Shown in pieces: positions 1 to 40,253 of a DNA stretch of 40,253 bases (its first letter is position 1; every line of letters begins with the position of its first letter). Origin of the DNA: a virus; IMG/VR virus record IMGVR_UViG_3300043673_000011, positions 1 through 40,253 of that record; one strand, written 5' to 3'. The translations under genes were made by a program, and so were the position numbers. The notes beneath the pieces are model-generated. The model saw only the letters and a list, made by a program, of their open reading frames with translations. It was not told where the DNA came from and did no database searches.

Positions 1-2
1 AC

Positions 3-1385
3 GAGCTCAAGCTATTCCAGGCCCACGCGGCCCTCGTCAAAGAGGCCGATAAGCAGGCCTACGACGAGGGTACGCTTTCGCTGCAGGACTACTTCGCGCG
101 TCGAGCCGCCGCGATCAATGCCGAGGCAGACAAGGAGCTCGCGCTGCTGCGATCGAAGCGCACGGCCGTCGCCTCTAGCCCGGTGGATACGAATGATCCG
201 ATCGCGCAGCTGAATCAGAAAAAAGAACTTGAGAAGCTCGACTCCGAGATCGCGATCGAGCAGGTCAAGCGAGCCGGCGAGCTCGCCGCCAATGTCGCAG
301 CCGAGGGTGCCGCGCAGCGCAAGCTGTATGAGGATCAGATAAAAAACGAGGAGAAGCTGCTCGAGCTCGCGGGCAAGAAGACCGAAGCGGCACGCTTAAA
401 GCTCGCGCTCGATCTGGCGGATCTAGACGCGCAGCTGCGCAAATCCGGCACGCCCGATGCGCAGCGTGCGGCCGCCGTCGGCACGGCCGCCACACAGGGA
501 AATGCGCAAATCGATTTCAGCGCGGCAAGCGCCAAAGCGCAGCAGGACCTCGCCTCACTCACCAGCAAGGAAAAGGAGTTTCAAACCCAAGTCCAAAGCG
601 GGCAACTATTCTCGATCGACGCGGCGCAAAAGACTGTCGCAGCGCAAAAGGAAATGCTCCCCGTGCTCGAGCAGGATGCGCAGGCGATGCTCGCCCTCGC
701 GCAGGCCACTGGTAACGCCGATGATGTTCAAAAGGCGCAGGCCTACGTCGATAAAATTAGACAGCTTAAAGTCGGGACAGATCAAGTAGGACAGTCGGTC
801 GCAGCGCTTCGACAAGGCGCGGAAAATGCTCTCGGAAACGGTATCAATAGGTTTCTAACCGACGCCGTATCTGGCACCAAAACGCTCAAGCAGTCATTCA
901 TCGAGATGGGCCTATCGATGTTGCAGACCCTCGAGCAAGTGATCATCAAGCAACTCGAATTGAAAGCTGTGCAGGCGGCTTTCTCGGCATTTTCGGGCGG
1001 CGGCCCCGTGGCTGCTCCCGCTGCGGCTGGTCATGCTTCGGGCGGCCACATTAAGGGGCCCGGCACCTCGACGAGCGACTCGATCCCGGCGCGCCTCTCA
1101 GACGGTGAGTTCGTCGTCAATGCGAAATCGGTTTCTCAGCCCGGCGTGCTGCCGCTTCTCACCGCGCTCAATCAGGGTGCGCTACGAGGCATCAACGGAC
1201 CCACTCAAGTTCCGAAGTTCGCCGCCGGCGGCGCCGTCAGCGGATCCGCGCGCCAGTCGCACAAGATCGTCAACGTGCTCGATCCGACGCTATTAGGCGA
1301 TCACCTGGCCACCGCCGCGGGCGAGACCTCGGTCCTCAATGTCATTTCTCGAAACCCAAATAGGGTTCGGAGTTCAATCGGATGA
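3..1385 (+). CDS. Tail tape measure protein, C-terminal part (5' end outside window)
   Basis: The reading frame is open from the first bases of the window with no need for an internal start, so this is the C-terminal ~460 residues of a longer protein. It is Ala/Gln/Lys-rich and mostly predicted coiled coil. A short hydrophobic stretch follows, then a Gly/Ala-rich segment and the motif SDSIPARLSDGEFVVNAK, which is typical of the C-terminus of lambda gpH-like tape measure proteins. Tape measure proteins set tail length, are wound inside the tail tube, and help DNA enter the cell. The tail-tip genes downstream and the tail tube and chaperone genes at the other end of the window fit. A GTG at 183 is in frame but is unlikely to be the true start. 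Confidence 0.85.
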   Translation, partial: ELKLFQAHAALVKEADKQAYDEGTLSLQDYFARRAAAINAEADKELALLRSKRTAVASSPVDTNDPIAQLNQKKELEKLDSEIAIEQVKRAGELAANVAAEGAAQRKLYEDQIKNEEKLLELAGKKTEAARLKLALDLADLDAQLRKSGTPDAQRAAAVGTAATQGNAQIDFSAASAKAQQDLASLTSKEKEFQTQVQSGQLFSIDAAQKTVAAQKEMLPVLEQDAQAMLALAQATGNADDVQKAQAYVDKIRQLKVGTDQVGQSVAALRQGAENALGNGINRFLTDAVSGTKTLKQSFIEMGLSMLQTLEQVIIKQLELKAVQAAFSAFSGGGPVAAPAAAGHASGGHIKGPGTSTSDSIPARLSDGEFVVNAKSVSQPGVLPLLTALNQGALRGINGPTQVPKFAAGGAVSGSARQSHKIVNVLDPTLLGDHLATAAGETSVLNVISRNPNRVRSSIG

Positions 1386-2383
1386 GCACAAGCAGCGGCA
1401 CGGCGACGGACTATCTCGATCTGCTCTCAAAGCTGCGGACCTTCTTGACCACTGACGCGACGCTGGTCTCGCTAGGGCAGAATTGGACGGAACTCAAGAC
1501 CAATGCGACGCCTTACTCGCATGTGGACGCTGGCCAGGCAAACACGGTCGAGTTCGAGACTTACCTGCAGGCGCCGGGACTCTCGACTACCGAGCAGATC
1601 TTCATCAACATCGGCGCGTACACCAATGCCTCGGCCGGACTTTTCAATTGGCGCATGGTCGGCGCGCTCGGATTCATCACCGGGAATACGTTTTTCCTGC
1701 AGCCTGGCATCTCGCCGCAAACCTACATGCTTTTATGGGCCTCCTCGATGCCCTACTGGTTTATTGCGAACGGCCAGCGAGTCATCGTCGTCGCGCAGGT
1801 CGCAGGCAATATCGAGATGTGCTATCTCGGCAAGTTCCTACCCGACGCGACGCCGGGACAATATCCATATCCGGTCTTCATCGGCGGCACGGCTGGCGAT
1901 GCCTCGCCGCTCGGCGGCTCGCAGGGTAATGACGCTGGCGCGCCGAATCGCATCCATTCGGATGTGACCAACGCGCACGCCGCCTTTTTCGATCCTGCGG
2001 CGGCATTCCATTGCGACGTCGCTGCGGGCTGGCAGGTTTGGAACCATTGGAACTTCGGAAACGATTCGCACAGCGCGAGCAATACCAACCAGATCAACCC
2101 GTATGCCGATGATGGCACCTTCGGCACCGGGCAAACGAGCACGCCAGGGCAGCTGAAATGCGTCGTCACCAATATCGACGGCAGCTATCCGCTCATGCCA
2201 GTGCGCATGGAGCAGATAGCGCCGAACATCAACATAGTCGGCACGCTCGACGGCGTCTTTGCGACGACGGGCGAGGGCAATAGCTCCGGATCCACACTCA
2301 CCGTCGGCTCCGATACTTATCTTTGCTTCCAAGACACGTTCCGCTCGGCGCGACAGAATTTCGTCGCGCTCAAGTTCGCTTAA
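1382..2383 (+). CDS. Phage tail protein, uncharacterised, paralogue of next gene
   Basis: 333 residues, starting in an ATGA overlap with the tape measure stop. It has no signal peptide or clear membrane segment and is rich in Gly, Asn, Thr and aromatic residues, as beta-rich virion proteins are. The C-terminus (GSDTYLCFQDTF, then a short tail ending in LKFA) aligns by eye with the end of the following protein (GSDTWKVFPVIS, ending RKNA). The central Leu/Gly/Pro pattern and the N-terminal opening about a short 'rapid' domain are also alike. Position between tape measure and the hub genes suggests a distal tail or baseplate component. No named family is recognised with certainty. Confidence 0.75.
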   Translation: MSTSSGTATDYLDLLSKLRTFLTTDATLVSLGQNWTELKTNATPYSHVDAGQANTVEFETYLQAPGLSTTEQIFINIGAYTNASAGLFNWRMVGALGFITGNTFFLQPGISPQTYMLLWASSMPYWFIANGQRVIVVAQVAGNIEMCYLGKFLPDATPGQYPYPVFIGGTAGDASPLGGSQGNDAGAPNRIHSDVTNAHAAFFDPAAAFHCDVAAGWQVWNHWNFGNDSHSASNTNQINPYADDGTFGTGQTSTPGQLKCVVTNIDGSYPLMPVRMEQIAPNINIVGTLDGVFATTGEGNSSGSTLTVGSDTYLCFQDTFRSARQNFVALKFA

Positions 2384-2395
2384 AAAGGATCGCGC

Positions 2396-3322
2396 ATGTA
2401 CGCCACGGGCACACCGACCTCTCTCGCCGATTTCCTGAATGACCTCGCGACGTTCGCGATCTCGGCCGGCTGGACGGTCGATCATAACGGCGTCGAGCTC
2501 GGCAGCGACTACTGGCTCGCCGTGCACAATGGCAGCTGTTACCTCGACTATTACGTCCCGCCGAGCAATGACCGCATCCAGCTCTACGGCGCGACTGGGT
2601 ACTCCGGCGGATCCGGACATGCGGGCCAGGCGAACAGCTCGGTCAACTTCTCGATGCTCTTTCCAGCGCCCCCGGGGCCCTTCAATGCCTATCACTTCTT
2701 TTCGACCACGACGGGCGGCGTCACTTACCTGCACGCGCTGCTCGAGTACTCGGCCGGGAATTTCCTTCACATTCACGGCGGCTGCCTAAAGCCGATCGGC
2801 GGCGCGAGCCCGTGCACCTATACGGCCGCCACGCAGTGGTCGGCGATCGCCGGTGGCAACTCCTCGAGTGACGGCGGACCATCTCAATTCAATCTCACGC
2901 CATTCAGTGCGGAGCAGGCCGGCCCAACCTCTGGCTTTAGATCCTTCCAGGTCCTCGCGACGGTCGACTCGACGCTGCGATGGTTTTATCCGAGCAATGT
3001 CTCGCCTGGCCGCGCGATCGGCGCCGTCAAGTCCAACTCGAAAAATGTGCATGCATTCGCCCGGGCGCCGAACACGTTCAACCAGCTCTCGCCGTTCATT
3101 CCGCTCTCGCTCTTTGTCGAGCGCGCGAGCGGCAATATTTTCAGCTACTTGGGCGATGTCATCGATATGCGATGGGTCAACCTCGGCAACAATCAGGCGA
3201 AGGATGAGATCACGATCGGCTCCGATACGTGGAAAGTATTTCCCGTGATCTCAAAGCAGCCATTCGGAAGTCCGACCGCGGCGACCGGAAACTATGGCTT
3301 TGCCTTCCGGAAAAACGCCTAA
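2396..3322 (+). CDS. Phage tail protein, uncharacterised, paralogue of previous gene
   Basis: 308 residues, preceded by an AAGGA-type ribosome site just after the upstream stop. It is beta-rich in composition, with many Ser, Thr, Gly and aromatic residues and no membrane segment. The C-terminal GSDTW...NYGFAFRKNA segment resembles the end of the preceding protein, so the two appear to be an old tandem duplication. Both could be subunits of the same tail-tip ring, or alternative distal tail proteins; this is inference from position. The exact role is unknown. Confidence 0.75.
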   Translation: MYATGTPTSLADFLNDLATFAISAGWTVDHNGVELGSDYWLAVHNGSCYLDYYVPPSNDRIQLYGATGYSGGSGHAGQANSSVNFSMLFPAPPGPFNAYHFFSTTTGGVTYLHALLEYSAGNFLHIHGGCLKPIGGASPCTYTAATQWSAIAGGNSSSDGGPSQFNLTPFSAEQAGPTSGFRSFQVLATVDSTLRWFYPSNVSPGRAIGAVKSNSKNVHAFARAPNTFNQLSPFIPLSLFVERASGNIFSYLGDVIDMRWVNLGNNQAKDEITIGSDTWKVFPVISKQPFGSPTAATGNYGFAFRKNA

Positions 3323-3325
3323 GCC

Positions 3326-5026
3326 ATGACCGCCGGCGCTCTCATGCCGAGGGAGATATACCCGACCTCGAGCGGGCTCAACACTGGCGCGCTCGATTCC
3401 CGCATACCCGTCGCGCAGCCCTTTGCTGGCTTTGTGGATCCGGGATCTCCTGGAAATGGCGCGTTCACAATCGCGCATTTGGCGACCCTCGCGAAGTCGC
3501 TCACCGCATCAGGCCCTGGCGTCTCATTCGAAATAACCGACTGGTATTTCCGGATCCACATCCTTCCGAACAATCTGGCGCTCGGGAACGTGGTCTCGAA
3601 CGAGGTCTTTACGATCGGGGTATGGAATGCGTGGCTAGCCACCGCGCAGACGCTCAATACAATCGTCGCCGTCGACGCCGGCGGGACCACGCTCACCGGG
3701 CAGCCGCCGACGCCGCTCATCTTCCAGCCGAACCAGCAACTCGACTACACGCTCTCGATCGACCCGCTAGGGCCGCCGACGATTGATGCGAGCTATACGT
3801 TTACCTTCGCCGACGGGGAAGTGGTTGAGCTCACCATGTTCGGCCAGCGCATCACCGCGTGGGCTCTGACGCCTGACTGGCAGACGCCGGTCGAGGAGCG
3901 CTTGGGCTGGAAGACTGACCGCTTACGCGCCTGGGACGCGACGGAACAGCGCCGCGCGCTTCGGATTGCGCCTCGGCGCAATGTGAAGTTCTCGACCTGG
4001 ATGAGCGATCAGGACAAGCAATACATCGAGAATCAGTTTTTCGCTTGGGGTGCGCTGATCTGGGCGCTGCCGATATGGTGGGACGGGCAGCGCTTAAGCG
4101 TGCAGAGCAATCCTGGCGATGTGGTTGTGCTTGCGGACACCGTCGGTCGAGACTTCGTCGCAAACGGCCTCGCGATCATCTTGAATGATGCGCGCACCTT
4201 CGAGGTGATTCAGCTCGGGACAATCACGTCGACGCAATTGAGCCTGGTGCGCGCCGTCGTCGGGACCTGGCCGACCGGATCCAAGCTCTACCCGGTGCGA
4301 AACGCCCGTCTCATGAACACGCAGCGGATCACGCGCAACAACGGAAGCAACGCCGACGTCGAGCCGGAATTTCTCATCGTCGAGGCCTGCGACTGGCCGG
4401 CCGCGACCGGGCTGCCGACCTATCGCGGTGCGCCCGTCCTCGAGGACAGCCCAAGCGTCACCGACACCTCGGAAGGTTCCTACGATCGAGACACCTTCAC
4501 GATCGACAATCAAACCGGTGCGATCGATGTCTACGATTCGGCGCAGATCGGCTTCCCCAATAATTCGCACAATTGGTTCCTGCAGGGAAAGACGGCGCAC
4601 AGCAATTTCCGCTCGCTGCTGTACCTGCTCAAGGGCGCGCAGGGTGAGATATGGGTACCTAGCTATGAGAATGACCTTCAGCTAGTGGTCGATATCGCCT
4701 CGGCCGACGTCAGCATCCAATGCGCGAATTCAGGAATCGCGCTCTATGCCGCCAAGCTCAATCGTCAGGACATTCGCGTCGAGCTCGTCTCGGGCACTGT
4801 TTTCTATCGGCGCATCACCGGCGCGGTCCTGACATCGCCCACCGTCGAGCTCGTGAATCTCAACGCAGGCTTCGGCGTAGCTATCAAGCGATCGACTGTG
4901 CGGCGGATCTCCTTCATGGTGCTCTCGTGCCTCGCATCCGATGAGATCACGATCCAGCACGATACGGCGATCCGCGGGATCTCCGAATGCTCGACGCCTT
5001 TCCGCGCGGTGAATCATGACATTTAA
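3326..5026 (+). CDS. Large tail protein (distal tail/baseplate type), function inferred from position
   Basis: 566 residues, starting 3 bases after the previous stop. A variable N-terminal ~190 residues is followed by a domain beginning near RRALRIAPRRNVKFSTWMS and containing WALPIWWDGQ. That pattern recalls the tail protein found beside BR0599/DUF2163 hub genes in siphophages and gene-transfer-agent-like clusters. A C-terminal repeat-like portion contains YLLKGAQGEIWVPSYENDL. It lies directly upstream of and overlaps (11 bp) the hub gene, so co-translation is likely. A role joining the tail tube end to the tip is likely, but no catalytic motif is visible. Confidence 0.7.
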   Translation: MTAGALMPREIYPTSSGLNTGALDSRIPVAQPFAGFVDPGSPGNGAFTIAHLATLAKSLTASGPGVSFEITDWYFRIHILPNNLALGNVVSNEVFTIGVWNAWLATAQTLNTIVAVDAGGTTLTGQPPTPLIFQPNQQLDYTLSIDPLGPPTIDASYTFTFADGEVVELTMFGQRITAWALTPDWQTPVEERLGWKTDRLRAWDATEQRRALRIAPRRNVKFSTWMSDQDKQYIENQFFAWGALIWALPIWWDGQRLSVQSNPGDVVVLADTVGRDFVANGLAIILNDARTFEVIQLGTITSTQLSLVRAVVGTWPTGSKLYPVRNARLMNTQRITRNNGSNADVEPEFLIVEACDWPAATGLPTYRGAPVLEDSPSVTDTSEGSYDRDTFTIDNQTGAIDVYDSAQIGFPNNSHNWFLQGKTAHSNFRSLLYLLKGAQGEIWVPSYENDLQLVVDIASADVSIQCANSGIALYAAKLNRQDIRVELVSGTVFYRRITGAVLTSPTVELVNLNAGFGVAIKRSTVRRISFMVLSCLASDEITIQHDTAIRGISECSTPFRAVNHDI

Positions 5027-5870
5027 CGCCTTTGAGACCTCGATCGCGCAGGGCGAGCCAGTGCTGCTCTATGACTTCTTCATCGGTACCGCGCACTGGC
5101 GCTATACCACGGCCGACCGAATCATCACCTATCTCGGGCAGCCATACGCGCCGATCGCGATCTCTTCCGGAGCGGTCAACCAGGGCCAGGAGATCAAGAA
5201 AAAGTCGCTGCCGATAACGCTGCCGCTCGACGCGGCTGTCGTCTCGGTGCTGCAGGACTTCCCGCCCTCCGGCGATTTCATGATCACAATTACCGAGCTG
5301 CACTTCACGGATCCGGATCAGCAGGGCTTTATCTGCTTCGTCGGCCGAGTGATGTCTCAAAAGCAGGACGGCGCGACTATCGTCATGAGCTGCGAGCCGG
5401 CGTATACCGGCGTCAAGACGACCGGCCTGCGCCGCCGCTTCCAGCTAAATTGCGCACACGTGCTTTACGGCGTCGGGTGCACGATTCAGCCCTCGACCTA
5501 TGTCACCGCGGCTATCATCTCATCGGTGAGCGGCGGCGGAACGGTCATCGGAATCCCCGGACTCACGCCGCCGGCGGGACTTTCCTTCGCTGGCGGTTAC
5601 ATCGAGTGGGATTCCGGAAAAGGCTACCTCGAGCGGCGCTCGATAAATTCCATGGGCGGCGGCGGTTCGGTACTAAATATCGCGTACGCCGCTCCCGACC
5701 TTATCCCCGACCTCGCGGTCAATGTGTTTCCGGGCTGCGATCACACGACGGCTAATTGCATTGCATTTAATCTCGCGCCGCAGGATCCGGTGGACGGAAA
5801 TATACTGAATTACGGCGGCCAACCGTGGATCCCTGCGGTCAATCCGCTCACCGGCAACCCAATATACTGA
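5016..5870 (+). CDS. Tail hub protein, phage BR0599 / DUF2163 family
   Basis: 284 residues. The C-terminal half carries the family's conserved Cys pattern: RRRFQLNCAHVLYGVGCT, then later FPGCDHTTANCIA. The N-terminal half (FLxFE-like start, a WRYTTADR motif and YLGQPYAPIAIS) matches the DUF2163 part. Proteins of this type form part of the tail-tip hub in siphophages and in the Rhodobacter gene transfer agent, where four clustered cysteines have been linked to metal or Fe-S binding. The gene overlaps the upstream tail gene by 11 bp and is followed by small tail-assembly genes and the J-like tip gene, the usual order. Family assignment is from pattern recognition only. Confidence 0.85.
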   Translation: MTFNAFETSIAQGEPVLLYDFFIGTAHWRYTTADRIITYLGQPYAPIAISSGAVNQGQEIKKKSLPITLPLDAAVVSVLQDFPPSGDFMITITELHFTDPDQQGFICFVGRVMSQKQDGATIVMSCEPAYTGVKTTGLRRRFQLNCAHVLYGVGCTIQPSTYVTAAIISSVSGGGTVIGIPGLTPPAGLSFAGGYIEWDSGKGYLERRSINSMGGGGSVLNIAYAAPDLIPDLAVNVFPGCDHTTANCIAFNLAPQDPVDGNILNYGGQPWIPAVNPLTGNPIY

Positions 5871-5879
5871 GCCGCGAAA

Positions 5880-6110
5880 ATGATCTATTACGAAATCGCC
5901 GTTCTCATCGTCACCGCTATTTTAAGTTATGCGCTGCGGCCGAAGCCGCAGACGCCGCCGCCGGATACTCTGTCGGACGTCTCGGTCCCGACGATCGAGA
6001 TCGGCAAGCCCGTCGGCGTCGCATTCGGCGAAGTGTGGGTCGATGACAGCAACATTTTATGGTTCGGCGATCTGTCCTCGCAGCCGATCTATGCGTCGGG
6101 CGGCAAGTGA
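5880..6110 (+). CDS. Small tail-assembly protein with N-terminal membrane-like segment
   Basis: 76 residues. Residues ~4-18 are a hydrophobic helix, followed by a Pro-rich linker and the segment VSVPTIEIGKPVGVAFGEVWV, then a FGDLSSQPIY end. The pattern (P..E.G.P....FG...) is seen in small proteins, and in N-termini of tip proteins, encoded between the hub and J-like genes of siphophages. It probably helps assemble or position the tail tip. No catalytic residues are evident. The next gene starts in a GTGA overlap with this stop. Confidence 0.65.
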   Translation: MIYYEIAVLIVTAILSYALRPKPQTPPPDTLSDVSVPTIEIGKPVGVAFGEVWVDDSNILWFGDLSSQPIYASGGK

Positions 6111-6301
6111 TTAAGGTCACGATGGCCGATGTTCACGCCGCAAAGTTCTGCAGCTCCGGCGCGCGCGTGTGGCTCAAAGCTCAAGGAATCGATGTGCTCG
6201 ATTTCATCCGCAACGGCGTTCCGGTCGAGCGATTCGAGGAGACGGGCGAGGAGCTCGCTTTGAGGGTCGCGGCGATCGCCAGGGAGCGCCAGCGTGGGTA
6301 A
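6107..6301 (+). CDS. Small conserved phage protein, tail-tip assembly region
   Basis: 64 residues from the GTG at 6107, which overlaps the upstream stop (GTGA). A longer in-frame start at 6059 would run back over the previous gene and is less likely. The protein has the pattern VTMADVHAAKFCSSGARVW...G.DVLDFIRNGVPVERFEETG, a small conserved protein that recurs between the hub and the central tail-tip protein in related siphophages. Its function is unknown; presumably it is a tip assembly factor or minor tip component. Its last codons overlap the start of the tip gene. Confidence 0.65.
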   Translation: MIKVTMADVHAAKFCSSGARVWLKAQGIDVLDFIRNGVPVERFEETGEELALRVAAIARERQRG

Positions 6302-8657
6302 GAGCGCGCAAGTCTCCGGCTACACGTATTTTCTCGGGCTGCACTTCGGTATGTCGCACGGGCCCGTCGATGAGTTCCTCGAGATCCGCGCTGGCGATCG
6401 GACGGCCTTCTCGGGCTCCGTGACCTCGAGCTCGACGATCTTTATCAACGCGCCCAACCTATTCGGCGGCCCGCAAAAGGAGGGCGGGATCGTCGGCAAT
6501 TTCGATGTGATGATGGGCGAGGCGACGCAGGGCGCTAACTCCTACCTCTCAGCGGTACAGGGACCGCCGCAGCCCGGCTACCGCGGCCTTTTTACGGGCG
6601 TATTCAACGGCAGCGGCTCGATTGGCGGCGGCGGCGGCGGTGTCGGCGTCGGCATAGGAGGCGGCGGCGGCGGTGTCGGCGTCGGCATAGGAGGCGGCGG
6701 CACGTTTCCCAGCATCACGCAGAGCGGACAGATCGGCGCCAATAACCCGTATCCGAAGGCCTGGAGCTTTCGCTTTAGGCGGGCTCTTAAGGGATGGAGC
6801 GGCGGCACGGCCTGGAATCCGACTCAAGCCGCGGTGATGCTCTCGAGCGGCGTCATCGGCATGAACCCGGCGCATATCGTCTATGAGGTGCTCACCAATC
6901 CAGATTGGGGCATGGGCTATCCGATCGCGGCGCTCGACGACGCCGCGTTTACGGCGTCCGCAGCGCAGCTCTTTAGCGAGGGTTTCGGCCTCTGCTTGCT
7001 GTGGAATCGCCAGGATTCGATCGACTCATTCCTGCAGACGATCATGAACTACACCGCCGGCGTGCTCGTCACATCGCCCGTGACCGGTCTGTTTCAGTAC
7101 AAGCTGGTGCGCGGCGGCTACGATGTTTCGACGTTGCCGGTTTTCACGCAATCGGACGTGGTCGAGCTCACGGAGAAAGACGACTCGACGCTCACCGGCG
7201 CGGTCAATGAACTGTGGGTCAAATACTACGATCCGCTCGCAAAGCAAGAGCAGTCGATCGCGCTGCAGGCCTTGGGATCCATTCAAAGCCAGGGCGTAGT
7301 CGTCACCGATACGCGCACCTATACCGGGATCGCGACACAGGACCTCGCCGCTCGCGTGTGTCAGCGGGATCTGCAGGCGACCACGGTCCCCTTGAAGCGC
7401 CTGACAGCCAAATTCAAGCGCACGGCGTATCTGCTGACGCCTGGCGATGTGTTTGTCTTTTCGTTCCCGGCCGCGGGCATTGATCAGATGGTGATGCGGG
7501 TCGGCGAGATCGACACGGGCACTCTGCTCGACGGCTCAATCACCTTGTCGATCATGCAGGACATTTACTCTCTGCCGAGCGATACCTATGTCGCGCCGCA
7601 GGTCTCCGGCTGGATCCCGCCTAACAATCACCCGGTCGCGGCGGTCCTCTTTCAAGCCTATGAGGCGGATTTTCGAACGATCTACAAGATTCTCGGCGCG
7701 AGCACTGCAAACGCGCTGCCGCCGCTCGTCGGCTATGACGGGGTCCTTGTCGCGCGCCCCGACTCGCTCTGCCAAAACTATGCGCTTGCAACCGAGGTCG
7801 GCGGCGCCGCTTTCTTCGCACCCACGACGCCTGAGCAATTCTCCCCCGTCGGCGAGCTCGCGATCGGGATAGGACCCTTCGATACCTCGATGACGCTCGG
7901 CTCGATCATCGACGTCGCACATGCGCCGCTGCCCTGCGCGGCGCTCATTGTTGACGGCACGGCAAGCGAGATCGTCAATGTCACCGCGTTCAATCAGAGC
8001 ACAGGCGTTGCGACTATCGCACGCGGCTGTGTAGATACCGTCTCGAGCGGGACGGCAGGCACGGGACACGCGGCGGCCTGCCAGGTGTTTTTCATCGACG
8101 GCTTTGTCGGATCCGACGGCGAGCAATACACTGTGAGCGAGGTCGTCCACAACAAGCCGCTACCGAATGCGCCGCTCGGGCAGCTCGACATATCGCTCGC
8201 GACCGATATCCCTGTGACGATCGCCGGCCGCGCGCTCCTGCCGTATCCGCCAGCGCTGCCGAAAATTAACGGCACGCGCTACGATCTATCGAGCGGCGCG
8301 ACGGGCGCTTTTACCCTCTCCTGGATCGAGCGCAATCGCTTGACGCAGGCCAATTTGATGGTTGACCAAGGCATGGCCACCATGACGCCGGAGCCAGGGA
8401 CGACCTATACCGTGCGCGTGTACTCCTCCAGCGCCGCGCTGCTGCAGACCATCAGCGGAATCACCGGGACCTCGCAACTGATCAATTCCGGCTCGAGCGA
8501 CACGCTCACCTTGCAGCTCGAGGCGCAATGCCGCGGTCTCACGAGCCTAGAGCACTGGGTCATCCCGGTCGCCTTCACGAATAACTCGGTCGGCATCACC
8601 GACGAGAGCGGCGTACAGATCGATACCGAAACCAATGTGGATATTTTCAGCGAGTAA
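6294..8657 (+). CDS. Tail tip / central fibre attachment protein (J-like)
   Basis: 787 residues, GTG start with AGGGAG nine bases upstream, overlapping the previous gene by 8 bp. It is a large tail-tip protein in the position of lambda gpJ: it would close the tail tube, hold the hub and contact the host or the fibres. Residues ~110-135 form a very Gly-rich loop encoded by a 33-bp tandem duplication (11-residue unit GGGGGVGVGIG). Middle and C-terminal parts have the beta-sandwich pattern common in such proteins (RYDLSSGATGAFTLSWIERNR, then TYTVRVYSSSAALLQTISG). Fibre genes follow immediately. The domain order is inferred by eye. Confidence 0.8.
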   Translation: MGKSAQVSGYTYFLGLHFGMSHGPVDEFLEIRAGDRTAFSGSVTSSSTIFINAPNLFGGPQKEGGIVGNFDVMMGEATQGANSYLSAVQGPPQPGYRGLFTGVFNGSGSIGGGGGGVGVGIGGGGGGVGVGIGGGGTFPSITQSGQIGANNPYPKAWSFRFRRALKGWSGGTAWNPTQAAVMLSSGVIGMNPAHIVYEVLTNPDWGMGYPIAALDDAAFTASAAQLFSEGFGLCLLWNRQDSIDSFLQTIMNYTAGVLVTSPVTGLFQYKLVRGGYDVSTLPVFTQSDVVELTEKDDSTLTGAVNELWVKYYDPLAKQEQSIALQALGSIQSQGVVVTDTRTYTGIATQDLAARVCQRDLQATTVPLKRLTAKFKRTAYLLTPGDVFVFSFPAAGIDQMVMRVGEIDTGTLLDGSITLSIMQDIYSLPSDTYVAPQVSGWIPPNNHPVAAVLFQAYEADFRTIYKILGASTANALPPLVGYDGVLVARPDSLCQNYALATEVGGAAFFAPTTPEQFSPVGELAIGIGPFDTSMTLGSIIDVAHAPLPCAALIVDGTASEIVNVTAFNQSTGVATIARGCVDTVSSGTAGTGHAAACQVFFIDGFVGSDGEQYTVSEVVHNKPLPNAPLGQLDISLATDIPVTIAGRALLPYPPALPKINGTRYDLSSGATGAFTLSWIERNRLTQANLMVDQGMATMTPEPGTTYTVRVYSSSAALLQTISGITGTSQLINSGSSDTLTLQLEAQCRGLTSLEHWVIPVAFTNNSVGITDESGVQIDTETNVDIFSE
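6627..6692 (+). repeat. 33-bp tandem duplication in tail-tip gene (Gly-rich loop)
   Basis: Two adjacent copies of a GC-rich 33-bp unit (each ending GGCATAGGA) encode GGGGGVGVGIG twice, followed by a partial third GGG. The period is a multiple of three, so copy number can change without breaking the frame. It lies where J-like proteins carry flexible loops. Confidence 0.8.
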
Positions 8658-8660
8658 CCT

Positions 8661-9002
8661 ATGACGACAAAATTCTCCGGTTTCACCGCGGCCTCAGCTC
8701 CGGCGAGCGTTGACCAGGTCGTCGGCCTGCAGGGCGGCGCCAATGTACGCTGGACAATGGCGCAGCTCGCGGCGCTTTTCGGGGCGAGTTTCGCGGCCAA
8801 TTTCGGCGACGGGACCAGCATCTCGTATGTCATCACGCACAACTTAGGAACGCGCGATGTCACCGTGACCGTGTACCGCAATTCCACGCCGTGGGACGAG
8901 GTGATGTGCGATGTGGCGCACACGAGCACCAACACCGTGACGCTCTCGGGATTCACGATCCCGCCCTCGGCGAATCAATTCCGCGTGAAGGTCAGCAGCT
9001 AA
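8661..9002 (+). CDS. Small tail fibre / appendage protein
   Basis: 113 residues, 3 bases after the tip gene. The second half (YVITHNLGTRDVTVTVYRN... TNTVTLSGFTIPPSANQFRVKVSS) matches a small beta-sandwich module common at the end of phage fibre or capsid appendage proteins (pattern THNLGT.DV.V.V......N.....F......RV.V). It probably mediates attachment of, or forms part of, the distal fibre. The next gene begins in a TAATG overlap. The fold-level role is inference. Confidence 0.7.
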   Translation: MTTKFSGFTAASAPASVDQVVGLQGGANVRWTMAQLAALFGASFAANFGDGTSISYVITHNLGTRDVTVTVYRNSTPWDEVMCDVAHTSTNTVTLSGFTIPPSANQFRVKVSS

Positions 9003-9949
9003 TGCCGACGATCCTCTCCCGCCTACGAGGCCTAGTCGCGCCCTCTACGCCGGATCAACCGCTGCGCCTCGCGGACGCCGGCGGCGTGACTCCGGGCACG
9101 GGCGGCGGGGGGAGCCCGATCCTCATCGCGCGCAATATGCGCGATGTGCGCCGACAGACTCACCGCGGCGCCGGCGGACATTTAAATCCGACTGGCGTCG
9201 TCGCAGGAAGCTACCTGCTCTCGAACATCCAGGTGGGGGCGGACGGTCGCATTATCGCCGCCTCGAGCGGATCTGGGGGTGGGGGCGGGAGCGTCGTGAA
9301 TCTCACGCCGGACACCCATCCGATCACGGCGCAATCGGTCAATGATGAGTTCGAGTTCGGCAGCTCCATCGACACGGCGGGCGCCAGGTTCGCCGGCGCG
9401 AGCGGCTGGACCGCTTTTAATATTACGGGCTACACCACCGCAATCCTCGCGGGCTCCATCCTGCTCACGAACGTGAGCGCACCAACTTCATTGGTCGGTG
9501 GCTACACTCAACCCATCTCAGGATCGACATGGGCCTATATAGCCAAATTCTCCCCGTCAGGCGGCTCGGCCGGCGGCGGGATATTCATCGCGACCGCCAG
9601 TGGTGCATCGGGAAAGATTAGCGCTCTGTTGATGAGCAGCGGCAGCGGCTTCGGTATTATCGTGCAGCACGAAACGAATGCCACCACGTTCAGCGCGAAT
9701 GCCCTCACCTCGGCCACCTACGCCCCGGTGCTGAACGGGGTTGGCGCGGCCTACCCGTGGGTCTATCTGCAAATTTCTTTTGACGGGACCAACCTGCACT
9801 ACAGCGTGAGTGCTAACGGGATTGCTTTTACCACGATGTTTTCTGAGACGCCGGCGGCCTTTATAGGCACTCCGACATTGATTGGATTTACGCAGGGAGG
9901 CCCGATCGGCTTCAGCACGGTATTGGACTGGTTCAGAAAAACGCTTTAA
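9002..9949 (+). CDS. Tail fibre / receptor-binding protein candidate
   Basis: 315 residues from the ATG at 9002, which overlaps the upstream TAA; the longer frame from 8891 runs over the previous gene. The N-terminal ~100 residues are Gly/Ser-rich and contain LSNIQVGADGRIIAASSG, a fibre-shaft-like motif. The C-terminal ~190 residues have alternating hydrophobic strands and end in DWFRKTL, an ending seen in concanavalin/LamG-like jelly-roll carbohydrate-binding domains. This supports a host-receptor-binding role at the tail tip. It is probably one of the least conserved genes of the phage. No hydrolase motif is visible. Confidence 0.65.
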   Translation: MPTILSRLRGLVAPSTPDQPLRLADAGGVTPGTGGGGSPILIARNMRDVRRQTHRGAGGHLNPTGVVAGSYLLSNIQVGADGRIIAASSGSGGGGGSVVNLTPDTHPITAQSVNDEFEFGSSIDTAGARFAGASGWTAFNITGYTTAILAGSILLTNVSAPTSLVGGYTQPISGSTWAYIAKFSPSGGSAGGGIFIATASGASGKISALLMSSGSGFGIIVQHETNATTFSANALTSATYAPVLNGVGAAYPWVYLQISFDGTNLHYSVSANGIAFTTMFSETPAAFIGTPTLIGFTQGGPIGFSTVLDWFRKTL

Positions 9950-9966
9950 CTCGGAGAAACAATCCC

Positions 9967-10326
9967 ATGTCGAAACTGCTCAATATTGCGCCCGTCGTGC
10001 TCACCAATACCGCCGGCACGAATCTCCTTAACTGCGCGTTGGGCTCGCTCTCCGGTCCGATCGGCTTGACGCTCACCCAGCCGCGGGTGCGCATCACGGG
10101 GGCGAGTTTCATCAACGCTACCGGCTCGGCCGTTTCGGTCTCGCTGTTCAAGGGCGCGACCGGCGCGCACGCCGCGGGTACTGAAGTTTACGGCTCATCG
10201 CTGTCGATCCCGCCGAACGGCACATACATCGATTACACCGAGGTCATTCTCGACGCGGCGGATTTTCTCACCGGCTCCGGGCTCGGCGTCACAATCCGGT
10301 TCACCGGGGAGGTCGAATTCGTTTGA
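9967..10326 (+). CDS. Small beta-rich virion-associated protein
   Basis: 119 residues with GGAGA upstream. The Thr/Val/Gly-rich sequence with alternating hydrophobic residues and no signal peptide suggests a beta-sandwich structural protein. It lies between the fibre gene and the lysis cluster, where minor fibre or decoration proteins are often found. No family is recognised. Confidence 0.6.
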   Translation: MSKLLNIAPVVLTNTAGTNLLNCALGSLSGPIGLTLTQPRVRITGASFINATGSAVSVSLFKGATGAHAAGTEVYGSSLSIPPNGTYIDYTEVILDAADFLTGSGLGVTIRFTGEVEFV

Positions 10327-10412
10327 TTGAGAAGCGCGGCAATGCGAGCAAACCAGGTGTCTTGCAGTATTGCCGCCGAACTTTCCCTTTCAACGCAATG
10401 AGGCGCTGCAAT

Positions 10413-10598
10413 ATGGAACAGGAAATCAAATCCGATTTGTCGAAGGTCGCGGCCGAGGCGAAGATCATCGAGCAGGACGTCACCGCTGCGAAGTCGTGGC
10501 TCTCGAAGAATTGGCACTACGCGATCGCGTTCACGGTCGGCGGACTATTTCTCGGCCTGTCGATCGGAATCAAGATCGCCAGCCACTTGCGCGGGTAG
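10413..10598 (+). CDS. Small single-span membrane protein, holin candidate
   Basis: 61 residues from the ATG at 10413, chosen because GAGG sits nine bases upstream; the frame can be extended to a TTG at 10323 but without support. The N-terminal half is charged and amphipathic (EQEIKSDLSKVAAEAKIIEQD). Residues ~36-56 are a hydrophobic span, and a short basic tail (HLRG) follows. Four bases later comes the endolysin gene, so this is a reasonable holin or lysis-helper candidate. Three more small membrane proteins lie downstream, so which is the holin cannot be told from sequence. Confidence 0.6.
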   Translation: MEQEIKSDLSKVAAEAKIIEQDVTAAKSWLSKNWHYAIAFTVGGLFLGLSIGIKIASHLRG

Positions 10599-10602
10599 CT
10601 CT

Positions 10603-11016
10603 GTGAGCTCGCGCAACCTCGGTGATCTTCGGCCCGAGATCCGGCCTCAGGTCGATGCGTTCCTGTCCGCCTGCAAGGCCGCCGGCGTCGATGTATTGGT
10701 GACCTGCACTCTGCGATCAAATGAGGAGCAGGCGGCGCTGTATGCGAAGGGCCGCACGACAGCGCCAATCGGCCGCAGATACGTCGTCACCGATGCGCCC
10801 GCTGGGAAGTCAGCGCATAACTTCGGGCTCGCGATCGATATCGTGCCAATGGTCGGCGGTAAACCTGACTGGCAGGGCGCAGATCCTGTCTGGCAGCAGA
10901 TCGGCAAGCTCGGCGCGGCCGCGGGGCTCGAATGGGCGGGCGAGCCTGGGTTCCCGTTCCCAGAGGAGCCGCACTTCCAACATCCGACGTGGCGATCGCT
11001 GGCGGGAATCTCATGA
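10603..11016 (+). CDS. Endolysin, M15-family zinc peptidase (L-Ala-D-Glu / DD-peptidase type)
   Basis: 137 residues, GTG start. It has the M15 zinc site: SAHNFGLAID at 70-79 gives ligands H72 and D79, and EEPHFQH at 121-127 gives the third ligand H124 with E121 in the catalytic acid position (three residues before the His, as in T5 endolysin). Length is normal for globular Gram-negative phage endolysins of this class. There is no signal sequence, so it needs a holin to reach the periplasm, where it would cut peptide bonds of the cell wall. It sits in a lysis cluster with small membrane proteins and Rz/Rz1. Confidence 0.9.
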   Translation: MSSRNLGDLRPEIRPQVDAFLSACKAAGVDVLVTCTLRSNEEQAALYAKGRTTAPIGRRYVVTDAPAGKSAHNFGLAIDIVPMVGGKPDWQGADPVWQQIGKLGAAAGLEWAGEPGFPFPEEPHFQHPTWRSLAGIS

Positions 11017-11324
11017 TCGCCGCTCCCCTGATGTTGGAGCATTGCAAGCGCGTCGCCGGTTTCACGAAACTGAAAGCTAGGGTCGCGGCCGACTTTGCGA
11101 AAGCGAAAGCTCGATGGGCCTGGCGACATCGCACGAAGACCGCCGGCGGCCTGGCAATGGCGGCAGGATCGCTCGAGGGATTCATCACCTCGCACCCGGC
11201 GCTGGCCAAGAGCCTACCGGGGAGCGGGACGATGCTCATCGTTTTCGGCGGCGTTGTCACGGCGATCGGCGGCTATAACACGCTCGCCGATATCTTCGGA
11301 TGGAAGGACGATCCGGCGCCGTGA
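11013..11324 (+). CDS. Small membrane protein of lysis cluster
   Basis: 103 residues from the ATG at 11013, which overlaps the endolysin stop (ATGA). The N-terminal half is strongly basic and helical. Residues ~43-57 and ~72-92 are hydrophobic (GGLAMAAGSLEGFI; MLIVFGGVVTAIGGYNTLADIFGW). The second half resembles small hydrophobic proteins often annotated near phage endolysins. It could be a holin or anti-holin. No enzymatic motif. Confidence 0.6.
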   Translation: MIAAPLMLEHCKRVAGFTKLKARVAADFAKAKARWAWRHRTKTAGGLAMAAGSLEGFITSHPALAKSLPGSGTMLIVFGGVVTAIGGYNTLADIFGWKDDPAP

Positions 11325-11722
11325 GCAAGCTCTCCCGCTGGCCGCGCGTTTTTCAGGACCAGCTCGTCGAACCGGAAACCGACACCGACTTCCTTCTCGA
11401 CGATTTCGACGAGACCATCGCGGCAGACATCGAGTCGACTCGCCGCGGAATGCGTGCGCTCAGCCCGGGCAGCATGCCATCGGCCGAATTCATGGCCATG
11501 CAAAACAAACTCGTCGACGGGCTGATCGAGGAGGTGAAGGAGCTGCGCCACGAGCTCGCTAAGGTCGTGCAGAGTTTGAATCGCAAGGCCTCAAAGAAGA
11601 CGTTCGAGGACTTCTCTAAATCCATGAGAGAGGGAACAGACAAGAGATTGGATACCATCCGCAACTGGGCTTTGGCTCTGATTGCGGCCGGCGGTTTCGC
11701 AATGGCGCTGCTCAGGAAATAA
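11321..11722 (+). CDS. Coiled-coil protein with C-terminal membrane anchor, lysis region
   Basis: 133 residues from the GTG at 11321 that overlaps the previous stop (GTGA). An acidic N-terminal region is followed by a long amphipathic helix (~60-112, Leu/Val/Lys/Glu heptads) and a hydrophobic C-terminal segment (~116-131, WALALIAAGGFAMALL). This topology, a cytoplasmic coiled coil with a tail anchor, is common among uncharacterised phage lysis-cassette proteins. It may regulate the holin. Function unknown. Confidence 0.6.
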   Translation: MSKLSRWPRVFQDQLVEPETDTDFLLDDFDETIAADIESTRRGMRALSPGSMPSAEFMAMQNKLVDGLIEEVKELRHELAKVVQSLNRKASKKTFEDFSKSMREGTDKRLDTIRNWALALIAAGGFAMALLRK

Positions 11723-11727
11723 GGGGG

Positions 11728-12099
11728 ATGCAATTGGACGCACGACAGGCATTGATTTTAGTTTTCAGCTTCGGCGCGCTGTTCCTCGGGATACTGATCC
11801 TTTACGTCGCGGTGCGGATCCACCGCAAGGTGTCGGATCTGCACAGCAATGCGATCGAGGGCGTCCCGGCGGCCGATGCCAGCCTGATCAGAGGCGATAT
11901 CGCCGCCATGCGTACGCACATGGCCAGCAATCACGATGAGATCGATGGGGAGCTGCGGCCGCTGGTCGCGGATACTAATTGGCTCGCCACCATGTTCGAT
12001 CGGTTTTTAAAGTTCGAAAGCGATAAGCCGCCGCGGCCCGAGAAACGGCAGAAACCGATTCCGACCCTGGTCTCAGTCAAAAAGGATCCGCCGTCATGA
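11728..12099 (+). CDS. N-terminally anchored membrane protein, lysis region
   Basis: 123 residues with a GGGGG ribosome-site-like run upstream. Residues ~9-29 form one clear transmembrane helix (LILVFSFGALFLGILILYVAV), followed by a basic stop-transfer (RIHRK), a helical soluble part and a Pro/Lys-rich tail. It overlaps the Rz start by an ATGA. It could be a further lysis accessory protein. No family recognised. Confidence 0.6.
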   Translation: MQLDARQALILVFSFGALFLGILILYVAVRIHRKVSDLHSNAIEGVPAADASLIRGDIAAMRTHMASNHDEIDGELRPLVADTNWLATMFDRFLKFESDKPPRPEKRQKPIPTLVSVKKDPPS

Positions 12100-12575
12100 G
12101 CGAACTGAAGCTTTACTTTGGTCTCGCCGGCGCCGCGATCGTGCTCGCCGCCTTTACCTGGTGGAGCGTGCATCGCGAGAACGTCGGCGAGCAGAAGATC
12201 ATCAAGAAAGACGACGCAGCGCTCGCCGTGCGACATACCGAGGTCGTCGCGCAAACGGCCGCCAACATTGCCAAGGCCGACGCGGCCGATTCAGGAGCCG
12301 ATCATGATCAGCAAGTTATTGATGCCTATCGCGCTGCTCACCCTCAGCAGCCTGTGCGGCTGTGCGTCTCAACGGGTAATAGCGTCCAGCGAAGCCCCAC
12401 AAACCAAACCGCCAACGGCGGCACTCCGGGTCCCGGGCCCGGATCCGCTGCTGTTCGAGAGGTGCAAGACGGAGCTGCTCAACCTGGACCAGACATCGGC
12501 CCCGGGCTTGACGCCCTCGTGCAAGCAGCTGGACGAGTGGCGACTCTCTACCGTGACGAGCAGCTCCGGCAATGA
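12096..12575 (+). CDS. Rz: Rz-like inner-membrane spanin
   Basis: 159 residues. Residues ~7-24 are an N-terminal membrane anchor (YFGLAGAAIVLAAFTWW). A charged helical periplasmic region follows, and a C-terminal segment ends in LVQAAGRVATLYRDEQLRQ, a typical Rz C-terminus that contacts the outer-membrane partner. A second gene encoding a lipoprotein lies wholly out of frame within its 3' half and past its stop, the classic Rz/Rz1 arrangement. Together they would span the periplasm and fuse inner and outer membranes in the last step of lysis, which implies a Gram-negative host. Confidence 0.85.
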   Translation: MSELKLYFGLAGAAIVLAAFTWWSVHRENVGEQKIIKKDDAALAVRHTEVVAQTAANIAKADAADSGADHDQQVIDAYRAAHPQQPVRLCVSTGNSVQRSPTNQTANGGTPGPGPGSAAVREVQDGAAQPGPDIGPGLDALVQAAGRVATLYRDEQLRQ

Positions 12576-12609
12576 GGCTGTGGTTTCGCCGCAAGCCAAA
12601 GCTCCCTGA
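12304..12609 (+). CDS. Rz1: Rz1-like outer-membrane lipoprotein spanin, nested in Rz
   Basis: 101 residues from the ATG at 12304, read in the +1 frame relative to Rz. The start is chosen because it gives a good lipoprotein signal: a short basic N-terminus, hydrophobic LLMPIALLTLSSL, then lipobox LCGC with the lipidated cysteine at residue 20. A Pro/Thr-rich mature part follows, as in Rz1 proteins. Longer in-frame starts remove the signal peptide and are unlikely. It extends 34 bp past the Rz stop and overlaps the next small gene. Confidence 0.88.
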   Translation: MISKLLMPIALLTLSSLCGCASQRVIASSEAPQTKPPTAALRVPGPDPLLFERCKTELLNLDQTSAPGLTPSCKQLDEWRLSTVTSSSGNEAVVSPQAKAP

Positions 12610-12757
12610 TATCCCGCCGTCGCCGTATCGGGTGCCGACGGTCGACATCAAGCCGCTGCAGCCGAAGGACCCGGATTACGTGGTCACCGAGACCGAGATG
12701 AGCCAAACCGGCATGTTTCGGATATTCCCCTGGCTCAAAAAGAAGGACGAGTCTTAA
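12572..12757 (+). CDS. Small basic/Pro-rich protein at end of lysis operon
   Basis: 61 residues, starting in an ATGA overlap with the Rz stop and overlapping the Rz1 3' end by 38 bp. It is Pro- and Lys-rich (RRKPKLPDIPPSPYRVP...). There is no membrane segment or known motif. It is the last rightward gene; the convergent integrase gene ends 18 bp further on. Confidence 0.5.
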   Translation: MRLWFRRKPKLPDIPPSPYRVPTVDIKPLQPKDPDYVVTETEMSQTGMFRIFPWLKKKDES

Positions 12758-12775
12758 GGTCCCATGCCGCGCAAA

Positions 12776-14257
12776 TCATTGATTTCTGGAGCTTATCGGG
12801 ATCAGTAGATCTTGTCGTAGCGCGCCCCCGCTACCACAGAATCTACCTGTGCCCGTCATCAGCATGATTTCCCGGGCTGCCAGCGTGGCCCTGACGTGAT
12901 GGATACCGGCGGGAACGCACGAAATCGGGCCGACGAGCTCCCTTAAGATGTCCCTGGCCGCCGGTACGTCCTCACCCTCCAGGACCTCCCGCATATTGAG
13001 CACCGTCGCCCGCCATTCGGCAGGAGAAGGCCTGGGTAAGGCGAAGTCCAGGTAGGTCACATTGGTCTCGGCCTTGCGCCTGGCGGCTTCGATAGACGGC
13101 GCGGCGACCTCAGGGGTCAAAATTCCGGCGTCCACGAGTCGCTGTAGCTCCTTCAGCTCCCGATTCGCCGGCGGCGGCGCGACGGCCGGCTGTTCCTCCT
13201 TCATGGCCTTCACGCCGAGCGCGATCGCGGCGTCGGACAGCAGCTCCTTGAAGACGGGATCGAGGATCATGTCCTCGGCGATGCGCATGGGGAAGGTGTG
13301 CGCATTGGCGCAGGCGTGGGCGCCTCCCTGGTGATGGGCGCCGCAGCGGTAGCGGCGCTGGCCGCCGCCGTAGATGACGAGCTTCGAGCCGCACACGCCG
13401 CATTCCAGCAGCCCTGAGAGCAGGTATCGCTGACCGCGGGTGTGCGCAGTGTGCGTCCGGAACCGCGCCTGCACCAGGTTCCACGTGGACCGATCTATGA
13501 TCGCCGGACATTCCCGGACGATCCATTCCGACTCTGGCCGCTCGCGCCGTGCGCGAATGCCTGTGTCGGGATCCCTTGACCATTTCGATCGATTCCATAC
13601 CTGACGGCCAATGTAGCGCTCATTGCGCAGCAGCGCGTGCAGCGTCGAGACGAGCCATTTACCGCGCGGGTTAGACCTGGCCTTCCAGCCGGCGCCCGGC
13701 GAGGGTATGCCGCGTTTATTGAAATCTGCGGCGATCTCTTTGAGCGAGTCGCCGGCGGCGAACCTCGCGAAGATCTCGACGACGTGCTCGACGTTGTCGT
13801 ACGCCTTGCCGCCCGTCGGCTTGCCGTCGCGCGCCAGGAATTCGTGAGACGAGTGCGTGCGGTCGGCGATCATCGATCGCATCTCCTCGCTCATGATTCC
13901 CGACATGCCGGCCTGCATGCGCGCCGTGCGGCTATCCGAATCGAAGCCGTCCTGCACGCCGACGACGCGCACGTTTCGGTGGCGAAGCCTAGACAACATG
14001 GGCGCGAGATCCTGGCTGCGCGACAGACGCGAGAGATCCGAGATCAGCAGGACGTCGCCGGGCTGCAGCGCCTCGAGGGCCGCGAGGACTCCCGGGCGGT
14101 TGCCGACGGCGGCGCCGCTGATTCCCTTATCCGAGAACCGCTGGCCGACCTTGAGGCCGTGAGTCTTAGCGTAGGCTTCGCAGATTGCCCATTGATCGGT
14201 GACCGAGGACTCGGATTGCTTGTCCGTGCTGAATCTTCCGTAGAGCAGGGCGCGCAT
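12776..14257 (-). CDS. int: Large serine integrase
   Basis: 493 residues. The N-terminal serine-recombinase domain has YGRFSTDKQ with the nucleophile S10 flanked by R8 and Q14, followed by DKGISGAAVGNRPGV and ISDLSRLSRS (conserved Asp/Arg). The central recombinase domain starts near FARFAAGDSLKEIAADFN and includes LLRNERYIGRQVWN. A zinc-ribbon follows (CGVCGSKL...YRCGAHHQGGAHAC), then a C-terminal coiled-coil-like region. Length and order match phage integrases that recombine attP with attB without supercoiling. It is the last gene of the leftward operon, coupled to a tiny upstream ORF. attP should lie beside it. An excisionase (RDF) is not recognised. Confidence 0.93.
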   Translation of the reverse strand: MRALLYGRFSTDKQSESSVTDQWAICEAYAKTHGLKVGQRFSDKGISGAAVGNRPGVLAALEALQPGDVLLISDLSRLSRSQDLAPMLSRLRHRNVRVVGVQDGFDSDSRTARMQAGMSGIMSEEMRSMIADRTHSSHEFLARDGKPTGGKAYDNVEHVVEIFARFAAGDSLKEIAADFNKRGIPSPGAGWKARSNPRGKWLVSTLHALLRNERYIGRQVWNRSKWSRDPDTGIRARRERPESEWIVRECPAIIDRSTWNLVQARFRTHTAHTRGQRYLLSGLLECGVCGSKLVIYGGGQRRYRCGAHHQGGAHACANAHTFPMRIAEDMILDPVFKELLSDAAIALGVKAMKEEQPAVAPPPANRELKELQRLVDAGILTPEVAAPSIEAARRKAETNVTYLDFALPRPSPAEWRATVLNMREVLEGEDVPAARDILRELVGPISCVPAGIHHVRATLAAREIMLMTGTGRFCGSGGALRQDLLIPISSRNQ

Positions 14258-14260
14258 TTT

Positions 14261-14386
14261 TTAGTTTTGATCCCTCACCAAAGGCGGATTTTGGGGTGCA
14301 ACGGGCGGCGAACGCAACTTTCGGCGAACCGCGGCCTTGGCGAGCAGTCTGATCAGGCGTTGCATGGCTGGACTGGGAACCGTCAT
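14261..14386 (-). CDS. Tiny basic ORF upstream of integrase
   Basis: 41 residues from the ATG at 14386, preceded by GGAG at good spacing and only 2 bases after the previous stop; an internal ATG gives 34 residues. The sequence is basic (MQRLIRLLAKAAVRRKLRS) with a Pro-rich end. It ends 3 bp before the integrase start, and the integrase lacks a clear ribosome site, so translational coupling is possible. A recombination directionality factor can be a small basic protein beside int, but nothing proves it here. Confidence 0.45.
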   Translation of the reverse strand: MTVPSPAMQRLIRLLAKAAVRRKLRSPPVAPQNPPLVRDQN

Positions 14387-14388
14387 CC

Positions 14389-14697
14389 CTAGGCTCCGGG
14401 CGGCTCGATCGTGCTCTTGATCGCCGCCTCGGCCTGCCTGATCCAGACGCGATTGACCCGGATCTCCTCGGCGACCTCGGCCGGCTCGATCAGCTTGGAA
14501 TGATGGTTCATGTGGCTATGCTCGAGCTCGTCGGTCGTGCGGCCGATCTCCTCTATCGCGAATTCGAGTAGCAATTTCATTTCGTCAAAGTGATTGACTA
14601 GCGGACGGATAGGATACGTCTCTGCATACAGATTTCGAATCAGCGGCCACTCGCCGGGACTGAGACGCACTTTTGTGAAGTCAGGCCGATCGCTCAT
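14389..14697 (-). CDS. Hypothetical phage protein
   Basis: 102 residues, start overlapping the HNH gene stop (ATGA). Rich in Glu, Ile and His, and predicted helical; contains DELEHSHMNHHSKLIEPAEVAEEIRVNRVWIRQAE. No membrane segment or known domain. Position at the distal end of the early operon, between HNH and the integrase, does not define its role. Confidence 0.65.
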   Translation of the reverse strand: MSDRPDFTKVRLSPGEWPLIRNLYAETYPIRPLVNHFDEMKLLLEFAIEEIGRTTDELEHSHMNHHSKLIEPAEVAEEIRVNRVWIRQAEAAIKSTIEPPGA

Positions 14698-15116
14698 GGA
14701 AACATCCCGATCGCGCGGCCGGCGCGGCGCGACTTATAGGCTTCGCGCCGATGCATTGCATGGTCATAGCGCAAATGGCAACGCTGGCACCAGAAGCGCA
14801 GGTTATCGTCGGCGCAATTCTCGGGCGTGTGATCCAGGTGCGCGACGGTGCAAACGATACGTATGATTCGCAGCATCGCGTGATGCTCATCGAGCCGGCA
14901 CCATGCCCATTGCCCAGGCGACGGCCATTGCGTAGACAAGCCGTCGTCACCGGTCGGCACGGCCGCGTACCAAGTTCCATCGCGCCGGCGCCCGCCGAGG
15001 GCGTGATTGCGCACACCACAGTCCTCGCATTTGTTGCCGGCGCGCTTGCGTATCCGGTCGCGGATCTGCGGCCAGTCCGGCGGATAGCGGTCCTTATTCT
15101 CTGGCTTGATCGGCAT
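14694..15116 (-). CDS. HNH endonuclease
   Basis: 140 residues. A CEDCG zinc knuckle (C30, C33) pairs with C110-QR-C113 to form a structural zinc site. The HNH motif is AHLDHTPENCADDNL (H93, D95-H96, N100 region), ending in CHLRYDHAMH (H114, D118). It would cleave DNA using a divalent metal. In many phages a free HNH nuclease next to the terminase takes part in packaging, but this one is in the early operon far from the terminase genes, so a recombination or nicking role, or a homing-type origin, is also open. Confidence 0.85.
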   Translation of the reverse strand: MPIKPENKDRYPPDWPQIRDRIRKRAGNKCEDCGVRNHALGGRRRDGTWYAAVPTGDDGLSTQWPSPGQWAWCRLDEHHAMLRIIRIVCTVAHLDHTPENCADDNLRFWCQRCHLRYDHAMHRREAYKSRRAGRAIGMFP

Positions 15117-15134
15117 TTTGAAATGGACGGCTGT

Positions 15135-16364
15135 TCACGACTCGAACACCGGCGCGTAATCCTGCGGCCGCTTAAACGCCAGCGCCCCGTCCGGCATGCG
15201 CCAGGTGCTGGCGACCGCTGCAAGGCAATCGCGGGAGGCCTCGCCGTCATAAGCGTCCGGTTGCACGCGCAGCAGATATCGCTTCACCGTGCCGTCTGGC
15301 TCAGGGGTGGAGTTGAGCAGATCAATCATGATGATCGGCTCATCCGCGGGGACTTCTTTGCGAAGGAGTCGCGCGGTTCGAAGCCCTACGATGTAATGAT
15401 CGGCGGGCAGCTCCTGGACAACGGTGGCGCCTGAATCGGTGAGGTAGCGCTTCGGGCCGTAGCGCTCGATCATGACGCGGCGAATTTCCGCATTCGATTC
15501 GCTTTCGATTTGCTTCACGGTGAGCGTTTGTGGCGCCTCGATTATTTGCCCATCCAGTCGCACGCCATGCCAGTGATAGAGCTTCCAGCCATCGCGCCAC
15601 TCATGCGACGGGCCATCGGCACAGTGCGGACGGTTCTGATCGTCGACTTTCAAACGACACGGGAAATCCGAGACCATGCAGAACTCCTCGTGCATGATGC
15701 GAAATCCGCCGTTTAAGGTCGCTTGCTCCCAACAGGCGTACTTCTCAAATTCCGGAAGCTGCAGCCCTAAAATGTCTCGGCAGGCCGTGAGGTAGCAGTC
15801 GTACGAGGACCACATGTTTCCTCCCTGATACATCGAGTACCAGTTCTGAGCGCACTTGAGCCCGAATACGGCGTGCTCGCCCAGGATTTCGCGCGCCAAT
15901 TGAGCGAAGCGCTCAGCGTCGGTCGCAGCGCGGGTCGCAGCGCCGGTCGCAGCGTCGGTCGCAGCGTCGGTCGCAGCGTAGGTCGCAGCGCGGGTCGCAG
16001 CGTAGGTCGCAGCGTCGGTCGCAGCGCGGGTCGCAGCGTCGGTCGCAGCGCCGGTCGCAGCGTCGGTCGCAGCGCGGGTCGCAGCGCGGGTCGCAGCGCG
16101 GTTTTTCCGCAGCCACCAAATGGCTGCAGAAAACCCGCCGGCCATTGCCATCACGAGCGGGCTTGAGACGATGATCACGCGCGGCTCTTTTAAGCCCGAT
16201 ACGCGATATAGCTCCTTAATCGCGGCGGTGAGCTTCGGCCGATCGCAAGAATCGGTGCGCATGGCATTGGAGATCCAGGACGAGGCGTGCTCGTCCATGC
16301 GCAGCTGCTCGGCTTGCGTGATTCCGCCCTTGGCGGATGTGGGGGTGCGGATGATTTTTGCCAT
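15135..16364 (-). CDS. DUF6745-type protein with membrane segment and 15-unit AAT-x repeat
   Basis: 409 residues in three parts. An N-terminal ~95 residues ends in a hydrophobic stretch (VIIVSSPLVMAMAGGFSAAIWW). Next is a 60-residue array of 15 tetrapeptides x-A-A-T, where x is only Arg, Asp, Gly or Tyr. The C-terminal ~240 residues have the pattern CADGPSHEWRDGWKLYHWHG, then VKQIESESNAEIRRVMIERYG and RYLLRVQPDAY, which I recognise as DUF6745. The function of that domain is not established. The gene follows directly after a TGHHH-motif protein; such pairs recur in other genomes from memory. The repeat looks like a flexible or helical linker whose length can change by 12-bp slippage without a frameshift. 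Confidence 0.75.
   Translation of the reverse strand: MAKIIRTPTSAKGGITQAEQLRMDEHASSWISNAMRTDSCDRPKLTAAIKELYRVSGLKEPRVIIVSSPLVMAMAGGFSAAIWWLRKNRAATRAATRAATDAATGAATDAATRAATDAATYAATRAATYAATDAATDAATGAATRAATDAERFAQLAREILGEHAVFGLKCAQNWYSMYQGGNMWSSYDCYLTACRDILGLQLPEFEKYACWEQATLNGGFRIMHEEFCMVSDFPCRLKVDDQNRPHCADGPSHEWRDGWKLYHWHGVRLDGQIIEAPQTLTVKQIESESNAEIRRVMIERYGPKRYLTDSGATVVQELPADHYIVGLRTARLLRKEVPADEPIIMIDLLNSTPEPDGTVKRYLLRVQPDAYDGEASRDCLAAVASTWRMPDGALAFKRPQDYAPVFES
15921..16100 (+). repeat. 15 tandem 12-bp units GGTCGCAGCGNN inside DUF6745 gene
   Basis: Fifteen consecutive 12-bp units share an unchanged 10-base core and differ only in the last two bases (CG, CC, TC or TA on the + strand). On the coding strand these are the first two bases of one codon: CGC, GGC, GAC or TAC. 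All other positions are constant. In protein order the variable residues read RRRDGDRDYRYDDGR. Because 12 is a multiple of 3, unit gain or loss keeps the frame. Confidence 0.95.
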
Positions 16365-16369
16365 GAGGA

Positions 16370-16693
16370 TCAGTCCGCCACGCGACGCAGTTCAGCCGGG
16401 GTGTATTCGACCTGTTGCGGCAGCAGCCACTTGCCAGCGGGCACGCGAGCGGTTGAATGCTCCTCGTGCAGAAGATCCGAGGGCGCGGAGACATCGATGT
16501 AGCGTGCGCCGCCGGCGGCGACATAGAGCTTGATGTTCTGCGTTTGATCCAAAAACTCGAACCTGTGGTGATGCCCTGTCGCCTCACCCAATGCCAAGAT
16601 CAATTTCTTTCCCTTGATCGGCTGCTCGATCGCGTCCTTCGGGATCGCCCGGACTGACACGAGGGCAACGTCGCCTTGTCTGATAATTCCCAT
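16370..16693 (-). CDS. Small conserved protein with GxxTGHHH motif, partner of DUF6745 protein
   Basis: 107 residues from the ATG at 16693, preferred because AGGAG lies 8 bases upstream; a TTG at 16699 is too close to it. Pattern: GDVALVSV..IP, then ALGEATGHHHRFEF (three adjacent His), YVAAGGARYIDVSAP, LLHEEHSTARVPAGKW, and QVEYTPAELRRVAD. This is a widespread uncharacterised family with a conserved G-E-x-T-G-H-x-H and H-E-E-H, consistent with a metal-binding beta-barrel. The metal idea is inference. Six bases separate it from the DUF6745 gene. Confidence 0.75.
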   Translation of the reverse strand: MGIIRQGDVALVSVRAIPKDAIEQPIKGKKLILALGEATGHHHRFEFLDQTQNIKLYVAAGGARYIDVSAPSDLLHEEHSTARVPAGKWLLPQQVEYTPAELRRVAD

Positions 16694-16750
16694 TTGCAAT
16701 TCTCCTGTTTAGAAACTAATCCGCTTCGATCAAATCGAGTATTTTCATGC

Positions 16751-16963
16751 TCATAGCTTTCCCGTAGATTTGAGCCGCTCCAGCACCTTGACCATGAGCA
16801 CGACGTCGCCGCTCGCTATCGCCTGTTCGCCCATCGTGATATCTGCTTTCATCATCGCGATTGCAAAGGCGCCAGCGCCTCTCAGCATCGGATCCGAATA
16901 GGCAGGGATAGATTCGTCGCGGATGCGGTTGCATTCGGCTTGGATGCCTTCGATCAGGTTCAT
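16751..16963 (-). CDS. Small helical phage protein
   Basis: 70 residues, ATG overlapping the stop of the ATPase gene (ATGA). Predicted helical: IQAECNRIRDESIPAY, then GAGAFAIAMMKADITMGEQAIASGDVV and a LERLKS end. The AIAMMKADI..GE.AI..GD pattern is one I associate with small phage early proteins of unknown role. An alternative frame at 16716-16934 is Arg-rich and rejected. The 57 bp to the next gene hold only its ribosome site and a short unlikely frame. Confidence 0.65.
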   Translation of the reverse strand: MNLIEGIQAECNRIRDESIPAYSDPMLRGAGAFAIAMMKADITMGEQAIASGDVVLMVKVLERLKSTGKL

Positions 16964-18657
16964 GGCATCACGTACCTGGTCAGAGCGACGACGCCTGACA
17001 TCGGATATTCGATCGCGCCGAGCGTCTTCAGCTGCGACAGATTCTTTTCAAACCCCGAGCTGCTCTCGGAAACATCCGCTACCTGCGCGATCGCGCCGCG
17101 CGACATTGCGGTGGGATGCAGGTCGATCAGCGCGCGCAGGATCTTCGCTTTCGGTTCATTGACGATCGCGAGCCAGAAATCCGCCGGTGGCGTGCCATCA
17201 TCGAACGGCGCCGCGGCCGAGGCCTCGCCCTCATGAGTGAATGCGACATCGCCCTGGCGCGGGTATTCGATCATTCCCATCGTTTTGAGCGTGCTCAAGT
17301 TTTTCTCGTAGCCGCTGCTCGAGGGGCTGACCTTGCAAAACGCTGCAAGCGTAGCCCGCGAGGCCGGATAGATATCGCGGTCTTTCAGTATCGCGAGCTG
17401 ATCGAGGATCACTTGCTGCGGACGGCTGATGCGCGCGTCGCCGTTGTGTGGGGTTTTTACCGGGGTTATTACCCGGGTCTTTACCGGGTAATTACCTGGT
17501 TTCGGTGCCGCGCTGTGTGGGACTTTAGCGGGGGCTGCGGCCGAGATCTTGAACACGGGCGGGCGCGGCATTCCCTTTGACCAGGATTCTAGCGATCCGT
17601 AATAGACCTCCAGCTGATCGACGATGCTCTGCTGCCCCTCCTTGAAGCCTTCCTCGTGAGATTGGACGACGTCCGCTTTCCATTGCTTCGAATCAATCTC
17701 GGCCGCCGCCGGCGTCGCCTTGATCTGCCGCTGCAGCTCCGCGATCTGTTTCTTAAGAGCCGCTGGATCATTGGCCTCGGCCGTTTTGACCGCATCGCCG
17801 ATAATCGCGCGCAGCTTCTCCGGGTCCACCGCGGCGGTCTTGACCTCGCCGATCGCCGCGTCCCCGGTGGGGGTGGCCGAATTATCGTAAGTGTGGATCC
17901 GCGGGAACTTGACGAGCTCGAAGATCTTCTCCTCGCCGCTGCATAGCCAGCCGGATCCGGTCGGGATCGAGGAGAGCGAGCTCGCAACCTTCTCGGTCGT
18001 CGCCTTATCCGTGTTCGCTTTCAGCCACTTGACGACCGGCTCCTGGTCGGCCGGCGCCGACATGCGATGCGCGATCATCGTCTCGCAGGATCCGAGCAAT
18101 GCGTTGTGCAGCGCCTGCGTGCGCTGCGTGACCAGGATCAGCCGGATCCCTTTCGAGCGGCCGGCCGTGGCGATTGTCTTCGCCCAATGGATTGACATGT
18201 TTTCCGAGCCGATGCCCGATCGCTCTTTCGGCGCGAATAGATGCGCCTCCTCAATGACGAGGTAAACGACGCCGCGCATCTTGCGGATCAGCGTCGGCGC
18301 GAAGTCGACGAAGAATTTAGCCTGCCCGCCCGGCTCAAAATCCGCCATGTCGATGATCGAGAGCGGCAGAGCGCCACTTGCGACGATCTCACCAATAGCT
18401 TTGCCGGATGAGCTGTGCAGCGGCACGTGGCCGCGGGGACCGCCCAAGATCTGAAAGGGAAGGCCTGCGCGCTTGCCGTCCGCGCTCGAGGTTAAGCCCC
18501 ACCAGTCGGATTTGATGGGATCGAGCACGCACACGCGCGCCTCTCGAGCGACGACCTGCTCGACCATGAGCTTCGCGGTCGAGGTCTTGCCGGATCCGGT
18601 CTTGCCGAGCACGGCCGTGTGCTGTAGTAGCACACCCTGCGGAAACTTAAAGCTCAC
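16960..18657 (-). CDS. HerA/VirB4-like P-loop ATPase with duplicated C-terminal winged-helix domains
   Basis: 565 residues, GTG start overlapping the 28-aa gene (GTGA). The Walker A is GKTGSGKT (18-25), and the Walker B-like VVYLVIEEAH is at 130-139. A conserved TQRTQALHNALLGSCETMIAHR segment places it in the HerA/VirB4/FtsK superfamily of hexameric DNA motors. A coiled-coil stretch is at ~285-355 and a Pro/Lys-rich linker at ~380-405. Two similar ~65-residue winged-helix-like repeats follow (SSSGYEKNLSTLKTMGMIEYP and SSSGFEKNLSQLKTLGAIEYP), which suggests site-binding. No nuclease partner such as NurA is adjacent, so a DNA-moving role in phage replication or partition, or an anti-host role, is open. 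Confidence 0.8.
   Translation of the reverse strand: MSFKFPQGVLLQHTAVLGKTGSGKTSTAKLMVEQVVAREARVCVLDPIKSDWWGLTSSADGKRAGLPFQILGGPRGHVPLHSSSGKAIGEIVASGALPLSIIDMADFEPGGQAKFFVDFAPTLIRKMRGVVYLVIEEAHLFAPKERSGIGSENMSIHWAKTIATAGRSKGIRLILVTQRTQALHNALLGSCETMIAHRMSAPADQEPVVKWLKANTDKATTEKVASSLSSIPTGSGWLCSGEEKIFELVKFPRIHTYDNSATPTGDAAIGEVKTAAVDPEKLRAIIGDAVKTAEANDPAALKKQIAELQRQIKATPAAAEIDSKQWKADVVQSHEEGFKEGQQSIVDQLEVYYGSLESWSKGMPRPPVFKISAAAPAKVPHSAAPKPGNYPVKTRVITPVKTPHNGDARISRPQQVILDQLAILKDRDIYPASRATLAAFCKVSPSSSGYEKNLSTLKTMGMIEYPRQGDVAFTHEGEASAAAPFDDGTPPADFWLAIVNEPKAKILRALIDLHPTAMSRGAIAQVADVSESSSGFEKNLSQLKTLGAIEYPMSGVVALTRYVMP
17469..17491 (-). repeat. 8-bp perfect inverted repeat in ATPase linker coding region
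   Basis: TTACCCGG - 7 nt - CCGGGTAA lies in the segment encoding the Pro/Lys/Thr-rich linker (NYPVKTRVITPVKT). Neighbouring partial copies of ACCGGG and TTACC surround it. It may simply reflect repeated PVKT codons. Confidence 0.7.
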
Positions 18658-18740
18658 AGATAATCTCCGCAGCGCCGACAGCGCGTGACCACGTATTTCC
18701 CGGGCCGGTGGCCGAACAGCCAGCAGAACAGCCTTTTCAT
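18654..18740 (-). CDS. 28-residue zinc-knuckle-like protein
   Basis: Sequence starts MKRLFCWLFGHRPG and ends with CRRCGDYL. It is Cys/His-rich (C6, H11, C21, C24) with an N-terminal LFGH motif, as in tiny DUF1660-like phage proteins, and is likely to bind one zinc. The gene shares its start with the upstream stop (ATGA) and its stop with the ATPase GTG start, so it is tightly coupled on both sides. The function is unknown. Confidence 0.7.
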   Translation of the reverse strand: MKRLFCWLFGHRPGKYVVTRCRRCGDYL

Positions 18741-19285
18741 GTTGTTAATTTCCTATGCAGCGCGACGACACGCTTTTCATTGCGCGCGGTGATCAATCCC
18801 TTCTTAAGCTGGATCGCGCGCGTCTTATAGCCCAGCTTTGCGGCCAGCGCTGATTTCGTGAAGCCTTCGTCGACCAGTTGGCGTATCAGCCGCAGCGCCT
18901 TTCTCGCCGGCACGAAGGAGCGGTCCGCGCGCTGATCGAGACCTACACTTAAGATCTTGCGCTCGGTCCTCGCGCGGATCCGCAAGCGATCGCCGTTCTT
19001 GATTTCGCGGATCATGGATCGCGCGATATCGGTCGCGGCGACCACCGACCATTGGCCGACGCCGGCGCGAGAGAGTTTAAAAAGGTGGGCCCGCGCCGGC
19101 CCGGCATCCACGATGCCATTCCAATCGCCGGCGAGGCGCGCAGCCTGGCGAATTCGTTCATAGTCGCTATTCGATCGGCGGCACTTGAAGCATTTGCAGC
19201 CCGCCATGTAGCGCAGGTGATGCCCGTGCGGGCGCGATGAGCCGAGCTCGGATATGGGACGCAGGCCTCGAGCAGCCGGGTTCAT
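18737..19285 (-). CDS. Zinc-finger plus helix-turn-helix DNA-binding protein candidate
   Basis: 182 residues. The N-terminal part has HGHHLRYMAGCKCFKCRRSN (CxCxxC cluster with His), a pattern of small proteins with a GC.C..CR...Y zinc module. The middle part (SRAGVGQWSVVAATDIARSMIREIKNGDRLRIRARTERKIL) looks like a helical DNA-binding segment. The C-terminus (LVDEGFTKSALAAKLGYKTRAIQLKK) is a good helix-turn-helix. A regulatory role on phage or host promoters is likely, but targets are unknown. Overlaps its neighbours by ATGA. Confidence 0.7.
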   Translation of the reverse strand: MNPAARGLRPISELGSSRPHGHHLRYMAGCKCFKCRRSNSDYERIRQAARLAGDWNGIVDAGPARAHLFKLSRAGVGQWSVVAATDIARSMIREIKNGDRLRIRARTERKILSVGLDQRADRSFVPARKALRLIRQLVDEGFTKSALAAKLGYKTRAIQLKKGLITARNEKRVVALHRKLTT

Positions 19286-19491
19286 CGCGGACCCGCGGGC
19301 ATATCCGCCCAGTGAGTGACTTCCGGCCGCTCATCGCCATACTCGACCGCGTCGACGCCGAACCAGTAAACGCCGTCATAAAATCCGAGCCAGACAGGTT
19401 CATCCATGCCTGGCGCGAAGACGAGGACCGCCGTATCAGCGTCCGGCAGCTCCTCGGCAACAGCGATCCAGTTGATCGATTCGATGCTCAC
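19282..19491 (-). CDS. DUF551 family protein
   Basis: 69 residues, GTG start overlapping the csrA stop (GTGA). Pattern [19 protein letters not shown]...[11 protein letters not shown]...EVTHWADMP: the opening W.....LP, central GFYD and the VTHW..MP ending are those of DUF551, small proteins common in phages. No function is established. Confidence 0.8.
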
Positions 19492-19664
19492 GCCTGCTTG
19501 ACCTCATTCTCTTTGCGGATCGCAACTTCCTCGCGATCGACGACGACATCCCTCGGCGCTTTGACGCCGATGCGGACCTGGCTCGCATTGATCGCCATGA
19601 CGGTGATCTCGACGTCCTTGCCAATCCGGATCGTCTCGCCGGCGCGCCTGGTGAGAATCAACAT
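19488..19664 (-). CDS. csrA: CsrA/RsmA-type RNA-binding regulator
   Basis: 58 residues, starting [20 protein letters not shown] and continuing [16 protein letters not shown]. It keeps the residues CsrA needs for RNA binding: L4, R6 and R44 (in the DREE motif). Length is nearly the same as bacterial CsrA (about 61). An excellent AAGGAGG ribosome site lies just upstream. CsrA dimers bind GGA-containing hairpins near ribosome sites and repress or stabilise host mRNAs. A phage copy could reprogramme host carbon, motility or biofilm genes, or control phage messages. The leader itself (ACCAAGGAGGT) resembles a CsrA site, so autoregulation is possible. Confidence 0.93.
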
Positions 19665-19682
19665 AGGAAACCTCCTTGGTTT

Positions 19683-20369
19683 TTAAGCCCGCAATGCCTT
19701 TGCGAGATAGGGATCGACGTCAGGCTGACTGAGCAGCCAGCGCTTGTAATCTGGCGGCACATCGCCGAGCGGCACGCCCTTGTGCTTGCCGAACGGCATG
19801 ACCTTCGGGATCCGAGCGCTCTCGGAGATCTCCCAAAGCTCAGACCAGGTCGCACCTCGCGGCAGCAGCTTGATCTGGATCTCGGGCAACAGGACGTCGA
19901 AGATCATCCGGATATCGGACACGGCCGAGTGCGCGCCCTTGACCATGTCGCGCGCGGCGCGCTTGTCGATCATCAGGTGATAGACCATCGCGCCCAAGGA
20001 ATGTGAGTCAGCGGCCGGCCAAAGCGATCGCGCGAGGGCGAGCGTGCAGATGCGCTTTACATTCGGTTTCCCGAGCATTCGCCAATCGAAATCGACGTTA
20101 TGGCCGACGATGTACTCGATGCCTAAGGCCGCCGGATCCCATCCGATGAACGGCGGGAAGCCCTGCAGGTCCTCCTCGATGATGTGATGGGTCGCCATGG
20201 CGCCCAAGCTGATCGGGCGATCGCAGGAATAGCGATAGGCGAAGTGATTCAATTCGCTGAAATCATCGAGCGGCCGAGGCGCCTCGAGCAGCTGCGTATG
20301 CGCCAACTCGATGATCTTGTCTTCGTCACCCGTGCCGGTCGTTTCGGTGTCGAGAATGACGGCGCTCAT
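19683..20369 (-). CDS. ExoX/DnaQ-like DEDDh 3'-5' exonuclease
   Basis: 228 residues. Exo I: ILDTETTG gives D7 and E9. Exo II: HNVDFDWRML gives D93. Exo III: HSAVSDIRM gives H147 and D152. This is a full DEDDh active site requiring two metal ions. The C-terminal segment VMPFGKHKGVPLGDVPPDYKRWLL matches the ExoX/DUF3820-like C-terminal module. It would trim single-stranded 3' DNA ends. It lies with RecT and a PD-(D/E)XK nuclease, so a repair or recombination role is likely. Starts by overlapping the previous stop. Confidence 0.9.
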   Translation of the reverse strand: MSAVILDTETTGTGDEDKIIELAHTQLLEAPRPLDDFSELNHFAYRYSCDRPISLGAMATHHIIEEDLQGFPPFIGWDPAALGIEYIVGHNVDFDWRMLGKPNVKRICTLALARSLWPAADSHSLGAMVYHLMIDKRAARDMVKGAHSAVSDIRMIFDVLLPEIQIKLLPRGATWSELWEISESARIPKVMPFGKHKGVPLGDVPPDYKRWLLSQPDVDPYLAKALRA

Positions 20370-21175
20370 GTGCGCCCGCTCGCCAGGATCTTGCGGCTCG
20401 TCACCTTGAGACCGGCTCCTACGACACCGACCGCCTCCTTCTTCAGCGACTTGACGACGGCGCCGATCTTCACCAGATCCGGCGTCATGAATGAGGCATT
20501 GATTTTCGTCGCATCGAGGATCTCGAATTCGTAGTGATCGCGAAACTGCGTACCGGCGACGCTTGCAACCTGCGCTTGCGCGATCGGAGCGACGACGGAC
20601 GAGGCGCGTGTCTCGAAGGTCTCGGCCTTGGCTTCTGCCTTCTCCTCGACGCGCACTGCTCTGGCGGACAGCTTCGCCGCTTCCGCGGCCCTGCCGGCGG
20701 CAGCGGCCGCTTCGGCGTCTTTGCGCAGCTGCTCGGCCTCCGCATCCGCCTTGCGCTTAGCCTCATCGGCGATCGCCTGCAGGCGCTTGCGCTCATCCTC
20801 AGCGATCTTATCGAGCCTGGCCTGCTCGATTTTTCGCAATCTGTCCTGCTCCGCATCCCACGCGATGACCTTCGCATCCAATAGATCGCGAGCCTGCGTG
20901 AATTGGGAGATGGGCCCGGCGAACAGCTCCATGACCTCGCGCTTGCTCTCATCGATTTTTCGCGTGATCTTGAGGCGCCGCTCGTTTAAATCCTTGATCC
21001 TGGAATTAAGCCGCGCGCGCGCCTCCTGGCCCTTCGCCGAGTCCGACGCATTGGTGACGGCGAACTGAGTCGCATATTCGACCGCGGTCATCGCCTCGCG
21101 CGCGTCGTGCTGCACAAGATCCTTCGGCTCCGCCGCTGGCTCAGGCTGCGGCGCCGGCTTCTGTTTCGCTGACAT
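20366..21175 (-). CDS. Coiled-coil protein associated with recombination genes
   Basis: 269 residues. A Pro/Glu-rich N-terminus precedes a long helical part (~45-190) with dense Arg/Glu/Lys/Ala heptads (AEDERKRLQAIADEAKRKADAEAEQLRKDAEAAA shortened). A compact C-terminal domain (FRDHYEFEILDATKINASF...LKVTSRKIL) follows. Proteins of this build recur beside phage RecT-type genes. The role is unknown; it could bridge the annealing protein and exonuclease. Overlaps the exonuclease gene upstream by 35 bp. Confidence 0.75.
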   Translation of the reverse strand: MSAKQKPAPQPEPAAEPKDLVQHDAREAMTAVEYATQFAVTNASDSAKGQEARARLNSRIKDLNERRLKITRKIDESKREVMELFAGPISQFTQARDLLDAKVIAWDAEQDRLRKIEQARLDKIAEDERKRLQAIADEAKRKADAEAEQLRKDAEAAAAAGRAAEAAKLSARAVRVEEKAEAKAETFETRASSVVAPIAQAQVASVAGTQFRDHYEFEILDATKINASFMTPDLVKIGAVVKSLKKEAVGVVGAGLKVTSRKILASGRT

Positions 21176-21749
21176 TGATAATTTCCCTGTGATTGAAGCG
21201 ATGAACGTTCAGGTAACTGACGAAATACGACCAGTCCGACGCCTCCTCGCATTTGATTAACTTGTAGGTGTTGCGCTTGAGCTGCAGGCACAGGCGGCGC
21301 TTCGGCTTCTCATCGCACGCCTCGCGATACGCCGCTGTCTGCAACCCAACCGCGCGCGGCACGGCGCCGCTTTTTAAGTCCAGCAACCAGGTCGAGCCCT
21401 TCCACGTGCCGCGCTTATCGAGCGTGCCGGCGTAGCGCTGCCGGGCGTTGTAGATCTGCTGCTCCGAGTGCGTCACGACGAAGCCCGTCTCGCTTAAAAA
21501 GAGCTTGTAGGCGTTCAGATGCGGCACCAGCATGATGTCGAGATTCTCCTCATCGAGAATCCCGCGATCGAACAGGTCCGTCGCCGCGTGCACGTGCTGG
21601 CCGAACCGGCGCGCGCGCTCGAGCAGCTCCGGATCCACGCGATCGAAGTTATCGATCGCGTGAAGCACCTGAGTGACGCTCGGAACCACGCGCCCGCCAT
21701 AGCGATACGTATGAGTCTCGACGTCGAAGGACAGCGAGGCCTTAGGCAT
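21141..21749 (-). CDS. PD-(D/E)XK exonuclease (RecE-like partner of RecT)
   Basis: 202 residues. Conserved core: HSEQQIY (E96), YAGTLDKRG (D111), WLLDLKSG (D124 and K126) and LQTAAYREA (Q137, Y141). This is the RecB-type PD-(D/E)XK arrangement used by phage 5'-3' exonucleases. It lies directly downstream of the RecT/Bet gene, as in two-component phage recombination systems that resect and anneal DNA. It is shorter than RecE, within the range of compact phage exonucleases. Confidence 0.85.
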   Translation of the reverse strand: MPKASLSFDVETHTYRYGGRVVPSVTQVLHAIDNFDRVDPELLERARRFGQHVHAATDLFDRGILDEENLDIMLVPHLNAYKLFLSETGFVVTHSEQQIYNARQRYAGTLDKRGTWKGSTWLLDLKSGAVPRAVGLQTAAYREACDEKPKRRLCLQLKRNTYKLIKCEEASDWSYFVSYLNVHRFNHREIINVSETEAGAAA

Positions 21750-22631
21750 TTAGCCCGCGCTCGCCTCGTCGATGACCACCATCGCGGCCTCGTAACTCGC
21801 GACAGGGAGCTCCTCGAGGCTGTTGACCTCAAACCTCGCCAGCAACAGGCTCAGCGCGACGCCTTCCTCCTTGAGCTTGTCGGCGAGCATCGTCGCCTGG
21901 TCGAGCGTTATCCGATCGACTGGCGGATCCGCGGCCGGGATCTGCTTTGCTTGCGGTGCCCGCGTCTCGGGTTTGCCAGCAGCGCCGCGCGGCGTGACGT
22001 CGATCGCATTCGCATATACGCGCTCCGCATCGTCCGGGTCATAGACGCCGGCGTAGCCGAAAGCGATGCGCCCGCACTGGATGATCGCCTTGTGGCGCGT
22101 CATGCGCTTGGGCATCTCGTTCCACGGGTTCGTGTCGCGATAGCACTCCTTCAAGTACTCACGAACCACCGTGGGGCGGCTTCGATCCTTTCGCTTGATC
22201 TCGACTTCGACGAAATACTCGTCATGATCAGTGCCATCCGGAGCGGTGCGAATCTCCATGTAATCGAACTCGGGGCGCAGATTGATCAGGCGCACCCACC
22301 CATCGAAACCGATGATCGGCACAATCCCATTCTCGGACGGGAAGGCGTAGATCTCGCGCGTGAACGGGTTGAGCCCGTATTCCTTGGCAATCACCAGCAG
22401 CGCCATCATCTGCTCATTGCTGACGACCTTCGCCTCGCCGCCGCCCTTCGGCGGGCGCTGCTTGAAGGCGGTCTGCTTCAAGGTCTCGAGCATCTTGTCC
22501 GCATCGATGCTGTATTTCGCGGCGAACTGTGCGACCAGGCCCGTTGAGCGGCCGACATCGACCGTCGCGACCTGCGTGCCCGTAGGATCTCGCGGCGCGA
22601 GCTCCGTTGATTTCTTCTGCTGTGTTGCCAT
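21750..22631 (-). CDS. bet: RecT/Bet-type single-strand annealing protein
   Basis: 293 residues. The hallmark segment EYGLNPFTREIYAFP followed by IVPIIGFDGWVRLIN is characteristic of the RecT/Bet superfamily (lambda Bet style). DPDDAERVY and a variable C-terminal tail follow. It anneals complementary single strands and works with the exonuclease encoded immediately downstream. GAAGGG at good spacing supports the start. The operon arrangement suggests early expression with replication. Confidence 0.92.
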   Translation of the reverse strand: MATQQKKSTELAPRDPTGTQVATVDVGRSTGLVAQFAAKYSIDADKMLETLKQTAFKQRPPKGGGEAKVVSNEQMMALLVIAKEYGLNPFTREIYAFPSENGIVPIIGFDGWVRLINLRPEFDYMEIRTAPDGTDHDEYFVEVEIKRKDRSRPTVVREYLKECYRDTNPWNEMPKRMTRHKAIIQCGRIAFGYAGVYDPDDAERVYANAIDVTPRGAAGKPETRAPQAKQIPAADPPVDRITLDQATMLADKLKEEGVALSLLLARFEVNSLEELPVASYEAAMVVIDEASAG

Positions 22632-22657
22632 TGATTTACCCTTCGTTTATCGACTTT

Positions 22658-22873
22658 TTAAGATTTCTTCGCGCCGGCCGGGCGCAGATCTGTCATCGAA
22701 TATCGGCGCAATGCGGCCTCGCGGCGCTTCGCCTCGCTCTCGACCGCGCGCGCATGGCTCATCACTTGGTGCGCATCCCATTTGGCGATCGCCCAACGCG
22801 AGCCAGCCATGACGGCCCAAAAGCCTAAAGTCGCGGCTACGAGTAGCGCGGCGCCTAGGAAGACGTTTTGCAT
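22658..22873 (-). CDS. Small membrane protein
   Basis: 71 residues. Residues ~5-24 are one hydrophobic span (FLGAALLVAATLGFWAVMAG), followed by a long charged amphipathic helix. It overlaps the previous gene by 19 bp. The function is unknown; it could be a superinfection-exclusion or membrane-anchoring protein. Confidence 0.6.
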   Translation of the reverse strand: MQNVFLGAALLVAATLGFWAVMAGSRWAIAKWDAHQVMSHARAVESEAKRREAALRRYSMTDLRPAGAKKS

Positions 22874-23055
22874 TCTGAGATCTCCAGTTCCTTGAGGGTT
22901 TGTCGAACGCGGGCGCGAAACTGCGTGGCGCGAAGTTTTGATTCGAGCGATGTACTGTCAGGATCCAGATCAGCCGAGAGCGTCAGGCGCGCATCGATAT
23001 GGCGCAGCTCAGTGGTGAGCTCAGCGACCGCCGCGTCGAGCTTCGGCGTGCTCAT
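22855..23055 (-). CDS. Small helical protein
   Basis: 66 residues from the ATG at 23055, which overlaps the tiny upstream gene (ATGA). Acidic and helical (KLDAAVAELTTELRHIDARLTLSADLD...LRATQFRARVRQTLKELEIS). No membrane segment, no known motif. A longer frame upstream is Arg-rich and rejected. Confidence 0.6.
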   Translation of the reverse strand: MSTPKLDAAVAELTTELRHIDARLTLSADLDPDSTSLESKLRATQFRARVRQTLKELEISECKTSS

Positions 23056-23141
23056 AGCGGCACCCCGCGCGCGAGGTAAAGTAGGACCGCGAAGGCCGCG
23101 AGCACGATGAGGATTGCGACGATTCGCAGAATGAGCCTCAC
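23052..23141 (-). CDS. 29-residue single-span membrane peptide
   Basis: From the GTG at 23141 the peptide reads MRLILRIVAILIVLAAFAVL then LYLARGVPL. It is almost entirely a membrane helix with Arg at each end. Start and stop both overlap neighbours (GTGA, ATGA), as the rest of the operon does. Function unknown; resembles tiny phage membrane peptides. Confidence 0.55.
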   Translation of the reverse strand: MRLILRIVAILIVLAAFAVLLYLARGVPL

Positions 23142-23371
23142 GGGCGCACCCCCGCATACATCCAGCGATCGCCGTGCTGGCCGGCTTCCGAGATCTGCTC
23201 CTCGAGAGCGGCGGCCGCGCGCACGATTCCATAGGCGCGCTCGGTGCGAACTTCCTTGGCTAGGTGCGGCGGAGTGCTCTGTAGTGCATCTTCGAAACAC
23301 AAGTGACGCGCGAGCCAGTGCAAGGCGTGAGCCTGCTCGCGGGTAAGCGAAACCTTGATGAGCGCGCTCAT
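23138..23371 (-). CDS. Small helical protein
   Basis: 77 residues from the ATG at 23371 (ATGA overlap). Helical: LIKVSLTREQAHALHWLARHL, then HLAKEVRTERAYGIVRAAAALEEQI and a GDRWMYAGVRP end. No membrane span. A longer frame reaching 23794 is Arg/Ser-rich and rejected. Function unknown. Confidence 0.6.
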   Translation of the reverse strand: MSALIKVSLTREQAHALHWLARHLCFEDALQSTPPHLAKEVRTERAYGIVRAAAALEEQISEAGQHGDRWMYAGVRP

Positions 23372-23562
23372 GGCTGCGTGCCCGGATCGATGTCGACCGA
23401 GACCACCTGGCCGCGGCGGTACTCGGTGATGCGAGAGCCCACGAATGGATCGTTCTCGGTACCGCTGCCCGACATCGGTTCGTCGATGACGTAGTGGCGC
23501 GTGGCGTGACGCAGTTTGCGGCGCGCGCGATACGCAGCGCTGCGAATTCGGCGCCGGCTCAT
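23368..23562 (-). CDS. Small basic protein
   Basis: 64 residues, ATGA overlap at both ends. The N-terminus is very basic (MSRRRIRSAAYRARRKLRHATRHY); the C-terminal half is Gly/Asp-rich and may be a small beta unit (ENDPFVGSRITEYRRGQVVSVDID). The basic start might bind nucleic acid. Unknown function. Confidence 0.6.
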   Translation of the reverse strand: MSRRRIRSAAYRARRKLRHATRHYVIDEPMSGSGTENDPFVGSRITEYRRGQVVSVDIDPGTQP

Positions 23563-23693
23563 GAGCGCACCTTGACGATCTTGATTGCGGCGTCTTTGAT
23601 CGACGCGAGACGGAAGCCGCGCAGCGTCTCTTTGCTGACGATCGCGCGCAGCGGCGTGGTGCCGTTGAACCAGGTAATGGTGACTTGGTACAT
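23559..23693 (-). CDS. 44-residue protein
   Basis: ATG at 23693, stop overlapping the next gene's ATG. Sequence begins MYQVTITWFNGTTPLRAIVS and continues with KETLRGFRLASIKDAAIKIVKVR: beta strand(s) then a helix with many basic residues. No match recognised. Confidence 0.6.
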   Translation of the reverse strand: MYQVTITWFNGTTPLRAIVSKETLRGFRLASIKDAAIKIVKVRS

Positions 23694-23699
23694 GGGCGC

Positions 23700-23852
23700 T
23701 TACTCCGCCTGGGGCATGAGGAAGGCGAGGCCGCCAGCGAGAGAAGCGCGGCGTGCGATGTCGGCGACGAGCTCGGCCTCGTAGTTCTGCTCACGCGCGT
23801 CGTCGGAGCGAACCTTCAGGCGAAGTGGCGTGATAGTGGTGGTTATAGACAT
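23700..23852 (-). CDS. 50-residue protein
   Basis: 50 residues from the ATG at 23852, chosen because ACGGAGGT lies upstream at good spacing. An in-frame ATG at 23900 that overlaps the preceding stop would give 66 residues. Contains RLKVRSDDAREQNYEAELVADIARRASL. No known family. Confidence 0.6.
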   Translation of the reverse strand: MSITTTITPLRLKVRSDDAREQNYEAELVADIARRASLAGGLAFLMPQAE

Positions 23853-23896
23853 CCTGACCTCCGTTTCAGTGGAGGCGAGAACGCGGGCGCAGGCGC

Positions 23897-24085
23897 TCAT
23901 ATCGTCGGCGCGCTGAGTGAGTCGATAAGGCCATCGGCGACGATCACCGCGAACTGCGCCGCATCCTGCTTCGGAATGCCATCGGCGACTAAGCCGGCGA
24001 GCGCCGCGGCCGCGAAATACTCGCGCTTTGTCAGTCCGCCAGATGCCCCGGGTTGTGTGGGAAAAGCCTGTTCGTTGCCATCCAT
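23897..24085 (-). CDS. Small conserved phage protein, first gene of leftward operon
   Basis: 62 residues. Pattern: NEQAFPTQPG..GGLTKREYFAAAALAGLVADG; the GLTKREYFAA motif is common in small early phage proteins of unknown role. It is the first gene after the predicted leftward promoter at 24121-24159, with a GGAG site before the ATG. Confidence 0.7.
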   Translation of the reverse strand: MDGNEQAFPTQPGASGGLTKREYFAAAALAGLVADGIPKQDAAQFAVIVADGLIDSLSAPTI

Positions 24086-24120
24086 TTTGCCTGTCTCCGG
24101 AATCGCTTAGGAGACGGCAA

Positions 24121-24159
24121 GGTATAGCATGCTTTACTAAGTGTCAATCATGCTATACC
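24121..24159 (-). promoter_or_regulatory. Left operator/promoter block (PL/OL candidate)
   Basis: Two inward-facing copies of a ~14-bp motif GGTATAGCATG(C/A)TT stand at the block ends. Reading leftward they contain TTGACA (24147-24142), a 15-nt gap and TATACC (24126-24121), a sigma70-like pair. The first gene starts ~36 bp further on. The same block, almost base for base, occurs at 24594-24632 facing right. Confidence 0.75.
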
Positions 24160-24182
24160 AACAATGGTATATAAACATCGAC

Positions 24183-24198
24183 GCGCCCGGTCGGGCGC
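24183..24198 (-). terminator. Possible leftward terminator after repressor gene
   Basis: GCGCCCG/CGGGCGC inverted repeat (7 bp with a 2-nt loop, or 6 bp with a tetraloop) lies between the repressor stop and the left promoter. In the leftward direction it is followed by a short T-rich stretch (GTTTATA). It would separate repressor transcription from the early operon. The rest of 24160-24294 holds no convincing gene. Confidence 0.45.
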
Positions 24199-24294
24199 CC
24201 CTGTTTAGGGTGGCTGGCGAAAGGTTCTGAGAGCAGAGGGAAGAGCGAATGGGAATCAAAGCGAGAATTTTTTCTATCGAGAATGTGACGTTTG

Positions 24295-24567
24295 TCAATT
24301 TTCCGACTGCGCACCCCTACCTGAAGAGGGTGGCCGTCCGGCGCCGTCACGCGGAGAGCCGAATACCACGTAATGAGGGCGCGCGCCCAATACATCGCAG
24401 AGCATCAAAAACGTCGTTAATTTGACGTTTTGACTCTCGCTATTTTCCCAATGTGAGACGGCGGCTTTCGTAACGCCGAGCTTGTCGGCAAGTTCGAGTT
24501 GAGACCAGCCCTTGGCATTGCGCAGGTTGCGTATGCGATCGCCCATTGTTTCGGTGATGGGGTCCAT
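24295..24567 (-). CDS. cI: Short CI-like repressor, helix-turn-helix (XRE type)
   Basis: 90 residues from the ATG at 24567; an in-frame start at 24624 would run over operator sites. HTH at ~22-42: WSQLELADKLGVTKAAVSHWEN, a clear XRE/HTH_3 motif. A short tail ends in SSGRGAQSEN. There is no C-terminal LexA/S24 peptidase domain, so RecA-driven self-cleavage is not expected. No ribosome site is visible and the -10-like TATGCT sits so close that the mRNA may be leaderless, as for lambda CI from PRM. Divergent from cro, sharing the operator region. Confidence 0.85.
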   Translation of the reverse strand: MDPITETMGDRIRNLRNAKGWSQLELADKLGVTKAAVSHWENSESQNVKLTTFLMLCDVLGARPHYVVFGSPRDGAGRPPSSGRGAQSEN

Positions 24568-24586
24568 GATGGGTTTAGCATAGGGG

Positions 24587-24632
24587 CTAACCCGTATAGC
24601 ATGATTGACATGCCGGGTTAGCATGCTATACC
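24587..24632 (+). promoter_or_regulatory. Right operator/promoter block (PR/OR candidate)
   Basis: TTGACA (24605-24610), 16-nt spacer, TATACC (24627-24632) facing right. The block is flanked by operator copies CGTATAGCATGATT and, inverted, GGTATAGCATGCTA. A second interleaved inverted repeat, GCTAACCCG (from 24587) with CGGGTTAGC (24614-24622), overlaps it. cro begins at 24642, ~9 bp past the -10, so its mRNA is likely leaderless. Confidence 0.78.
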
Positions 24633-24641
24633 CTGCGCGGC

Positions 24642-24863
24642 ATGCTCAAATCCGACGTAATTGCATATTTTGGGAGTGCGGCCGAAGCGGGGCGCCAGCT
24701 CGGCATCACGCGCGCCGCGGTTTCCAACTGGCCTGACCTCGTCCCTCGAGGATCCGCTTACCAGGTCGAAGTCGTCACGGGCGGTAAGCTCAAAGTTGAT
24801 CCGGCCCACTACGATAAAAAAAACTCTGACGCTGACGGCGTCAATTCTTTGACGGCTGCATAA
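24642..24863 (+). CDS. cro: Cro-like repressor
   Basis: 73 residues. The opening MLKSDVIAYFGSAAEAGRQLG with ITRAAVSNW and LVPRGSAYQVEVVTGGKL matches Cro/YdaS-type proteins (helix-turn-helix with a short beta tail). There is no ribosome site before the ATG, and the promoter lies within ~10 bp, so leaderless translation is likely. Near the end, GAT AAA AAA AAC carries the slippery A AAA AAC in frame, followed by a 6-bp stem; a -1 slip would meet a stop at once (CTC TGA) and shorten the protein by about ten residues. Confidence 0.85.
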   Translation: MLKSDVIAYFGSAAEAGRQLGITRAAVSNWPDLVPRGSAYQVEVVTGGKLKVDPAHYDKKNSDADGVNSLTAA

Positions 24864-24901
24864 GTGCACGCTGTACATTTTTCATTCTTCATCAGCGTCC
24901 T

Positions 24902-25036
24902 ATGACCATTGCGCGGACTTTGCCTGCATCGGGTTGCCCCATGCAGCAAATGCGACTTATTGACGCTAAGACAACATATTCGGCAATTGTTTGTAAAAAG
25001 TTCAGAGGCGGCGCGTTGAGTTTCGCGGCCGCCTGA
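24902..25036 (+). CDS. 44-residue ORF upstream of replication gene
   Basis: ATG at 24902 to a TGA that overlaps the next start (TGATG). Contains PASGCPMQQMRLIDAKTTYS and KKFRGGAL, a protein-like composition unlike shadows. No obvious ribosome site, so expression is uncertain. The remaining ~38 bp after cro hold nothing recognisable. Confidence 0.45.
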   Translation: MTIARTLPASGCPMQQMRLIDAKTTYSAIVCKKFRGGALSFAAA

Positions 25037-25941
25037 TGAGATCGCGCAATTTAAAGCCGTCGATCTTCACCAATGAGCTGCTCGCCGTGGCAGATCCGTT
25101 GTTCACCGTCATATTCGAGGGGCTTTGGTGTGCGGCCGACAGGGAAGGGCGCCTCGAGGATCGACCCGCGAAGATCCATATGGCGATCAATCCGGGCCGC
25201 GCCTTTGAAGGCACAGAACGATCACTTGGATGGCTGTCCGAGAATAAATTCATCCTGCGTTACACGCTCGACGGCGTCGCCTACATCCAGGTCCTAATGT
25301 TCTGGAAACACCAGAACCCGCACTTCAAAGAAGCCCCATCAGTAATACCAAAAGCCCCAGGCTTTTCACCGACAGATGAGGGTAAAGCCTCGGGCTTTTC
25401 TCCAATGGATGACAACAAAGCCCTGGGCGAGCCTGAGGCTAGCACCAACCTAGGTAGGTGCTCACCCCCCAACGGTAGAGACAAAGCCCGGCTGATTCCT
25501 GATTCCGGATCCCTGATTCCCTCTTCTCTGATTCCTGATTCCGGATCCCTGATCCCTGATCCCCCATTCACTGCACCGGCGGCGCAGAACGGGCATGCGG
25601 TCGAATCTGAGAAAGAAATTCGGACTCGAATCGACTCGATCAAGGCCGTGTTCCCGAAGGCGGCCCGCCAGGATTGGGTAACGGCCGAGAAGCTGATCCG
25701 CAATCTCGTGACCCAGGGCACCACATGGGAAACCATCATCGACGGAGTTGAGCGCTACGCTCGGCTGTGCACGGCGACAAACCGCCAGGCGCAAAACCCT
25801 GGATTCTGGTTCGGCGCGATAGATCAACCATGGCTGCAGGAATGGGCTATCCACGCAGGAAAGGCTGCCGCTAAGACGTACCACCGAAAAACCGCGGATG
25901 AACTCGAAGCTGAGGAGGCGGCGCGCGATGCTCAGCACTGA
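25036..25941 (+). CDS. Replication initiator (O-like / DnaD-like phage replication protein)
   Basis: 301 residues. The N-terminus (RSRNLKPSIFTNELLAV then ADREGRLEDRPAKI and ILRYTLDGVAYIQVLMFWKHQNPH) is the winged-helix domain of a common family of phage replication initiators. A low-complexity linker (~100-195) follows, and then a C-terminal helical domain (KAARQDWVTAEKLIRNLV...NPGFWFGAI). The linker DNA carries two small hairpins and an iteron-like cluster, so it may hold the origin, as lambda ori lies within O. Rightward expression from PR. Confidence 0.8.
   Translation: MRSRNLKPSIFTNELLAVADPLFTVIFEGLWCAADREGRLEDRPAKIHMAINPGRAFEGTERSLGWLSENKFILRYTLDGVAYIQVLMFWKHQNPHFKEAPSVIPKAPGFSPTDEGKASGFSPMDDNKALGEPEASTNLGRCSPPNGRDKARLIPDSGSLIPSSLIPDSGSLIPDPPFTAPAAQNGHAVESEKEIRTRIDSIKAVFPKAARQDWVTAEKLIRNLVTQGTTWETIIDGVERYARLCTATNRQAQNPGFWFGAIDQPWLQEWAIHAGKAAAKTYHRKTADELEAEEAARDAQH
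25350..25562 (+). repeat. Hairpins and CTGATTCC iteron-like cluster; candidate origin
   Basis: Two hairpins AAAAGCC-CCA-GGCTTTT (25350-25366) and AAAGCC-TCG-GGCTTT (25384-25398). Then a 26-bp sequence beginning CTGATTCCTGATTCC appears twice (25492-25517, 25528-25553) with a 36-bp period. CTGAT(T/C)CC occurs seven times overall. The codons give LIPDSGSLIP twice. Confidence 0.6.
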
Positions 25942-26584
25942 TCGAGAGCAATTCGAGGCGCAGCTCGCGGCGCTGTGCGCGGGATTCAACGTGCCGGCCA
26001 CGAAAGAACGCCAGGAGGCCTATTGGACGGGTCTCTCGAAAATGTCGCTGCCGCAGTTCGGTCGCGCCGTAGAGAGCGCGCTCGGCGAGGACGGACCGGA
26101 GAAATTCCCGACGACTGGCCTCATGTGGAAGCTCTACAAGCAGGCCAAGAGTCAATCGCAGACGATTAAGCAAAACGTTCCGCAGACCGAGGAACATGAT
26201 CACTTGTTGTTTTTCGCGAATCGCATGTTCATGCGCCATTTACACAATCGCCAAGGACTCGGATCAACCGGGAGATTTATTCCGGCTCACGGAATGGTTG
26301 ACTGCAAGGCATCAAGCGAATTACTCGCCGCGCGCAAAGTCGTGCGCGAACTAGTGGATTACTTCTCTGGCCCGATCTGCGAGGGCGATGAGGACGCTAC
26401 GCCAGCGGAATTCGTGGCGCAATTGATTGTGGCTCTCGATAAAGTATCCAGGATCGACAGCAAAACCTTGCGCGGATGGGGGGAAATGTCCGGCCATGCC
26501 GACGCGAAGAAGCCGTTTGAGCGGTATATGGGGCGGCCGTTGCCTGAGAAATATGATCGCGCTGGCCAGTTGATGCTCGCATGA
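25928..26584 (+). CDS. Possible helicase-loader-type phage replication protein
   Basis: 218 residues from the ATG at 25928, overlapping the initiator by 14 bp; a longer start at 25898 is Arg-rich and rejected. Helical, with QFEAQLAALCAGFNVPATKERQEAYWTGLSKMSLPQFGRAVE and a long C-terminal helical region. Position immediately after the O-like gene recalls lambda P, but no AAA+ motif is visible. Assignment as a loader is inference. Confidence 0.6.
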   Translation: MLSTDREQFEAQLAALCAGFNVPATKERQEAYWTGLSKMSLPQFGRAVESALGEDGPEKFPTTGLMWKLYKQAKSQSQTIKQNVPQTEEHDHLLFFANRMFMRHLHNRQGLGSTGRFIPAHGMVDCKASSELLAARKVVRELVDYFSGPICEGDEDATPAEFVAQLIVALDKVSRIDSKTLRGWGEMSGHADAKKPFERYMGRPLPEKYDRAGQLMLA

Positions 26585-26829
26585 TCAGCACTCAATTCGC
26601 CGACAAGGACATCGAACTGCAGTTCGTCCGCGAGTTCTCGGTCGCCGGCAACAATATCGGCACGTGCTTGAGTTCCGAGGATCGGCGCGAGCGGATCCGC
26701 ATCGCAATTTTCTCAGCCAACCTGCAGGACAAAATATTTCGCGACAGCGGTATGACCTACGCAACCGCGTATCGCCAGTGCTATGGCAAGCCGCTCGACA
26801 TGCGTCGGCATCCGAGGCCCGCCCCATGA
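26581..26829 (+). CDS. Small protein, paralogue of next gene
   Basis: 82 residues, ATGA overlap. Pattern DIELQFVREFSVAGNN...RRERIRIAIFSANLQDKIFRDSGMTYATAYRQCYGKPL; the R..RIR.AI....I..SG and TY.Q.YG.PL parts match the following protein. Probably a small DNA-binding or replication-associated helical protein. Function unknown. Confidence 0.65.
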   Translation: MISTQFADKDIELQFVREFSVAGNNIGTCLSSEDRRERIRIAIFSANLQDKIFRDSGMTYATAYRQCYGKPLDMRRHPRPAP

Positions 26830-27089
26830 TCGAGCGAGGCTTTCATGACTTCGACGTCGAGGCCTTCTTCGTCACGAGGCTTGCGCAACACGGCACCAGC
26901 ATCACGATCGGGCGCACCGATCCGAAGATTCGAAAAGATCGGATCCGCAAAGCGATTCTCGATAACAAACGAGAATTTACAATCATTGGCCAATTCGCGG
27001 GCAGCAAAAAGGCCGAGACCTACCAGCAATTATTCGAGCGCCACTACGGCGAGCCGCTTTCACTGACAGCGAAAACTCAAAAAGGATAA
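26826..27089 (+). CDS. Small protein, paralogue of previous gene
   Basis: 87 residues from the ATG at 26826 (overlaps the previous stop). Shares with the upstream protein DVEAFFVTRL/DIELQFVREF, RIRKAI/RIRIAI, and the end TYQQLFERHYGEPL/TYATAYRQCYGKPL. A tandem duplication that has diverged widely. Function unknown. Confidence 0.65.
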   Translation: MIERGFHDFDVEAFFVTRLAQHGTSITIGRTDPKIRKDRIRKAILDNKREFTIIGQFAGSKKAETYQQLFERHYGEPLSLTAKTQKG

Positions 27090-27093
27090 AAAT

Positions 27094-27648
27094 ATGCTCA
27101 ATTTACCGAAGAAAAACGTAACTCTCGCGACGCACATCAATGGTCGCACGCAAAAGCACGGCGAGGAGCATGTGCCGTACATCGATTTGAAATTAACGAC
27201 GCTGCTCACCGCCAAGCAGACGATCGCCCTCACCGGTGAGTCTCACATCACGGATGCGTGGTTCAAAACGGAAGGCGGGGAGCTCGCGGATCCATTGCTC
27301 AAGGATTGGGCGCCGTATCGCAAGAACGGCAAGTTCAAGGATTCGCTCTGCGCCTTTACCGTTGGCGTGAATGCCAAGAAAATCGACATGGGCAATTGCA
27401 CGATCAAATCCTGCACCTTTCAGCCGCAGGATCGCGGATCCACGCTGCTCACCTGCACCGTGCAGGCGCAGGCGACGAGCAAATCGATTGAGATCCTGCT
27501 TTGGATGGGCCATCAAATCGAGGGAAAGCTGCAGTTCGGGGAAATGGAGGTCGATGAGAATCAGCAGGATTTGGGCCTCGAGACACCGAGGGATGACGAG
27601 GCCGGCGATGATGACGACGGTGACGATTCAGACACCGCGGCGGAGTAG
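27094..27648 (+). CDS. SSB-like phage protein with acidic C-terminal tail
   Basis: 184 residues. N-terminal pattern LPKKNVTLATHINGRTQKHGEEHVPYIDLKL, a family I know from phage early regions. The C-terminal ~25 residues are strongly acidic (DDEAGDDDDGDDSDTAAE), as in single-stranded DNA-binding proteins that recruit replication partners. It lies between replication genes and RusA. OB-fold assignment is inference from the tail and position. Confidence 0.7.
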   Translation: MLNLPKKNVTLATHINGRTQKHGEEHVPYIDLKLTTLLTAKQTIALTGESHITDAWFKTEGGELADPLLKDWAPYRKNGKFKDSLCAFTVGVNAKKIDMGNCTIKSCTFQPQDRGSTLLTCTVQAQATSKSIEILLWMGHQIEGKLQFGEMEVDENQQDLGLETPRDDEAGDDDDGDDSDTAAE

Positions 27649-27650
27649 CA

Positions 27651-28100
27651 ATGTCCGCCGCAATCTTGCGCATCGTCGTGTACGGCTCGCCGGCGCCGCA
27701 AGGATCAAAGAAATTCGTCGGTATGATCAACGGTCACGGCATGCTGGTCGAATCATCGAAGAAGGTGAAACCGTGGCGCCAGGACGTGGTCGCCGCTGCG
27801 ATCAAAGCTCGCGAGGCTTCGGGCAATCCGGCGCCGCTCGATTGTGCGCTCTCGGTGCGCATGATCTTCACCGTGCCGAAACCAAAATCGGCACCGAAGC
27901 GAAAGCGCATCCACGCTATGCGAAAGCCCGATGTCTCAAAGCTCGCCCGCAGCACCGAAGATGCGCTCACCACGGCTGGCATCTGGACTGACGATTCGCG
28001 CGTGGTGCAATACGAGCGGCTCGCGAAAGTGTTTCCCCGTGAGGATGACGAGGCGCTGGAGAGCAGCGGCGTCGTAATTGAGATCAGATCAATCGTTTGA
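27651..28100 (+). CDS. rusA: RusA-family Holliday junction resolvase
   Basis: 149 residues. Opening GSPAPQGSKK and core KPDVSKLARSTEDALTTAGIWTDDSRV are diagnostic. Acidic residues D94, D104 and D114/D115 should bind the catalytic metal as in E. coli RusA (D70, D72, D91). It resolves branched DNA made during replication and RecT recombination. Follows directly after the SSB-like gene. Confidence 0.92.
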   Translation: MSAAILRIVVYGSPAPQGSKKFVGMINGHGMLVESSKKVKPWRQDVVAAAIKAREASGNPAPLDCALSVRMIFTVPKPKSAPKRKRIHAMRKPDVSKLARSTEDALTTAGIWTDDSRVVQYERLAKVFPREDDEALESSGVVIEIRSIV

Positions 28101-28113
28101 AGGAGAAAAAATC

Positions 28114-28284
28114 ATGAGCTTCAGTTTCCTTGTGTTGATTCTGGCGCTGATATTTGCCGCTCTTGCATGCGTGCCATGGGGCAACCCATCACGTCCGTGG
28201 ACGCCATACTTTTGGCCGCTGTCGTGGTTTTGCTTCGTGCTCGCGGCGGTGCTCACCCATGGCGGCATCAATTGGCGTGGATAA
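28114..28284 (+). CDS. Small two-span membrane protein
   Basis: 56 residues from the ATG at 28114, with AAGGAGA upstream. Two hydrophobic stretches (~3-21 and ~33-49) around a Pro/Trp-rich turn (PWGNPSRPWTPYFWP). An unknown phage membrane protein. Confidence 0.65.
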   Translation: MSFSFLVLILALIFAALACVPWGNPSRPWTPYFWPLSWFCFVLAAVLTHGGINWRG

Positions 28285-28294
28285 GAAACTCGAA

Positions 28295-28426
28295 ATGTCG
28301 GACGAGGAATACAACGGCAGCGACGATGGCAGTTGGCTAGGGTTTTGGATCGTCATCGGGATCATCGTCGCTATCGTTTTGGCCGCGATGTACGGCTATT
28401 CGCAATATACGTCCGTACTGCAGTGA
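28295..28426 (+). CDS. Single-span acidic membrane protein
   Basis: 43 residues from the ATG at 28295; a GTG at 28277 overlapping the previous stop is an alternative. Acidic start (MSDEEYNGSDDGS), then one membrane helix (LGFWIVIGIIVAIVLAAMYGY) and a short end. Function unknown. Confidence 0.55.
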   Translation: MSDEEYNGSDDGSWLGFWIVIGIIVAIVLAAMYGYSQYTSVLQ

Positions 28427-28593
28427 TCCGGATCTCGCCCAACGGTAAGCGCATGCGGACGCAAATCGTTGCGCGAGATCTTCCCCGTGTGACGCGACGC
28501 CCACTTCCAGCGCATCCGAAGCGCGAGAAACTCAAATGGTGGCTTAATCGGCTCTTGTGGGTTTTCACCCTTTGCACGATCACGGGGCAGTGA
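28423..28593 (+). CDS. Small basic protein
   Basis: 56 residues from the GTG at 28423 (GTGA overlap). N-terminal half basic (NGKRMRTQIVARDLPRVTRR), C-terminal half hydrophobic with KWWLNRLLWVFTLCTI. Ends just before the next ATG. Could be membrane-associated. Function unknown. Confidence 0.5.
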   Translation: MIRISPNGKRMRTQIVARDLPRVTRRPLPAHPKREKLKWWLNRLLWVFTLCTITGQ

Positions 28594-29319
28594 ATGCAAG
28601 TCAACATCAAGGTCGATACATCGCTGCTCGAAAAGAATATGAAACGCTACGCGAAGAATCTGGCGTTTTCGACAGCTCAAGCCTTGAACGATGCGGCAAA
28701 GGAAGCTCAAAAGCGGATCCGCGAAAACTTACGCGCGAGATTCCATATCCGAGAAGCCGCATTCATGGATCGCACGATCAAGATCTTTGCCTTTGCCAAT
28801 GCTCGAGCGAATCGGCCATATGCCGAACTTGGCGTCGACAACAAGAAGCGATTGCTGCTGTCGATCTTCGAAGAAGGCGGCGCGCGATTGCCGTTTGTCG
28901 GCAAGAACTTGGCTGTGCCAATCACCGGTCAAGCTGCACGCCCTGGCATTGGCGATAGCGTGAGGTCTGATTACACTTTCAGCGCATTGAACTTTCGTAA
29001 ATCTGCAATCACCACTCAAGGACGTCGCATCCTTGCAGCGCGCAAGCATGCGGGCATTCGCAAACGCAAGCTCGCGGGTCAATACCTCATCTGGCAGGGG
29101 GATAAGCGCACCTTCATTCTGCCGCAGACACGTCGAGCACCCTTGGGTGGTGTATTTCAGCGCGTGGGACCCGGCAAAGACGATATCCGGATGATCTATT
29201 CGTTCAAATCGAATGTGCGATTGCGGGCCGCACTCGATTTCGTTTCAACCAGCCAGCAGGCATTCAGCGACGTATTCCAAGAATCGTTCTATCGTCGCTT
29301 TTATCGATTGAACGCCTAG
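28594..29319 (+). CDS. Phage structural-type protein upstream of terminase
   Basis: 241 residues, directly after the preceding stop. Pattern MQVNIKVDTSLLEKNMKRYAKNLAFSTAQALNDAAKEAQ then RIRENLRARFHIREAAFM recalls minor head or tail-completion proteins that sit before the terminase in some siphophages. No catalytic motif. It ends in a 4-bp convergent overlap with the exported cargo gene. Its codon use looks less GC-rich than neighbours. Confidence 0.6.
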   Translation: MQVNIKVDTSLLEKNMKRYAKNLAFSTAQALNDAAKEAQKRIRENLRARFHIREAAFMDRTIKIFAFANARANRPYAELGVDNKKRLLLSIFEEGGARLPFVGKNLAVPITGQAARPGIGDSVRSDYTFSALNFRKSAITTQGRRILAARKHAGIRKRKLAGQYLIWQGDKRTFILPQTRRAPLGGVFQRVGPGKDDIRMIYSFKSNVRLRAALDFVSTSQQAFSDVFQESFYRRFYRLNA

Positions 29320-29930
29320 AGCGATGGTCCACGATGCGCGAGCTTTTCAAGTACTGCTTTTCGATCCGCAGAGCTTTTAAGCGAATCCACAATCACCAGA
29401 CCGGAATTGACGCTGCTCGGTGCGCTGTCGTAGGAAACGACTATCTCGCCGAAATCCCATGCAGCCCTCACGGATTGATATTTCGCACCGAACGCATTTT
29501 GCAGCGATGGTTGATCTGCGCTTGTCGGCTTGCCGAACTTATCAGACAACGCTTGCATATCGCTTTGCTGCGACTGTATGCCTCGCGTGTTGAAGCTAAC
29601 GCCTTCCAACGTGCCGTTCATGATCTTAGCCATCGCGAAGAACGGAGCGCCGAGAAGTCTTGGCGCCCCCATCGTCGGCCATTTGATCAGCACAGTGTCG
29701 TTTGTAATTGCGGTGTTCTTTCCAGCACCAACATCGCCAATCAGCTCGTAGCACATCGCTTTCTGTGCGCCACTGTACATACCAACGGTCTTGGTGATGT
29801 GTGTGTATGGACACTCTGGCACAGCGAATGGTTGCTGCAATTGCATCTCAAAGACAGTGAGATCTGCAGCTGATGCTGTGTATCCAGTCATCATGATCAG
29901 CGCTGCTATTGCCGTGTGTGTGTACCGCAT
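29316..29930 (-). CDS. Exported protein, likely lysogenic cargo (moron)
   Basis: 204 residues from the ATG at 29930, with AAGGAG 8 bases upstream. Residues 1-21 form a signal peptide (basic start, AIAALIMMTG, cleavage near ASA). Two cysteines (C40 and C60) could form a disulfide in the periplasm. The mature part is mixed alpha/beta; contains SLQNAFGAKYQSVRAAWDFGEIVVSYD. It is inverted against the late genes, AT-richer and has a TATATA-like element upstream, all typical of prophage cargo. A longer reading frame to 30500 is a shadow. No family recognised. Confidence 0.75.
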   Translation of the reverse strand: MRYTHTAIAALIMMTGYTASAADLTVFEMQLQQPFAVPECPYTHITKTVGMYSGAQKAMCYELIGDVGAGKNTAITNDTVLIKWPTMGAPRLLGAPFFAMAKIMNGTLEGVSFNTRGIQSQQSDMQALSDKFGKPTSADQPSLQNAFGAKYQSVRAAWDFGEIVVSYDSAPSSVNSGLVIVDSLKSSADRKAVLEKLAHRGPSL

Positions 29931-29956
29931 TGCATTCACTCCTTGTGTTGCTTGGG

Positions 29957-29962
29957 TATATA
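29957..29962 (-). promoter_or_regulatory. Possible own promoter (-10 like) of exported cargo gene
   Basis: TATATA in an AT-rich patch ~27 bp before the ATG of the leftward cargo gene; no good -35 is visible. Supports independent expression but is weak. Confidence 0.35.
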
Positions 29963-30019
29963 CATACAACCACATTGCATCATCGATAGCCGCGCCAGCT
30001 GGTAAATCTTCGATCCGCA

Positions 30020-30095
30020 TCACACTGCGGGTCCTCCCTAGGGGGTCATGCGCTGCGGGTGACGGCGGCCCCGGTTTTCGTCCAGATTCAACTTT
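30020..30095 (+). other. Candidate cos (packaging) region
   Basis: Gene-free gap directly upstream of the small terminase gene. It has GCGGCCCCGGTTTTCG (30065-30080), similar to the CGCGGGTTTTCGC motif at the lambda left cohesive end, and CTCCCTAGGGGG (30034-30045), near-palindromic. With a lambda-type terminase, this is the most likely nicking region; the exact cut cannot be read from sequence. Confidence 0.4.
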
Positions 30096-30638
30096 TTGAA
30101 AAAGGTGAACAAAACAGGTGCATTGATCTCGATGCGCGAATATTCCCGCCGGCGCGGCGTTGCTGTCTCGGCTGTTTCGAAAGCGGTCAAATCCAAGCGG
30201 ATTACGCTGGTGCGCGGCAAGATCGACCCGATCAAAGCGAACAAGCAATGGGACGCCAATACGCAGCCAGGGCAAAGGGCGGTTAACACCAGGCGCAAGG
30301 CACCCTCCGCGGCGCCGCCGCCGGCCGCCGCGGACCCGGGCCAGACCCGGGATACACCCGATCAGCAGCCGAATTCCTATGCGACCGCGCGAGCTCGTCG
30401 GGAAGAAACGCTCGCCAACATGGCGCAAATGGACTTCGATGTGAAAATGGGCGTCCTGGTCAACGCGGCCGAGATCCGCGAGAAGATTTCGAAGCTGCAC
30501 ACGGAAGCGAAGACCCGGCTCCTGGGCGTGGCGAGCAAGTGCAAGGCCCGGCTGCCGCAGCTCTCGGCGATCGACGTCTCGATAATTGAGGATTTGATCC
30601 GCGAGGCCTTGGGAGAGATAGCCAGTGGCAGCGGCTGA
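30096..30638 (+). CDS. Small terminase subunit (Nu1-like)
   Basis: Up to 180 residues; the start is uncertain (TTG 30096, GTG 30105 or ATG 30132). The MREYSRRRGVAVSAVSKAVKSKRI segment is the winged/helix-turn-helix DNA-binding motif of Nu1-type proteins. A Pro/Ala-rich linker follows, then a C-terminal helical part that should contact the large subunit. It recognises the packaging site. Its 3' end overlaps the large subunit start by 14 bp. Confidence 0.8.
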   Translation: MKKVNKTGALISMREYSRRRGVAVSAVSKAVKSKRITLVRGKIDPIKANKQWDANTQPGQRAVNTRRKAPSAAPPPAAADPGQTRDTPDQQPNSYATARARREETLANMAQMDFDVKMGVLVNAAEIREKISKLHTEAKTRLLGVASKCKARLPQLSAIDVSIIEDLIREALGEIASGSG

Positions 30639-32538
30639 CGAGCTCGTCGCCGAGATGCGCGCGGTCTTCCGGCCGCCGCGGCGGATGCTGCTCTCGGAGT
30701 GGTCTGACGAGTATGCGTTCCTGTCGGCTGAATCGAGCGCGGATCCGGGGCGCTGGAAGACTCTCCCGTATCAGATCGGAATCATGGATGCCTTTGTGGA
30801 TCCAGCGCTCGAGCAGATCACGGTGATGAAATCCGCGCGCGTCGGCTACACGAAGATCATCAATAACGCGATCGGGTATCACATTCACCAGGATCCGTGC
30901 CCGATGATGGTCGTGCAGCCAACAGTTGAGGACGCGGAAGGGTACAGCAAGGAAGAGATCGCACCGATGATTCGCGACACGCCGGTGCTGCACGGCCTGG
31001 TCTCGGAATCGAAATCGAAGGACGGCGGCAACACGATTCTGCAAAAGCAGTTCGCCGGCGGCACGCTTAACTTCGTCGGCGCGAATTCCGGCCGCGGCTT
31101 CCGTCGTGTGTCGCGTCGAATCGTTTTCTTCGATGAGATCGACGGGTATCCAGCGAGCATCGGCGCGGAGGGCGACCCTATCAAGCTCGGCATTCGGCGC
31201 ACCGAATACTACTGGAATCGAAAGATCATCGCCGGATCCACGCCGACGATTAAGGATCTGTCGAAAATCGAGCGACTGTTTTTGCAGAGCGATCAGCGGC
31301 GCTTTTTCGTGCCGTGCCCGCATTGCGGTGAGTTTCAATATTTGAAGTTCGGCGGCCGAGATAAACCATTCGGTCTGAAATGGCCGGAAGGGGACCCGGC
31401 CGCGGCATATTACGTTTGCGAGGTTACCGGCTGCCGCATCGAGCACGCGCTCAAGCGCGATATGATCGGCCGCGGCGACTGGCAAGCCACTGCAGTCGGA
31501 GCGCCGCGGCACGCGGGCTTTCACATTTGGGCGGCCTACTCGTATTCGCCTAACGCCACATGGGGACACATCGCATCGGAGTTTGTGGCTTCGGTGAAGG
31601 ATCCGGAGGAGCTCAAGACCTTCGTCAACACCGCGCTCGGTGAGACCTGGGAGGAGAAAAGCGATTCACTGGATTCGAGTAACCTTAAAAGTCGAGTCGA
31701 GCAATATCCGGCTGAAGTTCCTCACGGGGTCGGCCTTCTGGTGGGCTCCGTCGACGTGCAGGGCGATCGCCTCGAGTGGAAGTGCAAAGGCTACGGCGAT
31801 CGCGAAGAGTCCTGGCTGATCGCCACGGGGCAGGTCTACGGCGACCCTTCGAAGGAGCAAACCTGGCTCGATCTCGACAAGGACCTGCAGCAAGTATGGG
31901 CGCACGAGAGCGGCCGCGTCATGCCGATGCGCTGTGTCGCTGTGGACTCCGGCGGCCTGCACACCGACCACGTTTACAAATTCTGCAAGGTGCGCGAGGA
32001 CCGAAAAGTCGGCGGACTCTCGCAGCACGTGTATGCGATCAAGGGCGTCGGGGGAGCCGGCCGGGAGATGGTCTCGAAGCCGACGCGAAACAATCGCTAC
32101 AAGACTCAGCTCTGGCCGCTGGGCGTGGATACGATCAAGGACACGGTTTTCGCGCGCCTGCACATCATCGACAAGGGCCCGGGCTTCATGCATCTGCCGG
32201 TATGGATCGACGATGACTACCTCGAGCAGCTCACCGCCGAGAAAGCGGTCAAGCGCTACAAGAAGGGCGCGGGCACGGTGCGCGAGTACATCAAGATCCG
32301 CGAACGCAATGAGGCGCTTGACCTTGAGGTGTATGCACTCGCGGCGCTTCACATGCTCGGCCGCGCGACGGTGCAACGCCTGCCGATCTACGCGGCCGAG
32401 ATGAGCCTGCCGATCTTGGAACCCAAGCCGCCGCCGCCCTTCGGCGAGCCGCAGTCGCTTCAGATCCAAACGCCCGGGCCAAAGCTGCAGTCGCCGTTTC
32501 GGTATGGCAAGGGGTGGGTGAACAGCTGGAAAAAGTGA
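30625..32538 (+). CDS. Large terminase subunit (gpA-like)
   Basis: 637 residues, GTG start. ATPase part: Walker-A-like KSARVGYT (69-76), Walker B VFFDEID (167-173). A zinc-like CPHCG...CEVTGC segment follows. The nuclease part (SVDVQGDRLEWKCKGYG and AVDSGGLHTDHVYKFC) has the acidic residues for cos cutting. Matches lambda gpA (Phage_GPA). It pumps DNA into proheads and cuts at cos. Follows TerS and precedes the portal-associated genes. Confidence 0.95.
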   Translation: MAAADELVAEMRAVFRPPRRMLLSEWSDEYAFLSAESSADPGRWKTLPYQIGIMDAFVDPALEQITVMKSARVGYTKIINNAIGYHIHQDPCPMMVVQPTVEDAEGYSKEEIAPMIRDTPVLHGLVSESKSKDGGNTILQKQFAGGTLNFVGANSGRGFRRVSRRIVFFDEIDGYPASIGAEGDPIKLGIRRTEYYWNRKIIAGSTPTIKDLSKIERLFLQSDQRRFFVPCPHCGEFQYLKFGGRDKPFGLKWPEGDPAAAYYVCEVTGCRIEHALKRDMIGRGDWQATAVGAPRHAGFHIWAAYSYSPNATWGHIASEFVASVKDPEELKTFVNTALGETWEEKSDSLDSSNLKSRVEQYPAEVPHGVGLLVGSVDVQGDRLEWKCKGYGDREESWLIATGQVYGDPSKEQTWLDLDKDLQQVWAHESGRVMPMRCVAVDSGGLHTDHVYKFCKVREDRKVGGLSQHVYAIKGVGGAGREMVSKPTRNNRYKTQLWPLGVDTIKDTVFARLHIIDKGPGFMHLPVWIDDDYLEQLTAEKAVKRYKKGAGTVREYIKIRERNEALDLEVYALAALHMLGRATVQRLPIYAAEMSLPILEPKPPPPFGEPQSLQIQTPGPKLQSPFRYGKGWVNSWKK

Positions 32539-32554
32539 GCCCGAAATCGAGGAC

Positions 32555-32588
32555 TTGTCCACAGTTCCTGTTCTTAAGCTGTGGATAA
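32555..32588 (+). promoter_or_regulatory. DnaA-box pair in intergenic gap
   Basis: TTGTCCACA (32555-32563) and its inverted perfect partner TGTGGATAA (32580-32588, = TTATCCACA) form a 10-bp near-perfect inverted repeat. A third, poorer GGGGATAAC lies near 32602. The gap 32539-32632 contains no gene. Confidence 0.6.
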
Positions 32589-32632
32589 CTCTTGCAATTC
32601 GGGGGATAACTCTGTAAACGTCAACTCCCATA

Positions 32633-33262
32633 ATGTCATTGCCAGAACCCGTGATCGCGACCAGTTGGCCGAAATTCATCACGGCAGGCAATACTTTCAA
32701 GGTAGATCGCCGCTTTTCGCAGTTCGGCGGATCCCCAAATTGGTCGCTGTCAGTACTCCTCGCGGGACCTAAAACCGCGAGTTTTAGCGGTACTCCGCAG
32801 ATCACTCCGGACGGAAACCTCTTCCACGTCGCTCTCGCGCCGGGCGACACGCAGCCCCTGAATCCTGGCGGCGGCGCATCGCTTGCCTACACGCTGGTCG
32901 AGCGGCTGACCGGAATCGACGGCGAAGCCTTCGATGTCAACGTCCAGAAGGTCATGGTGTCGCCGAATGCCGCCCTGGCCCAGCCGGGCGACTACCTCAC
33001 GGACGAGGAGAAGATCCTCGCCCAGCTGCAGACGACTCTGCAGGCGCGGCTCGCCGGCGGAATGGTGGAGAGCTACTCGATCGCTGGCCGCTCGATCACG
33101 AAGCTCTCGATCCCGCAGCTGCAGGAGATGATCGGCCAGTACAAATGGAAGGTCTACCAGCAGCGCAATCCCGGCCGCACCGGCATACCCGGTACGTTCT
33201 CGTTTCCGGCGAGCGATACGCAGAAGCTTTATCCCGGGTGGCCGTTTCGAGGTCCAGGCTGA
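32633..33262 (+). CDS. Head-tail joining protein: Ig-like N-terminus plus gpW-like C-terminus
   Basis: 209 residues. The start is the only one in frame after a TAA at 32615, without a clear ribosome site. The N-terminal ~110 residues are beta-rich (FKVDRRFSQFGGSPNWSLSVLLAG). The C-terminal LQARLAGGMVESYSIAGRSITKLSIPQLQEMI is a gpW-like helical joiner motif, with YKWKVYQQRNPG at the end. It plugs or adapts the portal after packaging. It lies between terminase and portal, like lambda W. Confidence 0.75.
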   Translation: MSLPEPVIATSWPKFITAGNTFKVDRRFSQFGGSPNWSLSVLLAGPKTASFSGTPQITPDGNLFHVALAPGDTQPLNPGGGASLAYTLVERLTGIDGEAFDVNVQKVMVSPNAALAQPGDYLTDEEKILAQLQTTLQARLAGGMVESYSIAGRSITKLSIPQLQEMIGQYKWKVYQQRNPGRTGIPGTFSFPASDTQKLYPGWPFRGPG

Positions 33263-33480
33263 TGCTCTCGCTCATTCCGGCGGATAAATGGTTTAAAGCC
33301 GACGCGGCGAGCAAAACGCATGGATGCGTTGCGACCTTTCAGTGTCCGCATTGCCACTATGTTCGCTCGATCATGGCGCAAATAAGCTCCGTCGATGCGC
33401 AAGGCAATGTGTCGCCGGCGCTCGGGTCCTGCCGCTGCGGATTCGATTCACCGATTCGCCTCGTCGGATGGTCTACATGA
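33262..33480 (+). CDS. Small zinc-ribbon phage protein
   Basis: 72 residues, TGATG overlap with the joiner gene. CPHC and CRC pairs (FQCPHCHYVRS ... GSCRCGFDS) define a four-cysteine zinc ribbon. Probably a head-assembly or nucleic-acid-binding helper; unknown. Its last bases overlap the portal start (ATGA). Confidence 0.7.
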   Translation: MLSLIPADKWFKADAASKTHGCVATFQCPHCHYVRSIMAQISSVDAQGNVSPALGSCRCGFDSPIRLVGWST

Positions 33481-35129
33481 AGAAACCCGGCGTGGTTCAA
33501 CGGGTGGCTCAAGCGGGAATCCGCGCGCTCTCGCGCATAGTCGGAAAGGTTTCGAAGATTCGGTCCGTTTTCAAGGGCGCGGAAATGTCGCGCTTGTGGA
33601 TGGACTGGGTGGCATCGCCGATCGCCGCCGATCAGGAAATCATGAACGATTTTCTGCGGCTGCGAGCTCGTGCTCGAGAGATGCGGCGCAATCACCCGCT
33701 GATCCGCAAGTATTTGAACCTGCTCGCCAACAACGTCATCGGGCCCGTCGGATTCAAATTGCGCGGCCGCGTGCGCAATAACGATGGCACGCTCAATGCG
33801 GCATTCAACAAAAAGATCCAAGCCGCCTGGTTCAAATGGTCGAAGGACGTCTCGGTCGACGGCAAACAAACGCTCACATCGATTCAGCATTTCCTGCTCA
33901 AGGCCTGCGCGACGGACGGCGAGATCCTGGTGCGCAAGTGGCGGGGCTTCAAGGCCAATAAATTCCGCTACGCGCTGCAGGTGATTGATCCGGATCTGCT
34001 AGATCACCAATTCATGCGCGCGCCACTAAATGGGCAAAACGAGATTCGCTTAGGGATCGAGATCGATCCGTTCGGGCGCGATGTAGCCTATTGGCTTTGG
34101 GATCGTCACCCGAGCGATCTGATCAACGCGGCCGCACCGCGCAAGCGCATTCGCGTCCCGGCCGATGAGGTCATCCATTTCTATCGGCCCGATCGATGCA
34201 ACCAGTCGCGCGGAATCACCTGGTTCAATTCCGTAATGATGCCCGCGAAGATGCTCGACGGGTATGTCGAGGCAGAGGTCGTGGCCGCGCGCATCGGCTC
34301 GGCAAAAATGGGATTCCTGCAGTCGAAGACCGCGGCGGACTCCGAGCCGCCGATCTCCGACGGCACGAATCCGCGCGCAAAGATCGAAATGGAAGCCGCT
34401 CCCGGGTCATTCGAGGAGCTGCCGCCAGGGTACGAGTTCAAGGAATGGAACCCGGAGCATCCCTCGACCGCTTTCGGCACGTTCCTCAAAGCGGTGCAGC
34501 GCTGGATCGCCGCGGGCCTTAACACCGGCTACAACGGGCTATCGGGGGATCTCGAGGGCGTCAACTATTCGAGCATCCGCGCGGACTTGCTGATCGAGCG
34601 CGATGAGTGGCGAACTCTGCAGGCGCTTTGGATTCCCCTCTTTCTCGAAAATATCTACTGCGAATGGATCGAGTATGCGCAGCTATCAGGGAATCTCGTT
34701 CTCGACAATCGCGATAACGAAGCATTTCTTGAGGTCGCGCATATTCCCCGCGGCTGGGACTGGGTCGATCCGCTCAAAGACATCAACGCATCGGTCGCAG
34801 CGATCGACAACGGGCTCACCTCACGCTCGCGAATCTGCGCCGAGCAGGGCGATGACTTCGAGGAGATCGCGCAGGAGCTCGCCGAGGAGCAGGACATCAT
34901 CGACGAGCTCGGCCTGATCCTCACGGGCCTGGGCGTTCCTGGCGGCGCGCAAGCTGCCGACACGACGAAAAACGCCGAGGATGAAGACCAGCAAAACGCG
35001 GCCGGCGGCGGTTCATCGAACCGAAAGGCGAATCGCGTCGTTCAAATTCTCGAAGCTCGACGAGCTCGCTCGATGCGCAATGCCGATCGACTGCGCCGAG
35101 TTTCCCAACTTTACGCTAACGAGGGCTGA
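33477..35129 (+). CDS. Portal protein (lambda gpB-like)
   Basis: 550 residues from the ATG at 33477 (overlaps the previous TGA; an ATG at 33468 is possible). Includes RKYLNLLANNVIGPVGFKLRGR, CATDGEILVRKW, DEVIHFYRPDRCNQSRGITW and FGTFLKAVQRWIAAGLNTGYNGLSGD, all typical of lambda-type portals, followed by a charged C-terminal tail. It forms the dodecameric DNA gate at the capsid vertex. Confidence 0.92.
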   Translation: MKKPGVVQRVAQAGIRALSRIVGKVSKIRSVFKGAEMSRLWMDWVASPIAADQEIMNDFLRLRARAREMRRNHPLIRKYLNLLANNVIGPVGFKLRGRVRNNDGTLNAAFNKKIQAAWFKWSKDVSVDGKQTLTSIQHFLLKACATDGEILVRKWRGFKANKFRYALQVIDPDLLDHQFMRAPLNGQNEIRLGIEIDPFGRDVAYWLWDRHPSDLINAAAPRKRIRVPADEVIHFYRPDRCNQSRGITWFNSVMMPAKMLDGYVEAEVVAARIGSAKMGFLQSKTAADSEPPISDGTNPRAKIEMEAAPGSFEELPPGYEFKEWNPEHPSTAFGTFLKAVQRWIAAGLNTGYNGLSGDLEGVNYSSIRADLLIERDEWRTLQALWIPLFLENIYCEWIEYAQLSGNLVLDNRDNEAFLEVAHIPRGWDWVDPLKDINASVAAIDNGLTSRSRICAEQGDDFEEIAQELAEEQDIIDELGLILTGLGVPGGAQAADTTKNAEDEDQQNAAGGGSSNRKANRVVQILEARRARSMRNADRLRRVSQLYANEG

Positions 35130-35132
35130 TCC

Positions 35133-37220
35133 ATGATCAAACGCGACAATCCTTTGCCGACCGCGCTCGAGATGCAGCACGTCGATCTGATCGCGACGAT
35201 CACTCCGCGCGCGAAGACCGCCGAGCAGCTCGCGGCGGCGAAGGCCCGCGTCGAGGAGCTCGCAAGAAAGCGCGCCGCCGGCGAGACGCCTGATCCGGAC
35301 GATGAGGGCGATGCAGACGAGATCTATGACATCTCGCTCTCGAGCGACTCGCCGATTAATCGCGGCTGGTACACCGAAACACTCGATCACAGCAAAGATG
35401 CGGTGAATCTCGATAGAGCGAAGAGCGGCATAAATCTGCTGTGGAATCACGATACGAATCAGCCGATCGGGCGCATCAATAACCTCGCGGTCAAGAGCGG
35501 CAAGCTCGGCGGCGAGATGCGCTTTTTCTCGACGCCCTCGGCGCAGGAGAAGCGAACCATGGTCAATGAAGGCCTTCGCGAAGTCTCGGTCGGCTATTCG
35601 GTCGAGTCGTACGAGTACACCCCCGGCACCGCGGACGCAGGCGACAGCTACATCGCGTCGCGCTGGACCCCGCTTGAAGGGTCACTCGCACCCGTGCCGG
35701 CGGATAACTCAGTCGGCGCGAGCCGGCGATCCGTCGATACAGCATTCCCAGTTTTAGTTAGATCAACTACGCCGCCCCCCGCGGTATCACAGGAGAAAAT
35801 TGCAATGAACGAGCAAGAGCGCGCGGCGGCGGAAGCGGCTGCACTGGCGAAAGCGAAGTTACCGGGCGAAGTCGCTCGATTGCTTCAAAAGTACGGCATG
35901 GCCGACAAGACGGCCGATTTCATCGAGCGCGGCTTAAGCCTCGACCAGGTGCGCGAAGCGATCCTGGAAGCGAAGACGACCGACACGCGCACGCAGACCG
36001 GCGGCTCCAGCACCAATACCGGCGTCGATCTTTCCGGCAAGGAACAGCGCCAGTTCTCATACTGCCGCGCAATCGCGGCCGCGCTGGACCTGCGTGAAGG
36101 CAAGCGCCCGGAAATGAGCCTCGAGATCGAAGTCTCCAACACGCTCGAGCGCACACTGCCCTCGAGCTACAAGCGCCGCGGCGGCGTGCTGATCCCGATG
36201 TCCCTGCGCAATGCCGGGCTGCAGCAGTACAACGGCGGGGGATTGAGTCCCGCCGTGCGCCAAGCCGTCATGACGGCGGTGCGCGCCGGCGTCCTGGACT
36301 CTGCCACCGTGAACGCGCTGCGCGAGGTGGTGTTCACCGAATACGGCGGCGAGCTCATCGAGATCCTGCGCAATATGGCGCTCGTCATTGCGATGGGCGC
36401 GCGCACCTTGGGCGGCCTGTCCGGTCCCGTCGCCTTCCCGCGGCAGCTGACCGATTCGATCGCACAGTGGATCGCGGAAAATCCCACGGCCGGAACGCTG
36501 GCCAGCAGCAACCCGACGACCGATCTGGTCACCCTGGCGCCGCATAGCTTGATGGCCAATACGGCGTATAGCCGCCAGCTGATCGTGCAGTCCTCGATCG
36601 ATGTTGAGGCCTTTGTGCGTGCATCTATCGGCGCGGCTCACGCTTTGGCGCGAGACCTCGCGGCGATTCATGGCACCGGCCTCAACAGCCAACCGCTGGG
36701 AATCTACAACCAGCCAGGCGTCGCGACGGTCGATTTCAGCAATGCCGCGTTCGGCAACGGTAGCGACAAGATCGCGTACACCGGCTGCGTGGAAATGGAA
36801 GTGCTGGTTGCCAACGCGAACGCGCTGCTCGGCACCTTGGGGTATATGACGACCCCGGGAATCGCCGGCGATGCGAAAACTACCCTGAAGTTCCCGGCCG
36901 CGGCGATCGCGCAGGGCGGCATCTTGTGGAATGGCAAGCTGCAGGACGGCGAAATGAACGGCTACACGGCGCGCGCCACCAACCAGGTCTCGAAGACCAT
37001 GGGAGCAAACGGTGCGGCGAGCGGCGGCTCAAATCACGGCCTGATCTACGGCAACTGGGCCGATGTGCTGATCGGCGAGTTCGGCGGCGCCATGGAGCTG
37101 ATCGTCGATCCGTACAGCTTGAAGAAGCAAGCGCTGATCGAAGTGACGAGCTTCGAGATGGTGGACGTCGCGATCCGTCATCCCGGATCCTTCGCCGTCG
37201 GCACCAACCTGCTGGCTTAA
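35133..37220 (+). CDS. Fused HK97-type prohead protease and major capsid protein
   Basis: 695 residues. Residues ~65-195 are an HK97/U35-type protease: LLWNHDTNQPIG with H106, EVSVGYS with S152 and WTPLEGSLAPVPAD as the third site. Residues ~225-330 are an Ala/Glu/Lys-rich scaffold (delta-domain) helix. The rest is an HK97-fold capsid subunit (VFTEYGGELIEILRNMALVIAMGARTLG, NSQPLGIYN, FEMVDVAIRHPGSFAVG). Self-cleavage should release the mature subunit. A second start inside the gene at 35805 would make the scaffold-capsid part separately. Confidence 0.92.
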   Translation: MIKRDNPLPTALEMQHVDLIATITPRAKTAEQLAAAKARVEELARKRAAGETPDPDDEGDADEIYDISLSSDSPINRGWYTETLDHSKDAVNLDRAKSGINLLWNHDTNQPIGRINNLAVKSGKLGGEMRFFSTPSAQEKRTMVNEGLREVSVGYSVESYEYTPGTADAGDSYIASRWTPLEGSLAPVPADNSVGASRRSVDTAFPVLVRSTTPPPAVSQEKIAMNEQERAAAEAAALAKAKLPGEVARLLQKYGMADKTADFIERGLSLDQVREAILEAKTTDTRTQTGGSSTNTGVDLSGKEQRQFSYCRAIAAALDLREGKRPEMSLEIEVSNTLERTLPSSYKRRGGVLIPMSLRNAGLQQYNGGGLSPAVRQAVMTAVRAGVLDSATVNALREVVFTEYGGELIEILRNMALVIAMGARTLGGLSGPVAFPRQLTDSIAQWIAENPTAGTLASSNPTTDLVTLAPHSLMANTAYSRQLIVQSSIDVEAFVRASIGAAHALARDLAAIHGTGLNSQPLGIYNQPGVATVDFSNAAFGNGSDKIAYTGCVEMEVLVANANALLGTLGYMTTPGIAGDAKTTLKFPAAAIAQGGILWNGKLQDGEMNGYTARATNQVSKTMGANGAASGGSNHGLIYGNWADVLIGEFGGAMELIVDPYSLKKQALIEVTSFEMVDVAIRHPGSFAVGTNLLA
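35791..35807 (+). promoter_or_regulatory. Internal ribosome site and start for scaffold+capsid product
   Basis: AGGAGA at 35791-35796, then ATG at 35805, in frame as Met225 of the fusion and exactly between the protease and scaffold-like helix. It would give a 471-residue protein without protease. Confidence 0.6.
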
Positions 37221-37225
37221 GGCCC

Positions 37226-37474
37226 GTGTCGCGTTTCGTTCCGCCGACCGTGCGGCTCCTGGTCCTGGACGGGTTTATCGCCCGTCCAGGTCACGCCGCT
37301 CGGCCGGGCGAGCTCGTCGACGTTCCCATTCCGGTCGCCAACACGGCGATCGCATTGGGAAAGGCTCGATTAGCTACAGACGAGGATCACTCGCCGCCGC
37401 GGAGCGCAATCGTTTCGCGTGATCCTCAACCCGTCCACCGAGATCCGATTCCAACTTCGAGGAGAAAACGCTAA
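37226..37474 (+). CDS. Small protein after capsid gene, possible connector
   Basis: 82 residues from the GTG at 37226, five bases after the capsid stop. Has RFVPPTVRLLVLDGFIARPG...GELVDVPIPVANTAIALGKARLA then a Pro-rich end. Contains a strong hairpin in its DNA. It may be a head-completion protein. No family recognised. Confidence 0.55.
   Translation: MSRFVPPTVRLLVLDGFIARPGHAARPGELVDVPIPVANTAIALGKARLATDEDHSPPRSAIVSRDPQPVHRDPIPTSRRKR
37264..37290 (+). repeat. Perfect 10-bp stem hairpin after major capsid gene
   Basis: CCTGGACGGG - TTTATCG - CCCGTCCAGG. No T-run follows, so it is not a standard terminator. It could slow ribosomes or protect the upstream capsid mRNA. Confidence 0.75.
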
Positions 37475-37869
37475 TGCTGCAATATACTGATGCGCTTCGG
37501 CGCGCCATTCTTTTGACCCTGCTCACGGCGACGACCGAGGCCGCGACATTCACCTCGGGCACGGCGACGCTGCCGGCCGGCGTGAAGGGCGACGCGGCCG
37601 TCGCTGTGAACATGGACGGCGACACTGCGGGCACCGGCTCGAGTGCATCGCTGCAGGTACAGAGCTCGCCGCACGGCGCAGCCATCTGGACCAATGTCGG
37701 CGCGGCAGTGCCGGCCGCGATCACTGGGACCGCGTTCCGCGGGCTCATTCCGTTCGATTCTGGCGATGTGACCGGCACGGATATCCGCGTCGTGGCGACG
37801 ATCGCGGCGGGATCTGGCTCGGCCCCGAGCTACAAGACCTCGCTGGCGCTTCTGGCCTGGGTTCCGTAA
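37474..37869 (+). CDS. Small beta-rich head protein
   Basis: 131 residues, TAATG overlap. Ala/Thr/Gly-rich (TFTSGTATLPAGVKGDAAVAVNMDG), beta-rich by composition. Position after the capsid gene fits a decoration or stabilising protein. Unproven. Confidence 0.6.
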   Translation: MLQYTDALRRAILLTLLTATTEAATFTSGTATLPAGVKGDAAVAVNMDGDTAGTGSSASLQVQSSPHGAAIWTNVGAAVPAAITGTAFRGLIPFDSGDVTGTDIRVVATIAAGSGSAPSYKTSLALLAWVP

Positions 37870-37877
37870 GGATCTAA

Positions 37878-38189
37878 GTGTCGCTGACGGGCTTCTACGC
37901 GGACGCCGATATCCCCTTTCTGATGGGGGACTTCGGCGTCAGCGTAGTTTGCTCAGGGGTAACGACGCTCGGGATTGCGGACAACGTCGGCAAGGATTCG
38001 CTCGTCTCGCAATCGGTGAGCGGCGTGAGCGGCACCGAGATCACGGTCACGGTGCAGACGTCCGCGTGGCCCGATGTGCCGAATCGCACGCCCATCGTCG
38101 TCGATGGCAAATCCATGTTTATCCGAGATCAGAATCGCGAGGGCGACGGTGCGCTCACCAAAGTGCTTTGCAGTGACAAGCGATCATGA
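37878..38189 (+). CDS. Head-tail joining protein candidate (lambda FII-like position)
   Basis: 103 residues, GTG start with AAGGA upstream. Pattern YADADIPFLMGDFGVSVVCSGV, then TVQTSAWPDVPNRTPIVVDGKSMFIRD, resembles small beta-rich connectors. Follows the capsid genes and precedes the U-like gene, as lambda FII does. Confidence 0.65.
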   Translation: MSLTGFYADADIPFLMGDFGVSVVCSGVTTLGIADNVGKDSLVSQSVSGVSGTEITVTVQTSAWPDVPNRTPIVVDGKSMFIRDQNREGDGALTKVLCSDKRS

Positions 38190-38653
38190 CCGATTCCGTT
38201 CGCAAACAAATTGTCGACATGGCGATCGCGCAGATCAACACCTCGGCGCCGGCCGGCGTGCCGACCGCGGACGATACACGCCTCGAGAGCTATCAGCCGG
38301 ACGAGCTGCCGGCGATCACCGTTTTTGAGATCCGCGAGGAAGGCGAGTCGGAGAAATCGAGCCGATGGGGCTACCTCGTAAAACGCACATTCACCTTGCG
38401 CATCGAGATTCGCGTCGCATCGGATAGCGACACAGTCAAGGCGCGCGCCGCGATCGATCCGCTCTATGTCTGGGTCGCGCAAAAGACCGCCTCGGCCTAC
38501 CAGCAACCGGCCTTCGGTGGCCTCGCCGAGTCAGCTTATGAAACGCTGCTCGAGTGGCAGTACGCCGATTCGGACCAGGGCTACACGCTCCTGCAGATTG
38601 ATTTTCGCGTCGAGTACTCGACGCTTCGCAACGATCCGACCAAAACGCAATGA
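38186..38653 (+). CDS. Tail terminator / minor tail protein (gpU-like)
   Basis: 155 residues, ATGA overlap. N-terminal helix MTDSVRKQIVDMAIAQIN, then RLESYQPDELPAITVFEIREE, LVKRTFTLRIEIRVAS, and a strand-rich C-terminus (LLQIDFRVEYSTL). Pattern of gpU-like tail terminators that cap the tail tube and join it to the head. Position before the tube gene fits. Confidence 0.7.
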   Translation: MTDSVRKQIVDMAIAQINTSAPAGVPTADDTRLESYQPDELPAITVFEIREEGESEKSSRWGYLVKRTFTLRIEIRVASDSDTVKARAAIDPLYVWVAQKTASAYQQPAFGGLAESAYETLLEWQYADSDQGYTLLQIDFRVEYSTLRNDPTKTQ

Positions 38654-38689
38654 ATTTCCGGCGCAACTTTCTTCTAGGAGGATGATTCA

Positions 38690-39490
38690 ATGACTGCCAT
38701 TACCGTAAATCCGCGCATCGCGCCGGATCCTGCAAACCTGCTGCTCGGCCGCGGCGCGCTCTACTTCGACCGCTTCGTGAACAACACCTTGACTCGCCAG
38801 GGTGAGATGCACATGGGCAATTGCACGACCTTCGAGACCGAGACGAAGGTCGAGACGAAGGAGAAGTACGAGTCCATGGACCACAGCTCGAATCTCTATC
38901 AGCGCGGCGTCACACGGCAGACGACCACGATCAAGATTACGGGGGATGAGTTCACGCCGGATAATCTCGCGAATGCGCTAAATGGTGTGCTCGAGACCAT
39001 CACCGGTCCCGGCGCCACCGTTGCGGCCGAAGCGATCACACCCGTCGGCGGCGCGATCCTAGGCCGCTACTACGCGCTTGCTCATCGCAACGTCACGGCC
39101 CTGACCGACGTGAAGCAAGCCTCTGTGACGCTGGTCCTCGGGACCGACTACACGGCGGACCTCGTCCGCGGCCGCATATACTTGTTGCCGACTTCCCCCA
39201 CCATCACGCCGGGATCCGCGCTCACCGCTGACTACACCTATGGCGCGTATTCGTATCCTGCGGTCAATCTCTCGCAGGTCGGCACGGTCGATGGTTATCT
39301 CCATTACATCCCCGACAACATCAAGGGACCGAATTGGGAGGCCGAGTACTGGCACGTGCAGTTCACGCCGTCGGGCAATCAGGCATTGATTGCGGATGAC
39401 TTCGGCAACTGGACGCTCGAGGGCATGGTGATCATCGATCCGATCAATCATCCGACCGAGCCGGTGGGGCATCTCATCCAGACGAACTGA
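38690..39490 (+). CDS. Major tail tube protein
   Basis: 266 residues, strong AGGAGG upstream. Starts near LLLGRGALYFDRF, then KYESMDHSSNLYQRGVTRQTTTIKITGDEFTPDNLANAL, the usual core of lambda V-like/major tail proteins; the rest is beta-rich with an Ig-like end. It forms stacked hexamer rings. It precedes the G/T chaperones. Confidence 0.85.
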   Translation: MTAITVNPRIAPDPANLLLGRGALYFDRFVNNTLTRQGEMHMGNCTTFETETKVETKEKYESMDHSSNLYQRGVTRQTTTIKITGDEFTPDNLANALNGVLETITGPGATVAAEAITPVGGAILGRYYALAHRNVTALTDVKQASVTLVLGTDYTADLVRGRIYLLPTSPTITPGSALTADYTYGAYSYPAVNLSQVGTVDGYLHYIPDNIKGPNWEAEYWHVQFTPSGNQALIADDFGNWTLEGMVIIDPINHPTEPVGHLIQTN

Positions 39491-39520
39491 TCGCACCTCC
39501 TGGCCGGGAAGGACTTTTAA

Positions 39521-39551
39521 GGGCCGGCGTATCGATGAGATGCGTCGGCCC
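39521..39551 (+). terminator. Weak terminator/attenuator after tail tube gene
   Basis: GGGCCGGCG and CGTCGGCCC form a 9-bp stem with one mismatch, then ATTTTG. Likely lowers transcription beyond the abundant tube protein gene. Confidence 0.55.
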
Positions 39552-39580
39552 ATTTTGATTAAGCAAGGAGGGGGACGAAG

Positions 39581-40054
39581 ATGAAACTGGGCGGCCGCGA
39601 ATTCGATGTGATCGCGAGCGGGACGATCGAGTGGGATGTCACGCTGCTCAATCTGCTGCAGGCGTGCGGGCTTGCCGATGTGACCATGCACGCCGGCGAG
39701 ACGGCCGAAGGCCTGGCGCTTCGGGTTTATCGCACGCTCATGAGCTCCGGATCCGTGTTCGAGATCTTAGGCTGCGTCCTCACGCCGGGCGGCACGGACC
39801 CTTTCAAGTGGACGCCAGAGCTGATGAAGCAGACCTCGGCGTTCCTTCGCACGCTGCACGTGAAGGAAGACAAGGACGAAATCAAGTCGCAAATCAATAG
39901 CCTTGTCGCCGGTTTTTTTCGTCAAGGGCTGCTCTCCGTTCGGATTTTTCCGAGCTCTTCGATCCTCCAAAACGGAGGCGAGGAGCAGAAGGGGAAGCAG
40001 CCCGCAAACCTGTCGCCGGAGATTTCGACGGGCGACTTGGCGAATGGGGCCTGA
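39581..40054 (+). CDS. Tail assembly chaperone G (zero-frame product)
   Basis: 157 residues with GGAGG upstream. Helical: LLNLLQACGLADVTMHAGETAEGLALRVYRTLM, then LRTLHVKEDKDEIKSQIN. It lies between tail tube and tape measure. At 39913-39919, codons GGT TTT TTT contain T TTT TTT, a classic -1 slippery heptamer. As in lambda G/G-T, most ribosomes would finish G and a few would shift into the T frame. Confidence 0.85.
   Translation: MKLGGREFDVIASGTIEWDVTLLNLLQACGLADVTMHAGETAEGLALRVYRTLMSSGSVFEILGCVLTPGGTDPFKWTPELMKQTSAFLRTLHVKEDKDEIKSQINSLVAGFFRQGLLSVRIFPSSSILQNGGEEQKGKQPANLSPEISTGDLANGA
39913..39919 (+). promoter_or_regulatory. -1 ribosomal frameshift site T TTT TTT (G to G-T)
   Basis: The heptamer is in register with G codons. 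The -1 frame is open from 39901 to the end of the window and reads ...FDGRLGEWGLMVRELAEYQPDRIETVLRW, a T-like sequence. A small 5-bp stem TCGGA-TTTT-TCCGA (39940-39953) follows ~20 nt downstream. Confidence 0.8.
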
Positions 40055-40253
40055 TGGTGCGCGAGCTCGCCGAATATCAGCCCGACAGAATCGAGACGGT
40101 CCTGCGCTGGCCGCTGCGCGAGGCGCTGATCGGCTATCGGGAGAAAATGCTCGCAAGCGCCCGGGCCGCCTATCAGCACGAGCTTTCCATGTGGACGGCG
40201 ATCGCGCCGCATTCGAAGAAGAAGCTCGACCCGCCTAATCCCCCGGCGATCCT
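39919..40253 (+). CDS. G-T frameshift extension (T part, 3' end outside window)
   Basis: Reached by -1 shift. Includes VRELAEYQPDRIETVLRWPL and REALIGYREKMLASARAAYQHELSMWTA, and ends with PPNPPAIL as T-like parts do near the end. The G-T fusion would bind the tape measure during tail assembly. An ATG at 40054 overlaps the G stop but is more likely internal. Cut by the window edge. Confidence 0.75.

Follow-up and report, generated by a model that had tools for sequence, protein, structure and literature searches.

The window, by which we mean the whole 40,253-base virus record analyzed here and which we read as one tailed temperate phage, carries between positions 24121 and 24632 a single leftward gene flanked by two inverted near copies of one promoter-like block. 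The flanked gene (24295 to 24567, minus strand) encodes a 90-amino-acid repressor, the cI/c2 analogue, which consists of an HTH domain only (HTH_3; Pfam E value of 3.3e-13), and it is the sole gene found between the two blocks. Its start at 24567 is our choice; the frame is open up to an ATG at 24624. To its right, cro (24642 to 24863, plus strand) encodes a 73-amino-acid protein of the P22 Cro family (PF14549; E value of 6.7e-19, 67.9 bits against a curated cutoff of 30.2) that matches the solved P22 Cro, PDB 1rzs, with an E value of 9.1e-11. Downstream of cro lies a gene for a replication initiation protein (25036 to 25941, plus strand). On the other side, the first gene of the leftward early block (23897 to 24085, minus strand) encodes 62 amino acids matching phrog_2201 (E value of 1e-6) and, by gene-family match, a Bet-like annealing protein (21750 to 22631) and an exonuclease (21141 to 21749) are also read leftward, with a large serine recombinase (12776 to 14257) further left. 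The gene order is that of a predicted OL/PL, the repressor, a predicted OR/PR, and cro, with recombination genes on the left and replication on the right.

Among solved structures, the best matches to the repressor are HipB proteins (E value of 6e-7), and the DNA-binding domain of P22 C2 matches more weakly (E value of about 7e-5). No C-terminal peptidase or oligomerization domain was found in its 90 amino acids; the matches shown fall within residues 1 to 78 and belong to HTH and regulator families. Because the repressor is missing the C-terminal domain that lambda CI and P22 C2 have, cooperativity, looping, and cleavage are not to be assumed for it. The recognition helices of the repressor (TKAAVSHW) and Cro (TRAAVSNW) are alike, and 10 of 19 residues are identical over the aligned stretch, as is expected if both proteins read identical sites.

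Read leftward from 24159 to 24121, the left block is GGTATAGCATGATTGACACTTAGTAAAGCATGCTATACC; the right block, from 24594 to 24632, is GTATAGCATGATTGACATGCCGGGTTAGCATGCTATACC. An earlier note on this DNA had called the two near copies with the same words at start and end, and this was confirmed: 36 of 44 columns are alike when flanking bases are counted, and exact stretches of 17 nt (GTATAGCATGATTGACA) and 13 nt (AGCATGCTATACC) are common to the two ends. The register is shifted by one, the left block having an additional G at its start and one base fewer in the middle. In 2,000 dinucleotide shuffles of positions 23900 to 24900, the longest exact inverted word never exceeded 13 nt, against the 17 nt observed. 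The gapped local score of the blocks, 26, was reached in 2 of these 2,000 shuffles, and a separate run of 1,000 (mean of 14.2) also had a top score of 26. Because the shuffles also attain 26, the gapped score is weaker as a lone measure. The interleaved GCTAACCCG/CGGGTTAGC repeat that the same note had described is present, but it is confined to the right block (24586 to 24594 and 24614 to 24622). In two exact-pattern scans of IMG/VR for the promoter-operator block, there were 0 matches each.

The operators can be described by a 16-bp palindrome, GTATAGCATGCTATAC. With up to three mismatches, it has four matches in the 40,253 bases, two per block, against 0.02 expected, in agreement with the four copies counted earlier; no further copies at this threshold occur outside the two blocks anywhere in the window. 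From left to right, the predicted operators are OL1 (24122 to 24137; GTATAGCATGCTTTAC, one mismatch), which covers the predicted PL -10; OL2 (24143 to 24158; GTCAATCATGCTATAC, three mismatches), whose inner half bears the PL -35; OR2 (24594 to 24609; GTATAGCATGATTGAC, three mismatches), which bears the PR -35; and OR1 (24616 to 24631; GGTTAGCATGCTATAC, two mismatches), which covers the PR -10 and contains the ATG at 24624 mentioned above. Ranked by mismatch counts only, their affinities would follow the order OL1 > OR1 > OL2 = OR2.

The hexamers TTGACA and TATACC had been placed between inverted operators. Both are present in both blocks, but they sit inside the operators: the distal one holds TTGACA, the proximal one holds TATACC, and each hexamer extends one base beyond its operator. 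The operator spacings of 21 bp (left) and 22 bp (right) equal the distances between the hexamers (6 + 15 and 6 + 16). The inner half-site TGCTATAC has become TGATTGAC in OL2 and OR2 alike; these distal operators deviate from the palindrome at the same three positions, and the deviation, with the next A, makes TTGACA. We read this as one site that would double as operator and promoter box.

A candidate OR3/PRM region (24571 to 24594) combines a half-site, an inverted repeat, and a weak -10 and is uncertain. The half-site, GTTTAGCA (24573 to 24580), has the orientation of the OR2 half-site, is 21 bp away from it, and could be a weak OR3. The inverted repeat pairs GGGTTTAGC (24571 to 24579) with GCTAACCCG (24586 to 24594), which makes GGGTTTAGC a third piece related to the right-block repeat. 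The weak PRM -10 candidate is TATGCT (24582 to 24577), 9 nt before the repressor ATG.

The predicted PL (24147 to 24121, minus strand) is composed of TTGACA (24147 to 24142), a spacer of 15 bp, and TATACC (24126 to 24121) after TGC, and the first leftward gene starts 35 nt past its -10. The predicted PR (24605 to 24632, plus strand) has TTGACA (24605 to 24610), 16 bp, and TATACC (24627 to 24632), likewise after TGC. Between the end of its -10 and the cro ATG there are only 9 nt, in which no ribosome-binding sequence can be seen, and we therefore predict that the cro mRNA has little or no leader. TATACC agrees with the E. coli -10 TATAAT at four of six positions, the final T being absent. CTATAC agrees at five of six with the CTATAT of the promoter consensus CTTGAC-N17-CTATAT, as given in its source (PMC2573895); this consensus is rhizobial and may not be the host's, and the likeness is only a lead. 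A hairpin after the repressor gene (24183 to 24198) had a z score of -1.6 for the stretch, was equaled in 14 of 200 shuffles, and is not claimed as a feature.

The nearest kin of the window phage by Bet protein are L014 (96%) and L015 (81%). A third sister phage, L114, is the one found by terminase as L020 (80%) and the only one of 80 terminase loci that was taken to the immunity region. L014 matches the window at 88 to 92% left of 23758 (89, 88, and 92% in the nearest three pieces) and at 96% right of 26577; the stretch from 23758 to 26577 is unmatched, as expected of an exchanged immunity module. All three sisters have a different repressor and a different small HTH gene in the cro position. 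Their operator is a 14-mer, TACGGAATTCCGTA, with five sites in L014 and six each in L015 and L114 (up to three mismatches, within 2.5 kb). Among 116 loci, many of them short of an immunity region, at least four sites of this 14-mer occur in these three alone, and at least two copies of the window-type operator occur only in L001 to L003, which are the window itself.

In each sister block, two operators lie 24 bp apart (6 + 18), and the boxes stand in a window-like relation to them. The left boxes are TTGACA-18-TAGGAT in L014 and TTGACA-18-TAATAT in L015 and L114; the right boxes are TTGCGT-18-TAAGAT in L014, TTGCGC-18-TAATGT in L015, and TTGCGT-18-TAAAGT in L114, and the right -10 is followed 7 nt later by the ATG in the cro position. 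The arrays are not identical to that of the window because all three sisters add a third operator site on the right, overlapping at 13 bp, and outside the blocks there is one more in L015 and one more in L114. We also considered helical phase. By our own arithmetic, the distances in the window of 451 bp (OL2 to OR2) and 494 bp (OL1 to OR1) are near whole turns at 10.5 bp. The distances in the kin disagree (L014, 1,197 bp, near whole turns; L015, 1,087 bp, half a turn off; L114, 1,105 bp, not whole), and no conclusion about looping was drawn.

Several small genes were seen in passing. A 204-amino-acid protein of the window (29316 to 29930, minus strand), secreted looking by eye and with no Pfam match, is reversed among the rightward genes before terminase. 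It has relatives in L014 (3662 to 4258; 35%, E value of 7e-46), where the gene separates the OL block from the repressor gene, and in L018 (1432 to 2013; 49%), before terminase; the three are probably members of a single accessory (moron) gene family that occupies two sites. L015 and L114 have other small open reading frames between the OL block and the repressor gene, convergent with the repressor and signal-peptide or lipoprotein like by eye. No such open reading frame was seen in the corresponding gap of the window (24160 to 24294).

When known switches were aligned identically, the blocks of lambda agreed in 42 of 56 columns with a score of 23 and those of P22 in 41 of 60 with a score of 17, next to 36 of 44 and 26 for the window. 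Near-copy left and right blocks are thus a normal trait of such switches, plainest in lambda. The sister blocks scored 14 (L014), 22 (L015), and 17 (L114); for scale, window shuffles, which span a larger region, had a mean of 14.2, and 244 of 2,000 reached 17. Because the L014, L114, and P22 scores are modest against these shuffles, the common feature is the plan rather than the letters or the degree of likeness.

In the P22 record, as here, OL and OR of immC enclose no annotated gene other than that of the repressor. The window's Cro is homologous to P22 Cro, its repressor HTH weakly matches the C2 domain, and its predicted operators overlie PL and PR as in P22. Unlike P22, which by record annotation has three operators per side, the window has two clear operators per side plus the one half-site at 24573 to 24580; C2 has 216 residues by coordinates against the 90 of the repressor here, and the operator sequence differs. 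Lambda likewise has inverted near-copy promoter-operator blocks and a divergent cro, but its record annotates three operators per side and rexA and rexB between cI and OL, neither of which is the case here. The repressor of phage 933W, in contrast to the 90-amino-acid protein of the window, is of another, full-length lambdoid kind. According to the 933W report (PMC3317979), that phage has no OL3, so that three operators per side is not universal, and the two clear operators per side here resemble that arrangement; the same paper reports that the 933W repressor binds noncooperatively. For the telomere phage PY54, the published report (PMC4488713) describes cI and cro mRNAs found by RACE to be leaderless and, in immB, a 16-bp palindromic Cro site. 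The palindrome length is the same here, and the leaderless cro mRNA predicted for the window would therefore not be new in kind, but the Cro of PY54 is described there as binding a single site, in contrast to the four sites predicted here.

We consider it very probable that a temperate tailed phage has its immunity region here, arranged in lambda/P22 style with OL/PL, a repressor, OR/PR, and a divergent cro. Gene order, gene families, and the comparison with lambda, P22, and the three sister phages support the earlier note's reading of the blocks as left and right early promoters. By sequence and gene content, the operators overlap predicted early promoters, the left one directed toward recombination genes and the right one toward replication genes, and from this we infer both the binding of repressor and Cro and the activity of PL and PR. 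In the proposed switch, repressor dimers, and later Cro dimers, would bind the same 16-bp palindromes. Two palindromes would lie over each early promoter, the distal one containing the -35 and the proximal one the -10, and since the operators overlie both boxes, bound protein would exclude RNA polymerase from PL and PR together. The blocks would then be near copies because operators and promoter boxes are the same in both and are set in the same phase.

An extension of this switch that we regard as unlikely is that each block is a two-way promoter whose palindrome ends read TGCTATAC outward both ways. The outer half of OR2 would then serve a leftward maintenance promoter of the repressor (CTAACC-17-TATACG), and the outer half of OL2 would serve a rightward promoter (TTTACT-15-TATACC) whose RNA would be antisense to the 3' end of the repressor gene. 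If this were true, one short sequence present four times would be operator, -10, and, slightly changed, -35 for all four switch promoters, and a four-promoter switch would be run by a repressor consisting of a DNA-binding domain only. The plus strand also has a 58-amino-acid open reading frame (24249 to 24425; no Pfam match), partly antisense to that same 3' end, which would be read from this possible rightward promoter of the left block.

That the left block is an operator cluster only, a silencer or looping anchor copied from OR, with the leftward genes starting elsewhere, seems to us improbable to a greater degree. The 15-bp PL spacer is under the usual 16 to 18 bp, a stock sigma-70 scan detected no promoter at either block because TATACC is without the final T and the spacing of PL is short, and another leftward candidate, TTGACA-16-TAGAAA (24298 to 24271), lies upstream of the left block. 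However, the block outscores the other candidate by 12 to 10, and the first leftward gene begins close behind the block's -10. Furthermore, the left-block TTGACA is exact in the window, L014, L015, and L114, and in L015 and L114 its -10 is TAATAT.

We attach very little probability to the blocks being bound by a host regulator and not by the phage repressor and Cro. Binding here is predicted only, and the HipB matches of the repressor fit such an idea, but the sites flank the repressor gene and are absent elsewhere in the phage, and the three sister phages differ from the window in operator type and repressor type alike. Finally, a functionless duplication or chance likeness, to which the 2 shuffles in 2,000 that matched the gapped score might point, can be dismissed almost entirely, since no shuffled exact word approached 17 nt, the likeness falls on the operator halves and promoter boxes and not on the spacer, and the same plan recurs with other letters in the kin and in lambda.

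We also searched for relatives and for other operators. No DNA relatives of positions 20000 to 32000 were found among 50,697 deposited phage records in megablast mode. Relatives of the repressor were found in 11 deposited phage records, all at less than 60% identity, and at 4 viral and 11 genome loci, where the best segments were 53% over 34 residues and 59% over 29. A test for 10-base words around 16 repressor relatives gave, among the words listed, one clear palindromic word flanking the repressor, ACTACCTTGGTAGT, in L004/L005, several longer direct words in L104, and scattered words or none at the remaining loci. In L004/L005, ACTACCTTGGTAGT lies up- and downstream of a 143-amino-acid repressor gene (3998 to 4429), a possible OL/OR pair. 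Around the Cro relatives L008 to L012, no operator family like that of the window was found among the best two families of 14-, 16-, and 18-bp palindromes, and the Cro relatives L008 to L011 have a recognition helix different from that of the window. When 297 genomes of one order were searched for Bet, three matches came up, at 37 to 47% identity.

Among the phages compared here, this is a new operator specificity, as judged from sequence, within a familiar class of switch. The phage, with no near DNA match to its central 12 kb in the 50,697 deposited phage records, uses the classic lambda/P22 plan; its operator was not seen in the sister phages and is paired with a very small repressor. The repressor/operator pair is clean and useful for annotation and changes no general view. 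We predict that the window phage is heteroimmune to L014, L015, and L114. Because these sisters hold another specificity at the same place, this lineage appears to exchange immunity modules, as lambdoid phages do.
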